Assembly: GCF_007860185.1 (NCBI RefSeq)
Contig: NZ_SJPY01000007.1
Coordinates: 124,001 to 188,000 of the forward strand
Direction of reading: 5' to 3'
DNA length: 64,000 nucleotides
Source of the DNA: Novipirellula aureliae
GTDB taxonomy: Bacteria; Planctomycetota; Planctomycetia; Pirellulales; Pirellulaceae
The notes below the pieces were generated by a model, which was given only the letters and a program-made list of their open reading frames with translations, was not told where the DNA came from and did no database searches. Shown here piece by piece: positions 1 to 64,000 of the stretch. Made by a program: the position numbers and the translations under genes. Position 1 is the first letter of the stretch. The number at the start of each line of letters is the position of its first letter.

Positions 1-1
1 T

Positions 2-1801
2 TGGGGAGCTTTTGCACTCGTTTCTTTGCCGATGCTCGTTCCCTACTTTATTGGGATGTGGCGACTGGAGCACTACCAGTACTTTCCGTTTGTCTTTATT
101 GTCGTCGGTGCGTTGGCCTATTCGCGGATTGACCGTGAAACGCCGATTCGAGGGCCACAATCATTGTCGCTATGGATTGTCTTGTTGGCTGCCGCTGGCT
201 TGATCTGCTCCAGTTTGGTCTTTAGCTCGACTTGGTTCGCAGCCGTCGGTTTTGTGTTGATAGGAATTGCCTTTTTTGGCTCACAGGCGGGAACGGTCGA
301 CGAAACGCTGCTTGCGTTATCGGTCCCGCTGCTGATGCTGGTTCGATTGCCGGTCGGCTTAGACCAGATATTGATCAAGCAGTTGCAGGGCGTGACGACT
401 CAATTAGCCAGTGTTTTGCTCGATGTGATCGGTGTGACGCACGCGGTTCAGGGCAATATCATTCAACTGGCTGGGCGTGAGCTGTTGGTGGCCGAAGCTT
501 GCAGTGGTGTTCAGTCGGTATTCACGCTTGCGTTCCTGGCAAGTGTGATTATCGCCTACTTCCGACGGCGATTGTGGTTGCTGCCATTTTATGTGTTCAT
601 CTCACTCCTATTAGCGATTTTTGGAAACGTGATTCGAGTCACAACGGTCGCGGTTGCAGAGTATTTTTGGGGAATGGATCTAGCCAATGGCCTGGCCCAC
701 GACATGATTGGCTACATTGCCTTAGCGATCGCTGGCCTCTTATTGCTGTCGTTTGACCAACTTGTCATCACCATATTGCATCCCGCATCGGACTTTGGCG
801 ACGACATGTCGACCAACCCGTTTCTTCGCGTTTGGGATTACTTCGTTTCGGATTCCGATGCCCGCGTCGAATATTCGCGTGGTGCTTATTCGCAAGAGGC
901 GGTTGGCTTGGAAACCCGGGATACCGAACAGGGGGTCTTTAGCTCCAAGAAACTTGAACCCTTCTTGCGAAACCGTGTTGTATGGGCATCGATGTTGGGC
1001 ATCGCAGCCGTCTTGACCATTGGTGCAACGATTCGCGCTTCGAACGCCGCGATTGAAACGCCGATGGCTAGTTTGGTGAAGGATTTTATGATCTACGAAC
1101 CGACCAGCCAATTGCTCGATGGTGAAGTAGGTGCGTTGAATTTCGTAGACCATCGGATTAGCCGGGGTGGATCCGATCCCAAACTCGGAAAAAACTCAGA
1201 CGTTTGGACGTATGAATTTGACAACAACGAGGGCCAATTCGTCATTAGCCAAACCTATACCGGGTGGCATGAGTTGTGCGTATGCTACGAGAACATGGAG
1301 TGGAAGCTGATCGATCGGGAGGTTTGCGCTCCTTTGTCGACCGATGACGCTGACTTCATCGTCTCAGCGGTATCCGATCAAACCGCCGCTCCGATGGAGG
1401 CTGAACCGAATGCTGACGAATCGTATGTAACCGGCAAATTCAAACAAGAAAATGGAACGTACGGTTATTTGATTTTTGGTGCTGTCTTCAAGGATGGCAC
1501 GATCTGCCCAGCTCCATCCAATTTGGGTGCCTATGGAGCACGGTTTCTCAGCCGGTTGGAACTCTATGGCGTCGTTGATCGACAAGAGCTTGTGATGGTC
1601 CAACTTTGGTTTGTTTCCCCACGAAAATTAGAACCCGAGCTCTTGGACAAACTGAAGATTGGTTTTGAAAAATCCAGACAGCATGTCGCCGACGCGATGG
1701 CCAGCAAAGCATCGGGTTCCTCGACCGCAATGTTGGAAGCGAGCAGGCAAACGGACAGCGAGCAGCTTGTTCTGAGCGAGCCGATGGCTGCAAAACCTTA
1801 G
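2..1801 (+). CDS. Exosortase (XrtU-like), 5' end outside the window
   Basis: Multi-pass membrane transpeptidase-like enzyme that processes C-terminally tagged exported proteins, usually in organisms making exopolysaccharide. The frame is open to the window's first bases, so the gene starts upstream; the TTG at 26 is only the first start-like codon. The three conserved exosortase residues are present: Cys in EACSGVQS, Arg in FGNVIRV and His in AHDMIGY, each next to a hydrophobic segment. A further membrane segment (RNRVVWASMLGIAAVL) precedes a soluble C-terminal domain of about 230 residues, reminiscent of the EpsI-type extension in planctomycete exosortases. A TPR protein follows on the same strand. 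The family is clear; the XrtU subclass is inferred from the assumed host and the long tail. Confidence 0.85.
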   Translation, partial: WGAFALVSLPMLVPYFIGMWRLEHYQYFPFVFIVVGALAYSRIDRETPIRGPQSLSLWIVLLAAAGLICSSLVFSSTWFAAVGFVLIGIAFFGSQAGTVDETLLALSVPLLMLVRLPVGLDQILIKQLQGVTTQLASVLLDVIGVTHAVQGNIIQLAGRELLVAEACSGVQSVFTLAFLASVIIAYFRRRLWLLPFYVFISLLLAIFGNVIRVTTVAVAEYFWGMDLANGLAHDMIGYIALAIAGLLLLSFDQLVITILHPASDFGDDMSTNPFLRVWDYFVSDSDARVEYSRGAYSQEAVGLETRDTEQGVFSSKKLEPFLRNRVVWASMLGIAAVLTIGATIRASNAAIETPMASLVKDFMIYEPTSQLLDGEVGALNFVDHRISRGGSDPKLGKNSDVWTYEFDNNEGQFVISQTYTGWHELCVCYENMEWKLIDREVCAPLSTDDADFIVSAVSDQTAAPMEAEPNADESYVTGKFKQENGTYGYLIFGAVFKDGTICPAPSNLGAYGARFLSRLELYGVVDRQELVMVQLWFVSPRKLEPELLDKLKIGFEKSRQHVADAMASKASGSSTAMLEASRQTDSEQLVLSEPMAAKP

Positions 1802-1810
1802 AGGATTCCG

Positions 1811-1829
1811 CTGAGGCTTCCAGCCTCAG
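1811..1829. repeat. Perfect palindrome after the exosortase gene (GGCTTCCAGCC family)
   Basis: CTGAGGCT-TCC-AGCCTCAG forms an 8-bp stem with a 3-nt loop, starting 10 bp after the exosortase stop codon. There is no T-run after it, so it is not a textbook terminator. The inner core GGCTTCCAGCC recurs in the tandem repeat at 11221, the solo copy near 31989 and the palindromes from 63502 onward. Confidence 0.6.
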
Positions 1830-1972
1830 TGCGAGACCGAGTGTGGCCAATAGCCACGGTCACAGAAACCAGCGCATAACAAAATCGCGGAGCGGTCCTC
1901 CTAATTTCCTTCCATCGATCGCTTTCCTCTTATTTCAAGCGAAGCAATCACTAGTTCCCTACGAGTAAGACG

Positions 1973-3478
1973 ATGACATCTTTACGCTACCTCAACCCGC
2001 TCCAATGGGGCCGTTGGTTTGCTCAATTCGTACATGCTTGGGCAGTATCGATCCCCTGGGACAGCGCCCCCAAAGCGATTCCAGCATTACTGTTACTTCT
2101 CGTTCTGCTTGTGACGGGCGTGATTGCTTATTCCGACGGTAATCGTTGGCGCAGTAATCTGATGGGCAAACAATTCCGAACAGCTTGGGAAGCAGATGAT
2201 TTCGAGACGGCTGAACTCATTCTGCGTCGTCAAATCAAAGATCGTCCCGATGATACTCAGTTGATGTTTCGGCTTGGACTGGCAATGCAAGAACAGGACA
2301 AGAAAGAGCAGACGACCGAATTGATGCGTCGGCTTGTGGCTTTACGAAAGCATGAACCCGCCGCGCGTTGGTTGCTGCAAAACGAGTACGTTGGCGGCAG
2401 TTGGAACGAGCTTGAAGTTTCCGCGCAAGACGAGCTAGGCGCCTTGTTGACGCTGTTGCACGAAGAAAATCCGAAAGACTTCAGCGTCAAAAGGTTGTAT
2501 GCAGACTATTTGATTGCAACACACAAGGAAGAAGCGGCGATTCCAGTCCTTGCACAATTAGCGGCCGTTCAACCAATGCAAGGTTTGCGTGCTGCTGCAA
2601 TCGCAAAGAACGCAGGGCAAGAAGGCGTCTCATCGCGATTGGCCGAACAAACACTGTCGGCGGTAAACAAGTTATACGAGGAAGAACCGACGAACGCCCG
2701 TATCGGTTTAGCAGCCGCCCAAAACCTATTGTTTCTCAATCGCCACAAGGAGTGCGTTGATACATTGTCGCTCGCTCTGAAACGTGCCAAGACACCCGAG
2801 GACGCACAAATGCTTCGCATCGCATTGGGCGACGCAATTGTTGCTTGGGTGACCTACATCGAAGAGAATCCAAACGCATCAAGAGATGACGATGACGGGC
2901 TAAAGTCGCTGCAGATGCTGCAGATGGCCCTACAGTTCGCTCCAAACAATCCTCGTGTTCTCACCCTCGTCGTCGATCGTGTGCTGAAAGCAGCGACGCA
3001 GGATAGCGAAGAAATAAATTTGATCCGAGAAGCGTTGGTTAAAGGCACATCACCAGGGATTGCGCACTTTATTCGAGGCACGGCCGCATTAGTGAATGGT
3101 GACAACGAGACGGCAGAGCGGCACTTGTCATTAGCCGTCGAAATGCTGCCACGCAGCGGAGCGATTTTGAACAACTTAGCTGTTGCCATGGCCACTCGCG
3201 AAGACGCCGATATGGAGAGAGCTTTAAAAATCTCGAACTCAGCGATCGAAAACACACCGAACGCGTCGCCCCACTTTTTCGAGACTCGTGGCCAAATCCT
3301 GGTCAAACTTGAACGCTACGATGAAGCAATTCCCGATTTAGAACGCGCCTTGGCGGTTGACACTCTAGCCGCCAATGCTCACGCTGCCCTTGCCAAATGC
3401 TACGACTCCATCGGTGAGAAAGAGATTGCTGAGCAGCACCGAGAAGCTGCCGAAGAAAGAAAAGCAGCTACGAAATAA
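1973..3478 (+). CDS. Membrane-anchored tetratricopeptide repeat protein
   Basis: Protein of 501 residues. One hydrophobic segment near residues 37-52 (AIPALLLLLVLLVTGVIAYS) anchors it in the cytoplasmic membrane; the rest is alpha-helical TPR-like repeats, clearest at the C terminus (ERYDEAIPDLERALAVDTLA) and at residues 75-105. TPR proteins are scaffolds for protein complexes; no catalytic motif is visible. It starts with ATG 171 bp after the exosortase gene on the same strand and could belong to the same export machinery, but this rests on position alone. The C terminus is rich in Glu, Lys and Ala. Confidence 0.75.
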   Translation: MTSLRYLNPLQWGRWFAQFVHAWAVSIPWDSAPKAIPALLLLLVLLVTGVIAYSDGNRWRSNLMGKQFRTAWEADDFETAELILRRQIKDRPDDTQLMFRLGLAMQEQDKKEQTTELMRRLVALRKHEPAARWLLQNEYVGGSWNELEVSAQDELGALLTLLHEENPKDFSVKRLYADYLIATHKEEAAIPVLAQLAAVQPMQGLRAAAIAKNAGQEGVSSRLAEQTLSAVNKLYEEEPTNARIGLAAAQNLLFLNRHKECVDTLSLALKRAKTPEDAQMLRIALGDAIVAWVTYIEENPNASRDDDDGLKSLQMLQMALQFAPNNPRVLTLVVDRVLKAATQDSEEINLIREALVKGTSPGIAHFIRGTAALVNGDNETAERHLSLAVEMLPRSGAILNNLAVAMATREDADMERALKISNSAIENTPNASPHFFETRGQILVKLERYDEAIPDLERALAVDTLAANAHAALAKCYDSIGEKEIAEQHREAAEERKAATK

Positions 3479-3521
3479 GAGAAGCAACGAAACAAGAGCA
3501 TAGGTCGCTTGGGCTAATTCA

Positions 3522-3923
3522 ATGCGAGAGCAAACCATCGAACTGCGAGTTCGATACGACGAAGCCGACCCGATGGGGTTCGTTCATCACTCCAATTACT
3601 TGCGTTACTTTGAAATCGGACGCACGGAGTTGTTACGATCCGCGGGCGGATGCTATCGCGACATGGAGGCCGCTGGTCAATTGGTCGTGGTGGTCCGTGT
3701 CGATTGTCGTTACCGCAAACCAGCGATGTATGACGACTTGATCCAAGTCACGACACGAATTGACAAGGTGACGGCTGCGAAAATCATCCATCATTACAAG
3801 ATCACGCGAGGCACCGATTCGATTGTCGATGCGATCGTCACGTTGGCGGTTGTCGACCGCAGCGGACGTTTGCAGCGCGTCCCCGAATCGCTCATTGACC
3901 TTTATGGTGAGACAGGCAACTGA
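3522..3923 (+). CDS. Acyl-CoA thioesterase, YbgC/4-hydroxybenzoyl-CoA thioesterase family
   Basis: Hot-dog-fold thioesterase of 133 residues, the usual length for the YbgC group, which hydrolyses short acyl-CoA or acyl-carrier thioesters in the cytoplasm. The signature is at residues 12-30: VRYDEADPMGFVHHSNYLRY, with the catalytic Asp of the DPMG motif followed by HHSNY. The C-terminal strand VDRSGRLQRVPESL is also typical. In proteobacteria YbgC sits with the Tol-Pal genes; here it follows a TPR protein by 43 bp, and its substrate cannot be predicted. Confidence 0.85.
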   Translation: MREQTIELRVRYDEADPMGFVHHSNYLRYFEIGRTELLRSAGGCYRDMEAAGQLVVVVRVDCRYRKPAMYDDLIQVTTRIDKVTAAKIIHHYKITRGTDSIVDAIVTLAVVDRSGRLQRVPESLIDLYGETGN

Positions 3924-3951
3924 AAGATCGGTTTGCTTGGCATCAGGTTCT

Positions 3952-3991
3952 ACCGTAGGCTGTTACGAATTAGACCGTAGGCCGTTACGAA
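3952..3991. repeat. Two direct copies of an 18-bp sequence in the glnB upstream gap
   Basis: ACCGTAGGCTGTTACGAA at 3952 is repeated with one mismatch at 3974. The surrounding gap, 3924 to 4229, has no convincing gene; short open frames there lack codon or homology support. The only other feature I see in it is the candidate promoter region near 4151-4182. Confidence 0.5.
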
Positions 3992-4150
3992 GGGCGGCAA
4001 AAACAACAGCCATAGATAGACATAGATATACGAGTGGTTTGACAGATTCAATGAATGAGGAAACCGCTCACTCCTATTGAAATGCCTAGGATTTTTTGCG
4101 GTCCAGGCCTGCTCAGCAATTTTCTACTTTCTCGGTCCTCCTGACCGCTG

Positions 4151-4182
4151 GTGACGCGTGATGACGCGTGTACAATGACACG
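4151..4182 (+). promoter_or_regulatory. Candidate promoter/operator upstream of glnB
   Basis: Two 10-bp direct repeats (GTGACGCGTG, ATGACGCGTG) lead into TACAAT at 4171-4176, a good -10 hexamer 54 bp before the glnB start. No good -35 hexamer lies 16-18 bp upstream, so activation or extended -10 recognition is possible. The block GTGTACAATGACAC (4169-4182) matches GTGTACCATGACAC upstream of the GntR gene (24092-24105) with one mismatch. Confidence 0.35.
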
Positions 4183-4193
4183 GATTGCTATAG

Positions 4194-4568
<375 letters not shown>

Positions 4569-4569
4569 A

Positions 4570-7200
4570 ATGTCCCAAAGCACCTTTCTTCGCGATGTCG
4601 TCCTCCGTTGCCGTGATCGGCTTTCGGATGGTCGCGCAAAAGCAAAGGCGCAGCATGATTCGGGGTCTCAAGGCATTCTGGTTTCGGCGCGTTTGGCCGA
4701 CCTGTACGACGATATTGTCTTGGATGTTTGGAACGACGCGACCGAAGAATTCGCGAACGATAGTGCGATTGGCGGGATCGCGCTTGTCGCCCACGGCGGT
4801 TTTGGTCGTCGAGACCTCGCCCCCTATTCCGACGCCGATTTGATGCTCTTGACCACCCGGCAATCGGAACCATTGGCAAACAAGGTTGCTGCAAGTCTGA
4901 CTCGAAATCTGGTCGATTCCGGTATCCAAACGGGATTCTCCATTCGGCTACCCAAGGAAGCATGTTCGCTAGCTTGGGCCGATCCGGTCATCTATTCCTC
5001 ACTAACCGAATCGCGTTTGCTTGCCGGTAGCTTGCAGCTTTACAGCGTTTACTTTCATGCCCTTCGCCGCGGAGCGATGCGACGCGAAAAGCGTGTGATC
5101 GCGGATGTGATCGCTGCAAGAAGGGAAGAACGCAAAAAATGGGGCGACACCAACTACCTGCTTCGGCCCAATGTGAAACGATCGCGTGGTGGGTTACGAG
5201 ACATTCAACTCATCCGCTGGATTGGGTTTGCTCTTTATGGAGAAACGGACCTGGAAAGGCTCGTAAAATTAGGTGGTCTTCCCGAGGAAGATTATCGGGT
5301 TCTCAGGCGGGCAGCGGAATTTCTTTTGAGGGTTCGCAACGAAATTCATTTTCGTGAAAAAAAGAGCCAAGACGTTCTTGATCGTACCATGCAATTGGAT
5401 ATTGCCAAAGCGTGGGGCTACCCCGGCGAAGAGGGTAAGTTGCCCGTCGAGCAGTTCATGCAGGACTATTTCGACAATACGCGAAACGTCCGCTATGCGT
5501 CTGGATTCTTTGCCGACGATGCGCGTACTCAACCGATGCTCCACCACGTACTCGAGCGTTCCCTGTCTCGAAAAATCTCGGAAAACATCCGAATGGGACG
5601 CAATCATATTTGGGTTCCAACCAAAGCGCTCGCCAAGTTTTCTTCGAGTCTTCCTGATGTCCTTCGCTTGATGTTCTTGGCGAATCAGCATCGGCGACGG
5701 ATTTCTCATCAAACGTGGCAAGCGATTCGGTTGGCGATGCAGGAACGGCCTCAGTCGCTTCCGGACGCCGAATCGATTGGCGCGTTTCTATCGCTATTGT
5801 CCCAACCCGGTCATTTAGCGGAATTGCTTCGCCGGTTACACGAACTGAGAATCATCGAACAATTCATTCCCGCCTTCAAACGGACGCGTGGGTTACTTCA
5901 ATTCAATGCCTACCATAAGTACACCGTCGATATCCATTGTATCCGTGCGGTGGAAGCAGCAACGGACCTGAATGATGACCCGTCGCCAATGGGGAATCGA
6001 TACCGACGCTTGAATGACAAGGGACTACTGCACCTCGCCCTGCTGATTCACGATATCGGCAAAGGCTACGATGAAGACCATTGCGTCGTTGGCGCTCGCA
6101 TCGCGTTGGAGACCGCCAAGCGACTCGGACTCGATCCCGCCTCGACCGAAACATTGCATTGGCTGGTTCTCAAGCACTTGATCGTCAACGTTGCTGCGTT
6201 CAGGCATGACCTGAGCGATCCTCAAATTGTCTTGGCGTTTGCGGCCGAAGTGGGATCGATTCGTCGCTTAGAGCTATTGATCGTTCATGCAGTTGCCGAT
6301 TTGCAAGCGGTTGGACCGGATGTTCTAACGGATTGGAAAAGTAGCCTTATCGAAGACTTGTATCGGCGGACTCGGCGTTATTTTGATACGGGCAATTTGC
6401 CGGGTAGTGAAGACGATCCTGAGATTGAAAAAATACAATCGAGCGTGTATGAACGCCTCAAGGCGAAAAATGCTCCGGCGTCTTGCTTTGACTTGCTTAA
6501 CAACATGCCTTTGTCATTGATGACGCGTAGTGAGCCCGAGCAGTTATCAGAACAACTTCGTTTGATTGCTGAGAAACTAGACAATCATCCTGGATCGATT
6601 TGTCTGGCGCAATACGACCCCTCTTTATCTGCGGTGCGCTATACCGTGGTTCGCAAAGAACCGAAACAATCGATCGGTACATTTGCACGTGCGACGGGAG
6701 CGTTTACGACAGCAGGTTTATCCATTTTGCGGGCCCAAATTGAAACCGTGGGGGATGAAATTGCTTGGGATGATTTTTGGGTGAACGATCCCGACCATCC
6801 CGATTGCCCCCCCACGAGCCGAATTATGGAGATTTGCCAAAGGGTCTGCGACTTGCTCGATTCTCCCGATCAGCCGATGCCTTCGCAGAAACGAAAATGG
6901 TCGAACAAGGTATTCGAAAGCCAAGAGGTCAACGTTTTGCCGACCAAGGTCACCTTTGACAACGACACGGTTGACCGATTCACAATTGTCTCGTTCTTTG
7001 CCTATGACGAAGTGGGCTTGCTCTATCGTGTCGCATCAGCATTTGTCGCATCCGAGGTTGTGTTGCACTTTGCCAAGATCGATACGCACTTGGACCAAGT
7101 AGCCGACGTGTTCTACATCTCCGATCGGGAAGGCAATAAAATCCTGGATGATGAGCGCAAAGCGAGTATCGAGCGAGCTTTGTTGTCTGCGACACAATGA
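4570..7200 (+). CDS. glnD: PII uridylyltransferase / uridylyl-removing enzyme
   Basis: Bifunctional enzyme that adds UMP to PII when glutamine is low and removes it when glutamine is high. Domains in order: nucleotidyltransferase with GGFGRRDLAPYSDADLMLL near residues 76-94 (the Asp pair in SDAD is intact), GlnD-type central helices, an HD domain (ALLIHDIGKGYDEDH), and two ACT glutamine-sensing domains at the C terminus, the second opening FTIVSFFAYDEVGLLYRVAS. The ATG at 4570 lies one base after the glnB stop; an in-frame GTG at 4549 would overlap glnB by 20 bp and is the alternative start. At about 876 residues it matches the family's usual length. Confidence 0.95.
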   Translation: MSQSTFLRDVVLRCRDRLSDGRAKAKAQHDSGSQGILVSARLADLYDDIVLDVWNDATEEFANDSAIGGIALVAHGGFGRRDLAPYSDADLMLLTTRQSEPLANKVAASLTRNLVDSGIQTGFSIRLPKEACSLAWADPVIYSSLTESRLLAGSLQLYSVYFHALRRGAMRREKRVIADVIAARREERKKWGDTNYLLRPNVKRSRGGLRDIQLIRWIGFALYGETDLERLVKLGGLPEEDYRVLRRAAEFLLRVRNEIHFREKKSQDVLDRTMQLDIAKAWGYPGEEGKLPVEQFMQDYFDNTRNVRYASGFFADDARTQPMLHHVLERSLSRKISENIRMGRNHIWVPTKALAKFSSSLPDVLRLMFLANQHRRRISHQTWQAIRLAMQERPQSLPDAESIGAFLSLLSQPGHLAELLRRLHELRIIEQFIPAFKRTRGLLQFNAYHKYTVDIHCIRAVEAATDLNDDPSPMGNRYRRLNDKGLLHLALLIHDIGKGYDEDHCVVGARIALETAKRLGLDPASTETLHWLVLKHLIVNVAAFRHDLSDPQIVLAFAAEVGSIRRLELLIVHAVADLQAVGPDVLTDWKSSLIEDLYRRTRRYFDTGNLPGSEDDPEIEKIQSSVYERLKAKNAPASCFDLLNNMPLSLMTRSEPEQLSEQLRLIAEKLDNHPGSICLAQYDPSLSAVRYTVVRKEPKQSIGTFARATGAFTTAGLSILRAQIETVGDEIAWDDFWVNDPDHPDCPPTSRIMEICQRVCDLLDSPDQPMPSQKRKWSNKVFESQEVNVLPTKVTFDNDTVDRFTIVSFFAYDEVGLLYRVASAFVASEVVLHFAKIDTHLDQVADVFYISDREGNKILDDERKASIERALLSATQ

Positions 7201-7220
7201 CTTGGTTGGTCAGTGCCCAA

Positions 7221-7793
7221 TTAAAATTCGTTGACGCGGTCCTGGTACGGGGTCGCAGATTTTACCAGACAACCGACTGCTGACGCACACCCCTCACACC
7301 CTCCACCGGTCCCACATCCACTTCCATTCTCTGTACCGCAGTCGGGGCCACATCCGTCGCGTAGCAGTTTGGCAAAATGCTTGGTTCGGACGATCGATTC
7401 GTAGCGTTCGGTAACGTCGCGGGTGATCCGTTCGGCTACCGGATCCACGTTTCCAAGAAAGTGCATGACCAACGTCTCACCATCAAAAACCTGGTCCACT
7501 TCTAAGAGGACCGCAGACGATCCTGCCTCGGCCAGGGCCGCTTGGCAGGCTTCGACCGCATCGCGTTTGTGTCGCTCGAGACGCCGCAAGAGAAGCTCGT
7601 CCTGGTGGGTCGTCTTTCGCAGGATTTGGACCGTCGTCGCGGCTTCTCTCGATCGGCAGGGTGACACAATTTGGGCCAGCTCGATTCCTCGATAGGTACG
7701 AGCAATCACCCGATCATTGCGGCAAAATGCCGCATCGGCTTGGGCGACAAAAAGGTCCCCTAGCGATCCAATTCGTACAAAGTAGAGTCCCAT
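7221..7793 (-). CDS. PSP1-domain (RicT/YaaT-like) protein with cysteine-rich tail
   Basis: The body aligns by eye with the PSP1 domain of Bacillus YaaT/RicT: MGLYFVRIGSLGDLFVAQ, then VIARTYRGIELAQIV, ILRKTTHQDELLL and LEVDQVFDGETLVMHFLG. In Bacillus this protein belongs to an Fe-S complex affecting RNase Y and sporulation. The usual family Cys motifs after the PSP1 domain are not recognisable; instead residues about 145-175 form a Gly/Cys tail with six cysteines (CGPDCG, GCGTGGGCEGC) that could bind metal. I start at the ATG at 7793, because the open frame upstream to 7880 lacks family similarity. It converges with glnD, 20 bp away. Confidence 0.7.
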   Translation of the reverse strand: MGLYFVRIGSLGDLFVAQADAAFCRNDRVIARTYRGIELAQIVSPCRSREAATTVQILRKTTHQDELLLRRLERHKRDAVEACQAALAEAGSSAVLLEVDQVFDGETLVMHFLGNVDPVAERITRDVTERYESIVRTKHFAKLLRDGCGPDCGTENGSGCGTGGGCEGCASAVGCLVKSATPYQDRVNEF

Positions 7794-7990
7794 GAAAAAA
7801 ATCAATCGAAAGACGGCTTGCTGATTTGGCTGGTTAAGTCCACTATGGTATCGCAATTTGGATGTCTCGTGACGGGGCATCGCGAGCTAATCCGAGCTAA
7901 ATTGCAAAGAATTTCGCTTCGAAACGATCCTGTGCCACTCGAAGCTATCTCCGAAAATGTCCAACGACCCGAGCCACAAGGCAGATAAAC

Positions 7991-8998
7991 ATGACGCTGA
8001 CAGCGCCTCAAATCGGAATCGACACCTATCAAAAACTCGCCAACAATGTCCTCAACGGGCAATCGATCACACGCGAAGAAGCGTTGCTGATTCTCGATGC
8101 ACCCGATGAACACGTTCCCGCAATCTTAGCCGCTGGCTTTGAAATTCGAAAACATCACTTCGGCCGCACCGTTCAACTGAATTTTCTGATGAGCGCCAAG
8201 AGCGGCCTTTGCCCCGAAGATTGCCATTACTGCAGCCAATCGAAAGTCTCCGAAGCTCCGGTTCCAAAATACAACATGCTCAAGCGGGACGACTTGATGA
8301 AGGCCGCCGAGCAAGCGGCTGAACAGGGAGCAAAGACCTACTGCTTGGTCATTTCCGCACGTGGCCCCAATGAACGTGAAATGGCGGCGGTCGAGGCGAT
8401 CGTTCCCGAGATCAAGGAAAAGTATGGACTCGATATCTGTGCTTGCTTGGGACTCCTCAACAAAGAGCAAGCCGATCGCTTGAAGGCATGCGGAGTGAAC
8501 CGCGTGAATCACAACTTAAATACGAGCGAAACGCATTATGCCGAAGTCTGTACGACCCATACCTACGCCGACCGTGTGCAAACGCTCAAGCATGTTCGTG
8601 CAGCGGGCATGGAAATGTGCAGCGGTGGAATTATCGGTATGGATGAACGATCGGAAGATGTCGTTTCAATGGCCTTCGATCTGCGAGAGCTAGGCGTCCA
8701 ATCGATCCCACTGAACTTTCTCGAATCGATCGATGGCACCCCGTTTGAAGGCAAAGCCGCATTGACGCCGAACAAGTGCTTGAAAGCACTCGCCATGTTC
8801 CGATTCGTTGCTCCAGACCGTGAATTGCGAATCTCGGGTGGACGCGAGGTCCATCTGAGATCACTTCAACCACTCGGCTTGTACGTTGCCAATAGCATGT
8901 TCATCGGTGACTACTTGACGACCAAAGGGCAAGCCCCTGATGCGGATCGTCAAATGATCGAGGACCTCGGATTCGAAGTCACGATCAGCACGGACTAG
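7991..8998 (+). CDS. bioB: Biotin synthase
   Basis: Radical SAM enzyme that inserts sulphur into dethiobiotin, the last step of biotin synthesis. The radical SAM cluster ligands are Cys74, Cys78 and Cys81 (GLCPEDCHYCSQ). Later family motifs are present: GVNRVNHNLNTSETHY, SGGIIGMDERSED and ELRISGGREVHLRSLQPLGL, the last region holding the Arg and Cys-side residues around the second cluster. Length 335 is normal. No other bio genes lie next to it; the small membrane protein gene on the other strand overlaps its stop codon by 4 bp. Confidence 0.96.
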   Translation: MTLTAPQIGIDTYQKLANNVLNGQSITREEALLILDAPDEHVPAILAAGFEIRKHHFGRTVQLNFLMSAKSGLCPEDCHYCSQSKVSEAPVPKYNMLKRDDLMKAAEQAAEQGAKTYCLVISARGPNEREMAAVEAIVPEIKEKYGLDICACLGLLNKEQADRLKACGVNRVNHNLNTSETHYAEVCTTHTYADRVQTLKHVRAAGMEMCSGGIIGMDERSEDVVSMAFDLRELGVQSIPLNFLESIDGTPFEGKAALTPNKCLKALAMFRFVAPDRELRISGGREVHLRSLQPLGLYVANSMFIGDYLTTKGQAPDADRQMIEDLGFEVTISTD

Positions 8999-9426
8999 AG
9001 ATTCGTTAGAGGCGGTTGTTGGATGGCAAACACCCTTCGACGGATCATGCATAGCATTTTGACCTGTTCGGGAGTTAGCGGAGCACGGTTCGCAGCACTT
9101 TTCATCGCTGCGTCGAACCTGGCTTCGCTAAGCAGTAGACTGGCGGGCTGATCGACAGCCGCGTTCGATGCAATGAGGTGCAGCATCTTCTTGCCAGCTC
9201 GGTTGATTTGGTTGGCATCACACAATTCGGCCAAAAGGCTTTTCGGGCAATACTGCCGCCGCTTGTTCTCAATGTAGAAACGATAGCCTCCGATGCCCAC
9301 CCCGATTAGCACAGCGACCGCGATCATCCAAAGGTAAGACGGCGCTACGCTGGTAGCGTTTTCTCGGAATTGCATGCTGATTTCAGCCATCCGTGTTTCC
9401 GCAACGATTGTGAATGCAAAGATCAT
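8995..9426 (-). CDS. Small single-pass membrane protein of unknown function
   Basis: Up to 143 residues, not recognised. One strong membrane segment (YLWMIAVAVLIGVGIGGYRF, about residues 30-49) is followed by a basic stop-transfer stretch and a helical, probably cytoplasmic tail. The start is uncertain: ATG codons at 9426, 9390 and 9375 are all possible and none has a clear Shine-Dalgarno sequence. It lies 46 bp downstream of the HEAT protein gene on the same strand, so the two may be one transcript. Its tail overlaps the end of bioB. Confidence 0.55.
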   Translation of the reverse strand: MIFAFTIVAETRMAEISMQFRENATSVAPSYLWMIAVAVLIGVGIGGYRFYIENKRRQYCPKSLLAELCDANQINRAGKKMLHLIASNAAVDQPASLLLSEARFDAAMKSAANRAPLTPEQVKMLCMIRRRVFAIQQPPLTNL

Positions 9427-9472
9427 AGTTTAGGCATGAAGGTTTAAGCATGAAGTGAAGGAACAGTAGAAG

Positions 9473-11014
9473 CTACTTTTGCAGGGTGGTTAAGCGTTTT
9501 TCGATCGCTTCGATTGCTGCGTCTCGAACGGGACACGGTGGCAGATTCGCCATTTCATTGAGTAGCTGAAGCGACACACGGCTCTCCGCATTCGCCATGA
9601 CTTGACATGCCAAGACGCGAGCGTCTTGATGATCTTCGCGAGCAATTCGCTCGAAGGCATCACCTAACAAGTCGACGGTGGCCAAAGCATCTGCAGCCGA
9701 GATGGCTGCCAATCGTTTCTTTAACACGGGATGACGAAGCCCGTCACGAATTTTTCCAATCGCATCTCCGTCGACCATCATCACGATGCGTCCCATCGCT
9801 CGGCGGTGATCGACTGGTAAGCCTTGCAAACGCTCAAGCATCGGTTGGGCGTGCAAAGGTTCAAGGACGCGGCGAACCGCTCGTGCTAATCCCGTATTAC
9901 TTCGATCAAGGAGATGGATCAAACGTTCAAGTAGGTCACTATCTGGATCGGAATCAATGGAAGCTCGATCTCCCGATGAGAGAATAATTGCCGCTCGCAG
10001 CCAAGTTTTTGCGGAAGGAACAGCGCAGCGATTGAGACCAGCGATCACCGCTGCGTCACATCCAGGACCGCCGAGTTCGACCGCCGCGACGAGCAAACGC
10101 AGGTATCCCAGCAGGTTCGTATGCGTTCGGTTGTAAACGTGAACCGCTGCCGCACGATGATCGGGACTGACTCGATCCATCAATGCCGCTCCGCCAACGC
10201 AGCAACGGGGCATTCCCATTTCTTGCAAATTTCTGAGCACGATCGACGCGGGATCCCGGCCAATCGTTCGCAGCAGCGCATCACGATAGATTTCGTCATC
10301 ACGCTGAGCCATGATTTTAAAAATATAGGATGGAACATTCCGCTTGCGGATAAATCCCGTTAGCAATTCAACGATCGCAACTCGCTCGGTCGTTTGCAGC
10401 CTTTCGCCAATCAACTTGGCACTGGTAGATTTTGCTGATATCAGGTCTCTCAACTCAGCATCGTCCCAGGTACATAGAGTCAAGAACGCATCGACCAATT
10501 CGGCGTTTCGGTGCTTATCGTACCGCTTACATGAATCGGCAAGCGCCGCGACCAAGGCTGGGCGAATCTTTGAATTCATGCGTCCCACTCGCGCTTCGCG
10601 TCCGAGTTGATGGACCAATTCCAGTAGCGTTTTACTGGCGGATTCGCGAATAAGTTCCGATGGATGCGTTTCAATAATCGGAACCAATAAGTGAACGACC
10701 GAATGGAGCCCTAGCGACTCGGTCGCTGAAATGGCCAAAGGCAAGTCCTTTCCCCGCCCCTTGAGCGCCCGCTCAACGGCCGGTTCCAACCATTGCTTTC
10801 GCTTGCGGAGGATCCTGCGACAATCCAAATCCAACGAATCCCAGGCCGCCAACACAGCCTCGCAACAGCGTTTTTCTTGACGCTCGAGCAATGCACCCAT
10901 TACGGATACGCGAATGACAGCATCCGAATCCGTTATCATCGATAGGAGCAAGTCCACCGCGGCCGTGTTGCTCGACTGAGCCAGACATTGGAAAGAGGGC
11001 GAAAGAACTTGCAT
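9473..11014 (-). CDS. HEAT-repeat-like helical protein
   Basis: Protein of 513 residues with no signal peptide and no membrane segment. It is made of repeating helix pairs with the look of HEAT/ARM repeats, for example near residues 20-50 (LLLSMITDSDAVIRVSVMGA) and in the C-terminal third (RLAAISAADALATVDLLGDA). Such solenoids bind other proteins; no enzyme motif is seen. The ATG at 11014 fits the start of the helical repeats. The gene may be co-transcribed with the small membrane protein downstream. Function unknown. Confidence 0.7.
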   Translation of the reverse strand: MQVLSPSFQCLAQSSNTAAVDLLLSMITDSDAVIRVSVMGALLERQEKRCCEAVLAAWDSLDLDCRRILRKRKQWLEPAVERALKGRGKDLPLAISATESLGLHSVVHLLVPIIETHPSELIRESASKTLLELVHQLGREARVGRMNSKIRPALVAALADSCKRYDKHRNAELVDAFLTLCTWDDAELRDLISAKSTSAKLIGERLQTTERVAIVELLTGFIRKRNVPSYIFKIMAQRDDEIYRDALLRTIGRDPASIVLRNLQEMGMPRCCVGGAALMDRVSPDHRAAAVHVYNRTHTNLLGYLRLLVAAVELGGPGCDAAVIAGLNRCAVPSAKTWLRAAIILSSGDRASIDSDPDSDLLERLIHLLDRSNTGLARAVRRVLEPLHAQPMLERLQGLPVDHRRAMGRIVMMVDGDAIGKIRDGLRHPVLKKRLAAISAADALATVDLLGDAFERIAREDHQDARVLACQVMANAESRVSLQLLNEMANLPPCPVRDAAIEAIEKRLTTLQK

Positions 11015-11220
11015 GAAGCCGTTCCAAAAAGAACAGAGAAAACAGACACTTATTTGAAAGGACGAGGAAAACTTAGCTCACATACGAACACAATTCCGAG
11101 CTTGCTTTTCGGATTCCGGAGCCGATGCCATACGTCCCCCCCCTGAAAACCAGCACAACCGGACTCATTCGCACAATGCGAATGCTTTTTCACCACTTGA
11201 TTTTAAACTTGGCAACACAG

Positions 11221-11691
11221 TGGCTGGGGCATCTTGCCACCGTAAGCTGCGGCTGGAAGCCACTGCCACGAAAAACACAGTGGCTGGGGCATCTTGCCCC
11301 AGCAAGCTGCGGCTGGAAGCCACTGCCACGAAAAACACAGTGGCTGGGGCATCTTGACCCAGCAAGCTGCGGCTGGAAGCCACTGCCACGAAAAACACAG
11401 TGGCTGGGGCATCTTGACCCAGCAAGCTGCGGCTGGAAGCCACTGCCACGAAAAACACAGTGGCTGGGGCATCTTGCCCCAGCAAGCTGCGGCTGGAAGC
11501 CACTGCCACGAAAACACAGTGGCTGGGGCATCTTGCCCCAGCAAGCTGCGGCTGGAAGCCACTGCCACGAAAACACAGTGGCTGGGGCATCTTGCCCCAG
11601 CAAGCTGCGGCTGGAAGCCACTGCCACGAAAAACACAGTGGCTGGGGCATCTTGCCCCAGCAAGCTGCGGCTGGAAGCCACAGCCACGAAA
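11221..11691. repeat. Eight-copy 60-bp tandem repeat with nested hairpins
   Basis: Units begin with TGGCTGGGGC at 11221, 11281, 11341, 11401, 11461, 11520, 11579 and 11639, seven near-identical and the last diverging at its end. Each unit contains the hairpin CTGGGGC-ATCTT-GCCCCAG and a second palindrome with core GGCTGGAAGCC. Units 1, 3 and 4 have point changes in the GCCCCAG arm. A degenerate solo copy lies at 31962-32012. All six frames across it are open because the unit length is a multiple of three and stop-poor; I do not regard these frames as genes. Confidence 0.9.
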
Positions 11692-12116
11692 GATGCTTAC
11701 CCTCGTTCTCCGTTGTGACAAAACACGAGTGCTCGGTCGAACAGATGCTCGCCGCTTTCAAAAGATTCTTAACGTCGTTAAGCTAATGCCCAGCGGCTAA
11801 TCCTAACATCGAATTTCGTTGAAGCACTCGCATAGAGCGTAAGTTTTTTGATGTTGCGTTTTGGCTTCGACGGCACGATGGGCATCGACTGCGGGGAGGC
11901 TTCAGAACTCCGAGGGAAGCAGCCCCGGGGTTACGGTGAACGTTTCGCTGTTCATCCTAATTGGAATGACAGGAACATCAGGCCGAAACCTGTCACCCCT
12001 CTCGGCACTTGGAACACTGGCTTGTTTCGTTCGTCGAACGATTGCTTTGGGGCTCGTGCTGACATCGCTACGCAACTATTGACCACCTTATCCCTTCACC
12101 CAAGTTATCCGTGTCC
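11692..12116. other. Gap without a convincing gene
   Basis: About 425 bp between the tandem repeat and the Nudix gene. Open frames of 73 and 121 codons exist on the plus strand, but they overlap each other in different frames, resemble no family I know and have no ribosome-binding site. Together with 11015-11220 upstream of the repeat this is a large non-coding island. Confidence 0.4.
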
Positions 12117-12725
12117 ATGCCTACTGAAGAACAAATTCTTGTCATTCCTGAATCATTCATTCTGTCGATCGGGACGATTGATGGCTTTGAATCGGATGTT
12201 GACCGATTCCTGAAGCCTATATTGGCCAGCGACCAATTGTCGTTCCGGCCGCGATCGGCAATGGAAATCGATCCGGGGTTCAAACAGTTGATTCCGTATG
12301 TCCTATTGGAGTGGACCGATCCCAATGGGATGATCAAGCTATTCACGTATACTCGTGGAGGTGGCGGGGGAGAAAAACGGCTACACGCCAAACGCAGCGT
12401 CGGTATCGGCGGTCATATCAGCGACGAGGATGCCGCCATGGGTGCCGACGCCTACACAACCGGAATGCACCGCGAAATTGCTGAAGAGATCCAGCTCAAA
12501 TCTTCGTACCACGAAACCACCGAAGGATTGCTTTATGATCCATCGAACGATGTCGGCAAGGTTCATCTCGGCGTGGTCCATCGCTTCGTACTCTCGACAC
12601 CTGACGTCAAGAGTAATGAAGCCGACTTAGCCGATGGCGGTTTCGTTAGCATTGACGAACTCAGAGCCGACATGGAACGTCTTGAAACGTGGAGTCAAAT
12701 CGCCATCCAAGCTTTGTACCGATAG
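12117..12725 (+). CDS. Nudix-type hydrolase
   Basis: About 202 residues. A Nudix box is visible around residues 97-125: GIGGHISDEDAAMG then MHREIAEEIQL, with the REIAEE helix supplying the metal-binding glutamates; the loop between GGH and the helix is longer than in the consensus. Nudix enzymes split nucleoside diphosphates linked to another group; the substrate cannot be told here. I prefer the ATG at 12117 to the GTG at 12111, six bases upstream. The gene stands alone between a repeat island and the convergent haem protein gene. Confidence 0.75.
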   Translation: MPTEEQILVIPESFILSIGTIDGFESDVDRFLKPILASDQLSFRPRSAMEIDPGFKQLIPYVLLEWTDPNGMIKLFTYTRGGGGGEKRLHAKRSVGIGGHISDEDAAMGADAYTTGMHREIAEEIQLKSSYHETTEGLLYDPSNDVGKVHLGVVHRFVLSTPDVKSNEADLADGGFVSIDELRADMERLETWSQIAIQALYR

Positions 12726-12808
12726 AAATCGTCAAAAGTCTTGGCGACGTTTGTCGCTCTGCTCTCCGAACGGAGCGACACGGTGGTGAAGTCGTCTTGC
12801 GGCCTCCA

Positions 12809-15800
12809 TTACTTCCGGGTGGTTGACCCCTTGGCGGCAACTTCCGATGTAGGAACGACGCCGAGAAAGCTCATCAAGTCGCTAATTTCTTGAGTGCTCA
12901 ACTCGTCGAGTAACCCGGTCGGCATAATACTCGAGTTGCTTGGCAACACTTGATCGACTTGCCGTTCTTCGGCTCGAGCGACTCGATTGTTGCTGTCACG
13001 GATAAGCACGGTGCCATCTGCATCGGTCGTCACGATTCCGATGTAAGAGCTTCCATCAAGCATCTTTACTTTCTTGCTTGAGAATTTCTCAGGCACCAGA
13101 TGTCCGGGATACAAGATCGATTCGACGATCTCACGTTTGGTATAACGCCGCCCAATCGCGGTCAAATTTGGGCCAATTGAATTGCCTTCGCGTCCACTGC
13201 GGTGGCACTGGCTACAGTTTGCTTTGTTAAAGATCGCAAGACCATTGGTCGGATCCCCTTGGCGACCACGATCACTTTCCAGGTAGGCAACCAAGTGGTC
13301 CAAGTCCCAGCGAGATTCGTCGGTGTTGGGAAGATCCGCAACCGGGCGATCGGGATAGGTTTTCGCGTACCACTTTTGCCAAGGAGCCATCGATATTTTG
13401 GCATCACTCGGTCGCTGCAGACCGGTCCAATGCTCAAGCAATTGTTCAACACCTTCAAACGACTTGCCGTTTGCTTCGGCGCGGAGACCTAGCAGAATCA
13501 GCTGCCGAATCGCCATCGGATCATCCGTTGCAATGGAAACCGTCTTGAGGGCCTTCACCACCTCGTCGGCTGCATCACCCTCAAGAATGTTTAGGCTGCG
13601 AACTAAATAATCCCAATTCTCGCCGTCGGGTTGCTGCGCCAAAGCCATTGCAATAATCTGCCGACGTTCTGGTTCACTTCGCCAACCCGATCGCAAGTAT
13701 TCGGCGGACGTCTTCTCGGTCGATGTCGACAACATAGCCGTGATACCTGTTCGGAGTCGCCGTTCCACGTCGCTATTGGTTGGGTCGTCGACGAGTTTTT
13801 CGTCCAACTCAATCAACAACGCTGCGGTATCAGCATCGACAGGACGAGGTAACTTGTAGATGGCAGCCAAGGCAGCATTTCGCCAAACGGACCCTTGCTC
13901 CAAAATCGCTCGCACATCGTCATCGGACAATGACTTCGCAAAATCGCGAGTCACATCGGCCAAGTACAACGGTAACGCACCTTCGGCAGACGCATTCGCC
14001 GTGTTCTCGTAATACTTCAAAATTCGGAAACGCTGTTCCGCGTTCCAGTCGTTTTCAAAAAATTGCAAACACATCGCCACCAGAGACCGGTCAGCAACCG
14101 ATGCATCGGACTCAATGAAGTCGAGTGCCCGATCGGCGAGTTGGTTGGCTTGCAAGTAGGCTGCCAAACGAATCAATTGATGGTTCATCCGGTTTTCACC
14201 TGCAGGAAACTCTTCGGCGATTTGAGACGCCAAAGGTTTGACCTTGGCGGGATCAATCTTGCCACGATGCAAAGCGACTTGGCAAACGCGAAGCGTATCG
14301 ACAAAGTCAGCGTCGCTCAAAAAGTCGGTCATCATTTCACTGGTTTTCGCCAGCACCAACATCGCGTTAGCTTCGGTGGGGTCGGCATTCATCAACGCCA
14401 ACATGCCTTGTAAAGCAATTCGCGTGTCGTTGGTTCGTAGCACCTCATCACGCCAAAGGTGCAGATGCATCCGCTCGAGGACTCGTCGAGCAGTAAACGA
14501 CAAGATCCGATCGTCGGATGAGAGCAGTTCCAATACTGGATCGACGCTATCGGGAACATTGCCACTGCGTAACATTGCTTCGCATACCGCCCGCTGAACC
14601 TTGGGGTCTTGGTCAGTCAACATCTCGGTCAACCGTTGCGCGGTATTGGGACCTGGGTGAATCCCCATCGCGATTGCGGCTCTCGCTCGCACGGCCTCGT
14701 TCGCAGCACGGCTAAGCTCATGCAGCAATTCCTCGCTAGGAACCGGTCCAAACAATTCCATTAAGTCGAGTGCGCGGGTACGGTAATGAGGCGGGTTATC
14801 GTCACTATACGCAACGCCGGCAACCAATTGTCCCCATTGATCGCCAAGTTCTCGTTTAATCGATGCCACCTCTTGCCGTGTCCAAGCCGAACCGACTTGT
14901 GGTTGGCGAACGGCTGCCGCGATACCGGTGCCGAGATTTTTCATTCGATCGGGGATCTCGCCCTTGTAAACGACCCGGTAAACGCCGCCCGAGGTACCGC
15001 GGCCACCGGTACTAAAGTACAACGCTCCATCGGGGCCGACTTCCATATCCGTGACATTCAGTGGTTGTCCCTTTAAAAACACTTCACTGTCGGCAATGAA
15101 TCCGGCACCACGTTCTTTTAGCCGTACATTCAAGATACGGCCATTTGCCCAATCGGCAAAGAACATGGTGTTTTGGTAGCGGACCGGAAACATGTAATGG
15201 TCATAGCAAGCCGCTCCCGTTGGACTACCACGACCGGTGTCGAGCAAGTTCGGCAATCGATCGAAATAGTGTTCGGGCCACTTCGACCATCCACCACGCC
15301 ACCCAAACTCAGCACCTTCCGTAACGTCAAAGATGGCGGTCGGACGATACCATGGCGTGCCGATATCCGATTCCATATCGGAATCGTGGATCATCAATCG
15401 GCCCGACGAATGAAACGCCAAATCGTAAGCATTGCGAATACCACCTGCGACCCGCTCGACGACGGATCCATCGATGTCGGTACGGATGATCGTACCGCCT
15501 GGTGCTTTGGCATTCGCTTCTTGACCCGTTGGATCGTCGTATCGAGGCAGTAGGTCGCCCTCATAAAAATCGCGGTAGGTTTCCGCTGGACCGCTCTTGC
15601 CCATCGCTTCGACTTGGTTGCCCAAGACGACGTAGATCATGCCATCGGGACCGAGCGTTAAACCGTGGGGACCATACTCACCTGCATTCCCTTTGAACTT
15701 CACGATCGCTTTGACTTTTTCGAGCGATCCGTTACGGTCGTTATCCGATAGACGATACAAGGCCAACCCTTCGGGGCCTTCACCCGTCACAAAGACCTCG

Positions 15801-16612
15801 CCATTGAGCGCCAAAATTCCTTGGCATGATTTAACCTTATCACAATACGTCTTGACTTTCTCAGGAACGCCATCTTCGTCGCGATCAAAGACCAGAAGTA
15901 GTGGCCCGTTCTCTTGCGACAAGATGATATGCCCAAATTCGTTGAACGCCATTGCTATCACAGAGCCAATCTGCTCGTCTTTCAAGACACGTTGGACACC
16001 GAATCCCTTTTGGATTTGGAATCGTTCGCGTTGGTCCGTCTGCGTTGCCACTTCCACATTCTCGTCAACATCCCAAGGAGCGGTATCGCCCAACACACCA
16101 AACGATGACGCAGTGCCCCACAAATGATCGTTGTAGAGCGACGTTTGCCACATCGAATCCTCTTCATTGCTTACTTTCCAAGAGGGATCGCTGCTGAAGG
16201 TGTACCATTGGTCGCTGCCGTCGGGTAACACCGAGACACGGGCTACCAAGGCGGCTTTGTTGCCGTGGGTATTGCGAACGCGAACGGCGACGGTGTTTCG
16301 TCCAATTGCCAAATAATCGGTAATGTCGTAATCGTCCATTTGCCGCGATGATTGACCCGACCCAATTTGGTTTCCGTTGACATACAGTTCGTATTCATCG
16401 TCGGCGGCAATTTCGATATGCCCTTCCGCGCGAACTTTTAGGTTAAGCGGCTTTCGAAAGAAGCACGTTTCGCCAACGGGGATTTCAGTCTGAGGCGTTG
16501 TATTGGCTCCCCAAATCCATTGGGCTTCATCCGCCGAGACGGCTGAAACCAGAGGACCGAAAAGCAAGCCGAGAAACGCCAGCGTTAAACATTTGATCGA
16601 CGTCGATCGCAT
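12809..16612 (-). CDS. Large secreted PVC-type CxxCH haem protein with propeller and HEAT domains
   Basis: About 1267 residues with a Sec signal peptide (MRSTSIKCLTLAFLGLLFGP, cleavage near VSA). Order of domains: an N-terminal beta-sandwich that looks carbohydrate-binding (ELYVNGNQIGSG, then TVAVRVRNTHG); a six-bladed propeller of the PVC membrane-bound dehydrogenase type (ALNGEVFVTGEGPEGLALYR, GPHGLTLGPDGMIYVVLGN); HEAT repeats in the middle; and a C-terminal cytochrome c-like domain with NCSQCHRSGREGNSIGPNL as haem site and Met ligand candidates after it. Such proteins are expanded in planctomycetes and are thought to oxidise sugars or other substrates in the periplasm. I start at the ATG at 16612; the frame continues 63 bp upstream without a signal-like sequence. 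Confidence 0.9.
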   Translation of the reverse strand: MRSTSIKCLTLAFLGLLFGPLVSAVSADEAQWIWGANTTPQTEIPVGETCFFRKPLNLKVRAEGHIEIAADDEYELYVNGNQIGSGQSSRQMDDYDITDYLAIGRNTVAVRVRNTHGNKAALVARVSVLPDGSDQWYTFSSDPSWKVSNEEDSMWQTSLYNDHLWGTASSFGVLGDTAPWDVDENVEVATQTDQRERFQIQKGFGVQRVLKDEQIGSVIAMAFNEFGHIILSQENGPLLLVFDRDEDGVPEKVKTYCDKVKSCQGILALNGEVFVTGEGPEGLALYRLSDNDRNGSLEKVKAIVKFKGNAGEYGPHGLTLGPDGMIYVVLGNQVEAMGKSGPAETYRDFYEGDLLPRYDDPTGQEANAKAPGGTIIRTDIDGSVVERVAGGIRNAYDLAFHSSGRLMIHDSDMESDIGTPWYRPTAIFDVTEGAEFGWRGGWSKWPEHYFDRLPNLLDTGRGSPTGAACYDHYMFPVRYQNTMFFADWANGRILNVRLKERGAGFIADSEVFLKGQPLNVTDMEVGPDGALYFSTGGRGTSGGVYRVVYKGEIPDRMKNLGTGIAAAVRQPQVGSAWTRQEVASIKRELGDQWGQLVAGVAYSDDNPPHYRTRALDLMELFGPVPSEELLHELSRAANEAVRARAAIAMGIHPGPNTAQRLTEMLTDQDPKVQRAVCEAMLRSGNVPDSVDPVLELLSSDDRILSFTARRVLERMHLHLWRDEVLRTNDTRIALQGMLALMNADPTEANAMLVLAKTSEMMTDFLSDADFVDTLRVCQVALHRGKIDPAKVKPLASQIAEEFPAGENRMNHQLIRLAAYLQANQLADRALDFIESDASVADRSLVAMCLQFFENDWNAEQRFRILKYYENTANASAEGALPLYLADVTRDFAKSLSDDDVRAILEQGSVWRNAALAAIYKLPRPVDADTAALLIELDEKLVDDPTNSDVERRLRTGITAMLSTSTEKTSAEYLRSGWRSEPERRQIIAMALAQQPDGENWDYLVRSLNILEGDAADEVVKALKTVSIATDDPMAIRQLILLGLRAEANGKSFEGVEQLLEHWTGLQRPSDAKISMAPWQKWYAKTYPDRPVADLPNTDESRWDLDHLVAYLESDRGRQGDPTNGLAIFNKANCSQCHRSGREGNSIGPNLTAIGRRYTKREIVESILYPGHLVPEKFSSKKVKMLDGSSYIGIVTTDADGTVLIRDSNNRVARAEERQVDQVLPSNSSIMPTGLLDELSTQEISDLMSFLGVVPTSEVAAKGSTTRK

Positions 16613-16886
16613 GTTGGTACACAGCAACAGAGATAAAGAAGGGGCATTGAAGCCGCCGCAAGGATAGCCTTCCATGGCAAATTCATCGGTTTTTACGAGG
16701 GACGGTCGGGTAACATCTACCGAAAACAGTTGGCAGGGTAGAAGGGTTTAATTCTCAACGCAATAGCGATTTTTTATTCATTTCAGCAGCTCAGCAGCCC
16801 GGACGCACCCTCAAAAAGCTCCGCGACACGCTGCTTCCGATACGGATGTCTGGGCAGGTTCGCGTTGACGATGAATCGCACCTTCA

Positions 16887-16937
16887 ACCCTACCGCCAAG
16901 CCAACCCTACCGCCAAGCCAATCCTACCGCCAAGCTC
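16887..16937. repeat. Three 17-bp tandem copies
   Basis: ACCCTACCGCCAAGCCA is repeated exactly at 16887 and 16904 and with three changes at 16921. It lies in the 830-bp gap between the haem protein gene and kdsA, which has no convincing gene. Confidence 0.7.
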
Positions 16938-17013
16938 AAATCACTGCTGGTGATGCCCCCTGAAAACGAAGTCGTGGAGTTCAAGCCTGCGAAGAATCCA
17001 TCGTTTTTTTCCG

Positions 17014-17096
17014 CCACGAATTACACGAATTACACGAATCCGTTTTCTATCATTCGCGTCATTTCGTGCGATTCGTGCGATTCGTGCGATTCGTGG
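17014..17096. repeat. Interspersed CCACGAATTACACGAATT-type inverted element
   Basis: Left arm: three near-copies of a 9-bp unit (CACGAATTA) starting CCACGAATT. Right arm: four copies of a 9-bp unit (GATTCGTGC) ending ATTCGTGG. The arms are reverse complements of each other, so the 83-bp element can fold on itself. Elements of this type, with repeating ATTCGTG blocks, occur in several bacterial phyla. Nearby, at 17148-17180, the phrase TGGCTTCGCGAAAT is also repeated twice. Confidence 0.7.
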
Positions 17097-17439
17097 CCAA
17101 AACGTTTGTTGATGAATGGAATAAAAACAACAGAATCTGCTATTTTCTGGCTTCGCGAAATTTTTTGGCTTCGCGAAATCGAAATATCGTCCGCCAGCAC
17201 AGCTATCCGCCTGACTTGCAACTTTTGGCAACGGAAACGGTTCGGAAGCAAGCTGAAACGATTGCGGATGAACGGCAGACACCTTGATAACCCCGAAATG
17301 ATAATCCCGAAATTTAACGAGCCGAGAAAGCGATGAACGCTATTTTGCACTTCCGCCGATCGGCTTGTTTTCGAAGTGTTTTCCTGATTAAATGGCCTTC
17401 TGAGCCACCCCCGCAGCACTCCGAAATCAACAAACGTGC

Positions 17440-18300
17440 ATGAATCAATCGACTCGAGATGACGAATCGCCCTCCATCACACCGGTCCGTGTGGCCGACT
17501 ACCGATGCGGTGGCTCCGAGCCACTGATGTTGATCGCGGGGCCTTGTGTGCTGCAAACCCAGGAATTGGCGTTTGAAATCGCCGACCTGCTAACCAAAAT
17601 CAACGAGCGAAAAGACGTAAACGTTGTCTTTAAAGCATCGTTCGACAAGGCGAATCGCACCAGTGTTGATGCTCGCCGCGGTCCAGGCATCGACGAGGGG
17701 CTGCGACTATTGGAACAGGTTCACCGTCACAGTGGTTTGCCGGTTACTACCGACGTGCATTTGCCGGAGCATTGCGACCCTGTGTCGCAGGTCTGTTCAC
17801 TGCTTCAAATTCCCGCTTTTTTGGCTCGGCAAACCGATTTGGTTGTCGCTGCCGCAAAAACGGGCAAGCCAGTGAATATAAAGAAAGGACAATTCATGGC
17901 TCCCGAAGACATGCGATTTGTCGTCGAGAAGGCTCGAGCCAGTGGTGATGGCGGCGTGATGCTTTGCGAACGCGGGACGTTTTTTGGCTACGGACGTCTA
18001 GTCAATGACATGCAGTCGCTTCCAATCATGCGTTCTTTTGGCGTTCCGGTCGTGTTCGATGCGACCCATAGCGTCCAGCGACCGGGTGGGCTCGGCGGTG
18101 CGACAGGCGGAAATCGCGAAATGGTTGAACCATTGGCCCGCGCTGCCGTATCAATGGGTACCGATGCGCTGTTTTTCGAAACTCACCCCGATCCCGACAC
18201 TTCTCCAAGTGATGGGGCCAACATGATTCCGCTGGCGGCCTTCGAATCGATGATCGACAAGCTGTTGCAGCTACACGCGACGGTCCGATCACTTGGGTGA
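17440..18300 (+). CDS. kdsA: 3-deoxy-8-phosphooctulonate (KDO-8-P) synthase
   Basis: Condenses phosphoenolpyruvate with arabinose 5-phosphate, the first committed step to KDO for lipopolysaccharide, which supports a Gram-negative-type outer membrane. 286 residues, normal. Motifs: [57 protein letters not shown] and [12 protein letters not shown]. Cys36 in AGPC marks the metal-dependent class of the family, where the E. coli-type enzyme has Asn. A palindromic array starts 48 bp after the stop codon. Confidence 0.95.
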
Positions 18301-18347
18301 GTGACACGGCCTGCGCTGTGAATCTCGCTGGAGAGCTACTCGGGATA

Positions 18348-18672
18348 GGATCTTTAACAAGATCCACTACGGATACGTGGATGGGATCTTTAGATAAGAT
18401 CCACTACGGATACGTGGATGGGATCTTTGACAAGATCCACTACGGATACGTGGATGGGATCTTTGATAAGATCCACTACGGATGCGTGGATAGGATCTTT
18501 GACAAGATCCACTACGGATACGTGGATGGGATCTTTGACAAGATCCACTACGGATACGTGGATTGGATCTTTAACAAGATCCACTACGGATACGTGGATG
18601 GGATCTTTGATAAGATCCACTACGGATACGTGGATGGGATCTTTGACAAGATCCACTACGGATACGTGCAGG
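18348..18672. repeat. Nine-copy 36-bp palindromic tandem array
   Basis: Units start with GGATCT at 18348, 18384, 18421, 18457, 18493, 18529, 18565, 18601 and 18637; the second is 37 bp, the others 36, the last diverges at its end. Each holds a palindrome GGATCTTTGACAAGATCC (7-bp stem) and a second inverted repeat ATCCAC/GTGGAT around TACGGATAC, so the DNA alternates between two hairpins. There are no unique spacers, so it is not CRISPR. The array lies just after kdsA and before the lipoprotein gene. Its unit length keeps frames open, which extends the lipoprotein frame artificially upstream. Confidence 0.9.
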
Positions 18673-18719
18673 AAATTACGAATACCGGCGTTCACGCTTT
18701 TTATTCTCACAGACTTACG

Positions 18720-20516
18720 ATGGCTTCCACTCCTACCGCTACCTCATGTTCCTCCAATCGGTTAACGCTGATTACTAGCGTTCTGCTGACGAGTTTACTG
18801 CTTTTTGGCACACTGGTTTTCTCCGGGTGTGGCAAGAACGAGGATATTATTGGCCAGATCGAGGCCGACCGACAAGCTCGGCTGCAATCGCAGTCCAAGC
18901 AGGATCACCTTGGCCAAGTTCATCGGATGCTGACTCGTTTGATCGAACTAAACCCGGACGAAGCGAGTCGTCAAATCACCTACCACCTCAATCGCTGGCT
19001 CGAACAAAATCCGCTGCCCGAATTCGATCGATCGTCCTCCGGCAAACCCGCTATCCTCAAGACGGTCAACGAATATATCACGCCCGACGAGATCGATCGG
19101 GTCCTATTCAACAAGCGTTTTATACGCTCCGACGTCGATCATCTGCGAGACGCCTACCTGTTTCGTACGATTTTGCAATGGATCGATCGACCATCGAGCG
19201 ACGATCCGTTGCTAGCCGATTGGTTGGCGGATCAAACGGAAACGCTCGGAGAAGCCAATGCGACTCGATTACGTACTGCGACTCGGCTGTTCGATTGGAC
19301 GATTCGAAACATCGCCCTTGAACCAGCATTCGCGTCAGCCGACGGTCGGATTTCAGCCCCAACATTTCCACTGGGAATGGTATTCCAAGGTCCCGGCTAT
19401 CGGCAGACCGACTTTCAAACCGTGTGGCGAGGAATCGGTGATGGACTGCAGCGTGCTGGTGTCTTTACCCAGCTTTGCAACCAAGCCGGTATCGTTTCGG
19501 CTGTTCTTTCTCTGCAAATCGCCGACACCGGTGAACTTCGTCCTTGGGCCGTCGGTGTCTTGATTGGCGAGGACGTCTATCTGTTTGAGCCCAACTTGGG
19601 AATTTTTGTCCCGGGGCCCGATCAAATTGGAATTGCGACTTTGGCGCAAGCTAGGTCGGACGCCTCGGTCATGCGGCGGCTCAATATCCCAGGGTTCTTT
19701 GACTATCCGCTCAGCAAGCAGGATGTTCAGCAAAACACGGCGATGCTTAATATCACCCCAGTCGCGTTGAGCCCTCGCATGAAGCTCTTGCAATCCCGTT
19801 TAGCCGGAGAGCGACGAATGAATCTATTCACGGACGTCGATGCCGCGAGCAAACAACTTGATGCAGCAGTGGGGATTGCGGGCGTGCGTCTTTGGCCGGT
19901 CCCGATCTTGGCGGATGTCTACCAAGAAGCGTTAGCCAAAGCGGCTGAGCGAGATCCGATGCTGTCGGTTTGGCGCGATTCCTCTTGGGCGATTCTTGAA
20001 AGCGAAGCCGACTCGAGCAAAGAATTTGCTCTGGCTCGTTGGCGGCATTTACATGGCCAGTTTGACAATGATGAATCCAAAGACATGAAAGGCGCTCGCC
20101 CACTCTATCTGGCCCAAAGAGCACCCGAATTCGAAATTGAAGATTTGCGGATTGACGTCGACCTGCAGAAACAATATGGGGTCCGCCGGCAACTGGGCGT
20201 TGCACCCGAAGTCTACGATGCTCAGCTACAATTTGCGCAGCAAATGATGCAGTTCGGCAAACGGACCGCAACCTATTGGGTAAGCTTGATCCAGTACGAC
20301 GATGCTCGCTATGACAACGCCGTCACTTGGCTAAGAAAACGTGTGCTCGATGAAGGCCAATTGTCGCACTGGGTGCCGTCGGCCCAATACAACCTCGGTC
20401 GTTCGCTCGAACAACTCGGTGACGAGGAAGAGGCGATCGAGCTCTACAAGACCTCAGGCAATCTTCAAGAACATGGCAACCGAATCCGCGCCCGCTTGCT
20501 GTCGCGATCGCCGTAA
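18720..20516 (+). CDS. Conserved lipoprotein with C-terminal TPR
   Basis: 598 residues. A lipoprotein signal (LLTSLLLFGTLVFSGCGKNE, lipobox Cys near residue 39) sends it to an envelope membrane. The middle (GDGLQRAGVFTQLCNQAGIV, then RPWAVGVLIGEDVYLFEPN) vaguely recalls transglutaminase-like folds, but I cannot place a catalytic triad. The C terminus has TPR-like repeats (YNLGRSLEQLGDEEEAIELY). I start at the ATG at 18720 because everything upstream in the frame is the palindromic array. No neighbour suggests a function; conserved planctomycete hypothetical is the most I can say. Confidence 0.7.
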   Translation: MASTPTATSCSSNRLTLITSVLLTSLLLFGTLVFSGCGKNEDIIGQIEADRQARLQSQSKQDHLGQVHRMLTRLIELNPDEASRQITYHLNRWLEQNPLPEFDRSSSGKPAILKTVNEYITPDEIDRVLFNKRFIRSDVDHLRDAYLFRTILQWIDRPSSDDPLLADWLADQTETLGEANATRLRTATRLFDWTIRNIALEPAFASADGRISAPTFPLGMVFQGPGYRQTDFQTVWRGIGDGLQRAGVFTQLCNQAGIVSAVLSLQIADTGELRPWAVGVLIGEDVYLFEPNLGIFVPGPDQIGIATLAQARSDASVMRRLNIPGFFDYPLSKQDVQQNTAMLNITPVALSPRMKLLQSRLAGERRMNLFTDVDAASKQLDAAVGIAGVRLWPVPILADVYQEALAKAAERDPMLSVWRDSSWAILESEADSSKEFALARWRHLHGQFDNDESKDMKGARPLYLAQRAPEFEIEDLRIDVDLQKQYGVRRQLGVAPEVYDAQLQFAQQMMQFGKRTATYWVSLIQYDDARYDNAVTWLRKRVLDEGQLSHWVPSAQYNLGRSLEQLGDEEEAIELYKTSGNLQEHGNRIRARLLSRSP

Positions 20517-20544
20517 TCCGATCGGATGATCCTCAACCCGTCGT

Positions 20545-20591
20545 GGATCCTGTTCAAGATCCTCACTGAACGGATCTTGAACAAGATCTCC
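20545..20591. repeat. Pair of GGATC palindromes after the lipoprotein gene
   Basis: GGATCCTGTTCAAGATCC at 20545-20562 and GGATCTTGAACAAGATCTCC at 20572-20591 are diverged members of the same palindrome family as the arrays at 18348 and 37317, here with a 9-bp linker and just downstream of a gene end. Confidence 0.65.
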
Positions 20592-20672
20592 ATCAACCGC
20601 CGAAAGGGCGACTGGGTTCATCCGCCTGGCTTCAACGTTGGCAACGCTGCTTTGATCGCGATCGTAAAGACC

Positions 20673-20744
20673 ATCAGCCCGAGAACCCCGATCAGCCCGA
20701 GAACCCCGATCAGCCCGAGAGCCCCGATCAGCCCGAGAGCCCCG
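20673..20744. repeat. Four 18-bp tandem copies
   Basis: ATCAGCCCGAGAACCCCG occurs at 20673 and 20691, and with one change (AGAGCCCCG) at 20709 and 20727. On the minus strand the repeat would encode hydrophobic GVLGLI-type units, on the plus strand SPRTPI units; see the rejected list. Confidence 0.85.
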
Positions 20745-20791
20745 ATACCAACGGTGACTCTCCATTCCAGTTGGCTCGGTAAGTACTCAAC

Positions 20792-20851
20792 GATTGCATG
20801 CAGCGTGCTGGGATTGCATGCAGCGTGCTGGGATTGCATGCAGCGTGCTGG
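20792..20851. repeat. Three exact 20-bp tandem copies
   Basis: GATTGCATGCAGCGTGCTGG repeats at 20792, 20812 and 20832. Each includes the palindrome GCATGC. A length of 20 bp breaks any reading frame across the block, which argues against one protein spanning it. Confidence 0.85.
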
Positions 20852-20861
20852 GATTTCGCTC

Positions 20862-20975
20862 CGTGACGGCAAACCGATTGCCATCGAGAACATCGGTACG
20901 GGTTGTGGTGTTTGTCGACATGTTTGCCCGGCTCCGGAAAACGCTATCCTCCTGATGCCGATGTTCAACCGAGCC
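20862..20975 (+). pseudogene. Possible remnant of a 4Fe-4S ferredoxin-type gene
   Basis: The plus-strand frame ending at the TAG at 20976-20978 reads GKPIAIENIGTGCGVCRHVC followed by PAPENAILLMP. This resembles the last 4Fe-4S cluster of NapG/MauM-like ferredoxins (CxxCxxxCP pattern, here GCGVCRHVCP, then AI). Upstream the frame is only tandem repeats, so if the similarity is real the rest of the gene is gone. The missing first cysteine spacing makes chance similarity possible. Confidence 0.3.
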
Positions 20976-21089
20976 TAGGCATATTCATTGCGGCGTCTAC
21001 AACGAGCGTTTAAATCTCGCTACACTAGAGCACGCCCCCTGGCACTGATTTCAGACTTTTTCCTCCCTCTCTCAAGGTATTGTAACACC

Positions 21090-22406
21090 ATGGCTGGATT
21101 CCCCGACATTCCTCAAATTGCTTACGAAGGTCCTCAGTCCGATAACCCATTGGCATTTCGCTGGTACAACGCAGAGGAAGTTGTCGAAGGCAAATCGATG
21201 AAAGAGCACCTTCGCTTTACCGTTTGCTATTGGCATTCGTTTCGGGGGACTGGAGCCGATCCATTTGGCGGTCCGACGATGCAGCGGCCCTGGGATGATG
21301 GCAGCGAATCGGTTGAAAACGCATGCAATCGAGTCCCCGTTGCATTCGAATTTTTCGAAAAACTTGGCGTTCCCTTCTATGCTTTTCATGACCGTGACGT
21401 GGCTCCCGAAGGTTCAAACCTATCCGAAACCAACGCGAATCTCGATAAAGTTGCCGACGTTTTAGAAGCGGAGCAAAAGCGATCGGGGGTTAAATTGTTG
21501 TGGGGAACCGCGAACATGTTTAGTCACCCACGCTACATGCACGGTGCTGCGACGACTTGCAACGCAGACGTCTATGCCTATGCCGCAGCTCAGGTAAAAA
21601 AAGCACTCGAAATCACCCACCGACTCGGTGGCGAGAACTATGTTTTTTGGGGGGGACGTGAAGGGTACCAAAACCTTTACAACACCGACATGAAACGCGA
21701 ACTCGATCACCTCGGTGCGTTTTTTCACATGGCCGTCGACTATGCAAAAGAGATTGGATTCAAAGGCCAATTTTTAATCGAGCCAAAACCCAAGGAACCG
21801 ACCAAGCACCAATACGACTCGGACGTGGCCGCTTGCCTCAATTTCCTGCGAACCTATGACTTAATGGATCACTTCAAGCTCAACATCGAGACGAACCATG
21901 CCACCTTGGCGGGGCATACGATGATGCACGAACTCGACTGTGCTGGAATGCAAGGAGCCCTCGGATCGATCGATGCAAACACGGGCGATATGCTACTCGG
22001 TTGGGATACGGATCAATTTCCGACCGATTATTACCTGACGACTCAAACGATGCTGATGCTGCTGAAGTACGGTCTGGCACCTGGCGGCGTGAACTTTGAC
22101 GCAAAGTTGAGACGAGAGAGTTTTGAGCCTGTCGATTTGTTCCATGCCCACATCGGCGGGATGGACGCGTTCGCAAAAGGTTTAAAAATCGCCGCCGCGA
22201 TACGTGCGGATCGAGCGTTAGACGGTTTTGTGGAAAAACGCTACAGCAGTTTTGACTCGGGTATTGGCGAAAAGATTGAAAAAGGCACGGTCAACTTCAA
22301 AGATCTCGAAGCCTACATGCTCGGCAAAGGCGACGCAGAACCCAACGTCAGCGGTCGCCAAGAAATGCTCGAAAATGTTATCAACCGCTATCTCGATATG
22401 ATTTAG
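21090..22406 (+). CDS. xylA: Xylose isomerase
   Basis: Interconverts D-xylose and D-xylulose (and glucose/fructose) in the cytoplasm using two divalent metal ions. 438 residues. Motifs of the long-form (class II) enzyme: [32 protein letters not shown] with the catalytic His-Asp pair, [32 protein letters not shown] with the metal-binding Glu, and the C-terminal FDAKLRRES. The ATG at 21090 gives the standard N terminus ([10 protein letters not shown]); the open frame begins earlier at 20988 but has no similarity. No xylulokinase or regulator is adjacent. Confidence 0.96.
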
Positions 22407-22552
22407 CGATTACAACTGGCCCCCCGGAGAGCACGACGGTGGAGCACGTTTTTTTGCTAGTCTTGGTGGCGATAAACTCGCCGGGCGTTGCCCACGCGGT
22501 CAAAAGGCAAAAACCGCGTCGAAGATAGCGGGCGATCCTCCTCTCCTAGTAA

Positions 22553-22577
22553 CGCAAAGAAACAGTGAATCTTTGCG
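22553..22577. repeat. 7-bp stem-loop in the gap after xylA
   Basis: CGCAAAG and CTTTGCG flank an 11-nt loop. The gap from 22407 to 22898 otherwise holds a T7 run at 22449-22456 without a stem and the hairpin at 22673. I see no gene in it. Confidence 0.4.
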
Positions 22578-22672
22578 AATTGCTTGCTAGCATCGCGATT
22601 TCAGTGGTCGCCTTCAAGATTGCCGCCCCACAGGCCGATTTGACTGATTAAGGGGCTTTCACGGATAAATCG

Positions 22673-22691
22673 CCCGCATTTTTTGTGCGGG
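22673..22691 (+). terminator. Terminator-like hairpin before the outer-membrane protein gene
   Basis: CCCGCA-TTTTTTG-TGCGGG forms a 6-bp GC-rich stem, followed by TGCTTTTGTTT. It could end transcripts from xylA, 267 bp upstream, or be a leader structure of the following gene. The short stem and the interrupted T-run keep confidence modest. Confidence 0.4.
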
Positions 22692-22898
22692 TGCTTTTGT
22701 TTGCGTACTCTTTGCCATTTTGCAGGAGCCTTTTGGGTGGCAATGAGACGCGAACCGTTGGCATTTCTTCTCGATTCCAATTTGGGAGGACGCGTATCCA
22801 GTCTTCAGGGCGTCTTGCATGGGATGAGCAACCAGAACGCTCGCCATACCGAACACTCGTTTTCCGATACGCTATCCGTTGAAGGGATTAGGACAGAC

Positions 22899-23903
22899 AT
22901 GCTGCCGCGAAATCGCCTATCGGTAACCGTTCGACTGATGACGCTTGTCGCTTTGCTGCCGCTCGCTCGGCAGGCCAAGGCTAACGAAGTCCCCTTGCTC
23001 ATCGAGTCATCGCCGCAAACGGACCATGGAAGCGAACCATCAATTGTCTTCCAACACAATGGCCCCCATGGACAAGGCCCGCCGCAGGTGATCTTGGCTG
23101 ATGAAATTCCGGTTGATCGATTCCGCAAGAGTTTCTATCAAGGAGCAGATCTGAATGGTGGTTACCTTGGCGATACTGGCAACCAAGCGGGTGGCCTAAA
23201 TCTGACCTACCAAGAGGCTCGGGCCTCCTTTGGTATCCCTCTTGGAAGTCTCGATAATATCCTGGCCATCAGTCCCTATTTTCGAGTTGATCAACTTGAT
23301 GGTCCAGAGACAATCGATGCGTCAGAGACGTTGTATGACACAGGCGTGACCCTTTTGAATCGAAAAGAGTGGTCCGATCGCTTCTCCCATACATTGATAC
23401 TAACCCCCTCGGTGCGTAGCGATTTCCGAACGAGCGAAAACGCGTTTCGCTTGTTTGGGTTAGCACTTTGGAATTGGCAAAAGCGTCCTGATTTAAGCCT
23501 TTCGCTCGGTGTCGTCTATCTGGGCCGATCCGATCTTCCTCCGCTACCCGCTTTTGGTTTTAGTTGGACACCGACACCTCGGTGGCGATTGGACGCCATC
23601 CTGCCAAGACCTCGCTTGTCACATCGGCTTTGGAAAGATGCTGGCAACGCCGAAGGTTGGGCTTACGTTGGCGGAACGCTTGGCGGCAATACGTGGGCCG
23701 TTCGTCGTGACGATGGTAGCGATGATGAACTGACGATTAGTGACCTGAGATTTTTGTTCGGTTACGAAGAAATCCGCCGAGGTAACCGAGGGGTCTTCGC
23801 CGAAGCTGGCTATAGCTTCAATCGCTCGATCGAATACGAAGTGAGCGAAGATGAGATTGACTTGAGTGACGGGCTGTTCATCCAAGCGGGATGGAAATTC
23901 TAA
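22899..23903 (+). CDS. Probable outer-membrane beta-barrel protein (DUF6268-like)
   Basis: 334 residues. From the ATG at 22899 the protein opens with a signal peptide (LSVTVRLMTLVALLPLARQA) and a good AGGA ribosome-binding site lies 7 bp upstream. The rest is alternating beta-strand sequence rich in aromatic residues and Gly (FGIPLGSLDNILAISPYFRV, LSLSLGVVYLGRSDLPPLP) and ends in the barrel signature AGWKF. This matches planctomycete DUF6268 proteins as I remember them. The open frame upstream to 22683 crosses a terminator-like hairpin and is probably not translated. Substrate or role unknown. Confidence 0.65.
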   Translation: MLPRNRLSVTVRLMTLVALLPLARQAKANEVPLLIESSPQTDHGSEPSIVFQHNGPHGQGPPQVILADEIPVDRFRKSFYQGADLNGGYLGDTGNQAGGLNLTYQEARASFGIPLGSLDNILAISPYFRVDQLDGPETIDASETLYDTGVTLLNRKEWSDRFSHTLILTPSVRSDFRTSENAFRLFGLALWNWQKRPDLSLSLGVVYLGRSDLPPLPAFGFSWTPTPRWRLDAILPRPRLSHRLWKDAGNAEGWAYVGGTLGGNTWAVRRDDGSDDELTISDLRFLFGYEEIRRGNRGVFAEAGYSFNRSIEYEVSEDEIDLSDGLFIQAGWKF

Positions 23904-24071
23904 GCATCCATACAGCTTAAGTTAAAGATCTCAGGTCACAATCGACTCTTCTCAAACGCCGTTCATCAAGCGGATCAAGGTCCTTTATCCGCATTCATTG
24001 CGAAGAAAGAGAAGAAGGATGCGTTGGCTGCCGGGAAGCGAAAACGTTTTGACACGCAGCCCCACCGCCTC

Positions 24072-24106
24072 TTGACTCACCGCGTGAGACGGTGTACCAT
24101 GACACC
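24072..24106 (+). promoter_or_regulatory. Sigma-70 promoter with overlapping inverted repeat, upstream of the GntR gene
   Basis: TTGACT (24072-24077), a 17-bp spacer, and TACCAT (24095-24100) form a near-consensus promoter. The spacer carries CACCG/CGGTG inverted arms, and GGTGT-ACCATG-ACACC (24091-24106) covers the -10 box. This is where an autoregulating YtrA-type GntR repressor would bind, which is an inference. About 70 bp of leader separate it from the TTG start. Confidence 0.55.
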
Positions 24107-24176
24107 AGTACGCTCTCTGCGTTTGGGGAAGCGGCTTGTCGGTTCAATCGCCAACTCGCGATTGTCGAGGTGAAAT

Positions 24177-24584
24177 TTGTTCTTTTCTATCGAGCCCGGC
24201 GGTGACGTCCCGATCTACGAACAAATCGTTCGTCAGGTCAAATTAGCCGTTGCCGACGGTGTTTTGGTTGGTGGCCAAATGGTGCCCAGCGTGCGGCAAT
24301 TGGCTGGCGAATTGGCGATCAATCCCAATACGATCGCACGCGCTTATCAGCAATTACAAACCGATCTGGTTTTAGAACCGCTGCGAGGTCGCGGCATGAT
24401 TGTCCGCCGTGACTCGGTCGCCCGTTGCACGAAGGCACGCAATTCATTGGTCGCCGACGCCGTCCGTCGGGCTCTCTCCGATGCGCTCTCGGGAGGAATG
24501 ACACCCGAGGATCTGCGTGAACTTTTTGAAGCAGAACTTCGTCGGCAAGCCGAATCGGCCAACCAAAACGGATCAACCCAATAA
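24177..24584 (+). CDS. GntR-family transcriptional regulator, YtrA subfamily
   Basis: 135 residues, typical of the short YtrA group that controls an adjacent ABC transporter operon. The winged helix is clear: PIYEQIVRQVKLAVADGVL, VPSVRQLAGELAINPNTIAR and LEPLRGRGMIVR; a short helical tail replaces the effector domain of longer GntR proteins. The start is TTG at 24177, supported by GAGGTGA a few bases upstream. The ABC ATPase follows by 25 bp, so the three genes form an operon under the promoter at 24072. Confidence 0.88.
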   Translation: MFFSIEPGGDVPIYEQIVRQVKLAVADGVLVGGQMVPSVRQLAGELAINPNTIARAYQQLQTDLVLEPLRGRGMIVRRDSVARCTKARNSLVADAVRRALSDALSGGMTPEDLRELFEAELRRQAESANQNGSTQ

Positions 24585-24609
24585 CTTCTTTTCAATCAGG
24601 AAAACGGCG

Positions 24610-25524
24610 ATGCAACCGGTAATCTCTCTTGATCACGTCTCCAAACGTTTCGGCAACAACATCGCACTCGATCGGGTTTCGATCGATATACCCGCCGGAG
24701 TCGTGTTCGCACTATTGGGTGAAAATGGTGCTGGCAAAACAACCCTAATCCGCATTTTGACGGGCTTTCTGAAGCCAGATTCAGGGCACGCGTCGGTACT
24801 CGGTTGCCCGTGTGAATTCGCGGGTCTCGAGATTCGCCGAGCGATCGGCTACGTCTCCGATGCACCGGCACTTTATGAATGGATGTTGCCCGCCGAGATC
24901 GGTTGGTTCACGTCGGCGTTCTACGAAGACGGATTCTTGGACCGCTACCACGAACTGATCGCCGACTTTGATGTTCCGATCGATGTACGGCTGAAGAATC
25001 TAAGTAAAGGGCAACGCGCCAAGGTAGCCTTAGCTTTGGCGATCGCCCACGACCCCGAACTATTGATTTTGGACGAACCGACCAGCGGGCTTGATCCGAT
25101 GGTCCGTCGGCATTTCTTGGAGTCGATGGTCGATCGCGCGGCACTGGGGAGGACCGTGTTGCTTAGCAGTCATCAAATCGGCGAAGTCGAACGGGTGGCT
25201 GATTGGGTGGGAATCATTCACCAAGGACACTTGAAAATCGTCGAGCCACTTGATGCCCTCAAATCGTCGACCTGGATTGTGACCGCGACGATGGACGACA
25301 GTGATGCCGTTGCCGAATTGCCACCTGGTAAGGTGCTGACTGAATTAAGAAGCGGTCGCCAAATGCGCTGGGTCGTTCAAGACTTACCAGGCGATTGGCA
25401 AAGTGGTTATGGGAGCGAATGTGGCGTGACCAATTTATCGGCCACGCAGGCAACGTTGGAAGAGATTTTTGTTGCGGTCTGCGACGACCGAGCACACCGA
25501 CCGACCACCGAGGTGACACCATGA
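24610..25524 (+). CDS. ABC transporter ATP-binding protein
   Basis: 304 residues. Walker A (GENGAGKTT, about residue 38), signature motif (LSKGQRAKVALALA), Walker B (LLILDEPTSGLDP) and the switch His (LLSSHQIGEVE) are all intact. It resembles ATPases of ABC-2 type exporters controlled by YtrA-like regulators; cargo unknown. The ATG at 24610 is chosen because MQPVISLDHVSKRFG is the normal N terminus; the frame runs back to 24517 inside the GntR gene. Its stop overlaps the permease start (ATGA). The permease is cut short, so the transporter may not work. Confidence 0.9.
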   Translation: MQPVISLDHVSKRFGNNIALDRVSIDIPAGVVFALLGENGAGKTTLIRILTGFLKPDSGHASVLGCPCEFAGLEIRRAIGYVSDAPALYEWMLPAEIGWFTSAFYEDGFLDRYHELIADFDVPIDVRLKNLSKGQRAKVALALAIAHDPELLILDEPTSGLDPMVRRHFLESMVDRAALGRTVLLSSHQIGEVERVADWVGIIHQGHLKIVEPLDALKSSTWIVTATMDDSDAVAELPPGKVLTELRSGRQMRWVVQDLPGDWQSGYGSECGVTNLSATQATLEEIFVAVCDDRAHRPTTEVTP

Positions 25525-26384
25525 CAGAGTCAAACGCAATACTGGCTCGCTTGCTATGGAAGGATGCGAATACAGTCAAGTCGCTAGTTCTCGCCGTCCT
25601 CGTGGGGATCGTCAGCTTTCACCTGATCGCTGTGGCCGCCTTGTCCATCGACGGCAGATTTGTGATTGATCCTTTTGCGATGCTGTGGATTGTGATGCCA
25701 AACTTGTTCGCCATTGGTGCTCCGGCGGTACTAGTGGGAACTGAAGAGGATGCTGGAACACTCCGCTGGCTGCGCACTTTGCCGGTTAAGTGGCAGCACG
25801 TCGTCGGCTCGAAGTGCATCGTTGCGGTGGTAGCACTTCTTGCTGTTTGGGCGATCGCTTCGGCGATTATGTTGATCGCTAGTCTTGCGATTCCACCCAC
25901 ACGCGACCTGACGTTGGACGACTTGCGAATCATCGTTGGCGTGGCACCCCTGCTGTTCTTTAGCCTGATGTTGTTGTTGACGGGCTTTGTCACCTCCTAT
26001 CTCGTTCGATCTCCCGTCGGTGGTCTGCTGATGATGATACCAATGCGGATAGTAAAACGATCGGATGTTTCAGCCGATCGGCGTGCCACGCCGCGAGCAA
26101 TGGTTGTGGAGTTTGTTGCCAGCGTCCCGACGCCGCCAGCCCCGAAAATCACCTTGGAGATGAGTTCCATAGACCGTCCACGTGACGAAGAACGCGATCG
26201 GATCGTCATGATTCATGACAGATTGCCCCCTCATTTGAAACGATGCTTCCCCAACGAGTTTACCAAAAGCATCAGCCGCAGGGCGCTAGCCCAATGGCAC
26301 AGATATGTCGGCCTCTGGCCTGTTTATCGGGAACAAAAACAACACCATCACAACAAGTGTCAATCCCAGCTTTCAGCAATCTAG
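25521..26384 (+). pseudogene. ABC-2 type permease, apparently truncated
   Basis: Starts in ATGA overlap with the ATPase gene. Residues 1-175 are a normal permease N terminus with four membrane segments, including FAMLWIVMPNLFAIGAPAVL, a long one near 100-125 and VAPLLFFSLMLLLTGFVTSY. After GGLLMMIPM (about base 26045) the frame continues for some 110 hydrophilic residues rich in Arg, Pro and His with no membrane segment, and this DNA contains a GC-rich interspersed-repeat-like stretch (CGCAGGGCGCTAGCCC at 26278). The second half of the expected transporter is missing. Either a deletion or insertion broke the gene, or it is a half-size permease with a non-homologous tail. Confidence 0.6.
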
Positions 26385-26437
26385 CCTTGTCCCCTATTCG
26401 CGGTAATTGGCTAAGTCGTCGCTTCACGCACTACCTG

Positions 26438-27697
26438 TTACTCAGCCAAAAACGGTTGACATTCGGCTAGACAATCGGCGATTTGGTCGTAGATGTTGTG
26501 TAATTCCTCGTGCGAAAAAACGGGGCCGAGGGCTCGACGAATTCTTGTCGACAACGAACCGTGTTCCAGCACAATGTTTAAGGGCGTCATCAATCGGTCG
26601 AGTTCCTTATCGTTACCTCGAAGCGTCTTGACCAAGTACCACCAAAGATCCTGTGTCTTGATACGTTGATCCGAAATGCCAAAGTGTTCTAGGTACTCGG
26701 CATCCTCAATCACGGCTTGCTCGCCATGCCTTGAAATTCGAATCAGTAGATCTTTCAATCTCTCCGTCGGCATTGCCTTTTGCAGCTCCAAACCGCTCCA
26801 TCTCTGGGCGGAAATCGCCTTCATGACCGCAACGACGGCTGCACAGATCGCTACGTCCGCTGCCGGATACTCTTGCACATCCATCACTCTCAATTCCATC
26901 GACCCTCGGTCAAAACGGGCGATTGCACCGCGAGCGTTCAAAAAGTCGCACTGCATCAAATGTTCGGGATCAAACGGTCGAACCGCCGCTTCAATCGGCG
27001 CAAAAATCTGCCGTCGATAGGTGGCTTCCTCATAGATCGCTTCGGGAATGACATCGCCCATCATTACGGGGATTCGGGCGCAGTGGTCGACATACATCTT
27101 CATCCGCATCGAATGCCAATCACCCAACTGCGAGTCGATGACCGGTGAACTGGCGGCGATTCCAGGAAGTAGCGGCAACACCAATCGCACCGCAGCATGG
27201 AGACGCTCGAATTGTTCATCGCCATCAAAAGGCAAGTTCAAATGCACACTTTGAACGTTCGCCCATCCATGAGATCGACAATCAAAAATGCGGTCATAGC
27301 TCTCGTAAATCTCGCTACACTCATGCGGCCAAAGCTTCGTTTCCGTCTTGGGGTCCATCCACGGATGCATCGCGGTCGGCAGTAATCGCAAGTTCCGTTG
27401 ATCGAGCGTTGGCCGTATTTGTTGTATTGCCGATTCAAAAAGAGACGGCAATCGAATCAAGCTTCCGATCGGTTCTGTGTTTTTCAACTCAATCACATGA
27501 CTGGCCAACTCATTCGACCAAGTCGTTTTTCCTGATGTGAAATCGGACGGGAACTCGTTCGTATCGGTAGTTCCATGAAGCGATTGCAGAACTTGGTCGG
27601 CATAAGGCCGAACCGACAAATCGGTTTGATCCACCAACATGTACTCGAGTTCGACACCAAAACGATCAAATAATTCACGCTTAGGGTCATTGCTCAT
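26438..27697 (-). CDS. GCS2-type glutamate-cysteine ligase family protein (carboxylate-amine ligase)
   Basis: 419 residues of the glutamine synthetase-like COOH-NH2 ligase fold: FGVELEYMLVD at residues 14-24, SHVIELKNTEPIGSL, NVQSVHLNLPFDGDEQF and RFDRGSMELRVMDVQEYP. The family joins an amino group to a glutamate-like side chain using ATP. It is the last gene of the four-gene operon; its ATG overlaps the stop of the RimK-like gene (ATGA), so translation is coupled. With no glutathione synthetase next to it, a role in the operon's own product is likelier than in glutathione synthesis; the substrate is unknown. Confidence 0.85.
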   Translation of the reverse strand: MSNDPKRELFDRFGVELEYMLVDQTDLSVRPYADQVLQSLHGTTDTNEFPSDFTSGKTTWSNELASHVIELKNTEPIGSLIRLPSLFESAIQQIRPTLDQRNLRLLPTAMHPWMDPKTETKLWPHECSEIYESYDRIFDCRSHGWANVQSVHLNLPFDGDEQFERLHAAVRLVLPLLPGIAASSPVIDSQLGDWHSMRMKMYVDHCARIPVMMGDVIPEAIYEEATYRRQIFAPIEAAVRPFDPEHLMQCDFLNARGAIARFDRGSMELRVMDVQEYPAADVAICAAVVAVMKAISAQRWSGLELQKAMPTERLKDLLIRISRHGEQAVIEDAEYLEHFGISDQRIKTQDLWWYLVKTLRGNDKELDRLMTPLNIVLEHGSLSTRIRRALGPVFSHEELHNIYDQIADCLAECQPFLAE

Positions 27698-29247
27698 CCA
27701 ATCACCTCACCTGATTTCTTTCGTTCAATTCGCCTTAGGAAGGATTCCATAATTCGGCGATATAGGTCTTCTCTTAGCACGCTATCTTCGACCCCACTAT
27801 CGAGGTTGGGGTTGTCATTGACTTCGATAACATAGAACTTTCCATCGCTTTCTTTGACGTCGACACCATAGAGACCATCGCCGATCAAGTTGGCTGCTTT
27901 TACGGCGATATTGACTGCTTTTCGCGGAGCCAATTCAACGGGTAGCGTCTCGGCTCGGCCAAACGTTTGCTTGCCCTCCTCTCCGTACTTAGCGATTTGC
28001 CAATGGCCGCGTGCCATGTGGTATTTACTGGCAAAAAAGGCACGTCCATCGAGCACCCCGATCCGCCAATCGAAGTCGGTTTTCATAAATCGCTGCGCAA
28101 TCACCAGTTCGGAATGAGTGAACATCTCCTCGAGTTTCTCCGCCAATTCCGCTTCGGTCTCAGCCTTGGTCACCCCTTTGGAAAACGCACTGTCGGGGCG
28201 TTTCAAGACGCAAGGCAAACCGATTTCGGAAACAATTTTATCCGCGTTCGCACGATGAATCACAAACGTTTTGGGTGTATCGATTTTGGCTTTCTCTAAA
28301 ATTTCGGCCAAGTAAACCTTGTTCGTACAACGGATAATGGATTGGGGATCGTCGATCACGACCAAGCCTTCACGCTCGGCCCAACGAGCAAGCCGATAGG
28401 TGTAGTGGTTCACCGCTGTTGTTTCGCGAATAAACAACGCATCAAATTCCATCAGCCGACCTGCATCTTCGTGTGTGAGTAGCTCAGCATGGATTCCCAC
28501 CGCACTTGCCGCTTTGAGCATTTTGTGGAGTGCCTTTTCATCGGACGGTGCGAGTTCTTTTTCGAGCGGGTTGTGCAAGATTGCCAAGTCGTATCGCAGC
28601 GTATTCTTTTTTGATTTAGCAGCCCCTCGCCCGGCAAAATGCCGTTCGGCCTGCTCGGCGACGAAAGGCCAATGGGCTTTTGGTATTGATTTGGCTCCGA
28701 TAATCCCGCCTCTTTTCAAACGCCATTTGTCTTTACGGCGGGCAAAGTTAAATCGCAACAGTGGACAGGGGAATGTATTGAAGAGTTCTCGCGAGAGTCG
28801 ATCGTAGCGTTTTGCTAGGTTGCGGCCGAAGTAAACACTCAGCTCGAAGGTCTCTCCGGTCAGCGGTGCAAGCGATTGCTGTATCAGCTCATCAAGCTCG
28901 GATGAGATCAAACGGACATCCGTTGAGCCAACCAAGTCCTGGATGCCAGTGATGTTTGGCATCGGGCGATGGCCGCGTGCTTCCGCTAACAGCGAGACGT
29001 AATAGCCTAAACTTTGGTAGCGATAAGAATTGGCCAAGTTGTAGATTTTGATGCCTCGGCGGCGATTCCACATTGGATTGGTCAAATACTCACGAGGATC
29101 GACGACTTCGACTCCATCAATCGATTCGATCCATCCTGATTGAGATTCCGTTACAACGACATCGGACATGGGTAAAGTCTTTCCAATATTAGGCTTTTTC
29201 TTCGATCGCAGAAAAGCGTCAGGCGATTTGGAAGCATTAGGGTTCAT
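27694..29247 (-). CDS. RimK-like ATP-grasp ligase with RLAN-type N-terminal domain
   Basis: 517 residues. The N-terminal half (about residues 50-250) is the domain found before the ATP-grasp in this RimK subgroup: NLANSYRYQSLGYYVSLLAE, FGRNLAKRYDRLSRELF. The C-terminal ATP-grasp has TNKVYLAEILEKAKIDTPKT, LPCVLKRPDSAFSKGV (nucleotide-binding Lys and loop), DWRIGVLDGRAFFASKYHMA and the metal-binding end YGVDVKESDGKFYVIEVNDN. RimK-type enzymes add amino acids to a carboxyl group. The ATG at 29247 overlaps the peptidase gene; a second ATG at 29169 with GGAAAG upstream is an alternative. Confidence 0.88.
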   Translation of the reverse strand: MNPNASKSPDAFLRSKKKPNIGKTLPMSDVVVTESQSGWIESIDGVEVVDPREYLTNPMWNRRRGIKIYNLANSYRYQSLGYYVSLLAEARGHRPMPNITGIQDLVGSTDVRLISSELDELIQQSLAPLTGETFELSVYFGRNLAKRYDRLSRELFNTFPCPLLRFNFARRKDKWRLKRGGIIGAKSIPKAHWPFVAEQAERHFAGRGAAKSKKNTLRYDLAILHNPLEKELAPSDEKALHKMLKAASAVGIHAELLTHEDAGRLMEFDALFIRETTAVNHYTYRLARWAEREGLVVIDDPQSIIRCTNKVYLAEILEKAKIDTPKTFVIHRANADKIVSEIGLPCVLKRPDSAFSKGVTKAETEAELAEKLEEMFTHSELVIAQRFMKTDFDWRIGVLDGRAFFASKYHMARGHWQIAKYGEEGKQTFGRAETLPVELAPRKAVNIAVKAANLIGDGLYGVDVKESDGKFYVIEVNDNPNLDSGVEDSVLREDLYRRIMESFLRRIERKKSGEVIG

Positions 29248-30037
29248 CGAAAGTCTTGGCGACTTTCGCCACGGGACTCATCGCAAATTTTGCTGACATA
29301 GGCCTTTCGTGTTTTTTGCGAATCATCAATAAATTTGCGTCATAGGTGGCGATTCCAAGCAAAATCGCAGTGGCGACTTGCGATAGAGGGGCCGCATACA
29401 AATGCGTCTTCGCGATAGGATTGTTCTGCAAGGGGTCCGCCAACATGACTTGCCCTGTTTGCGTCTCGTAGCCATACAAAACCACAAAATGTCCTGCTGG
29501 CTCACCCAAAATATCGTTGGCGACACTGGTTCGGCCCCGCTCGTCACGGGGTTGTGAAACTTCGCGTGCTTCTTGGTAGAGGAACGTTGCGCTGAGCCCG
29601 CTCAGAATTGGTACGCCCGCGACCAAGCTACGAACAATCAAGTTTTCTTCGAGCGGCTCCATGTCGACGACGCCGCCGAGTTCTAGGAATTGCAGGTAGG
29701 CCTCGGTCGCGACATCAAAACGCTCATCCGTCGCACGTTTAGCCTCTCGTTGAGCAATCAACTTTTCGGCTAGATCGACGCGTCCAAATGGAAACCAGGT
29801 CGGATCGAAGAATTGGACGTTGTAGGTCACAATCGTTGCTTCGTATCCGCGCCGTAGTGCGTGACACGCCAACTGAACTGCCAACGTTCCACCTTTGGAA
29901 AACTGGCCGATTTCCTCTATCACTTGATCGAGCGATATCTCGTCTTTCCAATAGTTGTAGACAGCGTGTAAACAGGTGGGCCCGCAATCGGAATCGCTCG
30001 GTTGAGACTCAATACGAAGTGAAAGTTGATGCATCAA
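29237..30037 (-). CDS. C39-like papain-fold peptidase
   Basis: 266 residues. Catalytic residues of the C39/papain-like fold can be placed: Cys18 in SDCGPTCLHAVYNYW, His183 in AGHFVVLYGYE and Asp201 in VMLADPLQNNP; Gln12 is a candidate oxyanion residue. Bacteriocin-transporter C39 domains share this arrangement but here there is no ABC transporter attached and no signal peptide, so it acts in the cytoplasm. Overlaps the downstream RimK-like gene by 11 bp and lies 12 bp after the GNAT-nitrilase gene, in the same operon. It may cleave or rearrange the peptide-like product. Confidence 0.82.
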   Translation of the reverse strand: MMHQLSLRIESQPSDSDCGPTCLHAVYNYWKDEISLDQVIEEIGQFSKGGTLAVQLACHALRRGYEATIVTYNVQFFDPTWFPFGRVDLAEKLIAQREAKRATDERFDVATEAYLQFLELGGVVDMEPLEENLIVRSLVAGVPILSGLSATFLYQEAREVSQPRDERGRTSVANDILGEPAGHFVVLYGYETQTGQVMLADPLQNNPIAKTHLYAAPLSQVATAILLGIATYDANLLMIRKKHERPMSAKFAMSPVAKVAKTFDEP

Positions 30038-30049
30038 AATCGCGGCATG

Positions 30050-31681
30050 CTAAATGTCGCGAGTCCCATGTTCGGTGTGGTATCGAACGTTGTACAAATC
30101 CTGACGCCGATCGTTCCAATTCGTCACACTGCCTTGCTTCCTGTGGCGACGAAGCAGTTCGATATCGACATCGTGGATAACGACCATTTCAACATTCGGA
30201 TTCGCTTCGGCACCGATGGCATCGCGGGCAAAAGTGACATCTGCAGGAGTAAAAATCGCCGACTGTGCATAATGAATATCGGCATTTTCAACAAACGGTA
30301 AATTCCCCGTGCAACCGGCAATGGCAACATAAAAATGGTTTTCAACCGCCCTCGCTTGAGCACACATACGGACACGCAGATAGCCCAGTTGTGTATCAGT
30401 ATTGAAGGGCACAAACAACAGATTGGCCCCTCGCTCAGCAGCGATTCGCGACACCTCGGGGAACTGACAATCGTAGCAAACCTGGATCGAAATCGGCCCG
30501 CAATCGGTGTCAAACACCTCGACCTTATCGCCACCTTGTACGCCCCACCAATGTCGTTCGGAGGGAGTGATATGTAACTTGTATTGCTTTTCAATACTGC
30601 CATCGCGGCGAAACAAGAACGAGATGTTGTAGAGCGTGTCATCTTCGACCACAAAGTGGGACCCGCCAATGATGTTGGTATCGAACGCGATCGCCATCTC
30701 GGTAAACAGTTCCAAGTACTGAGGGGTGAATACGGACAATGCCCGCGCCGCGCTGCCTGGACGCTGGGACGGCAAGCATGACAACAACTGAAGCGTGAAG
30801 AGCTCGGGGAACAATAAAAAGTCACATTTGTAGTCACCTGCGACATCGACAAAGTATCGAGCCTGTTTAGCAAACTCGTCAAAATCCTTTACCGCTCGCA
30901 TTTGATACTGAACCGCTCCAATACGCACCAACTCAACGCTGCGGCGAAAACGACGGTTGGGGTTCACCGAATAATCGAGATTCTTCCATTCTAAGAACGT
31001 CGCGTATCCGGCACTTTCATGGTCCGATGGTAGATAGTTTGGAATCAGACCTTGAAGTGCGAAGCCGTTAGCAATTTGGGCAGTCAATACGGGATCGTAA
31101 AGAGACTTATCGACGACCCCTTCGACGTATTCGCGCGCGGACATTTTATCCGCATACTTGTGAAAGCCAGGGATTCGACCGCCAATGATGATGCGAGCGA
31201 TGTTCTTTTGCCGGCAAAGGTCTTTGCGAGCTTGATACAACCGCCGTGATAACCGCATCCCACGATACTCGGGGTCAACCATAATCTCGATGCCATACAT
31301 CGTATCACCCGTCGGCACGTGATTGCGTATGAAACCTCCATCGGCCATCACCTTCCAATTATGCCATTCCAAACTGTCATCAAAATTGACCAAGAGTCCA
31401 CTGCACGACGCGACGACTTTACCGTCGCATTCGATCACCATTTGACCTTCGGGAAAACGAGCCAACTGACTTTGCAGTTGCTCGATCGTCCAAGTCTCCA
31501 TATCAGGAAAGCACTTCTTTTGAATCCGAATCAATGCCTCAAAATCTTCGAGCCTCGTTTGTCGAACGACAAGATTCCATTCAAATTGTCGCAAATCGAT
31601 CTCATCGCTCGATCCGGATGTCGTTTTGATGTCAGGTTGGTTGGCTTGGCCCTGGTCGCAGTCAGACACGGATTCTCCCAT
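30050..31681 (-). CDS. Fusion of GNAT acetyltransferase and nitrilase-family amidohydrolase
   Basis: 543 residues. GNAT domain at about 37-215: [20 protein letters not shown], then the acetyl-CoA loop region [20 protein letters not shown]. Nitrilase domain at about 252-530 with the full triad Glu293 (LFPELF), Lys368 ([16 protein letters not shown]) and Cys402 ([11 protein letters not shown]). Nitrilase-fold enzymes hydrolyse or transfer amides; the acetyltransferase would modify an amine. First gene of the operon, reading on to the C39-like peptidase, the RimK-like ligase and the GCS2-type ligase. This fused architecture is known in public databases, but its substrate is not. Confidence 0.9.
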
Positions 31682-31961
31682 GAGTTCTGGTTTAGGAATC
31701 TTTAGGAGCGATTACAAAAGCATATCGCGTCGCTAACTTTGCGAATCATATCCACCTCCACTCTTTCCGCGAGTGGTCAAGTTTCCATTTTCGACAAATT
31801 GTTGCGGCATTGAGCTAAGGGCGTCCCCAAAGACAACATTTATACGTAAATTACTTGATTAACTGGATCGACGGTCAGAATCCCGTGATTCGGTCGCTCG
31901 CATCGCCCCAGAAAATCCTAGGGTTATGTGACCGCTTGATTTGAGGCTTGGCAAAAGAGTG

Positions 31962-32012
31962 GCTGGGCATCTTGACCCGGTAAGCTGCGGCTGGAAGCCA
32001 CAGCCACCAAAG
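31962..32012. repeat. Solo degenerate copy of the 60-bp repeat
   Basis: TGGCTGGGCATCTTGACCCG, then TAAGCTGCGGCTGGAAGCCA, matches the unit tandemly repeated at 11221-11691, and the words before and after (ATTTGAGGCTTGGCAA, GGCTTACTCTC) also echo that locus. It sits in the 418-bp gap between the amidoligase operon and glnE; the rest of the gap shows no gene. Confidence 0.75.
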
Positions 32013-32099
32013 AGGCTTACTCTCATACTTCGGTGGGACAAAGCGATCGACTTGCGGGGAGCGTAAAGCCTGTGAATCGGTTGATTTCTTTCGGATCGA

Positions 32100-35000
32100 T
32101 TACCCGATCCATCGCTTGAAAATTCGCTCGAAAAGTTTGCGGTTGCGATGCCTTGCTTGGTGACAGGCCGCGGCAATCATTCTCGGGTCCTCCTCATTCA
32201 TGAGGAACGCCAATTTCTGCATCAGGTACTCCTGGTCGGGCAACTCGTGCCGAGCTTGCGAATTCATCAATCGCAAGTTCAACTCGATCGCTCGGATCGT
32301 TCGGTAGCCTGTAATCAATTGCAACGATTCTTCTTCGGGCAAATGACCAGCTTTGGCAAGCGTCTGAAGTGCCTCAATGGTATTGGACTTGAGGATGGTC
32401 GTGGAGTCGGAAGCAAAACGTAGCATCAAAGTTTGCGTGACGAACTCGACATCCAACGTTCCTCCTTCTCCCCGTTTGAAGTTTTCGGGCGTGGCCGTTT
32501 CTTGCAATTGCATACGCAGCTCGAAGAACTTGGCTGCCAGATCTTCGAACTTCATCGATTTTGTCCAGGCCGATTCCGCGATCACTCGCTTAATGGCCGA
32601 ATCGAGCGATTGTCGTTTTTTTCGCGAACCGCTAATCGTTCTTGCTCGACAAACCGCCATCCATTGCCACGGTAGAGCTGAACCGTCTTGAAAGCGAGCC
32701 AAAAACTCTTCCACGGATTCGGCCAGAACGCCTTCTTCACCCGCTGGTCTCAAGCGTCCATCGAGTTCGTAGAGTCGCCCGCTTGGGCCAGCGGTATCGA
32801 TGCGGGCAATCATGCGATTCACAAGTCGATTGAAAAAGTCTCGGTTGCTAGTTGTCGAACGAGGACCACCGACGCGCCGCTGAGTTTCTCCCTCGGCAGA
32901 GTACAAGAAGATGGCGTCAAGCTTGCTGTGATAATTAGGCTCTCTGCCCCCAAGTTTACCTAGCCCGACGATCATCAGCTCTACGGGTGAGCCCGTTGGA
33001 TCGACTGGATCACCAAACTGCCGGGCCAACTGTTCTTGTTCAAACGCTGCGATTCGCCGCAAACAGGCTTCAGCGGTGTCGGCAATTGCGGCCTGCGTTG
33101 CCGCCAAGGACTCTTTGCCTAAGATATTTCGAACGCCAATCGTCAAATGAGCACTTGACTTGAAACTGTGCAAGATCAGGTCAATCTCTGCCGCTCCTCG
33201 GCAAAGCTCAATCGATTGCGCGTCCAAACGTTCCGCAGACGGCAAACGATCGATCAACAGTGAATCGATTAACTCATCGATCATCCCTGGATTGTCGGTC
33301 AAGATTTCGACCAAATAAGGAGCCGCCGAACAGATCCGTACCATCATTTGCATGGTCGGCCGGTTTGCCGAAAGAAGTTCCCATAGAGTCCCTTTGGCGC
33401 CCAACGAATCGGCCACCCTAACGAGGGATGCCAACGTCCGACCGGGCATCGGAGTTCGCGAAATCTCGGCAAGCAGCGGTGGTGCAATTAAAGAGAAAAA
33501 ATGCCGGCATCGATGAGGAGACAAGAAGGGAACCGATTCCGTACTCAGGGCAACCAAATCCTCCATCGCACGCCGAGGATGTTTCATGCCATGCTTAGAC
33601 AAAATTTGTTCGACCAGCTCAGGGGAGGGATCGGGGTCAAGCATCAACTCGGTTTCGCTGGCCACCGACGTCCCATCATCAGGAGCATCAAGCATCAAGT
33701 GATTAATGATCCGGCGATTGATTTCAAAGATCTCTTTTAGCTGTGCCAAGAATTTTTCCGCATTTCCTTGAAGCGTCTCCATGTCTCGCAGACCAAGTCG
33801 CCAAGCCAACCGTTGGATTTTTTCCGTTTCGGTCGGCAGATCTCCGGCAAAGGAATCAAACATAACCGCAAGTTGGCTTTGTAGCCGACAAAGCTGTGCA
33901 TGATTCTTTGAAAGCAGCGATGCTTCCTGGTCGGTCACGCATCCCGCTTTTTCCAGGGCAACGATCGCATCGTAGGTATTGCCAACTCGGACATTCGGTA
34001 GATCTCCCCCATGCAGCAATTGCAGAAACCGGATCGTTCGTTCAATGTCTTTTTTTCCTCCGGCAGCCGTATGAATGTTGACAACGACACCCCCCTGATC
34101 ATGGGTCAATTCTTCAGAAGATTGGTTGCGACTCGTCGTGGCTGATGATTGCGTCCGCCGCGCCAACTTTTGCCGAAAGGTACGAATCTCGGCAATATCC
34201 GCCCGGCTAATGAATCGTCGGTACACCCAAGGCTCTAGCCGCTTGAGAAATGCGGAGCCCAATTCGGCGTCGCCGGCAACGACACGAGCCTTGATGAACC
34301 CAAGCCGTTGCCAAGTCCGACCGGAGGTTTCGAAAATCCGTCCCGCGTCAAACGAACTACAAATCAGCGTGCCTGTTTCGTATTTAGGGTTTCCACGAAA
34401 ATCAAGGTTCAAACCCCGCTCTCCTTCAATCATATACAGCCCATCACATCGTAGAATCTGCGTGAATTCGTTGATCAGATCGGCGTAATAGGCACGGTGA
34501 GCTTGGTTCCATTGATCAATCCGGTCGTAGAGGAACACAAGTTTTAGAGCATCGCCAAAGTTCATTTCTTCGGCACCGAGATTTGTCATTCCAATGACAA
34601 CCAATTTCGGCGAATCGCCGTTGGGTAACTGAGGCTCATCACGGGTTTGACGAAAATAGTCTTGGCAAAAATGGAAACCCACTCTGACAACCGCTTCGGC
34701 GAGGTAGGTTAACCGACGGCCGACGCGTTCGGGGGACATTGAACGGACGAACTGCAAGAATTCGATTCGTCCCGTTTCCTGCTGCACAAAGTCATGGATC
34801 ACGCGTGCGGCAACCACCGGCTCCTTGACCGCTTCGATACGACTTTCGAGATCGCTAAGCAAGTCGTTTGGATCAAACGATTGGCTCGCACAAGAGCGAA
34901 GTTGCTCAAACCAATCGGGTTTCGCAATGAGTTGCTTCGATAACGACTCGCTCGTCGCAAAAAGTTGCAACAATTCCGCCAGCGACGATGGTTCGCTTTG

Positions 35001-35282
35001 GAACAAGGAAAGCAGCGAGTTTACATCCGAGCTCGCGACGAGAAACTGGCGAAGTCGACTGAGCAAAAGGTCGGGGCAATCTTCAACAGCCAGGTGTTCA
35101 GCCAAGGCTTGTTGTAGCGACGAAAGCGATGTGGGATCCGCATTCAAATGGAATATTTGACGTGCGCTATGGAGAGCAGCTTCTCGGTCGACAAACCGCA
35201 GCGGTTCCAGCCAATCAGCGGACTCGGCCAGGCCACCGATCGGTTTGTCTCTATCCGAATGAGAGTCCATGTTGTTATCCAT
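32100..35282 (-). CDS. glnE: Glutamine synthetase adenylyltransferase/adenylyl-removing enzyme, degenerate active sites
   Basis: 1060 residues, two GlnE halves. GlnE adds AMP to glutamine synthetase (C-terminal half) and removes it (N-terminal half), under PII control. The N-terminal motif, normally [20 protein letters not shown], reads GMTNLGAEEMNFGDALKLVF at residues 231-250: both metal-binding Asp are replaced (Ala, Lys). The C-terminal motif reads GLGKLGGREPNYHSKLDAIF: the first Asp is Lys787, the second, Asp789, is kept. The remainder is well conserved (FVTQTLMLRFASD, LRPAGEEGVLAESVEEF). The start is the ATG at 35282. Family identity is sure; adenylylation activity is doubtful. Confidence 0.9.
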   Translation of the reverse strand: MDNNMDSHSDRDKPIGGLAESADWLEPLRFVDREAALHSARQIFHLNADPTSLSSLQQALAEHLAVEDCPDLLLSRLRQFLVASSDVNSLLSLFQSEPSSLAELLQLFATSESLSKQLIAKPDWFEQLRSCASQSFDPNDLLSDLESRIEAVKEPVVAARVIHDFVQQETGRIEFLQFVRSMSPERVGRRLTYLAEAVVRVGFHFCQDYFRQTRDEPQLPNGDSPKLVVIGMTNLGAEEMNFGDALKLVFLYDRIDQWNQAHRAYYADLINEFTQILRCDGLYMIEGERGLNLDFRGNPKYETGTLICSSFDAGRIFETSGRTWQRLGFIKARVVAGDAELGSAFLKRLEPWVYRRFISRADIAEIRTFRQKLARRTQSSATTSRNQSSEELTHDQGGVVVNIHTAAGGKKDIERTIRFLQLLHGGDLPNVRVGNTYDAIVALEKAGCVTDQEASLLSKNHAQLCRLQSQLAVMFDSFAGDLPTETEKIQRLAWRLGLRDMETLQGNAEKFLAQLKEIFEINRRIINHLMLDAPDDGTSVASETELMLDPDPSPELVEQILSKHGMKHPRRAMEDLVALSTESVPFLSPHRCRHFFSLIAPPLLAEISRTPMPGRTLASLVRVADSLGAKGTLWELLSANRPTMQMMVRICSAAPYLVEILTDNPGMIDELIDSLLIDRLPSAERLDAQSIELCRGAAEIDLILHSFKSSAHLTIGVRNILGKESLAATQAAIADTAEACLRRIAAFEQEQLARQFGDPVDPTGSPVELMIVGLGKLGGREPNYHSKLDAIFLYSAEGETQRRVGGPRSTTSNRDFFNRLVNRMIARIDTAGPSGRLYELDGRLRPAGEEGVLAESVEEFLARFQDGSALPWQWMAVCRARTISGSRKKRQSLDSAIKRVIAESAWTKSMKFEDLAAKFFELRMQLQETATPENFKRGEGGTLDVEFVTQTLMLRFASDSTTILKSNTIEALQTLAKAGHLPEEESLQLITGYRTIRAIELNLRLMNSQARHELPDQEYLMQKLAFLMNEEDPRMIAAACHQARHRNRKLFERIFKRWIG

Positions 35283-35679
35283 CAAAGACGAAACGCACCA
35301 AAAGACAGGCCTCGAAAAGCGTGCCCCAAAAAAAGTGCAGTGAATTGGAAGAAAAACAAGTGTAAGGCGTTTTTCAAGATTCGTGTAGTGCGCAACAAAA
35401 TGTGACCTAACCTTTCTCTACGGGGGGCCTTTGCGGCGGGAAACAGATTGCTGCGCACGAGATGCGACGAATGCGACAAGCGGTTGCATTTTCGCAACAC
35501 GATCTTGTTGCATTTAGACAACATGTAAATCATTGGCGCGCACCTCGCTATTCACCTAAACTATTCACAGGAAACACTTTGCCATGATTTTATCGACACT
35601 GACTCTTGGCACCGGCACTGATACTGCATGGTATCCATCGCACCTAAATGACGTTTTTGACACGGGTGCCGAGGAGAGC

Positions 35680-37272
35680 ATGATGGGAAAGAAATTTAGA
35701 AGCCGCAGTCTACAAGACGACGCCTACGATGCCGAGGAATCGGTTACCCGACGGACCCGCGTCATGGGAGAACAATACGTCGACGCCGAAGATGAGGATT
35801 CGGTCGAAATGAGCGAGGAGGAGGCCGAGTTGTTGCAACGCCGCCTCGAAGTGGAAACCGACCCCACCGAAGACCCCGTCCGCATGTATTTGATGCAAAT
35901 GGGACAAATTCCTCTACTCAGCCGAGACCAAGAGGTTTCGGCAGCCAAACAGATCGAACGAACGCGGTTGCGTTACCGGCACTGGATGCTCGCGACCGAC
36001 TTCATGCTCCAAGGTGCACTCAAACTACTCGAACAAGTTCGTGACAAGAAACTCCGGCTCGATCGCACGATTGAAGTCAGTGTTACCAACGCGGCCGAAA
36101 AGAAAGCGATCATGAGACGGATCGTTCCCAACGTCCGCACGCTGCAACATCTATTGAAACAAAATCGGCTCGATTTTCTCGCAGCGATCAACAAAAAACT
36201 TAGCATGCGCAGACGCCGTGCCGCATGGAAGAATCTGGTCATCCGCCGCAATAAAGCGGTCCGTCTGATCGAAGAGATGAATCTCCGAACCAATAAGTTG
36301 GAACCGCTCTACGAAAAAATGCGTAAGACGGTAATCCGCATGGAAGAGATCCAATCATTACTTGGCGATCCCGCTCGCCTGCAACTTCCTGCAATGCCAA
36401 CGGAAGAGGAATTGCGAAATGAACTGCATTACTTGATGCGGTTGACTTTTGAGACACCCAAAACGCTGTCGCGCCGCGTCAGGCGATGCGATCACTACAG
36501 TGAAGACTACGATGCCGCCAAACGTATTTTGTCGGCCGGAAATTTGCGACTCGTTGTGTCGATCGCCAAAAAGTATCGCAATCGAGGCTTGTCCTTCTTG
36601 GACTTGATCCAAGAGGGAAATACGGGACTGATGCGAGCGGTCGACAAATTCGAACATGCCAGAGGCTATAAGTTTAGCACGTACGCAACGTGGTGGATTC
36701 GTCAAGCGATTACACGAGCGATCGCAGATCAAAGCCGAACCATTCGAGTGCCGGTACATATGATCGATACCATGAACAAGATCCGTCAAATCACTCGTGA
36801 CTTGGTTCAAGAGAATGGTCGTGAACCGACGGCTGAGGAAGTGTCGGCACGCAGCGGTTTGGGAATCGACGACACACGAGTGATTCTGAAGATGAGCCGC
36901 CAGCCGTTGTCGCTCGATCAACCGATCGGTGACCACGACGAAAGCGTGTTCGGCGAGTTCCTCGAAGATTATCGTGATGACGATCCTCTGCTCGAATCGA
37001 ACCGCGAAGCCCTGAAAGCTCAAATCGATATGGCAATGGAAACGCTAAACTATCGTGAACGCGAAATCCTACGGCTTCGCTACGGTTTGGCTGACGGCTA
37101 CACCTACACACTTGAAGAAGTGGGACGGATCTTCCACGTCACTCGCGAGCGTGTGCGTCAAATTGAGAGCAAGGCGGTTCGCAAGCTACAACAGCCTTAC
37201 CGAGCCAAATCGCTGGTCAGCTTCTTGGACGGTGCCGAGATCACGATCCTGGAAAACAGCGAAGTTTTGTAG
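35680..37272 (+). CDS. rpoD: Primary RNA polymerase sigma factor (sigma-70)
   Basis: Housekeeping sigma factor. Region 1.2: [20 protein letters not shown]; a long non-conserved insert; region 2: [40 protein letters not shown], and the -10 recognition helix [20 protein letters not shown]; region 3: [12 protein letters not shown]; region 4: [20 protein letters not shown] with the -35 helix [18 protein letters not shown] prefer the ATG at 35680, preceded by GAGGAGA, giving [11 protein letters not shown]; the ATG at 35584 would add 32 unrelated residues. The upstream gap (35286-35679) has no gene; a TGTTG/CAACA inverted repeat lies near 35508. Confidence 0.93.
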
Positions 37273-37316
37273 GGACGCGTCCGCCTTTTTTCCGACTGGC
37301 ATCTTAACGTGTCGTG

Positions 37317-37652
37317 AATCTTGTTAAAGATGCACTGCACGCGAGGATCTTTAACAAGATCCACTGCACGCGAGGATCTTTAACAAGATCCACTACACGC
37401 GAGGATCTTTTACAAGATGCACTGCACGCGAGGATCTTTAACAAGATCCACTACACGCGAGGATCTTTTACAAGATGCACTGCACGCGAGGATCTTTAAC
37501 AAGATCCACTACACGCGAGGATCTTTTACAAGATGCACTGCACGCGAGGATCTTTAACAAGATCCACTACACGCGAGGATCTTTTACAAGATGCACTACA
37601 CGCGTGGATCTTTTACAAGATGCACTACACGCGAGGATCTTTAACAAGATCC
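37317..37652. repeat. Twelve-copy 29-bp palindromic tandem array between convergent genes
   Basis: Eleven units start with GGATCT every 29 bp from 37345 to 37635, preceded by a degenerate unit at 37317. The 18-bp core is GGATCTTTAACAAGATCC or the variant GGATCTTTTACAAGATGC; the 11-bp linker is ACTGCACGCGA or ACTACACGCGA. From unit 2 to unit 8 the two core variants alternate, giving a 58-bp higher-order period. The array lies between the 3' ends of rpoD (plus) and the NagB fusion gene (minus), so a two-way transcription barrier is plausible. Confidence 0.92.
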
Positions 37653-37695
37653 ACTACCGCCAACTCAAATGAGTGCCCATGACACACCACGGTTG

Positions 37696-39651
37696 TTACA
37701 ACTCGATCCCGGTGTGACCGTCCCAGCGGACAAAGCCTTCGATGGCTGCATATTCCGCCAATCCCAACATGTCGTAGCGTTTGGCTGTTTCGGCATTGCG
37801 TGCTTCGGCACGTTGCCAAAATTCACGCATATCCGAACCTGGGAAAAGGGCTCGGTCTTTTTGAGATTCATGCTTGAAGATCGCAATCCGTTTACGCTGA
37901 ACTTCCGCCGGACTGAGCGGCACCGCCATCTCGATTTGTTCGCACGCCCATTCTTGCCAGGCACCGCGGTAAAGCCAAACCTGGGCGACTTGATACCAAT
38001 CGTCATCGCGGCAATGTTCGCACGCTTTCAAAATCGCGCTTAGGCAGGTCCGATGCGTGCCGTGCGGGTCGGAGAGATCACCAGCGGCATAGATCTGGTG
38101 CGGCTTGACCTGACGTAGCAAATCAACAGTGATCTCAATGTCTCGCTCTGAAAGTGGATTCTTCTTGATCCGGCCCGTTTGGTAAAACGGCAAATCAAGA
38201 AAATGCAGATTCTCCTCTGGCACGCCACAGCATCGAGCTCCCTCTCGAGCTTCACTGCGGCGAATGAGCCCCTTGATTCGCTGTACTTCCGGACTATCGA
38301 CTTGAGCAGACCGTTTGTTCCTAAGAAACTCGTCGACATGGTTTTCCAACTCGTCGAGGCCCGCCGCGGCAATGTGAAACTCACGGCAAAAATCAGCTGC
38401 AAACTCAGCGAATTTGAGCGCATCATTGTCGAAGACCGCAATATTACCCGAGGTTTGGTAAGCGATATGAACCTGATGGGATTGATCGACCAAACGAATC
38501 AAGGTTCCTCCCATGGAAATCACATCATCATCGGGATGCGGTGAAAAAACAATCACTCGTTTCGGAAAGATATCGTCACGGTTGCCCGGCCGATCACCAA
38601 CCTGTTTTGCATGTGCCGGCTTACCACCTGGCCAACCAACGATTGTCGATTGCAAATGCCGGAAAACTCGCAGGTTAATATCATAAGCACTCCCAAAATT
38701 TGCTAACAAGTCCTGGAATCCCGCTTCGTTGTAATCCGCCTCCGTTAGTTTCAAGATGGCTTTTTGGGTTTGAAACGCAAGTGAGATGACGGCGCGACGG
38801 GTGATGGTATCGTCCCAGACAATCGGCCCTACGAGCCATGGGGTGGCGAACCGTGTTAGCCCCGACGCCCCCGCTTCGTCCAAGAAGACCTCAACCGAAT
38901 CGTGCGATTGCAAGAACGAGGCCGGGTTGGAGGCCGTTATTTCCTCTTCGACGGTTTTGGCAACAATCGATGCTTTCCCCTCACCGAACGCCAACAAGAA
39001 CAAGCGGCGTGCTTCTAGAATCGTGCCCACACCCATTGTGATCGCATGACGTGGCACGTTCTCCGCTCCAAAGAAATCGCTCGCGGCGTCGGTCCGGGTC
39101 ACTTGATCAAGCGTGATCATTCGCGTCCGCGTACTCTCATCACTTCCCGGTTCATTGCTGCCAATATGCCCATTTCGACTCAGCCCCAGAATTTGCAAAT
39201 CGATCCCGCCGGCGTCGATGATCTGCTGCTCATACTTCGTGCAATACTCCGCGACATCCTGTTTCGCAATCGAACCGCACATAAAGTGAATATTCGCTTC
39301 GTCAATATCGACATGATCGGTCAAATGCTCGCGCAAAAACCGATCGTTACTCTGCAGCTCATCCGTTTGCATCGGATAATATTCGTCAAGATTGAAGACA
39401 ATGACGTTGCGAAAAGAAAGCCCATCCTGTTGATGCAGTCGAACCAATTCTTCGTAGATTCGCGTCGGCGAAGAGCCGGTCACCAATGAGAGGACGCAGT
39501 TCAAACCTTCGAGCGCTCGAGCGCGAATCAAACGAGCGATTTCTGCCGCTGCAGCAATACTAGCGTCCGATGCTTTGGCATAAACCCGGCATGGGATCTT
39601 TTCGTTGCGATCAAGTTGAGTGTTTGACAATGCAGAATTGATAACGTTCAT
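37696..39651 (-). CDS. Glucosamine-6-phosphate deaminase-like / PIG-L (LmbE) deacetylase fusion
   Basis: 651 residues. N-terminal half is NagB-like: LVTGSSPTRIYEELVRLHQQ, FNLDEYYPM (catalytic Asp), MGVGTILEARRLFLLAFGEG. In the active-site loop E. coli NagB has GNDGHIAFNEP; here it is SRNGHIGSNEP, so the triad Asp is Asn while His and Glu are kept. The C-terminal half is a PIG-L type Zn deacetylase: VFSPHPDDDVISMGGTLIRL and DPHGTHRTC. Together they could deacetylate and deaminate an amino sugar. The ATG at 39651 overlaps the ROK kinase stop (TGATG). The open frame upstream to 40119 lies inside the kinase gene and is ignored. Confidence 0.88.
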   Translation of the reverse strand: MNVINSALSNTQLDRNEKIPCRVYAKASDASIAAAAEIARLIRARALEGLNCVLSLVTGSSPTRIYEELVRLHQQDGLSFRNVIVFNLDEYYPMQTDELQSNDRFLREHLTDHVDIDEANIHFMCGSIAKQDVAEYCTKYEQQIIDAGGIDLQILGLSRNGHIGSNEPGSDESTRTRMITLDQVTRTDAASDFFGAENVPRHAITMGVGTILEARRLFLLAFGEGKASIVAKTVEEEITASNPASFLQSHDSVEVFLDEAGASGLTRFATPWLVGPIVWDDTITRRAVISLAFQTQKAILKLTEADYNEAGFQDLLANFGSAYDINLRVFRHLQSTIVGWPGGKPAHAKQVGDRPGNRDDIFPKRVIVFSPHPDDDVISMGGTLIRLVDQSHQVHIAYQTSGNIAVFDNDALKFAEFAADFCREFHIAAAGLDELENHVDEFLRNKRSAQVDSPEVQRIKGLIRRSEAREGARCCGVPEENLHFLDLPFYQTGRIKKNPLSERDIEITVDLLRQVKPHQIYAAGDLSDPHGTHRTCLSAILKACEHCRDDDWYQVAQVWLYRGAWQEWACEQIEMAVPLSPAEVQRKRIAIFKHESQKDRALFPGSDMREFWQRAEARNAETAKRYDMLGLAEYAAIEGFVRWDGHTGIEL

Positions 39652-40691
39652 CAGGAAAATGTGTGATAGGTACGCTCGGGTGACAGGTCTAGATGATGAC
39701 GAGCAACCATCGCTGCGCCAATCACGCCCGCACGATTTCCAAGTCGGGCGAATTCGATCTGCATGTTGCCGCTGACTTGCACGAGCGTGGTTTGCTGAAC
39801 GGATTCGCGAACGGCCTGCAAAAACAGCTGGCCAACCTTTGAGGCCTCCCCCCCAAACGTCATGGCTCCGCCAAGCAAGACGACGGCCGGATTGATGACT
39901 TGTCCCACCATGCCAATCGCTCGCCCGATATACATTCCCGTTTCGATAACGATATGAATGGCAATTTTGTCGCCCGATTCTGCCCGCTCGGCGATTCCCC
40001 GTGGCGTGAGAGCGGAATCGATTTGCTGGTTTGCCGCGAGACACGCCACTCTCATTCTGCCGACGACACCACCCGCACCCGCATACGATTCCAAATGACC
40101 ACAACTGCCACAACCGCATGGTAAAGCGCTGTCGGAAAAGTCAATCGCCACGTGCCCCAACTCACCCGCACAACCAAAATCACCTCCACAAGGCTTGCCA
40201 TCGACGACCAACCCGCAACCGACTCCAGTCCCAAGGGTCAGCATCGCTAGCGAACGGTCATTGAGTTTCCGAACGCCGTGTTCCGCAAAAGCGGCTGCGT
40301 TGGCATCATTGACCACGGTGGCTGGACAGCTAATCCGTTGCGAAAGCATGTCCTTTAGAGGCACGCCTAGCCAACCATCAAGATTGACCACCTCGCGGAT
40401 AATCGACTTCCGCGTGTCCAAGACTCCCGGAACGGCCAATCCGACTGCCGAAATCGATTGCCAGCCGTTTTTCTCACAATGGTACCTTGCAAAATCGATG
40501 GCAAACGCTAGCACATTTTCGGGGGAGACCAAGTCCGATGTCGCCGTTTGCTTCAGAGCCAGGATTTCGCCATCCGAATCGATGAGCCCCAACTTGACTT
40601 CCGTCCCGCCGACGTCAATTCCAAGATACAGGGCATTTCGATCGGAGACATTCTGACCTAGGTCATTTGCCGATAATTCAGATTTAAACAT
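39651..40691 (-). CDS. ROK-family sugar kinase
   Basis: 346 residues from the ATG at 40691. ATP site YLGIDVGGTEVKLGL at the N terminus, active-site region VVNDANAAAFAEHG, LTLGTGVGCGLVVDG, and the ROK zinc motif GELGHVAID then CGCGSCGHLESYAG. ROK kinases phosphorylate glucose, N-acetylglucosamine, mannose and similar sugars. Translational coupling with the NagB-PIG-L gene points to an amino sugar such as N-acetylglucosamine; that is inferred. An in-frame ATG at 40760 would add 23 residues without similarity. The gene faces away from the exopolysaccharide cluster. Confidence 0.88.
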   Translation of the reverse strand: MFKSELSANDLGQNVSDRNALYLGIDVGGTEVKLGLIDSDGEILALKQTATSDLVSPENVLAFAIDFARYHCEKNGWQSISAVGLAVPGVLDTRKSIIREVVNLDGWLGVPLKDMLSQRISCPATVVNDANAAAFAEHGVRKLNDRSLAMLTLGTGVGCGLVVDGKPCGGDFGCAGELGHVAIDFSDSALPCGCGSCGHLESYAGAGGVVGRMRVACLAANQQIDSALTPRGIAERAESGDKIAIHIVIETGMYIGRAIGMVGQVINPAVVLLGGAMTFGGEASKVGQLFLQAVRESVQQTTLVQVSGNMQIEFARLGNRAGVIGAAMVARHHLDLSPERTYHTFS

Positions 40692-41064
40692 GAACGCAAA
40701 AGTGGCAGGTTTTCGAAGGATTTTGAGCGACAATTCGATCGAACTGCCTAGAAAGAGCATTTTATAAGAGCATTCTACACTTTCTCAACATTCTACACGC
40801 CGCCACTGTGACCAGGAAATCTTTTTTTGGTGCGCACCAAAGTGGATGAGCATTCCCTGCTCGATATCAATCGCGCGTCGGCATCTAAAAATGTCGACGA
40901 TGAGATCAGCAAGAATGGTTCTATCTCCATCGAGAACCTGGATCAGCACCTGCGGCTCCGCGGAAACGCTATTGCCCAACGGGCCCAAACCAGAGTATGG
41001 ATCATCTTGAACACATATCAGCAAGAAGTGACGCCCATCGATTGAATCACTTGGAGAAGAACGG
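40692..41064. other. Divergent promoter gap
   Basis: About 370 bp between the ROK kinase gene and the O-antigen ligase gene, which point away from each other. Two overlapping open frames (40785-41111 minus, 40827-41045 plus) resemble no family I know. A palindromic TTTGGTGCGCACCAAA lies at 40826-40841 and could be an operator. Confidence 0.45.
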
Positions 41065-43797
41065 ATGTTGCGGGTGGCCGAACCAGCACGAACACTGAAA
41101 CCCCGAACCATTGGTACCGATTCTCAGCGGGAATCGGTTTGGAAGAGGGGCCTAACCCACGTGGGCCGCGCCTTGATGCTCGGTGCATTCGCCTATGGAA
41201 CGTGGCTGAACGGGGCGATGCAACCCGACACGCTCCGCAACATCTCGATCGTTCTTTGCATTGCGTTTTTCTGTGCCGCGGTTGCAAACTATCGCACCGA
41301 AGAGAAACGCCCCATCCCGCGCACCCTTTTCGTATTGGCACTTCTGTGGATCCTCTATGGCGGTATTCAGCTCTTGCCTGTCCCGTGGGCTAGCAATTGG
41401 TACTTTCAAGGTCCCGTTGCAATTCATGAACAATTCACCCTGCCGGCTGAAGCCGAGTTGTTGCCAGCGATAGAGCGCATCTCCACCTCCGATCCAGCTC
41501 TTGAGTCGCTGTCACCATCCACCACGAACGCATCGGTCGCCGTGGAAGAAACACGTTGGGCACTTGTTCCGTACTTAATCGGATTGGCTTTTGCCGTACT
41601 TGCCGCGCAATTGTTTCAAACCAGCGAAAGTCGCCGAATCTTGTTGTGGGTTTTGGTCGCCAACAGTACTTTGTTAGCGATTTGGGGAATTCTTCAGCGG
41701 GCAGGCGGTAGCGTCGAAATTCTGCCAGGCATTCGCAATACCGTGCCGGGAATCCCATTTAGCAGCTTTGCTTATAAGAATGCGGGTGCTGCAGCGATCA
41801 TGCCCGCTGCGGCGGCGGCTCTTCTGTTATTGGCAGAGCGTCGAGGATCGGTCCGTTCTCAATATCGCTACAAACGGTCGGACGAGTGGTTGACCCCTTA
41901 TAGCATTACGCTTCTCATCTGTCTCGGCTTGATCATCATCGGCGTGGGTGTTTCGCTATCGCGAGGTGCTTGGGCCGCCGCTTTGTTCGCCTGTCTCGTC
42001 ATCGCAATTCTGCGTTACAAGTCCCTTTCAAGAAAAGTGATGTACGTTGCCATTGCGTTGCCGATCTGTTTTTTATGTATCACCTGGGTTGCCAAAGACG
42101 TGGGGGAATCGGTTGGGCAGCGAACCAGCGACTTATCATTCGATGTGATTGCCGCCGACTCGCGTTGGGAACATTGGAAGGACGGGGTGCAAACCGCCAT
42201 CGCCCACTTCCCGAGCGGGTCGGGTTTGGGAACTTACGGCTACGCGACGCTAAGCGAACAAACTCAAACGCATTCAACTTGGTTCCGTGAAGCCCACAAT
42301 CAATTTCTGGAAATCGGGACCGAATCGGGACTGATCGGGATCGTCTTACTCGGACTTTTGATGCTTTGGTTTTTGAAACAATGCATTCCATCGCTTCGCA
42401 GCGATCGATCTCTCGAGACAAAGGCTTGGGCATCGTTCGGAATCGCACTCTTCTGTTTACTATTCGTTCAGAGTTTAGCTGATTTTGTCATCACGATCCC
42501 GACGAACCTATTCGTCTATGCGATTCTTGTGAGTGTCGTCGCGAGCGGCTTAATGACACCAATCTCGCCGATGGCGACACGGATACCGCTGGAAACCAGT
42601 GACCGATGGATCCAAAGGTGTTCCCATCGCAGCGTATGGACCATCGCTTGCGTAGCATGTTTGCTTTGGTCCATTTCGATTAGCAGCGATCAGATGATCG
42701 CTCGGCAGGCGCTCGCCATGACCAGGATCACTGAGCTTGATGATTCTGCACAGCCGCAAATGATTGAAGAGCGATTGACTCAGCTCGACGAAGCAATCGA
42801 CCATCATCCGAGAAGTGCCACATTGTATGAACGCCGTGCCGCTTGGCGATTGCAACAATACCGAACCGAACTGATGGACGAAATACAAAGGCGTGGCCAA
42901 AGCGCGGATTGGCAATCGACCGATCCGATCAATATTTTGAATCTTCTGGCGGCCATTCCCGATGAATATCACGAGCAACTTCTCGCAGATTTCGTTTCAA
43001 CCGAGGCACTCCGCCGTCCTCTATCGCAGATGATGGCCGATTTGTATTGTTCGCTTGCGTTCAATTCACTACGTCCTTCTGCCTATTATCGGTCCGCGTC
43101 AATCGCATCGATCACCGGAATGAAAAGGAATGTCTTTCTCGATCGTTCCATTCGCTTATCCAATAATGACGTGGACAAATTGTTTCGCAATGGCTTGGTT
43201 GCCTTTATCACCAAGAACGATGAGCAAATGATCGACCAATGGACCCGGTCCCTATCAATCGAGCATCGCTACATCGAACCGATCATTAGTCTAGCTTGTC
43301 AACGTCTTGAACCGATGCGAGTTGCCAAGCAACTCGTGCCCGCGACGCGTCCCGATATCTTTCTTCGCTTGGCCGCGACTCCTGTGGCGGCAAACGAGAA
43401 CTCCAAAGATCAAGCCGAAAAATTGGAACTCGACCCTCTACTTGCGCACGAGATGATCGAGTACCTCTTGGCAGCTGAAGAAGTCGGCGAAGAGCAAATT
43501 GCTGAAGATAAACGTTTCTCGGTCGTAGCCCAGTTTTATGAAAAGTTACTCGATCAAGAAAATGCCGTCCTCTATTGGGAACAGGCGGTGGCCAAGAAGC
43601 CACGCAACATCGATTACCGGATCCGCTACATCCAATCACTGCTTCGGCTCGGCCGATTCACCGAAGCGCTCAACCAGGCGACCGTCGGGCGTACACTGCA
43701 TCCAATCGACACTCGCTTTGAAAATCTAGTCGAGCAAGCTCGCCGGGGGGTTTCCCAGCAGCATCCTCTCTACAATCCACACGACCCGCAAAACTAG
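41065..43797 (+). CDS. O-antigen ligase/polymerase-like membrane protein with TPR tail
   Basis: 910 residues. Roughly a dozen hydrophobic segments in the first 500 residues; the Wzy_C/O-antigen ligase region includes GVGVSLSRGAWAAALFACLV and the periplasmic loop FPSGSGLGTYGYA followed by EAHNQFLEIGTESGLIGIVL, typical of this family. After about residue 520 comes a soluble TPR-like C-terminal part (FYEKLLDQENAVLYWEQAVA). It would join or polymerise polysaccharide repeat units at the outer face of the inner membrane. GGAGAAG precedes the ATG. First gene of an exopolysaccharide block with the three genes that follow. Confidence 0.88.
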   Translation: MLRVAEPARTLKPRTIGTDSQRESVWKRGLTHVGRALMLGAFAYGTWLNGAMQPDTLRNISIVLCIAFFCAAVANYRTEEKRPIPRTLFVLALLWILYGGIQLLPVPWASNWYFQGPVAIHEQFTLPAEAELLPAIERISTSDPALESLSPSTTNASVAVEETRWALVPYLIGLAFAVLAAQLFQTSESRRILLWVLVANSTLLAIWGILQRAGGSVEILPGIRNTVPGIPFSSFAYKNAGAAAIMPAAAAALLLLAERRGSVRSQYRYKRSDEWLTPYSITLLICLGLIIIGVGVSLSRGAWAAALFACLVIAILRYKSLSRKVMYVAIALPICFLCITWVAKDVGESVGQRTSDLSFDVIAADSRWEHWKDGVQTAIAHFPSGSGLGTYGYATLSEQTQTHSTWFREAHNQFLEIGTESGLIGIVLLGLLMLWFLKQCIPSLRSDRSLETKAWASFGIALFCLLFVQSLADFVITIPTNLFVYAILVSVVASGLMTPISPMATRIPLETSDRWIQRCSHRSVWTIACVACLLWSISISSDQMIARQALAMTRITELDDSAQPQMIEERLTQLDEAIDHHPRSATLYERRAAWRLQQYRTELMDEIQRRGQSADWQSTDPINILNLLAAIPDEYHEQLLADFVSTEALRRPLSQMMADLYCSLAFNSLRPSAYYRSASIASITGMKRNVFLDRSIRLSNNDVDKLFRNGLVAFITKNDEQMIDQWTRSLSIEHRYIEPIISLACQRLEPMRVAKQLVPATRPDIFLRLAATPVAANENSKDQAEKLELDPLLAHEMIEYLLAAEEVGEEQIAEDKRFSVVAQFYEKLLDQENAVLYWEQAVAKKPRNIDYRIRYIQSLLRLGRFTEALNQATVGRTLHPIDTRFENLVEQARRGVSQQHPLYNPHDPQN

Positions 43798-43970
43798 AAA
43801 AAACCGCACGACTCCGACGAGCGAGCATCTTGAAGGAAGTCCGATTCCGCTAAGCAAATTGGCCGAAAGAACCCAATGGCGGTTCCCACGCAGACTCTTC
43901 ATTCATCGATGGCTGACAGGGAACCGACTCGTTTTCGATCGGTCCCTCGCTTCCTTTTGCTGAGTCTTCC

Positions 43971-46355
43971 ATGCCTTCCAACTCATCCGAGCAAAATGTC
44001 GGACATCAATCGGTTGAACTGGATATTATCGGATTGATCCGTCGCCGTTGGTACCATCTCGTCCTCGGGACGGTTTTCGGAGTTGGTGTCGGTCTGTTGT
44101 ATTTTTATGCAACGACGCCAATGTACGAATCGCATATTGAGATCTTGGTCGGGCAACGATCGAGCGAAATGGCATCGAACGGAACAATGAGTAACGCTCA
44201 AGCGAGCGGTGACTCGATTCACGAGGACTTGCTAGCAACACACATGCGGCTTTTCCTCAGCCGCAAAAACGTTGCGAACGCGATTGAAACGGGGAACCTA
44301 AAAGCGACCGAGACGATTCGCCAAGTCTTGTCCGAAGATGGCAATCCCATCGATTACATCATTGAACAGATGGAAGTAGGACGAGGCGGTGAGGGAGCAG
44401 CGGAGAACGCGATGGTTTTGTCCGCGTCGTTTCGTGCTCCCCATCCCGACGACGCGGCGATGATCTTGGCGGCCGTTTATTCTTCCTACCAAACGTATGT
44501 GGAATCTCATTCCCAAAATACGAGTCGCGAGGCAGCAGAATTGATTGAGGCGGCTCGGGTACAGAACGAAATGGAATTGGTAACGGCCGACAACGAGTAT
44601 CGGGATTTCATTTCCAAGGTTCCCGTCTTGCTTGAAGGGGATCAGGTTCGCGACGTACACAAGAACCGTCTCGATCAATTGGAACAGGAATTGACAGACG
44701 TTCGCTCATCATTAGCCGAAGCCAAATCAAGGCTTATCGTGATCAGTTCGTATGCGAAACGAGATGACACAAACGACGTCAACGATCTTGATAAACTCGC
44801 TTTGCTTAGCCAGAAGGAAGTGACCCGATTAAAGCTCTTTCTCGATATGACGCGTGGCGAAACCCAGTCGGTTGCATTTCAAATGGATCAACCGTTAAGG
44901 GCGGAAGCCGCACGAGCTCAGTACAATCGGCTTTTGGACCTGCTGCAAAAAGAACGGACGATGGTGGACGTTTACGGGGCGAACCATCCGCTTGTCGAAT
45001 CGACACAGCAGGAAATCCAAGTCATCCGCCAATTCATCGCCCAAAACGCCCCTGCCGAAGAACCGGTACGTGACAACAAACTAGATCCCAAAGGGATGCT
45101 GAGCACCTACACTCGGCTGTTGACAAATGACGTATCGGAGTACGAGATTCGCGAAAAGGTTCTAGTCGAAACCTGCGAAGAGGAATTGCGATTGGCCAAA
45201 GAAGTCGAGAATGCGTTTCTTGAAGGAAGTGCAAAGAAAGCCAAACTGGTACGCGCCCAAGCTCGATATGACGAAGTCATCCGGCGTCTGCAAGAATTGA
45301 ATTTGGCTGGTTCCTATGCAGGTTTTTCGACGGATCTATTGGCCAGTCCCGAATCCGCTCGCAACCCATCCTGGCCTAAGTTGCCGATCGTTGTCGTCCT
45401 TGGTGCGATGTTAGGCATGTTCCTTGGCAGCTCATCGGCGCTTGCCGCAGAATTGCTCGATACGACGTTCCGCGATGTTGAGGATCTCGAAAAGACGCTT
45501 GCGGCACCTGCAATTGCTCATGTCCCGCGTTTTGACCTTCGCAAAATGAATATCCCAAGCCCCTCCGAGACTTCGCTTGCTCCGTCGCTCATCACGTCTC
45601 ATTGCCCACGCTCCGCCGAAGCCGAAGTGTACCGAGTCGCAAGAACGTCATTGATGATCAAAGCAAGCGGCCAAGAGGCGCAAGTGCTGATGATGTCGAG
45701 TCCGCATCCTGGCGATGGCAAGTCGACGACCATTGCGAACTTAGCAATTTCGTTTGCTCAAACCGGAAAACGCGTCCTCTTGATTGACTCTGACTTACGA
45801 CGTCCCGTTGTCGCTGGTCTGTTCGGACTCGAAGGCCGGCTCGGACTGGCCGATGTGCTCAAAGGGGATAGCACACTCGCTGAGGCCGCGTCGAAAACGT
45901 CGGTTGAGAATTTGGATGTGATGCCTCACGGAACCGAAACGTCCGTACCAGCCGAATTGCTGCAATCCAATCGCATGGGTTTATTGCTGCAATCGGCACG
46001 AAACCAATACGACATCGTCTTGGTGGATGCACCTCCCGTACTAGCCGTCGCGGATCCTGCGATCGTGGCTCCACTGGTAGATGGAGTCATTTTGACCGTC
46101 CGGGTTTGCAAAAATGGCCGACGTCCGGTCGAGCGAGCCAGTCGGATTTTGAGCGATATTGGCATTCGTCCGTTGGCGATCGTGGTCAACGGCGTCAGTA
46201 ACAATGCGAAAGCAACCTACGGCTATGGCAACTATCGGGCGGACGAGTACAGCTATGTCGGTCAATATCACCGCGAATATGCCGCTCATGAACCGATGGC
46301 TGCTGAACGGCTCGAAACGCAGAAAAGACCGACTCGACCACTCGTGCGTGCATAA
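43971..46355 (+). CDS. Polysaccharide co-polymerase / tyrosine autokinase (Wzc-like)
   Basis: 794 residues. Wzz domain with first membrane segment near residue 30 (YHLVLGTVFGVGVGLLYFYA), a long periplasmic coiled coil, second membrane segment near 465 (LPIVVVLGAMLGMFLGSSSA), then a cytoplasmic BY-kinase: Walker A SSPHPGDGKSTTIANLA, Walker A' VLLIDSDLRRP and Walker B VLVDAPPVLAVADPA. The C terminus carries a cluster of tyrosines (about 746-770, YGYGNYRADEYSYVGQYHRE), the autophosphorylation sites expected in this family. It controls chain length and export of the exopolysaccharide; the neighbours fit. Confidence 0.93.
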   Translation: MPSNSSEQNVGHQSVELDIIGLIRRRWYHLVLGTVFGVGVGLLYFYATTPMYESHIEILVGQRSSEMASNGTMSNAQASGDSIHEDLLATHMRLFLSRKNVANAIETGNLKATETIRQVLSEDGNPIDYIIEQMEVGRGGEGAAENAMVLSASFRAPHPDDAAMILAAVYSSYQTYVESHSQNTSREAAELIEAARVQNEMELVTADNEYRDFISKVPVLLEGDQVRDVHKNRLDQLEQELTDVRSSLAEAKSRLIVISSYAKRDDTNDVNDLDKLALLSQKEVTRLKLFLDMTRGETQSVAFQMDQPLRAEAARAQYNRLLDLLQKERTMVDVYGANHPLVESTQQEIQVIRQFIAQNAPAEEPVRDNKLDPKGMLSTYTRLLTNDVSEYEIREKVLVETCEEELRLAKEVENAFLEGSAKKAKLVRAQARYDEVIRRLQELNLAGSYAGFSTDLLASPESARNPSWPKLPIVVVLGAMLGMFLGSSSALAAELLDTTFRDVEDLEKTLAAPAIAHVPRFDLRKMNIPSPSETSLAPSLITSHCPRSAEAEVYRVARTSLMIKASGQEAQVLMMSSPHPGDGKSTTIANLAISFAQTGKRVLLIDSDLRRPVVAGLFGLEGRLGLADVLKGDSTLAEAASKTSVENLDVMPHGTETSVPAELLQSNRMGLLLQSARNQYDIVLVDAPPVLAVADPAIVAPLVDGVILTVRVCKNGRRPVERASRILSDIGIRPLAIVVNGVSNNAKATYGYGNYRADEYSYVGQYHREYAAHEPMAAERLETQKRPTRPLVRA

Positions 46356-46436
46356 CGCGAGCTATGGTTGCGAGTCTGCTGATGTCGTTCCACGCGAACG
46401 TAGACAAACTTATCTCTATCAAGACTGTTCCAGATT

Positions 46437-47990
46437 GTGATCCAAAGACCGGCCGAAACCATTCGATATGCGGACGCTAGCGAGTTGCTCGGTGGTCCGA
46501 TTAGCATCGCGCCAACGAAAACGCGTGCATTCGGACCCGAGTCTGCAGAGCTAGAGACGATCATTGCAAGGCATACGGCAATCCAGCCGAGTCGGATGCT
46601 GCGGGCCGCCTACACACTACAATCGTTCTCCACAGGCCTTCCGATCTTCTTGCTCGACCTGGTCGCTAGCGCATTATGTCTGGTATTCGCCTGCTACCTC
46701 GTCAACCTACATGAAGGGCACCCATTCAACCGAGGCATTTGGTTTCAAATCCCAATCTATCTGTTGCTACAAAGCGTTTTCTTTTCGCTCCATCAACTGT
46801 ATCCTGGTGCGGGCCTTAGTCCGGTCGCTGAAATTCGGGGGGTCGTTCGTTCCGCATTTATGGGACTGATCATCCTTTCGACTTCCAATCTTGTGCTTGG
46901 CCAATTGCCTCGAATTGAATTCGCAATCTTTGTCTTTGCAGGACTTTGCATCTGTGCGCTGATACCACTGACGCGAGGGATCGCCCGGCGGATCTTGTCG
47001 AAAACATCATGGTGGGGAATGCGGCTATTGCTGGTTGGAAATCAACAAGACTGCACCCGCGCGATGAACTTACTGAATCGCCGTGGAGTTCCTGGATACC
47101 GGCCTGTTGGCTTCACCTCGAACTTAGATCGACGAGAGGACACCGGGTCCTCCCTTGGCCACAACAATGACGCCGCAACGATCGGACGACAAAAGCTTGC
47201 ACCGGTTGTATGCCTCGTCTCACCGAAAAGCGCCTTTGCCTATTCCGACCGACTCGTTTTTCAGTTCCCCAGCGTTGTTTGGCTCAACACCCTGACGGTC
47301 GATGACGATTCCGTCGACACCAGTGGATTGCCGGGTGTGGTAACGCATGGTCGGACCACACCGTTCTTGCGATTTTTCCCAAGAGTATTCAAACGAGCGG
47401 TTGATTTGCTGATTTGTATTCCGCTGCTGGTTCTTTTGGCTTTGCCCATGGCCATCATCGCATTGGCCATCCGGGTGATTTCACCGGGCCCGATATTCTA
47501 TGGCAGCGTAAGAGCGGGCCAACACGGCAAGTCGTTTCGAATGTGGAAATTTCGCTCCATGGTGCCCAATGCGGACGAGGTGCTCCGGCAACGACTTGAA
47601 ACGGACGAGGTCGCCAGAGCCAAATGGCAAGTTGACCACAAACTCAAAGAGGATCCTCGGATTATCCCCGGTATCGGTTCCGTCCTTCGAAGTTGGAGCC
47701 TCGATGAATTGCCTCAACTATGGAACGTTCTCGTCGGCGAAATGAGCTTGGTTGGCCCGCGACCCGTTCCACCCGATGAGATCGTGCTCTATGCATCGAG
47801 CTATTACGAATACACCCAAATGTGGCCAGGAATTACCGGGCTATGGCAAGTCTCGGGACGCAATGATACCAACTTTGAGACAAGACTTTTCCTGGTCCAT
47901 CATTACGCGATCAATTGGTCACCCTGGCTCGACGCTTGGATTCTACTTCGCACGCCCGCTGCCGTTCTCATGAAACGCGGAGCCTACTAG
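46437..47990 (+). CDS. Polyprenyl-phosphate sugar-1-phosphate transferase (exopolysaccharide initiation)
   Basis: 517 residues, start GTG at 46437. Four N-terminal membrane segments and a nucleotide-binding-like middle part, as in WbaP/WcaJ-type proteins, then the catalytic bacterial sugar transferase domain: FKRAVDLLICIPLLVLLALP, VRAGQHGKSFRMWKFRSM, then RSWSLDELPQLWNVLVGEMS and LVGPRPVPPDE. It transfers a sugar phosphate from a nucleotide sugar to undecaprenyl phosphate, starting the repeat unit. It lies 81 bp after the Wzc-like gene and 1 bp before the glycosyltransferase gene. Confidence 0.92.
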   Translation: MIQRPAETIRYADASELLGGPISIAPTKTRAFGPESAELETIIARHTAIQPSRMLRAAYTLQSFSTGLPIFLLDLVASALCLVFACYLVNLHEGHPFNRGIWFQIPIYLLLQSVFFSLHQLYPGAGLSPVAEIRGVVRSAFMGLIILSTSNLVLGQLPRIEFAIFVFAGLCICALIPLTRGIARRILSKTSWWGMRLLLVGNQQDCTRAMNLLNRRGVPGYRPVGFTSNLDRREDTGSSLGHNNDAATIGRQKLAPVVCLVSPKSAFAYSDRLVFQFPSVVWLNTLTVDDDSVDTSGLPGVVTHGRTTPFLRFFPRVFKRAVDLLICIPLLVLLALPMAIIALAIRVISPGPIFYGSVRAGQHGKSFRMWKFRSMVPNADEVLRQRLETDEVARAKWQVDHKLKEDPRIIPGIGSVLRSWSLDELPQLWNVLVGEMSLVGPRPVPPDEIVLYASSYYEYTQMWPGITGLWQVSGRNDTNFETRLFLVHHYAINWSPWLDAWILLRTPAAVLMKRGAY

Positions 47991-47991
47991 G

Positions 47992-49086
47992 ATGAAGGTT
48001 GCGCTCGCCCACCATTGGATCGCAAGTTATCGAGGCGGCGAAAGAGTCTTGGAACAAATTGCCGCTCTTTTTCCAGATAGCGACATCTACACGCTGATTC
48101 AAAACCCTCACGTGGAGGTTCCAGGACTAGCGGGGCGACGGATCCTTTCAAGCCCGATCCGATTCTTTCCCGCTGCCACAAAGCTCTACCGGCATTTGAT
48201 TCCCGTTCATCCGTTTGCAATCAAACGCCTTATCGTTCCAAACAATACCGATTTACTAGTCAGCAGTGATGCGTCGCTAATCAAAGGGCTAACGCTTTCA
48301 CCAGAGACCAAACATGTCTGCTATTGCCATTCCCCGCCTCGCTACCTTTGGGAACTTGGGGAGGCCTACAAAAAGGACTCCCTCGCCGCCCGAATCGCAC
48401 TTGACCGATTCGCACCCAAACTGCGCCGATTCGATTTCGAAGCTGCACAAAGGGTCAATCATTTTATAGCGAATTCCAAATTCGTTGCCGATCGGATCGC
48501 CCAATACTATCAGCGTGAATCCGAGGTTATCTATCCACCCGTTGCAGTGGACGATTTCCAATCCGATCGTAACCGCGAGCCATTCAGCCTCGTCATTTCG
48601 GAATTGGTCTCGTACAAACGTATCGACTTGGCGGTAAGAGCATTCAACCAATTGGGCGAGCGATTGGTTGTGATTGGCGATGGCTCTGAGCGAAAGAAGC
48701 TGGAGCAATTGGCGAAACCGAATATCGAGTTCCTCGGCCGACAACCCTTTTCAGTACTCAAGCAGCACTACGAAACAGCGTCGGCATTCATTTTCCCTGG
48801 GATTGAGGACTTTGGCATCACGCCCGTCGAAGCCCAAGCGTCCGGCTGCCCCGTCATTGCCTTCCGCGCTGGCGGTGCTCTGGAAACCGTCATCGAAGGG
48901 AAGACCGGAATCTTCTTCGACGCTCAGCAACCGGAGTCGCTGGCAGCCGCTGTCAACGAATTAGGTCAGGCAGCGATTTCGCCCCTTGATTGCCGAGCGA
49001 ACGCCGAGCGGTTTTCTGCGTCAATCTTCCGCCAAAATCTAAGAGATGCTCTTGTTCGTTACGGTGTCTCCCAGTCCGCTGTGTAA
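47992..49086 (+). CDS. Glycosyltransferase family 4 protein
   Basis: 364 residues, GT-B fold. N terminus MKVALAHHWIASYRGGERVL with the GGxE-type acceptor loop of WbaZ-like enzymes, middle VCYCHSPPRYLWEL, and donor-site motif FIFPGIEDFGITPVEAQASG followed by CPVIAFRAGGALETV. It would add a sugar (mannosyl-type in related enzymes) to the lipid-linked repeat unit. The start codon follows the sugar transferase stop by one base, so the two genes are co-translated. Last gene of the exopolysaccharide block; it converges with the next gene, 1 bp apart. Confidence 0.92.
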   Translation: MKVALAHHWIASYRGGERVLEQIAALFPDSDIYTLIQNPHVEVPGLAGRRILSSPIRFFPAATKLYRHLIPVHPFAIKRLIVPNNTDLLVSSDASLIKGLTLSPETKHVCYCHSPPRYLWELGEAYKKDSLAARIALDRFAPKLRRFDFEAAQRVNHFIANSKFVADRIAQYYQRESEVIYPPVAVDDFQSDRNREPFSLVISELVSYKRIDLAVRAFNQLGERLVVIGDGSERKKLEQLAKPNIEFLGRQPFSVLKQHYETASAFIFPGIEDFGITPVEAQASGCPVIAFRAGGALETVIEGKTGIFFDAQQPESLAAAVNELGQAAISPLDCRANAERFSASIFRQNLRDALVRYGVSQSAV

Positions 49087-49087
49087 G

Positions 49088-49639
49088 TTAACGTTCATCC
49101 GCATTATCAATCAAAATTTTCGCTTTCGCCAAGTGCCCCTTTGCCCGCAAGAGACTCGCTGCGACTTCATCAACATAGCCGTCGGCGGCAGCGGACCATG
49201 ACCGATTGATGTAACGTTCAGCCGATGCAAACTCGGTCATGATGTCAGCGTAAACGGTTAAACCATATCGCCGAGTCAGAGCGTTTCTCGCTTCAGCAAA
49301 TTCGGCCAGCGGTCCGGTGCAATCCGCATCAATCGAATCGCGTACCTGAGTCGGGTGCAAGGAGTCACTACGACAAAGCTGGTCGACAACCTCGATCAAG
49401 CGAGCAAGACGACTGCGAAGTATCGATACTTGGCCGTCCGTCTTTGTATCATCTGCCTCGACCTTTTGATTATCGATTCTCAACAACACGACCCCGATGA
49501 TCCCGACAACGATCGTCACCGCGTACAAATCCCAGCGAATCGTCGCCCAGCCTTCGCCTGCGGATTCGAGATGCCTCAACGAGACAAACGCACCTGCTAA
49601 GAAGCCGGCCCACAACAAAGTATGTCCTAGAATTCGCAT
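49088..49639 (-). CDS. Small two-helix membrane protein, coupled to the OPT transporter gene
   Basis: 183 residues from the ATG at 49639. Two membrane segments (ILGHTLLWAGFLAGAFVSLR and YAVTIVVGIIGVVLLRIDN) are followed by a soluble helical domain with SILRSRLARLIEVVDQLCRS and a stretch about helical packing (VDEVAASLLRAKGHLAKAKI). Not recognised. Its ATG overlaps the stop of the OPT-family gene (TGATG), so it is made with the transporter and may be an accessory subunit. The alternative start at 49669 would lie inside the transporter gene. Confidence 0.65.
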   Translation of the reverse strand: MRILGHTLLWAGFLAGAFVSLRHLESAGEGWATIRWDLYAVTIVVGIIGVVLLRIDNQKVEADDTKTDGQVSILRSRLARLIEVVDQLCRSDSLHPTQVRDSIDADCTGPLAEFAEARNALTRRYGLTVYADIMTEFASAERYINRSWSAAADGYVDEVAASLLRAKGHLAKAKILIDNADER

Positions 49640-51480
49640 CACACCCACCCACACAAATGTTCGAAACAAACGGTCCCCAAACTCATGGCAGTCTCCGTCG
49701 ACAACGGTTTGGAAAAGAAGACCTGCATCAACGCATAGCCAACCCCCACCAAGGCTTCACCCACGATCAACCCAGCAGCGATCGGTATCCCGACCTCATG
49801 ACCAAAATTGCTACCCATCGTCTTGTCAGAGATAACGCGAAGCACGTTTCCAATCGTGTAGGTCAGTGCAATCTGGAAAGGCATGTAAAAACCTAAAGCA
49901 ATTAGCACACCGATACCACCAAGGCCACTGAGTGCCAACAGTAACCCCAGGCCACCGCCCGCGGTGTAACGATAGGCCGGCACGTCATCGTTGAGTATTC
50001 CTTCGGCTACCGAGGCCAATGCCTGGGCTTGGGGAGCCGGTAACTTTTCCGATCCGATCTCATATTGTTCGTTCAACAGTATCATCAATGAAATGACGAT
50101 AATCGGCCCGAGCCAGACGCCAAGGAACTGTGCAATTTGTTGCCGTCGAGGAATGGCGCCAATCAAATACCCCGATTTCAAATCCAACATCATGTCGCCC
50201 GCTTGTGAGATTGCTAAACAGATTGCGGCTCCGATCAAGATCGAACTGGTGATCGTTTCCGGTTTCTCCAGCCCACCTTGAGCAATCAAAATGACGATCG
50301 TCACTGCGATCAACGTCATCCCCGAAGTTGGCGACCAATTGGTGCGGCCCACGCATTCGGCAACCACCACCCCAGCGACCCAAACCCAAACGGTGCCCAA
50401 AACGGCCATCGCAGCCGCCCGGCCGATTGTCATCGAATCGACGCTATTGTAGGCAATCCAGATCATCGTCATTGCTCCCAATCCGATCGCTGCGTAGAGC
50501 AATCGAATCGGCATTTCATCGGATGCCGCTTTGGAATCGCTGCTTGCGTTGCCAGCGGTGTGCATCGACTTCAGAGCACTTAGGATCAGTGGCAGCGCAG
50601 CGATAATGCCGCCGATCGCCGCCCCGACCAACATGCCGATCCCAAGTGGCTTGTACAAAACCCCTCGCATTTCGGTCGGATTGGATACCAATTCGATCAC
50701 TTCCGTCGACCCATAGCTGCCCAGCAAAGGAGACAGCAAGAAGTAGCACAAGAACCCTCCTGCACCGAACCAAAACCCTCCCTTGCCCGACAAATAGCCG
50801 ACGCCGATCGTCATGATCGACAAATACAAACTGACGTTTAGCATGGATGGAAGCCCGAACATCTGCCCTGCATCCCAATTGCCGTCTTCGCCGAAATAGT
50901 TGAGTACCAAAATGTGTGAGACGCCGGAGATCAATGCACCGCCAAGCAATAGCGTGGCTTTGCGCACACCCGCTCCGGGCGATTTCAATATCGTTGCGAC
51001 CGCAATCCCACCCGGGTATGCCAACCGATCAAAATCGATCATCTGTTTCCGCAGCGGGATGACAAACGCTAAGCCAAGAATCGAACCGGTAATGCAGGCC
51101 AGAATCATTAGCGGAACACTGAAGTCGGCTACCGATTCAAGGCCTGAAGTCCGACTGAGGATGAACAGTGCGGGGACGGTAAACATGATCCCCGACGATG
51201 CGCCATTGACCGAGGAGGCAATCGTTTGATTGATGTTATTCTCGACAATACTGGTTCGTCGCATCACACCACGAAGCACGCCCCAACCGAGGATCGCAGC
51301 AAGCTCGGACCCTTCGATCGCAAACCCTAAAATCAATGCGGCATAGCCGATCGAAACAGCGATCAACGAACCAATGATCCAACCGAGCAAGACGGCGACC
51401 CAAGTAAACTCAGGATAGGGACCACGGCGAATCGGAATCATCTCGGGCGCGGAATCAAGCGATTGGGGGGCTGCTGACAT
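49639..51480 (-). CDS. OPT-family oligopeptide/metal-chelate transporter
   Basis: 613 residues, about 14 hydrophobic segments. N-terminal region EFTWVAVLLGWIIGSLIAVS and the family motif SIVENNINQTIASSVNGASS are clear; later LFGDKTM-type and QAGDMMLDLKSGYLIGA stretches match bacterial OPT members. The family imports peptides or metal chelates with protons. I start at the ATG at 51480 (MSAAPQSL); the frame is open to 51561 but upstream sequence has no membrane or family character. The small membrane protein gene follows in overlap. Substrate unknown. Confidence 0.88.
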   Translation of the reverse strand: MSAAPQSLDSAPEMIPIRRGPYPEFTWVAVLLGWIIGSLIAVSIGYAALILGFAIEGSELAAILGWGVLRGVMRRTSIVENNINQTIASSVNGASSGIMFTVPALFILSRTSGLESVADFSVPLMILACITGSILGLAFVIPLRKQMIDFDRLAYPGGIAVATILKSPGAGVRKATLLLGGALISGVSHILVLNYFGEDGNWDAGQMFGLPSMLNVSLYLSIMTIGVGYLSGKGGFWFGAGGFLCYFLLSPLLGSYGSTEVIELVSNPTEMRGVLYKPLGIGMLVGAAIGGIIAALPLILSALKSMHTAGNASSDSKAASDEMPIRLLYAAIGLGAMTMIWIAYNSVDSMTIGRAAAMAVLGTVWVWVAGVVVAECVGRTNWSPTSGMTLIAVTIVILIAQGGLEKPETITSSILIGAAICLAISQAGDMMLDLKSGYLIGAIPRRQQIAQFLGVWLGPIIVISLMILLNEQYEIGSEKLPAPQAQALASVAEGILNDDVPAYRYTAGGGLGLLLALSGLGGIGVLIALGFYMPFQIALTYTIGNVLRVISDKTMGSNFGHEVGIPIAAGLIVGEALVGVGYALMQVFFSKPLSTETAMSLGTVCFEHLCGWV

Positions 51481-51576
51481 CGATTCGGTTAGCTCCAAAA
51501 GTAAAGGATTACAAAAAACGTATCGCTTCACAACACTTGCATGTAGTACTTTGGCAGCCATGAAGCTTCGGGGATT

Positions 51577-51622
51577 GGATCTTGTTAAAGTTCCTGACGC
51601 TCAGGGATCTTTGACAAGATCC
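51577..51622. repeat. Pair of GGATC palindromes after tatD
   Basis: GGATCTTGTTAAAGTTCC at 51577-51594 (imperfect) and GGATCTTTGACAAGATCC at 51605-51622 (perfect arms), separated by TGACGCTCAG. Same family as the arrays at 18348 and 37317, with its own linker, again just beyond a gene's 3' end (tatD stops at 51637 on the minus strand). Confidence 0.7.
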
Positions 51623-51636
51623 ACGACGGCCAACCG

Positions 51637-52443
51637 TCAATCTAACTCCATGGCAAACCACTCGTTTCCAATCCCCAACAAGCACTTCGCGTTATCGGTT
51701 GTGACGCGTGCTAAATGTTCGGGCGACGTCGATCGAGTTTTCGCTAAACAACGCAGCGTATGCTCCACACGAGCCGGTTCGTTGGGCCGCTTGCCCCGAA
51801 AGGGCTCAGGACTCAAATAGGGCGAGTCGGTCTCGATGAGCAAGCGATCCTCGGGTACCATTGCGGCAACTTCGCGAAGTGCATCACTCTTTTTGAATGT
51901 AACCATGCCAGCAAAACTGATGTGCAAACCAAGATCCAAGCACTCTTTTGCCAAAGCAAGGTCACCGGTAAACGAGTGCATGATTCCGCGCGGAACACTC
52001 GGTTGTTGACGCAATTGGTCGACGATCAATTCACCGCTTTCTCGCATGTGAATCACCATCGGTAACGACACGTCGCGGCATAATTGCAAATGTCTATCGA
52101 AATACTCTTTTTGCATCTCAATCGGCGTGTCGTCCCAATAACAATCGATGCCGGTTTCGCCGATCGCGCAAACCCCTGGTTTTCTTACTAAATCGACAAT
52201 CCGCTCCCAATCACCCGGCCTTGCTTCTTTTGCCGAATTGGGTTGAATTCCGATAGTTGCGTACAAGTAGCCGGGATACTCGGCTGCTAATTCCACAGCT
52301 CTCTCGCTAGTCGTCGCATCGATACCGATCACGTTGATCCCGACGACGCCCGCCGCTTTCGCTCGACCGACGACTTCGTCGACCGACTCCGCAAACGTAT
52401 CGGTGTTGAGATGAGCGTGAGTATCAAAAAGTGCGAGTTTCAT
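51637..52443 (-). CDS. TatD-family metal-dependent hydrolase (DNase-like)
   Basis: 268 residues. Metal ligands and motifs: LFDTHAHLN at the N terminus, AIGETGIDCYWD, VIHMRESGE, GIMHSFTGD and LIETDSPYLSPEPFRG. The family acts as a 3'-5' DNase and on D-aminoacyl-tRNA in some organisms. The ATG at 52443 overlaps the cdsA stop (ATGA); leuB, cdsA and tatD thus form one minus-strand operon without an obvious functional link. Confidence 0.93.
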   Translation of the reverse strand: MKLALFDTHAHLNTDTFAESVDEVVGRAKAAGVVGINVIGIDATTSERAVELAAEYPGYLYATIGIQPNSAKEARPGDWERIVDLVRKPGVCAIGETGIDCYWDDTPIEMQKEYFDRHLQLCRDVSLPMVIHMRESGELIVDQLRQQPSVPRGIMHSFTGDLALAKECLDLGLHISFAGMVTFKKSDALREVAAMVPEDRLLIETDSPYLSPEPFRGKRPNEPARVEHTLRCLAKTRSTSPEHLARVTTDNAKCLLGIGNEWFAMELD

Positions 52444-53498
52444 ACGGACCAAAAGAATCGAGTCAGGTGATAGAAGACCGGCGCAGCAAAACAGATCGAA
52501 TCGATTTGGTCAAGCAGACCGGCATGTCCTTGAACGAGGGTACCGGTGTCGGTTACGCCACGGTCTCGCTTGATCGCACTCATCGTCATTGCACCACAAC
52601 ACGCCATCACCGTCACCACCGCGCCGAGAGTCCAAGCCTCCCAAGGATGAAAGGGCGTGGCCCAGGAAAGTGCGGCGGCAACCAGTCCCGTCGTGACCAT
52701 CGAACCGAGAAATCCTTCCCACGTCCGATTGGCATTGATCTTGGGAGCGATCACGTTTCGACCGGCAATTTTACCCCACATTCGCTCGAATACCGACGCG
52801 AGTTGTGCGATCAACACGAAGAACACCAATAGGCTGACGTTACTGCCCTGCCAAGGTGTCTTGCCGGTTTCCACCAGTTTCAAATCCAACAAGGCAGGCG
52901 TATAGCTAAGCGAATAGACGCAAATCAACAGCCCCGATTGGATCTTTGCACTGCGTTCAAGAAATCGCTTGTAGTCGCCCGCAATCGCAGCCCGTGCTGG
53001 TATGAAGAGACTGGCGTAAACCGGAATCATGATACTGTAGAAATCATAGAAGTCACGATTGGCTGCCGCACCGAGCCAGCTTGGCGGGTTACTTCCCAAC
53101 CCAATCAAAATGTATTGTAAGGGCGTGAATATAAAGAACACCCAAAACAGTGTCCGGTGGTCACCTCGCCTCGTCGGCGTCATGGTGATGAATTCGCGGA
53201 GTGCCCAAAACGAAACCAAGCCAAACAGAATGACCACGCCGACGCGGTGCAGCACAAAGCCGAACACAAAGATCGCCAACATCATCCACCACACCCGGAC
53301 TTTGTTCTTGAACCGGTCGATTAACGCCGACTCGACGCCCATCGTTTCCCGCCGTGACAGGATTTCTCCCACCACGGTCGAAATCCCCAGCGCCAACAGG
53401 ATGACCGCTAGCAGAATGTAGGTGCGATTCGAAAGCCACCGCGAATCTGCAGCCGCGATTAGGCCAACGCTGGGGTCGATCAATTGGGATAGCAGCAT
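52440..53498 (-). CDS. cdsA: Phosphatidate cytidylyltransferase
   Basis: 352 residues, about eight membrane segments. Makes CDP-diacylglycerol for phospholipid synthesis. The C-terminal signature is SAIKRDRGVTDTGTLVQGHA followed by GLLDQIDS, matching the CDP-DAG synthase pattern including the conserved Asp residues. The middle stretch NRTWEGFLGSMVTTGL is also typical. The N terminus is longer than in E. coli CdsA and closer to the YnbB-like form. It starts 22 bp after leuB and overlaps tatD. Confidence 0.92.
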   Translation of the reverse strand: MLLSQLIDPSVGLIAAADSRWLSNRTYILLAVILLALGISTVVGEILSRRETMGVESALIDRFKNKVRVWWMMLAIFVFGFVLHRVGVVILFGLVSFWALREFITMTPTRRGDHRTLFWVFFIFTPLQYILIGLGSNPPSWLGAAANRDFYDFYSIMIPVYASLFIPARAAIAGDYKRFLERSAKIQSGLLICVYSLSYTPALLDLKLVETGKTPWQGSNVSLLVFFVLIAQLASVFERMWGKIAGRNVIAPKINANRTWEGFLGSMVTTGLVAAALSWATPFHPWEAWTLGAVVTVMACCGAMTMSAIKRDRGVTDTGTLVQGHAGLLDQIDSICFAAPVFYHLTRFFWSV

Positions 53499-53520
53499 GA
53501 AAGAGCTTTGTGGATTGATC

Positions 53521-54591
53521 TTACTGTAACCGTGCTAAAACCGCATCGCACATCGCTGTGGTGCCGATCGCGTCACCACCTCGGGCGAGGTCGTTTGTCC
53601 GTAAACCATCCGCCAACACGCTACCGACCGCGGTCTCGATGGCATCCGCCTCCGCCATTAGCGCCAATGAGTGACGCAGTAGCATCGCCGCGGCCAGGAT
53701 CGTCGCAAGTGGATTCGCCAAGCCCTTACCAGCGATATCGGGAGCCGAGCCATGAATCGGTTCGTACAATCCCGGTCCATCTTGGCCCAAGGACGCACTT
53801 GGCAACATCCCCAGTGATCCAGGCAACATCGATGCTTCATCCGTCAAAATGTCGCCAAACAAGTTACCTGTCACCACGACATCAAAATCACGGGGCCTGT
53901 TGATCAAATGCATGGCCATTGCATCGACGAGCACGACATCGTACTTCACCTCAGGAAACTCTTCAGCCATGACGCGTGCAGCGGTTTGTCGCCACAGCCG
54001 ACTTGGCTCCAAAACGTTCGCCTTATCAACGCTTGTCAAGCGATTGTCACGCTGCTGAGCCGCCTTGGCCGCCATCCGCACGATTCGCTCGACCTCGTAA
54101 ACACTGTAGGCCATCGACTGAAATGCTGTCTCCTCGGCTCCACTACCGCTACGGCCCGATTCGCCAAAGTAGATTCCGCCCGTCAATTCGCGGAAAAACA
54201 GGATATCGGTCCCTTGAATGATCTCTCGCTTTAGGGGCGAAGCATCGACCAATTGATCGAACAGTTTGATCGGACGCAAATTGGCGAACAGACCCAATTC
54301 CTTGCGAATCTTTAGCAGGCCCGCTTCTGGCCGCGTTTTCGCAGCAGGATCATCCCACTTGGGACCGCCAACGGCTCCAAGCAGCACCGCATCACTCGCT
54401 TTACATGCTGCGACCGTCTCATCGGGAAGAGGATTGCCGCACGAATCGATGGCAATGCCGCCAATCAAATGCGACGAAAAGCTGAATTCATGGCCGTGAA
54501 GGTCAGCAATTTTTTCCAGGACGCGTCGAGCTTGCGTGATAATTTCAGGACCGATACCGTCGCCAGGTAGCAGGACTAAGTTGGCTTTCAA
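53521..54591 (-). CDS. leuB: 3-isopropylmalate dehydrogenase
   Basis: Third step of leucine synthesis, NAD-dependent oxidation and decarboxylation. 356 residues: LLPGDGIGPEIITQARRVLE, AVGGPKWDD, the arginine-rich substrate site RKELGLFANLRPIKLFD, LTGGIYFGESGR, then VDAMAMHLINRPRDFDVVVT and the NAD site GSAPDIAGKGLANPLATILA. The start is TTG at 54591, because MKANLVLLPGDGIGP is the conserved N terminus and no ATG lies before the motif. No leuACD nearby. Confidence 0.95.
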   Translation of the reverse strand: MKANLVLLPGDGIGPEIITQARRVLEKIADLHGHEFSFSSHLIGGIAIDSCGNPLPDETVAACKASDAVLLGAVGGPKWDDPAAKTRPEAGLLKIRKELGLFANLRPIKLFDQLVDASPLKREIIQGTDILFFRELTGGIYFGESGRSGSGAEETAFQSMAYSVYEVERIVRMAAKAAQQRDNRLTSVDKANVLEPSRLWRQTAARVMAEEFPEVKYDVVLVDAMAMHLINRPRDFDVVVTGNLFGDILTDEASMLPGSLGMLPSASLGQDGPGLYEPIHGSAPDIAGKGLANPLATILAAAMLLRHSLALMAEADAIETAVGSVLADGLRTNDLARGGDAIGTTAMCDAVLARLQ

Positions 54592-54633
54592 GAGACTATT
54601 ATTTGGGGTTAGAGGCGATAAAAAATGTTTGAG

Positions 54634-54650
54634 TCGACTAATTTAGTCGA
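54634..54650. repeat. Perfect short palindrome upstream of leuB
   Basis: TCGACTA-ATT-TAGTCGA, 7-bp stem, 3-nt loop, 43 bp upstream of the leuB start; it could be an operator or a leader hairpin. Confidence 0.45.
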
Positions 54651-54681
54651 TTGGAGGCGTTTTCCCAAGTAACCTTCCGCA

Positions 54682-54749
54682 AAGTTGGAGTCCAGGCTTT
54701 AGCCGATTTCCGCAACGAACCGAATCGCCTAAAGGATCGACTCCAACCT
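54682..54749. repeat. 68-bp imperfect inverted repeat between leuB and the TPR gene
   Basis: AAGTTGGAGTC (54682) and its complement GACTCCAACCTT (54739) form the outer arms; GGCTTTAG and CTAAAG pair inside. It has the look of an interspersed foldback repeat. Confidence 0.6.
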
Positions 54750-54801
54750 TTTTGGTAAACTACAAGTCGTTCACCCCCATTTCGACAAGCTAACGACACC
54801 A

Positions 54802-57174
54802 ATGCTAAAAGCTATCCTTCTCCTCCTCTTGACGCTTTTTCTGAACGCTCTAGCGACGCCGTCGTTTGTTGCGGCTGCATCGCCTGGCCGGACAACAAAC
54901 GATCGGGATCATGACTTGATAAAGGCTCTCATTCTCGATCGGCAATTCGACCTAGCGTCGCAGATTGCGGAATCGGCCGCCAACCTTTCTCCACCCGATT
55001 CCGACGATGCCGCCCGTTGGGCAATGCGCCGCTGCGAGATTGAAACGGCACGCCGGCGTTCATTGGACGATTTTAGTGACCTCGAAGTCCAGCTTGCTGA
55101 AAAACCGATCACTGACTTTTTAAGGGCTAACCCCGACCACCGCCGCCAACGATTTCTTGAATTGGCGGTATCGCGGGTCTTGGTCGCCGCTGCTGAACAG
55201 GACTTACTGGCATTTGTCATTAACAAGGCGGATGTGGAAAAGGCGGATCGAGGACTCAAGCGACTCACTCGTCTCTCGTCCGCCCTGCAAGAGTTGCAAC
55301 AGCAGATTCGCCGCGAACGGATCGAGCTTGATACCCAGGCATCGGAGACACGAACTTCGGACCCCCGCCGTCACGTGATGATCGACGACCTCGATCGGTT
55401 GTCGCAGCAAACCCTGGTCGAACTTCTCCGTGTTAAGTTGCTCGCCAACGAAAGGTTTGATCCCGGTAGCAAGGATCGTATCGCGGCTGCCACCGCGGCC
55501 GTCGATGCCGCGGACAAGGCGTTGATGCGATTGCCTGACCGCTGTGATGCTCGAGACGAGGTGGAACAGTTGCGAGTTGTCGCACTCGAGCAGATGAACA
55601 ACTTCCAACTGGCGAGAAGCGAGTGGGAGGGCTTGGCACAATCGTCCTCCGCGAACCGAGACCCTCGCTTTCTAGCGATCGGAATTCGCATCGAACTGCG
55701 AGATGGGAATCTAGCCGAAGTCAAGAATCGACTCGCAGCGTTCGACTCTGCTCGGTCCGATCGTTCCAACGCATCGATCGACATCGATCTTGTGCGGTTG
55801 GAGTATTTGATTGCGGCCGGAAATTCCAACGATGATCGAATCAGCCAGTGGATGGAAGAAGTTGGTGTTCGGCACGGCGCGTATGGCCGACGCCGAGCCG
55901 AAGCGATATTGCTCAGCAGCCTTCACTCCTCCGACCTCTCGGGCGTCAGCCTCAATCCCTCCATCGTCGCTACGCAAGGACGTCAACTGCTTCGCCAAGA
56001 TCAACCGCTTCGTGCCGCACAGATGTTGGCCCGCTCGGCGGCGGCAACACCATCCTCGGAACAGGCGATCTCTGTGGCAATCGAATCGGCAGCAGCATTT
56101 GCCGCTGCAGGACGACCGGCCGATGCGGCTACGATTCTGATGCAAACCGCTGTCGACCACCCGGATGCGAAGGCCGCAGCGGCCGCTCATCTGCAATCCA
56201 CCATCCTGGCTGCGAACTCGGGCCAAAGCGTGTCGGAAACGAAGGCTCGGCTGCATGAAACCATTGCGCTTTGGCCTCGGTCGAGCGAAGCACAGCAATC
56301 CGCCGATTGGCTGATCAACCTTTACAAAGCCGAAAACCACATCTTGGAAGCCGCCGAGACGGCGACTCGGATGCTGACGGATGATTCGAACATTGCCGAT
56401 ATCGACGCCGCCTTTGAGCTTTGGAAGCAATTGCTGCGAAAACCAGAAGACAACGCGGTGCAAAAAGAATGGGAAACATCGATGGTGCGCTTGAACGAAT
56501 CGTTGACTCCACTGCTCAGCCGCCACGAAATACTCGATCGATACACCCATTTAGCGGTCTTTTACTTTGATCGTCCGGATCTATTGGCGATTGATTCAGA
56601 AAAGTTTGAATCGAGTGCAGACGAATACCAGACACAATTCTATCGATTCCGGCGCAGCCCAACGACGGCACCGCCGCTGCCATCGCCGCCACACGCGTTG
56701 CAAGACACGGTTACCGAGCGACTCATGAACGATGCCCGGCAAAATTCCTCACTGCGACCAACGATAGGCCAGACACTGCTCCGTTGGCCGCAATTGGCAG
56801 ATGGCTCGCTTTCGCATGCTCAACGTCAGCTGTGGGCGGGTCAAATTGACGCTGCAAACGAAACGATTGAAAAACGATTAGCCAATTCAAACGACCGAGC
56901 GGAAACGTTGAACCAAGCGGCTCGGATGCTCGGTCAATCCAATTCCCCGTCCGCAGTGCGGGAAAGCGTGAAGCGATGGGATCAACTTGCCAGCGGTTTG
57001 AAAATCGGCAGTGAAGCTTGGCATCAAGCCAAACGACAGGCGTTAGAAGGGCTAAATCAGTTGGGCGATGACGAAGAGTGCCGAAAACGAGCCATTTACA
57101 TTCTGTTGACATCTCCACCCAAACAGCCCGACTTACAGCGACAGTATCGGAAATTCGTAGAGAATCCTTCTTAA
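54802..57174 (+). CDS. Exported helical-repeat (TPR-like) protein of unknown function
   Basis: 790 residues. Signal peptide at the N terminus (MLKAILLLLLTLFLNALATP, cleavage near VAA-ASP). The rest is helical and Ala/Arg/Asp rich with TPR-like repeats, for example LLRQDQPLRAAQMLARSAAA and SAAAFAAAGRPADAATILMQ. No enzyme motif. Probably a periplasmic scaffold. It stands alone, divergent from leuB. Confidence 0.65.
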   Translation: MLKAILLLLLTLFLNALATPSFVAAASPGRTTNDRDHDLIKALILDRQFDLASQIAESAANLSPPDSDDAARWAMRRCEIETARRRSLDDFSDLEVQLAEKPITDFLRANPDHRRQRFLELAVSRVLVAAAEQDLLAFVINKADVEKADRGLKRLTRLSSALQELQQQIRRERIELDTQASETRTSDPRRHVMIDDLDRLSQQTLVELLRVKLLANERFDPGSKDRIAAATAAVDAADKALMRLPDRCDARDEVEQLRVVALEQMNNFQLARSEWEGLAQSSSANRDPRFLAIGIRIELRDGNLAEVKNRLAAFDSARSDRSNASIDIDLVRLEYLIAAGNSNDDRISQWMEEVGVRHGAYGRRRAEAILLSSLHSSDLSGVSLNPSIVATQGRQLLRQDQPLRAAQMLARSAAATPSSEQAISVAIESAAAFAAAGRPADAATILMQTAVDHPDAKAAAAAHLQSTILAANSGQSVSETKARLHETIALWPRSSEAQQSADWLINLYKAENHILEAAETATRMLTDDSNIADIDAAFELWKQLLRKPEDNAVQKEWETSMVRLNESLTPLLSRHEILDRYTHLAVFYFDRPDLLAIDSEKFESSADEYQTQFYRFRRSPTTAPPLPSPPHALQDTVTERLMNDARQNSSLRPTIGQTLLRWPQLADGSLSHAQRQLWAGQIDAANETIEKRLANSNDRAETLNQAARMLGQSNSPSAVRESVKRWDQLASGLKIGSEAWHQAKRQALEGLNQLGDDEECRKRAIYILLTSPPKQPDLQRQYRKFVENPS

Positions 57175-57243
57175 GACCTCCTCGGCTTCGAGGTTATCTG
57201 TCTTTTGTTTTCTTGCCTCACACCGACACCTCTCCCCGGTTCT

Positions 57244-57364
57244 CACAAGCTCCGGAGGCACAAGCTCCGGAGGCACAAGCTTCGGAGGGCGACACATCAT
57301 CGAGCGGTGTCGCCCTCCGGACTAGTGGTTCAGCCGTCATCCATTCCGGTGGCTCACGCCACCG
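57244..57364. repeat. Repeat cluster: three 15-bp copies and two strong hairpins
   Basis: CACAAGCTCCGGAGG repeats at 57244, 57259 and 57274. The last copy runs into a 13-bp stem (CGGAGGGCGACAC/GTGTCGCCCTCCG, 57283-57319, 11-nt loop), and CGGTGGC-TCAC-GCCACCG follows at 57347-57364. The gap from 57175 to 57578 has no gene that I can support. Confidence 0.75.
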
Positions 57365-57578
57365 ACAGAACATGTTTCGCCCACCGGGCTAGGTTCGATG
57401 CTACTTTGTTCGATATCCGCCATGTTTAAGAATTCGCCTTGAGGGTAACTTAGTCGGTTTGATTATCGCCCGCCGTAGCCGAACGCACTGCTACGCGTTG
57501 CCCGTCGATGTGATTCGTGGAAGCATTGAATAGAACAGCAACGACGTACACGACAATCACATTCGAAACCCATTTGCC

Positions 57579-58700
57579 ATGACAGTATACGATAATGGTC
57601 GGTCTCCACATCTTTGGATGAAGGCGCTCGATATCGCTAGCCGTGGTGTATACTTAGCGGAACCGTGCAAATCAGCGCTCGAGCAGTTTTACTGGATGAC
57701 AGCACTTGATTTCGACATCTCTTTTGTAAAAAGTAGTCCCGCTGCATTGATTGTGCATCGCGACCAATTGGCGAATGCGAATCGTGATTCAACGCTTGCC
57801 GATTGGACTCGACCGCTCCCAAACAAGCATTGCTTTCCCGCGGATCTCTCTCTAAGCGATGCTTTTTCCCACTTGGAGGTATTGCCTTGGTTGCTGCTAA
57901 CTCGGGATGACAAGATCGAAGGAATCATCACACGTGACGATCTCGAGAAACCAGCTGGAATGGCGTTTGTCCATGCACATTTGGTTAACCTCGAACGGTT
58001 ACTGCGGCAACTCGTAGGAACCTATACGAATCATCCGATCAGCGATGGCCGGGAAATGGGGGATGCAGCGCGGGTGTATGGCGAAGTCGTAAGGATTCCG
58101 GAACTGCTCGCTGAACTAGGCTGGTCGGAACAAGATTTTCGTGCAATAGGAGCCTGGGTCATGGACAATCGCACGCGTTTTTCGAATGCGGAGCATCCGT
58201 TGCATGAGAATTCCCGTCGATCCTTTTCGCTGCCACGATTCCTAGCCGCTAAGACGCTAATGCTACGAGCGATAGAGATAATCGAAAAGCGAGACCAAGT
58301 CTGGTCCGCGTTCAGTCATTCGTTGATTCTAGATAGTAGGTCGAGAACGATCTACGCGGGTCCCGATGCAGTCAACCTACCATTCAAAACACCTTGTTTT
58401 GTGATCACGGCTTACAACCCTCAGGAACAGGTGCTCGATCCGTCAACCAATCGGCGTCGCAATGACATGCTTTTAAAAAGCCTAGAATTGCAGACCGATA
58501 AAGTTCGCCATGTCGTGAGTCAATCACGTTGTGAAAGGTGGAAAGAAGAGAGTTTTCTAGTAGCCGAAATCGAAGAACGAGTTATCCTTGCCTTCGCCTC
58601 GAAGTATGGGCAACGTGCGGTGTATCGCTTGGATGACCATGAGTTATTTGTGGTTGACGCGAAAGGCGTGGTTAGGGCAAAGAGAAGTCGTACTCAATAA
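57579..58700 (+). CDS. CBS-like and DUF3293 two-domain protein
   Basis: 373 residues, cytoplasmic. The N-terminal part has a CBS-type ending (LPWLLLTRDDKIEGIITRDD, about 102-121). The C-terminal part (about 265-365) matches DUF3293: CFVITAYNPQ, N-rich RRNDMLLKSLELQ, ERWKEESFLVAEIE and LAFASKYGQRAVYRLDDHE. DUF3293 is of unknown function. Base composition and codon use look a little more A/T rich than neighbours, so lateral gain is possible. Stands between a repeat cluster and the DUF2461 gene. Confidence 0.6.
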   Translation: MTVYDNGRSPHLWMKALDIASRGVYLAEPCKSALEQFYWMTALDFDISFVKSSPAALIVHRDQLANANRDSTLADWTRPLPNKHCFPADLSLSDAFSHLEVLPWLLLTRDDKIEGIITRDDLEKPAGMAFVHAHLVNLERLLRQLVGTYTNHPISDGREMGDAARVYGEVVRIPELLAELGWSEQDFRAIGAWVMDNRTRFSNAEHPLHENSRRSFSLPRFLAAKTLMLRAIEIIEKRDQVWSAFSHSLILDSRSRTIYAGPDAVNLPFKTPCFVITAYNPQEQVLDPSTNRRRNDMLLKSLELQTDKVRHVVSQSRCERWKEESFLVAEIEERVILAFASKYGQRAVYRLDDHELFVVDAKGVVRAKRSRTQ

Positions 58701-58767
58701 GCGTCACCACTGGTTCCCAGCCTTCTGGCTAGGAACGAGCGTTTGAACGGAGACCTTGGAATCAATC

Positions 58768-59460
58768 ATGCCAAATAGAGACCTGATTTTGACAAATGAA
58801 CTTTTTGAATTTCTTCAGCAGCTAAAGGAAAACAACAATCGAGATTGGTTTGCGATGCACAAGGCAGAGTATGAACAGAATGTTCGAGGCCCAGCGGTGG
58901 AATTGGTCCGCAGACTCGAAAAACCACTCGCCCGAGTCGCTCCGATGCTTTCGGCTATCCCGAAGGGGCATGGTGGGAGCGTCATGCGAATCTATCGCGA
59001 CACTCGGTTTTCGAAAGACAAGACTCCTTACAAAACAAACGTGGGTATTTCGCTTCGGCATCAGGCGAACAAGGACATCCACGCCCCGGGTGCCTATATC
59101 CACTTGGCCGCCGATGAGTGTTTTGTCGGCATGGGGTGCTGGCGTCCCGAGCGAACCGTTCTAGCAGCGATCCGATCGGCAATTGACCACGAACCGACCG
59201 CATGGAAAAAAGCTCGTGATAACAAAGCCTTTCGCAAGCACTTTGATTTGTCGGGGGAACGCTTGAAGACGAAGCCACGAGATTACGATCTAACGCATCC
59301 TCTGATCGACGATTTGCGACGGATCGACTTCATCGCCATCGCGCCGCTCTCGCCGGGGGAGCTTGTCCACCATGATGTGGTGAAAACGATCATCGAGCGA
59401 ATTCGTGCTGCCCGACCGTTGATGGTTTTCCTCTGCAATGCCATCGATGTGCCTTATTGA
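58768..59460 (+). CDS. DUF2461 / TIGR02453 family protein
   Basis: 230 residues. Family signature: LFEFLQQLKENNNRDWFAMH near the N terminus, MRIYRDTRFSKDKTPYKTNV and a C-terminal PLSPGELVHHDVV. The function of the family is not known. The start is the ATG at 58768; the frame is open from a TTG at 58756. It is followed closely (6 bp) by the convergent pseudouridine synthase gene. Confidence 0.88.
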   Translation: MPNRDLILTNELFEFLQQLKENNNRDWFAMHKAEYEQNVRGPAVELVRRLEKPLARVAPMLSAIPKGHGGSVMRIYRDTRFSKDKTPYKTNVGISLRHQANKDIHAPGAYIHLAADECFVGMGCWRPERTVLAAIRSAIDHEPTAWKKARDNKAFRKHFDLSGERLKTKPRDYDLTHPLIDDLRRIDFIAIAPLSPGELVHHDVVKTIIERIRAARPLMVFLCNAIDVPY

Positions 59461-59466
59461 TCCGCG

Positions 59467-60153
59467 CTAAGCAAATCCAAAAGCATTCAGGGGAAAGTTG
59501 TGAGCACACGAAATCGTCGTACGAACACCTGTTCGCGGGTGATGAAAGGCGATCGATTCGGCGTGCAAGAGAATACGATCGCCCTTGCCATCGGGTACCA
59601 ATTCGTCATTCAGGATTGGGCCACCATAAAGCCTATCACCCCAAATAGGGTGTCCACGCTGAGCCGACTGCAAGCGAAGTTGGTGCATTCGACCTGTCAT
59701 CGGCATTAGCCGTAGCAAGGAGCAACGATGATCGATTGCGACGTCTAACACCTCCACGTTGGTCTCGGCCCGTTTGGCATCCGCAACACGTTCGGAGCAC
59801 ACTTCGCCCTGAGGTTGATTCGGTAACTTTCGCAGATAGTCGACCCACGTCGTTGGCGATTGATCGACTTTCCCCGAAACAACGGCAAGATAGTTCTTTT
59901 GGATTTTCTGGGTCGCGAACTGATCACTCAGTAGCCTGGCGATGCGTTTCGACAAGGCAACGAGCACCACCCCACTGACATCGCGATCCAAACGATGAAC
60001 CATCGCCAAATAATCGGTGCGTGAAGCCAATTGTTGACGTAGTCGAAGCTCTAAACTATCAATACCGTTCGGCGCTTGCGTCAAAAGACCCGCTGGCTTT
60101 TCAACGGCGAGCATCGAAACAGCATCGTGTAGAATACGAATTCGATCGAGCAT
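59467..60153 (-). CDS. RluA-family pseudouridine synthase
   Basis: 228 residues from the ATG at 60153. Isomerises uridine to pseudouridine in rRNA or tRNA. Catalytic motif MVHRLDRDVSGVVLVAL with the essential Asp, then LMPMTGRMHQLRLQSAQRGH and GDRLYGG. No S4 domain is present, as in the shorter RluA/TruC-like members; the target RNA cannot be told. The frame upstream to 60237 has no similarity. Confidence 0.92.
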   Translation of the reverse strand: MLDRIRILHDAVSMLAVEKPAGLLTQAPNGIDSLELRLRQQLASRTDYLAMVHRLDRDVSGVVLVALSKRIARLLSDQFATQKIQKNYLAVVSGKVDQSPTTWVDYLRKLPNQPQGEVCSERVADAKRAETNVEVLDVAIDHRCSLLRLMPMTGRMHQLRLQSAQRGHPIWGDRLYGGPILNDELVPDGKGDRILLHAESIAFHHPRTGVRTTISCAHNFPLNAFGFA

Positions 60154-60470
60154 CGTAGAGTCGTGTTGAGTAGCAAGCAGCAAGTGGCAATAAAAAAACG
60201 AGAGACCCCGGCCACGACAACAATGAAAATGAATCATTTGTTGATCGACGAATCTCTCGTTGATCTAATTTGTAAAGCGTTCTTCATGCGCGTCAAGACA
60301 TGAAATGGAAACATCGCAAACAAAAACAGGATTCAAGCAAGGACATCGGTATTGGAAGCGCCTCGTATGCGGCTCCTTTGAAGCATCGTCTGAAACCAAA
60401 ACAACCCTTTGCACTGGATCCATTCGCTTCACATTCTTCTCGATATTCCTTTCACTTAAAATAGCCTTTC

Positions 60471-61892
60471 ATGCAACGCCGAGTCACACCTGAACCGTCG
60501 CACCATTATCACTTCGTGACTGGAAAGTTGGCAGAAGGGCTTCTTCGCGAGACGGTTTCGATACTGGCCAAGAAGCACTGCTTTGACTTTAGTATTGGCG
60601 TCATGCCGATTACGGTAGCAGCGTTGATGACACCAAAGTGGCTTGCCCGCCATCTAAATCCACCACCGCAAACAACTCACATCATCGTCCCTGGATATTT
60701 GACGAGCGGTACGCCAGAACTTGACCAGAGCGTCAAAATACCCGTGATTTACGGACCAAAAGATTGCCGTGAATTGGCCAACGTGTTTGGCGAAGAAGTC
60801 GACAAGGTCGATCTGTGCGATTATGACATCGAAATCATTGCCGAAATCAATCATGTTCCTCGAATGTCGTTGGCGGATTTTCATCGGCGTGCAACGCAGC
60901 TTCAAGAATCAGGCGCAGACATCATTGACATTGGCTGTGACCCGACGATTCGATGCGCTGCAATTGGCGATTATGTCAAGCTACTTGTCGATGCAGGACT
61001 TCGTGTTTCGATTGATACGTTCGATGCCTGGGAAGCAAATGAAGCCGCTCGTCATGGTGCTTGTTTAGTTCTTTCGGTCAACTCAAAGAATTGTCATGAG
61101 GCTGTCGATTGGGGGGTGGAAGTGGTCGTGATTCCCGATCATCCCAACGACAAAAAAAGTTTTGAAAAAAACATCGATTTTTTGTCGAAAGCCAAGGTCC
61201 CCTGCCGTTTGGATCCTATTCTTGAGCCAATCGGAATTGGCTTGACCAACAGTTTGCTTCGGTACGCGGAAACTCGGCGCGACTATCCCGAGTTTGAAAC
61301 GATGATGGGCATCGGTAATCTAACCGAGTTGACCGAAGTGGATTCGGCTGGCGTCAACTTTCTGCTACTGGGAGTCTGCCAAGAATTGGGCATCCGTAGC
61401 GTGCTGACAACCGAGGTGATCAACTGGGCGAGGTCGAGCGTGCGTGAATGCGATCGGATTCGTCGGCTTGTCTATCACAGCGTGAAAAACCATGTCCCAC
61501 CAAAGAATCTGACGGGCGACGTTGTCATGCTCCGCGACGCATCCCTACCCACCTACACGGAGGAGGCGATTGATGCTTTGGCGAACTCGATTAAGGACAA
61601 CAACTATCGCATTTTGGCTGAAAACGGCTTCATTCACTTACTTGCCGCGAACGTACAGTTGTCGGGAACCGATCCGATGGAAATTTTTGCTGATTTGTTG
61701 ACAAAACCTCCATCGGATAACGTAAACCGCGAACATGCTTTCTATTTGGGATTCGAAATGGCGAAAGCGATGATTGCTTTACAATTGGGCAAGCGATACA
61801 ACCAAGATCAATCCTTGGATTGGGGGCTATTGACTGCCCCCGAAATGTCACACCGACTCAAAAAAAACCACCCTCGAAAACCACAAAATTGA
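60471..61892 (+). CDS. Dihydropteroate synthase-like protein (archaeal/H4MPT-type, TIGR00284)
   Basis: 473 residues. The TIM-barrel core shows the pterin-binding pattern IIAEINHVPRMSLADFHRRA, SGADIIDIGCDP, LRVSIDTFDAWEANEAARHG. Such proteins occur in methanogens and in methylotrophic and planctomycete bacteria carrying tetrahydromethanopterin-linked C1 genes; the exact reaction is not settled as far as I know. The N-terminal ~120 residues (YHFVTGKLAEGLLRETVSIL) form an extra domain absent from ordinary FolP. Its stop overlaps the pabB start (TTGA), linking it to p-aminobenzoate supply. Confidence 0.85.
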   Translation: MQRRVTPEPSHHYHFVTGKLAEGLLRETVSILAKKHCFDFSIGVMPITVAALMTPKWLARHLNPPPQTTHIIVPGYLTSGTPELDQSVKIPVIYGPKDCRELANVFGEEVDKVDLCDYDIEIIAEINHVPRMSLADFHRRATQLQESGADIIDIGCDPTIRCAAIGDYVKLLVDAGLRVSIDTFDAWEANEAARHGACLVLSVNSKNCHEAVDWGVEVVVIPDHPNDKKSFEKNIDFLSKAKVPCRLDPILEPIGIGLTNSLLRYAETRRDYPEFETMMGIGNLTELTEVDSAGVNFLLLGVCQELGIRSVLTTEVINWARSSVRECDRIRRLVYHSVKNHVPPKNLTGDVVMLRDASLPTYTEEAIDALANSIKDNNYRILAENGFIHLLAANVQLSGTDPMEIFADLLTKPPSDNVNREHAFYLGFEMAKAMIALQLGKRYNQDQSLDWGLLTAPEMSHRLKKNHPRKPQN

Positions 61893-63436
61893 ATCCTTCT
61901 TTGCCGCCAAACCAAGATCAACCGCTGCCGATTGTCCGCGAATTGCCGGCTGGCTTTTCGATTGCCGACGTCTTTTTCGACTTTGCCAACCGCGATGGTT
62001 GTTTATGGTTCGATTCCGCTAGTTCCACACCGCGCGACGGCGGCCCATTATCCGACAACGAGGATTCGGATTTACCATCCGGTCGCTATTCGTTTTTGAT
62101 GTCCAATCCGGTCGACCGGTTAATCGCCTATCTTGGTGATCGCGATCCATGGCCGCAAATTGCAGCTTGGTACGACCACATGCCCAAGGTCAACCATTCC
62201 CAAAATGACCTGCCGCCGATGCAGGGCGGGATTGCTGGATTGATTGGCTATGAAGCAGCAACTTGGCTCGAAACGATACCGATTGCACGAGAGGACAATT
62301 TCCCGACCCCAGCGATCTGGCTCGGACTCTACGACTGGACGATCGCAACGGATCACCACCAACAAAAGTCTTGGCTAATCAGCCAAGGTTTTGCGGCCCT
62401 CGATCAAGACAATTCGTACCAATGCCGTGTGCCGCGAGCCATGCGACGAGCCGATGAGGTGCAACAATGGCTGGAAACAGCTTGTCGTCGATCGAAGTCC
62501 GTACCAAAGCAACCACTTCCGCTCGATGATGTTGATCGATCGCGCGTGGAGAGTAATTTTTCAAGCGAATCATTTCGTAATGCGATTGCCAGGGTCGTCG
62601 AGAAAATCTTCAATGGGGATTGCTTCCAGGTCAATGTAGCCCAACGGTTGCTGTGCCGAGCAACATCCGACTCCGCCGACCTCTATCAACGGCTACGAAG
62701 CATCAACCCGGCTCCCTTTGGTGCCTTCTTGAAGGGCGAGGATTTTGAGGTAATCAGCAGCTCACCCGAGTCGTTTCTAAAACTGGAAGACGGTTGGGTG
62801 GAAACCAGGCCGATCAAAGGAACCGTTGCCAGAACCGGTGACGAGGTTTCCGATCGTGCCCTCGCTAACGAACTATCGAAAAGTGAAAAAGAGAGGGCGG
62901 AAAACATCATGATCGTCGACTTGATGAGAAATGACCTGTCGAGGGTGTGCACCGATGAAAGTGTTCATGTTCGCAAGCTCTGCCAACTCGAAAAATACCA
63001 GTACGTACAGCACCTGGTATCCGTTGTCGAAGGGAAGCTTGATGTCGGTCGCACAATCGTGGATCTACTCAAAGCTTGTTTCCCAGGCGGCAGTATCACC
63101 GGTGCGCCAAAAATTGAAGCGATGCGAACAATCGCCGAACTCGAACCCCATTGTCGTGGTCCGTATTGCGGGTCGATGGGCTACATCAGCTGTCACGGTG
63201 CAGCGGAGTTCAATATTTTGATTCGAACGATCACGTCCGCCACCCGTGCAGGTACTCGTTCAAACGCCCCTTCAGGTGATTGCGAAACAGTCAAGCAATC
63301 ATCACCACGCTATTGGCAAATACCCGTTGGCGGAGGGATCACCGCCCGCAGTCGCCCTGAATTAGAAGAAGCGGAAACTTGGATAAAGGCAGCGGGGATC
63401 TTAAAAGCACTGCCCGGCGGCGTGCCGATTCGGTGA
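61889..63436 (+). CDS. pabB: Aminodeoxychorismate synthase component I
   Basis: 515 residues. Chorismate-binding fold: IFNGDCFQVNVAQRLLCRAT, INPAPFGAFLKGEDFEVISS, SPESFLKLEDGWVETRPIKG (the PIKGT form typical of PabB, while TrpE has PIAGT), SEKERAENIMIVDLMRNDLS, FPGGSITGAPKIEAM and IPVGGGITARSRPELE. With glutamine or ammonia it makes 4-amino-4-deoxychorismate, precursor of p-aminobenzoate. I choose TTG at 61889, overlapping the upstream stop; the frame is open from 61820 inside the upstream gene. The coupling fits joint work in pterin cofactor synthesis. No pabA or pabC seen. Confidence 0.9.
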   Translation: MNPSLPPNQDQPLPIVRELPAGFSIADVFFDFANRDGCLWFDSASSTPRDGGPLSDNEDSDLPSGRYSFLMSNPVDRLIAYLGDRDPWPQIAAWYDHMPKVNHSQNDLPPMQGGIAGLIGYEAATWLETIPIAREDNFPTPAIWLGLYDWTIATDHHQQKSWLISQGFAALDQDNSYQCRVPRAMRRADEVQQWLETACRRSKSVPKQPLPLDDVDRSRVESNFSSESFRNAIARVVEKIFNGDCFQVNVAQRLLCRATSDSADLYQRLRSINPAPFGAFLKGEDFEVISSSPESFLKLEDGWVETRPIKGTVARTGDEVSDRALANELSKSEKERAENIMIVDLMRNDLSRVCTDESVHVRKLCQLEKYQYVQHLVSVVEGKLDVGRTIVDLLKACFPGGSITGAPKIEAMRTIAELEPHCRGPYCGSMGYISCHGAAEFNILIRTITSATRAGTRSNAPSGDCETVKQSSPRYWQIPVGGGITARSRPELEEAETWIKAAGILKALPGGVPIR

Positions 63437-63501
63437 CCCGTATAGGCAATGGGGTTGGCCGTTGCCTTAGGATCCTAACGCGGCTTCGCCGGAACATGTG
63501 G

Positions 63502-63605
63502 CCCAGGCTTCCAGCCTGGGGACCGAAAACATCTAGGCTGGAAGCCTAGGGGACCGAAGACTCCCAGACTAGAAGCCTAGGCCACGAAAACATCTAGGCT
63601 GGATG
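63502..63605. repeat. Cluster of GGCTTCCAGCC-type palindromes
   Basis: CCCAGGCTTCCAGCCTGGG (63502-63520) is a perfect palindrome around TCC; CTAGGCT-GGA-AGCCTAG (63533-63549) is another; degenerate copies follow at 63565-63581 and 63592-63602. The same core occurs at 1815, in every unit at 11221-11691 and at 31989. More copies lie at 63870-63912. Confidence 0.75.
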
Positions 63606-64000
63606 ATTCATTAGCCGTTTTGGCGATAGCGGCCTGCTGATTTAATCGTTTAACGCTTAGCCGAAGGCGTCAGCTTTTCCATAATCGGTCGCCTATGGCT
63701 TGGCGCTAAACAATAAGTCGAGTCAAACGGATTAAATCGACAGCCCGCTAACGCCAAAACGGCTAATACGCAGACTGTTTTTCGAGCAATGAACGTAAAC
63801 GCTTGAAGGCGTAGACGTTAGCAAAACAACTTGCAAGCCCATGAATCATCCGGGATAGGGGACCGAAGACTCCCAGGCTGGAAGCCTAGGCCACGAAGAC
63901 ATCTAGGCTGGAGGATTCATTAGCCGTTTTGGCGATAGCGGCCTGCTGATTTAATCGTTTAACGCTTAGCCGAAGGCGTCAGCTTTTCCAAAAGCGGTCG
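63557..64000. repeat. 309-bp tandem duplication, running off the window
   Basis: The stretch starting CCGAAGACTCCCAG at about 63558 recurs at about 63866, and the following 130 bp (ATTAGCCGTTTTGGCG from 63610, again from 63919, up to CGGTCG) is nearly identical. The offset is 309 bp. The second copy is cut by the window end. Confidence 0.8.
63610..63767. mobile_element. Foldback, MITE-like element
   Basis: 37-bp imperfect terminal inverted repeats: ATTAGCCGTTTTGGCGATAG at the left (63610-63646) and, at 63731-63767, sequence ending CGCCAAAACGGCTAAT. Inside, GTTTAACGCTTAGCC and GGCTTGGCGCTAAAC also pair, so nearly all of the 158 bp can fold. No coding frame. A second left end starts at 63919. 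No target-site duplication was established. Confidence 0.55.

Follow-up and report, generated by a model that had tools for sequence, protein, structure and literature searches.

Gene content of the locus

Which genes at this locus of Novipirellula aureliae belong together, and what could their products make? In the window, the 64,000-nucleotide stretch of contig NZ_SJPY01000007.1 that was analysed, the preliminary description had placed four minus-strand genes at 26438-31681, and all four ORFs were present when their coordinates were recomputed (Table 1).

Table 1. Genes and protein domains of the locus, in window positions
Feature	Position	Strand	Pfam match
GCS2-family carboxylate-amine ligase (amidoligase 2), 419 aa	26438..27697	-	PF04107, 75.3 bits (cut-off 21)
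RLAN-RimK ATP-grasp ligase (amidoligase 1), longest ORF 517 aa	27694..29247	-	PF14401 + PF08443
RimK-like ATP-grasp domain, residues 309-484	27796..28323	-	PF08443, 45.2 bits (cut-off 21)
RLAN N-terminal domain, residues 52-198	28654..29094	-	PF14401, 147.3 bits (cut-off 25)
C39-like papain-fold cysteine peptidase, 266 aa	29237..30037	-	PF03412/PF13529
GNAT-nitrilase fusion, 543 aa, optional cluster partner	30050..31681	-	PF00583 + PF00795
Nitrilase-superfamily domain, residues 253-514	30140..30925	-	CN_hydrolase, 103.4 bits (cut-off 23.2)
GNAT domain, residues 48-165	31187..31540	-	Acetyltransf_1, 35.7 bits (cut-off 20.7)

Based on the ORF coordinates, the nitrilase and C39 genes are separated by 12 bp, and overlaps of 11 bp (C39/ATP-grasp) and 4 bp (ATP-grasp/GCS2) follow, which is the spacing originally described. 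However, residues 1-25 of the ATP-grasp ORF had pLDDT values below 50 in the predicted structure, nucleotide similarity of the window to the loci L027 and L034 begins at 29169, and the R. maiorica ORF in L034 (491 aa) starts at the position equivalent to 29169. These three observations make Met27, at 29169, the probable start of translation. In that case the overlap of 11 bp is an artefact, and 67 nt separate the two genes instead. The C39 peptidase ORF begins with TTG, directly followed by an in-frame ATG at 30034 that is also a possible start.

The window RLAN protein belongs to the PF14401 family, with an RLAN domain above the cut-off followed by a RimK-like ATP-grasp domain, and the peptidase matched both Peptidase_C39 (34.2 bits, cut-off 22) and Peptidase_C39_2 (34.7 bits, cut-off 24). 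The protein alignments had 24, 16, 32 and 22 rows, with sequences hand-picked from the available loci. The peptidase residues Cys18, His183 and Asp201, together with Gln12, were invariant in 22 aligned rows including the window, and the nitrilase triad Glu293-Lys368-Cys402 was invariant in 12 rows, again including the window; both sets of catalytic residues are intact. Lys349 and an E[VI]N[DE]NP motif of the ATP-grasp half were kept in 32 alignment rows. The GNAT loop read RGMRLS or RGMKLS in 11 of 12 aligned rows and QGMRLG in the Desulfopila locus L097.

In scans around the locus, no RNA element reached Rfam gathering scores in 26000-32600, and the promoter and terminator scans gave no clear excess above shuffles. 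The idea that a small ORF or peptide tag is conserved next to the cluster was rejected, since in the 1 kb flanking each operon span matches were limited to the pairs L019/L020 and L106/L149.

The conserved unit

To ask which genes are inherited together, one must look beyond this locus. In a set of 60 genomes that includes the window's own, RLAN, GCS2 and C39 each occurred in 16, and these were the same 16 for all three; the chance of one such match is 7e-15 when kinship is ignored. Fourteen of the 16 also carried a member of an N-formylglutamate-amidohydrolase-like (FGase) subfamily, scoring at least 298 bits; G037 and G054 did not, and a weaker relative (154 bits) occurred in G001, a genome without RLAN. 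Some of the C39 matches (G002, G037, G044, G021) and one FGase match (G005) contain in-frame stops.

The phylum sample of 236 Planctomycetota was searched for RLAN, GCS2, FGase and the GNAT-nitrilase. RLAN above 350 bits was found in 52 genomes (9 of 61 at 272 bits or less were excluded, as they matched mainly the ATP-grasp half), GCS2 in 47 and both in 45, and in all 45 the two genes are adjacent on one strand. FGase above 180 bits was found in 35 genomes (3 of 38 fell below this score), every one of which also carries GCS2, and in 29 of them it lies within 600 bp of GCS2. In five genomes RLAN and GCS2 form a single open frame of 974-1022 aa with the ATP-grasp half first. Outside the phylum, C39, RLAN, GCS2 and FGase stand in a row in two Pelagicoccus genomes, and RLAN, GCS2 and FGase are adjacent in a Legionella adelaidensis record, in whose 9 kb no C39 gene was seen.

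The core unit is thus the C39-like peptidase, the RLAN-RimK ATP-grasp ligase, GCS2 and FGase, which is a different set from the four genes of the window. Window positions 26438-30037 have the one-strand order C39-RLAN-GCS2, as do Planctomycetota, Pelagicoccus and L040 loci. FGase was not found next to GCS2 in the window; its copy lies on the same contig at C7:480991, about 325 kb from the cluster. A conserved operon of all four genes was rejected: the refuting observation named in the preliminary description, a lack of joint conservation, applies to the optional nitrilase gene but not to C39, RLAN and GCS2. Reading a single locus is misleading here, since one of the four core genes is encoded beyond the window, and one of the four genes seen in it is optional. 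The arrangement is not due to chance, as dozens of genomes have three of these genes side by side, and many planctomycetes, along with a few other bacteria, carry the cluster as a unit.

In GCS2-type loci only the RLAN, C39, GCS2 and FGase clusters occurred in more than seven loci, and no transporter was recurrent, in agreement with the earlier observation that the operon lacks one. One further neighbour cluster was seen in seven of these loci.

The GNAT-nitrilase as an optional partner

Although optional, the GNAT-nitrilase is enriched in genomes that have the GCS2 gene. Counted only at E 1e-100 or better and with kinship ignored, it was present in 24 of 47 GCS2 genomes of the phylum sample and in 11 of the other 189, yet it lies less than 6 kb from GCS2 in only 2 of those 24, and across the window and other genomes it occupies three different positions within the cluster. 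Its absence from 23 of the 47 at the same threshold counts against the pathway proposed below, as does its place in L097, near an RLAN gene of the GNAT kind. As for its own function, the window nitrilase scored below the cut-offs for N-carbamoylputrescine amidase (TIGR03381, 59.1/410.25 bits) and deaminated glutathione amidase (NF033621, 35/355 bits).

Around stand-alone GNAT-nitrilase or FGase genes, no other cluster recurred in more than 4 of 18 regions. FGase has a gene of cluster k4 beside it in L107 as well as in L108, and the GNAT-nitrilase has a k14 gene beside it in L119 and L124. The gene glnE, which lies directly upstream of the window cluster, was considered as a possible part of the system; when nucleotide sequences were searched, L114, the locus with the closest GNAT-nitrilase, had only the GNAT-nitrilase in common with the window.

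Two kinds of RLAN locus

Loci of the RLAN family fall into two kinds. Of the 98 loci in which RLAN is flanked by 1.5 kb on each side, 60 carried a RimI-like GNAT, 34 carried C39 and/or GCS2, four had neither and none had both; for all 114 loci, the corresponding numbers were 64, 43, seven and zero. Some genomes contribute more than one locus to the 114 (for example L022/L113 and L030/L033), the short loci L001-L017 are not among them, and 20 of the fetched regions were hand-picked. In the phylum sample, the RimI-like GNAT adjoins or is fused to RLAN in six of the seven genomes whose RLAN has no GCS2 (L138, L139 and L141-L144, with fusions in L141 and L142), and the seventh locus, L140, has no recognised partner.

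On a tree of 106 RLAN sequences, built by a quick method with long branches flagged, the GNAT and GCS2 labels cluster and need 4 to 6 changes, 2 to 4 of which are forced by well-supported branches; sequences below 430 aa, L112, L113, L123 and identical sequences were omitted. The exclusivity is weakened because the two kinds cluster on this tree and the loci are related and partly hand-picked; such loci, with few switches needed, suggest rather than establish that the two partners exclude each other.

Proposed pathway and alternatives

In the reading that we prefer, and that we rate as evenly balanced between right and wrong, the locus encodes most of a conserved cytoplasmic pathway that builds and recycles a small non-ribosomal peptide. 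What suggests such a pathway is that the genes co-occur, lie adjacent and are in part fused, and that their catalytic residues are intact. First, the RLAN ATP-grasp ligase would activate a carboxylate with ATP and couple it to an amine. GCS2 would then form a second amide, most likely by capping the amine of the first product with a gamma-glutamyl-type group; in sister systems without GCS2, the RimI-like acetyltransferase probably caps that amine with acetyl instead. The C39-like peptidase and FGase may finally cleave the product or its side-products. Where present, the GNAT-nitrilase could contribute a further acylation or repair a deaminated gamma-glutamyl product. The candidate product would be a capped, glutamate-type mini-peptide with two amide bonds. 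That FGase above 180 bits is missing from 12 of 47 GCS2 genomes counts against this model, and so do its absence from G037 and G054, the weaker relative in G001, the Legionella record in which no C39 was seen and the partnerless RLAN locus L140.

The best of the alternatives, and in our view an unlikely one, is protein modification: RLAN and GCS2 would extend a target protein by amino acids or a short tail, which C39 and FGase would take off again. The RLAN model matched Ddl, LysX and RimK in Foldseek, and among solved structures RimK and LysX, both protein-directed, are the closest sequences to its ATP-grasp half. The GCS2 AlphaFold model (pLDDT 92.5) resembles PafA/Dop (Foldseek E ~1e-5), which fits a protein target; this likeness and that of the RLAN ATP-grasp half to RimK and LysX count against the peptide model. 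SET-domain enzymes usually methylate proteins, and a SET-domain cluster lies near RLAN in 12 Desulfobulbaceae-type loci (identified as SET in one of them, L097). The pairing of ligase and peptidase is also that of RimK/RimB, as passages of PMC12239564 describe it. Against this, 649 ORFs of 20-90 aa compared around 23 loci contained no recurrent small protein gene, the substrate loop of RimK/LysX is replaced in RLAN ligases by a conserved HWQI-type loop, and the protein fell below the models for RimK S6-glutamate ligase (NF007764, 38.6/331 bits; TIGR00768, 86.4/143.4 bits) and LysX/ArgX (TIGR02144, 78.2/275.6 bits).

We consider it quite unlikely that the product is an acetyl-dipeptide osmolyte of the NAGGN type, acetylated by the GNAT-nitrilase. 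Although the GNAT-RLAN fusions of L141 and L142 repeat the acetyltransferase-plus-ligase design of Ngg, and the GNAT-nitrilase is enriched in GCS2 genomes, about half of those genomes lack it. The Ngg model TIGR03103 (cut-off 569 bits) gave only 20.6 bits for L141 and 26.2 bits for L143, and it was absent from the matches listed for the window proteins, for RLAN among the best 25 families.

It is highly improbable that the locus encodes an ordinary pathway for glutathione or another low-molecular-weight thiol. GCS2 and ATP-grasp are the two folds of the glutathione enzymes, and the GCS2 model had YbdK (1r8g, 1tt4) and plant glutamate-cysteine ligase (2gwc) as its best Foldseek hits; bifunctional glutathione synthetases (3ln6, 3ln7) and glutamate-cysteine ligases of the E. 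coli type were also matched. But curated GshA, YbdK and glutathione-synthase models scored far under their cut-offs (48/176.4, 29.1/249, 24.8/425 and 23.6/272 bits), which favours the preliminary description, where a glutathione role of the GCS2-type gene was named as a refutation. The genome has no PF04262 match and the window GCS2 as its sole PF04107 gene, the distribution is patchy (16 of 60 genomes), and the PF02955 matches of two other ATP-grasp genes are weak evidence since PF02955 also matches Bacillus subtilis.

Returning to the peptide pathway, a broader version of it is tentative, with doubt outweighing confidence: RLAN-made peptides with interchangeable amine caps may form a widespread class of bacterial metabolites not described before. 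The cap would be added by gamma-glutamylation (GCS2, with turnover by C39 and FGase) or by acetylation (RimI-like GNAT), and the class could span Planctomycetota, Verrucomicrobiota, Acidobacteriota, Pseudomonadota, Bacteroidota and Thermodesulfobacteriota. If the swap of GNAT and GCS2 does reflect chemistry, the presence of one ligase family in two seemingly unrelated contexts would be explained. With four co-varying families, of which RLAN and GCS2 can be a single protein, and scores below the models of curated functions, the unit is a clear candidate for an uncharacterised metabolite or modification.

Comparison with known systems

Among the matches listed from the open-licence literature, none was a published account of this gene set. 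Iyer, Abhiman, Burroughs and Aravind are said to have predicted this general kind of RLAN/RimK-like amidoligase neighbourhood in 2009, reportedly with ATP-grasp and GCS2 or GNAT ligases beside papain-like peptidases. The likeness lies in the reported combination of ATP-grasp, GCS2 or GNAT and papain-like peptidase, and the pairing first pointed out here, of ATP-grasp and GCS2 (glutamine-synthetase-fold) amidoligases with peptidase and acyltransferase partners, is borne out. Their 2009 amidoligase work is cited in PMC4431377 and PMC10318531, and passages of the latter describe C39-like DUF3335 domains as often fused to GNAT domains. The C39-like domain of GNAT-C39 fusions, considered as a possible ortholog of the window peptidase, matched it weakly in a profile comparison (probability 7.2, E 0.0049), in which the catalytic motifs align.

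Glutathione synthesis (GshA/GshB or the bifunctional fusion) resembles the proposed pathway in using GCS-fold and ATP-grasp ligases in series, sometimes in one protein. Bifunctional glutathione synthetases have the GCS domain first and the ATP-grasp domain second, whereas the fusions described here begin with the ATP-grasp half, and C39, FGase and the nitrilase are additional. YhcX of Bacillus is a two-domain protein of GNAT and nitrilase, and the window fusion is likened to it, by description, in its layout. In listings of IAA papers, e.g. PMC4558970, yhcX is named along with nitrilase. The rlo operon is another ATP-grasp-plus-peptidase system, again likened by description (passages of PMC12239564).

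The NAGGN system (Ngg, AsnO and a glutamyl aminopeptidase) shares with the proposed pathway acetylation and ligation, a peptidase gene and a small peptide product, and according to passages of PMC8070244 Ngg provides a precedent for acetylation and ligation by one enzyme; the ligase family is different here and the cluster is without an amidotransferase. Finally, RimK/RimB and LysX/ArgX offer the closest solved ATP-grasp sequences and good fold matches, and the RLAN ligases, which their curated models do not capture, differ from them in the extra RLAN domain and the altered substrate loop.

Results

The four minus-strand open reading frames (ORFs) of the operon were found with the strands, gaps and overlaps of the preliminary description, Pfam placed their proteins in the same families, and the catalytic residues named for the peptidase and the nitrilase are kept in aligned relatives. 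For the ATP-grasp ORF, the longest-ORF start is probably not the true one. We place the probable start at Met27 (29169), because the first 25 residues had very low confidence in the structure model, nucleotide similarity to two compared loci (L numbers), L027 and L034, sets in at precisely this point, and the ORF of Rhodopirellula maiorica begins at the equivalent position.

Features located in the window
Feature	Position	Remark
GCS2-family carboxylate-amine ligase (GCS2)	26438-27697	minus strand
RLAN-RimK ATP-grasp ligase (RLAN)	27694-29247	minus strand; longest ORF
C39-like peptidase (C39)	29237-30037	minus strand
GNAT-nitrilase	30050-31681	minus strand
Tandem array, 60-nt unit	11212-11751	
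Repeat	31965-32042	intergenic, upstream of operon; 86% like end unit of 60-nt array
Tandem array, 36-nt unit	18354-18740	reads as 12-aa repeat at start of ORF 18297-20516
Tandem array, 29-nt unit	37255-37713	
Stretch with duplicated 145-nt element	63594-63939	window end

The RLAN domain (PF14401) was chosen as the rarest marker, and 16 of 60 genomes (59 relatives plus that of the window) carry it; relatives of the window's GCS2 and C39 proteins were found in an identical set of 16. In 18 loci, the region downstream of GCS2 holds a gene (about 251 aa) for an N-formylglutamate-amidohydrolase-like enzyme (FGase; PF05013 in the three members scanned). At 298 bits or more, this subfamily was found in 14 of the 16 RLAN genomes and not in G037 or G054 (G, genomes compared); in G005 the copy is interrupted by an in-frame TAG. 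In the window's genome (G000), FGase lies at C7:480991-481671 (C, contigs), approximately 325 kb from the operon. Weaker relatives also exist, one in G001, which is without RLAN, and a second, more distant one in the window's genome (G000:C1:143147-143833, 162 bits). FGase has a k4-cluster gene as its neighbour in both L107 and L108. Pieces of the stretch at the window end recur (97% over 121 nt) at L107:8024-8184, near the C7:480991 FGase gene of the window's genome, possibly a trace of how that gene moved.

In a wider, tool-drawn sample of 236 Planctomycetota (thresholds above 350 bits for RLAN and above 180 bits for FGase), RLAN was present in 52 genomes, GCS2 in 47 and both in 45 (hypergeometric 2e-38, uncorrected for kinship). 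The two genes were adjacent on one strand in all 45; GCS2 occurred without RLAN in G063 and G248, and RLAN without GCS2 in G147, G170, G184, G185, G202, G210 and G252. FGase was found in 35 genomes, all of which have GCS2, and lay within 600 bp of it in 29. Furthermore, five genomes (G182, G207, G291, G177 and G235) carry RLAN followed by GCS2 in a single open frame of 974-1022 aa, that of G291 beginning at a contig edge; such fusions are good evidence for cooperation between the two ligases. C39 lies directly upstream of the fusion in G182 and G177, and FGase directly downstream in G177.

GNAT-nitrilase matches were found in 20 of the 60 genomes at E 1e-20, some covering the GNAT half only, and copies of at least 60% identity in 13 (one partial), ten of which belong to the RLAN-bearing 16. 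The closest relative of the window's copy (88%, G002) is on a different contig from the RLAN gene of that genome. Of the 236 Planctomycetota, 35 carry GNAT-nitrilase, 24 of these with GCS2, and the two lie within 6 kb in only two of the 24. Since the gene occupies three cluster positions, upstream of C39 (window, L027, L034), after FGase (L029) and between GCS2 and FGase (L136/G075), we read it as an optional accessory that joined the cluster on more than one occasion. A copy is also located near the RLAN gene of L097, which is of the GNAT kind.

RLAN loci are of two kinds, one with C39 or GCS2 and one with a RimI-like acetyltransferase, whose cluster accompanies RLAN in 51 loci (Bacteroidota and Desulfobulbaceae-type). 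Where RLAN was flanked on each side by 1.5 kb or more of sequence (98 loci), GNAT was found in 60, C39 and/or GCS2 in 34 and neither in four, while GNAT and GCS2 together were found in none. The two labels clustered on the RLAN tree (quick method, long branches flagged), yet neither formed one clade, and therefore this exclusivity stems from a small number of switches rather than from dozens. Where Planctomycetota RLAN lacks GCS2, GNAT is beside or fused to it in six of seven loci (L138, L139, L141, L142, L143 and L144), L140 having neither arrangement. Single proteins with the acetyltransferase domain ahead of the ligase are encoded at L141:6861-8825 (654 aa) and L142:5957-7915 (652 aa), the same idea as in the NAGGN enzyme Ngg. 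RLAN is preceded in Azospirillum and Tistrella by a gene for a fusion of GNAT with a DUF3335 C39-like domain. Citrate-synthase and SET-domain clusters (12 loci each; families identified from L097 members) are both present in ten Desulfobulbaceae-type loci (L070, L074, L083, L086, L090, L092, L093, L096, L097 and L103), in the order citrate synthase, RLAN, GNAT, SET in L097 and L074. In L125, a Pseudomonas aeruginosa plasmid record, pagP and an SDR gene lie upstream of RLAN, and none of the RLAN partner genes lies within 5 kb. The region may be that of PA1345. A published table of genes linked to Cpx includes PA1345, annotated as a hypothetical ATP-binding protein (PMC12802237).

Discussion

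The RLAN model (pLDDT 84.6) matches Ddl, LysX and RimK as a whole. While LysX and RimK have their own loop before the second ATP-grasp motif, which presumably binds the amino substrate, a conserved HWQI-type motif replaces that stretch in RLAN, which suggests that its partner substrate is not simply glutamate in the manner of RimK. The GCS2 model (pLDDT 92.5) matches YbdK (E 2e-14), plant glutamate-cysteine ligase and bifunctional glutathione synthetases, and PafA/Dop more weakly.

As the ligases are fused or adjacent, the cluster has two amide hydrolases and a cap could come from either an acetyltransferase or the GCS-fold ligase, the simplest reading of the gene set is that RLAN and GCS2 would make a small peptide in two ATP-dependent ligations, which the two hydrolases would recycle in the cytoplasm. 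Alternatively, the cluster possibly modifies a protein. In the Desulfobulbaceae-type branch, the SET enzyme beside the ligase hints at protein modification.

Among the matches listed in the open-licence literature, no paper on this gene set was found. A similar general prediction is in the literature for peptide ligases encoded together, which are said often to carry out ligations in succession; for the families studied there, either another ligation or acyl capping by a GNAT protein is proposed (PMC4431377). We regard the gene set as probably a variant of an already predicted general kind.
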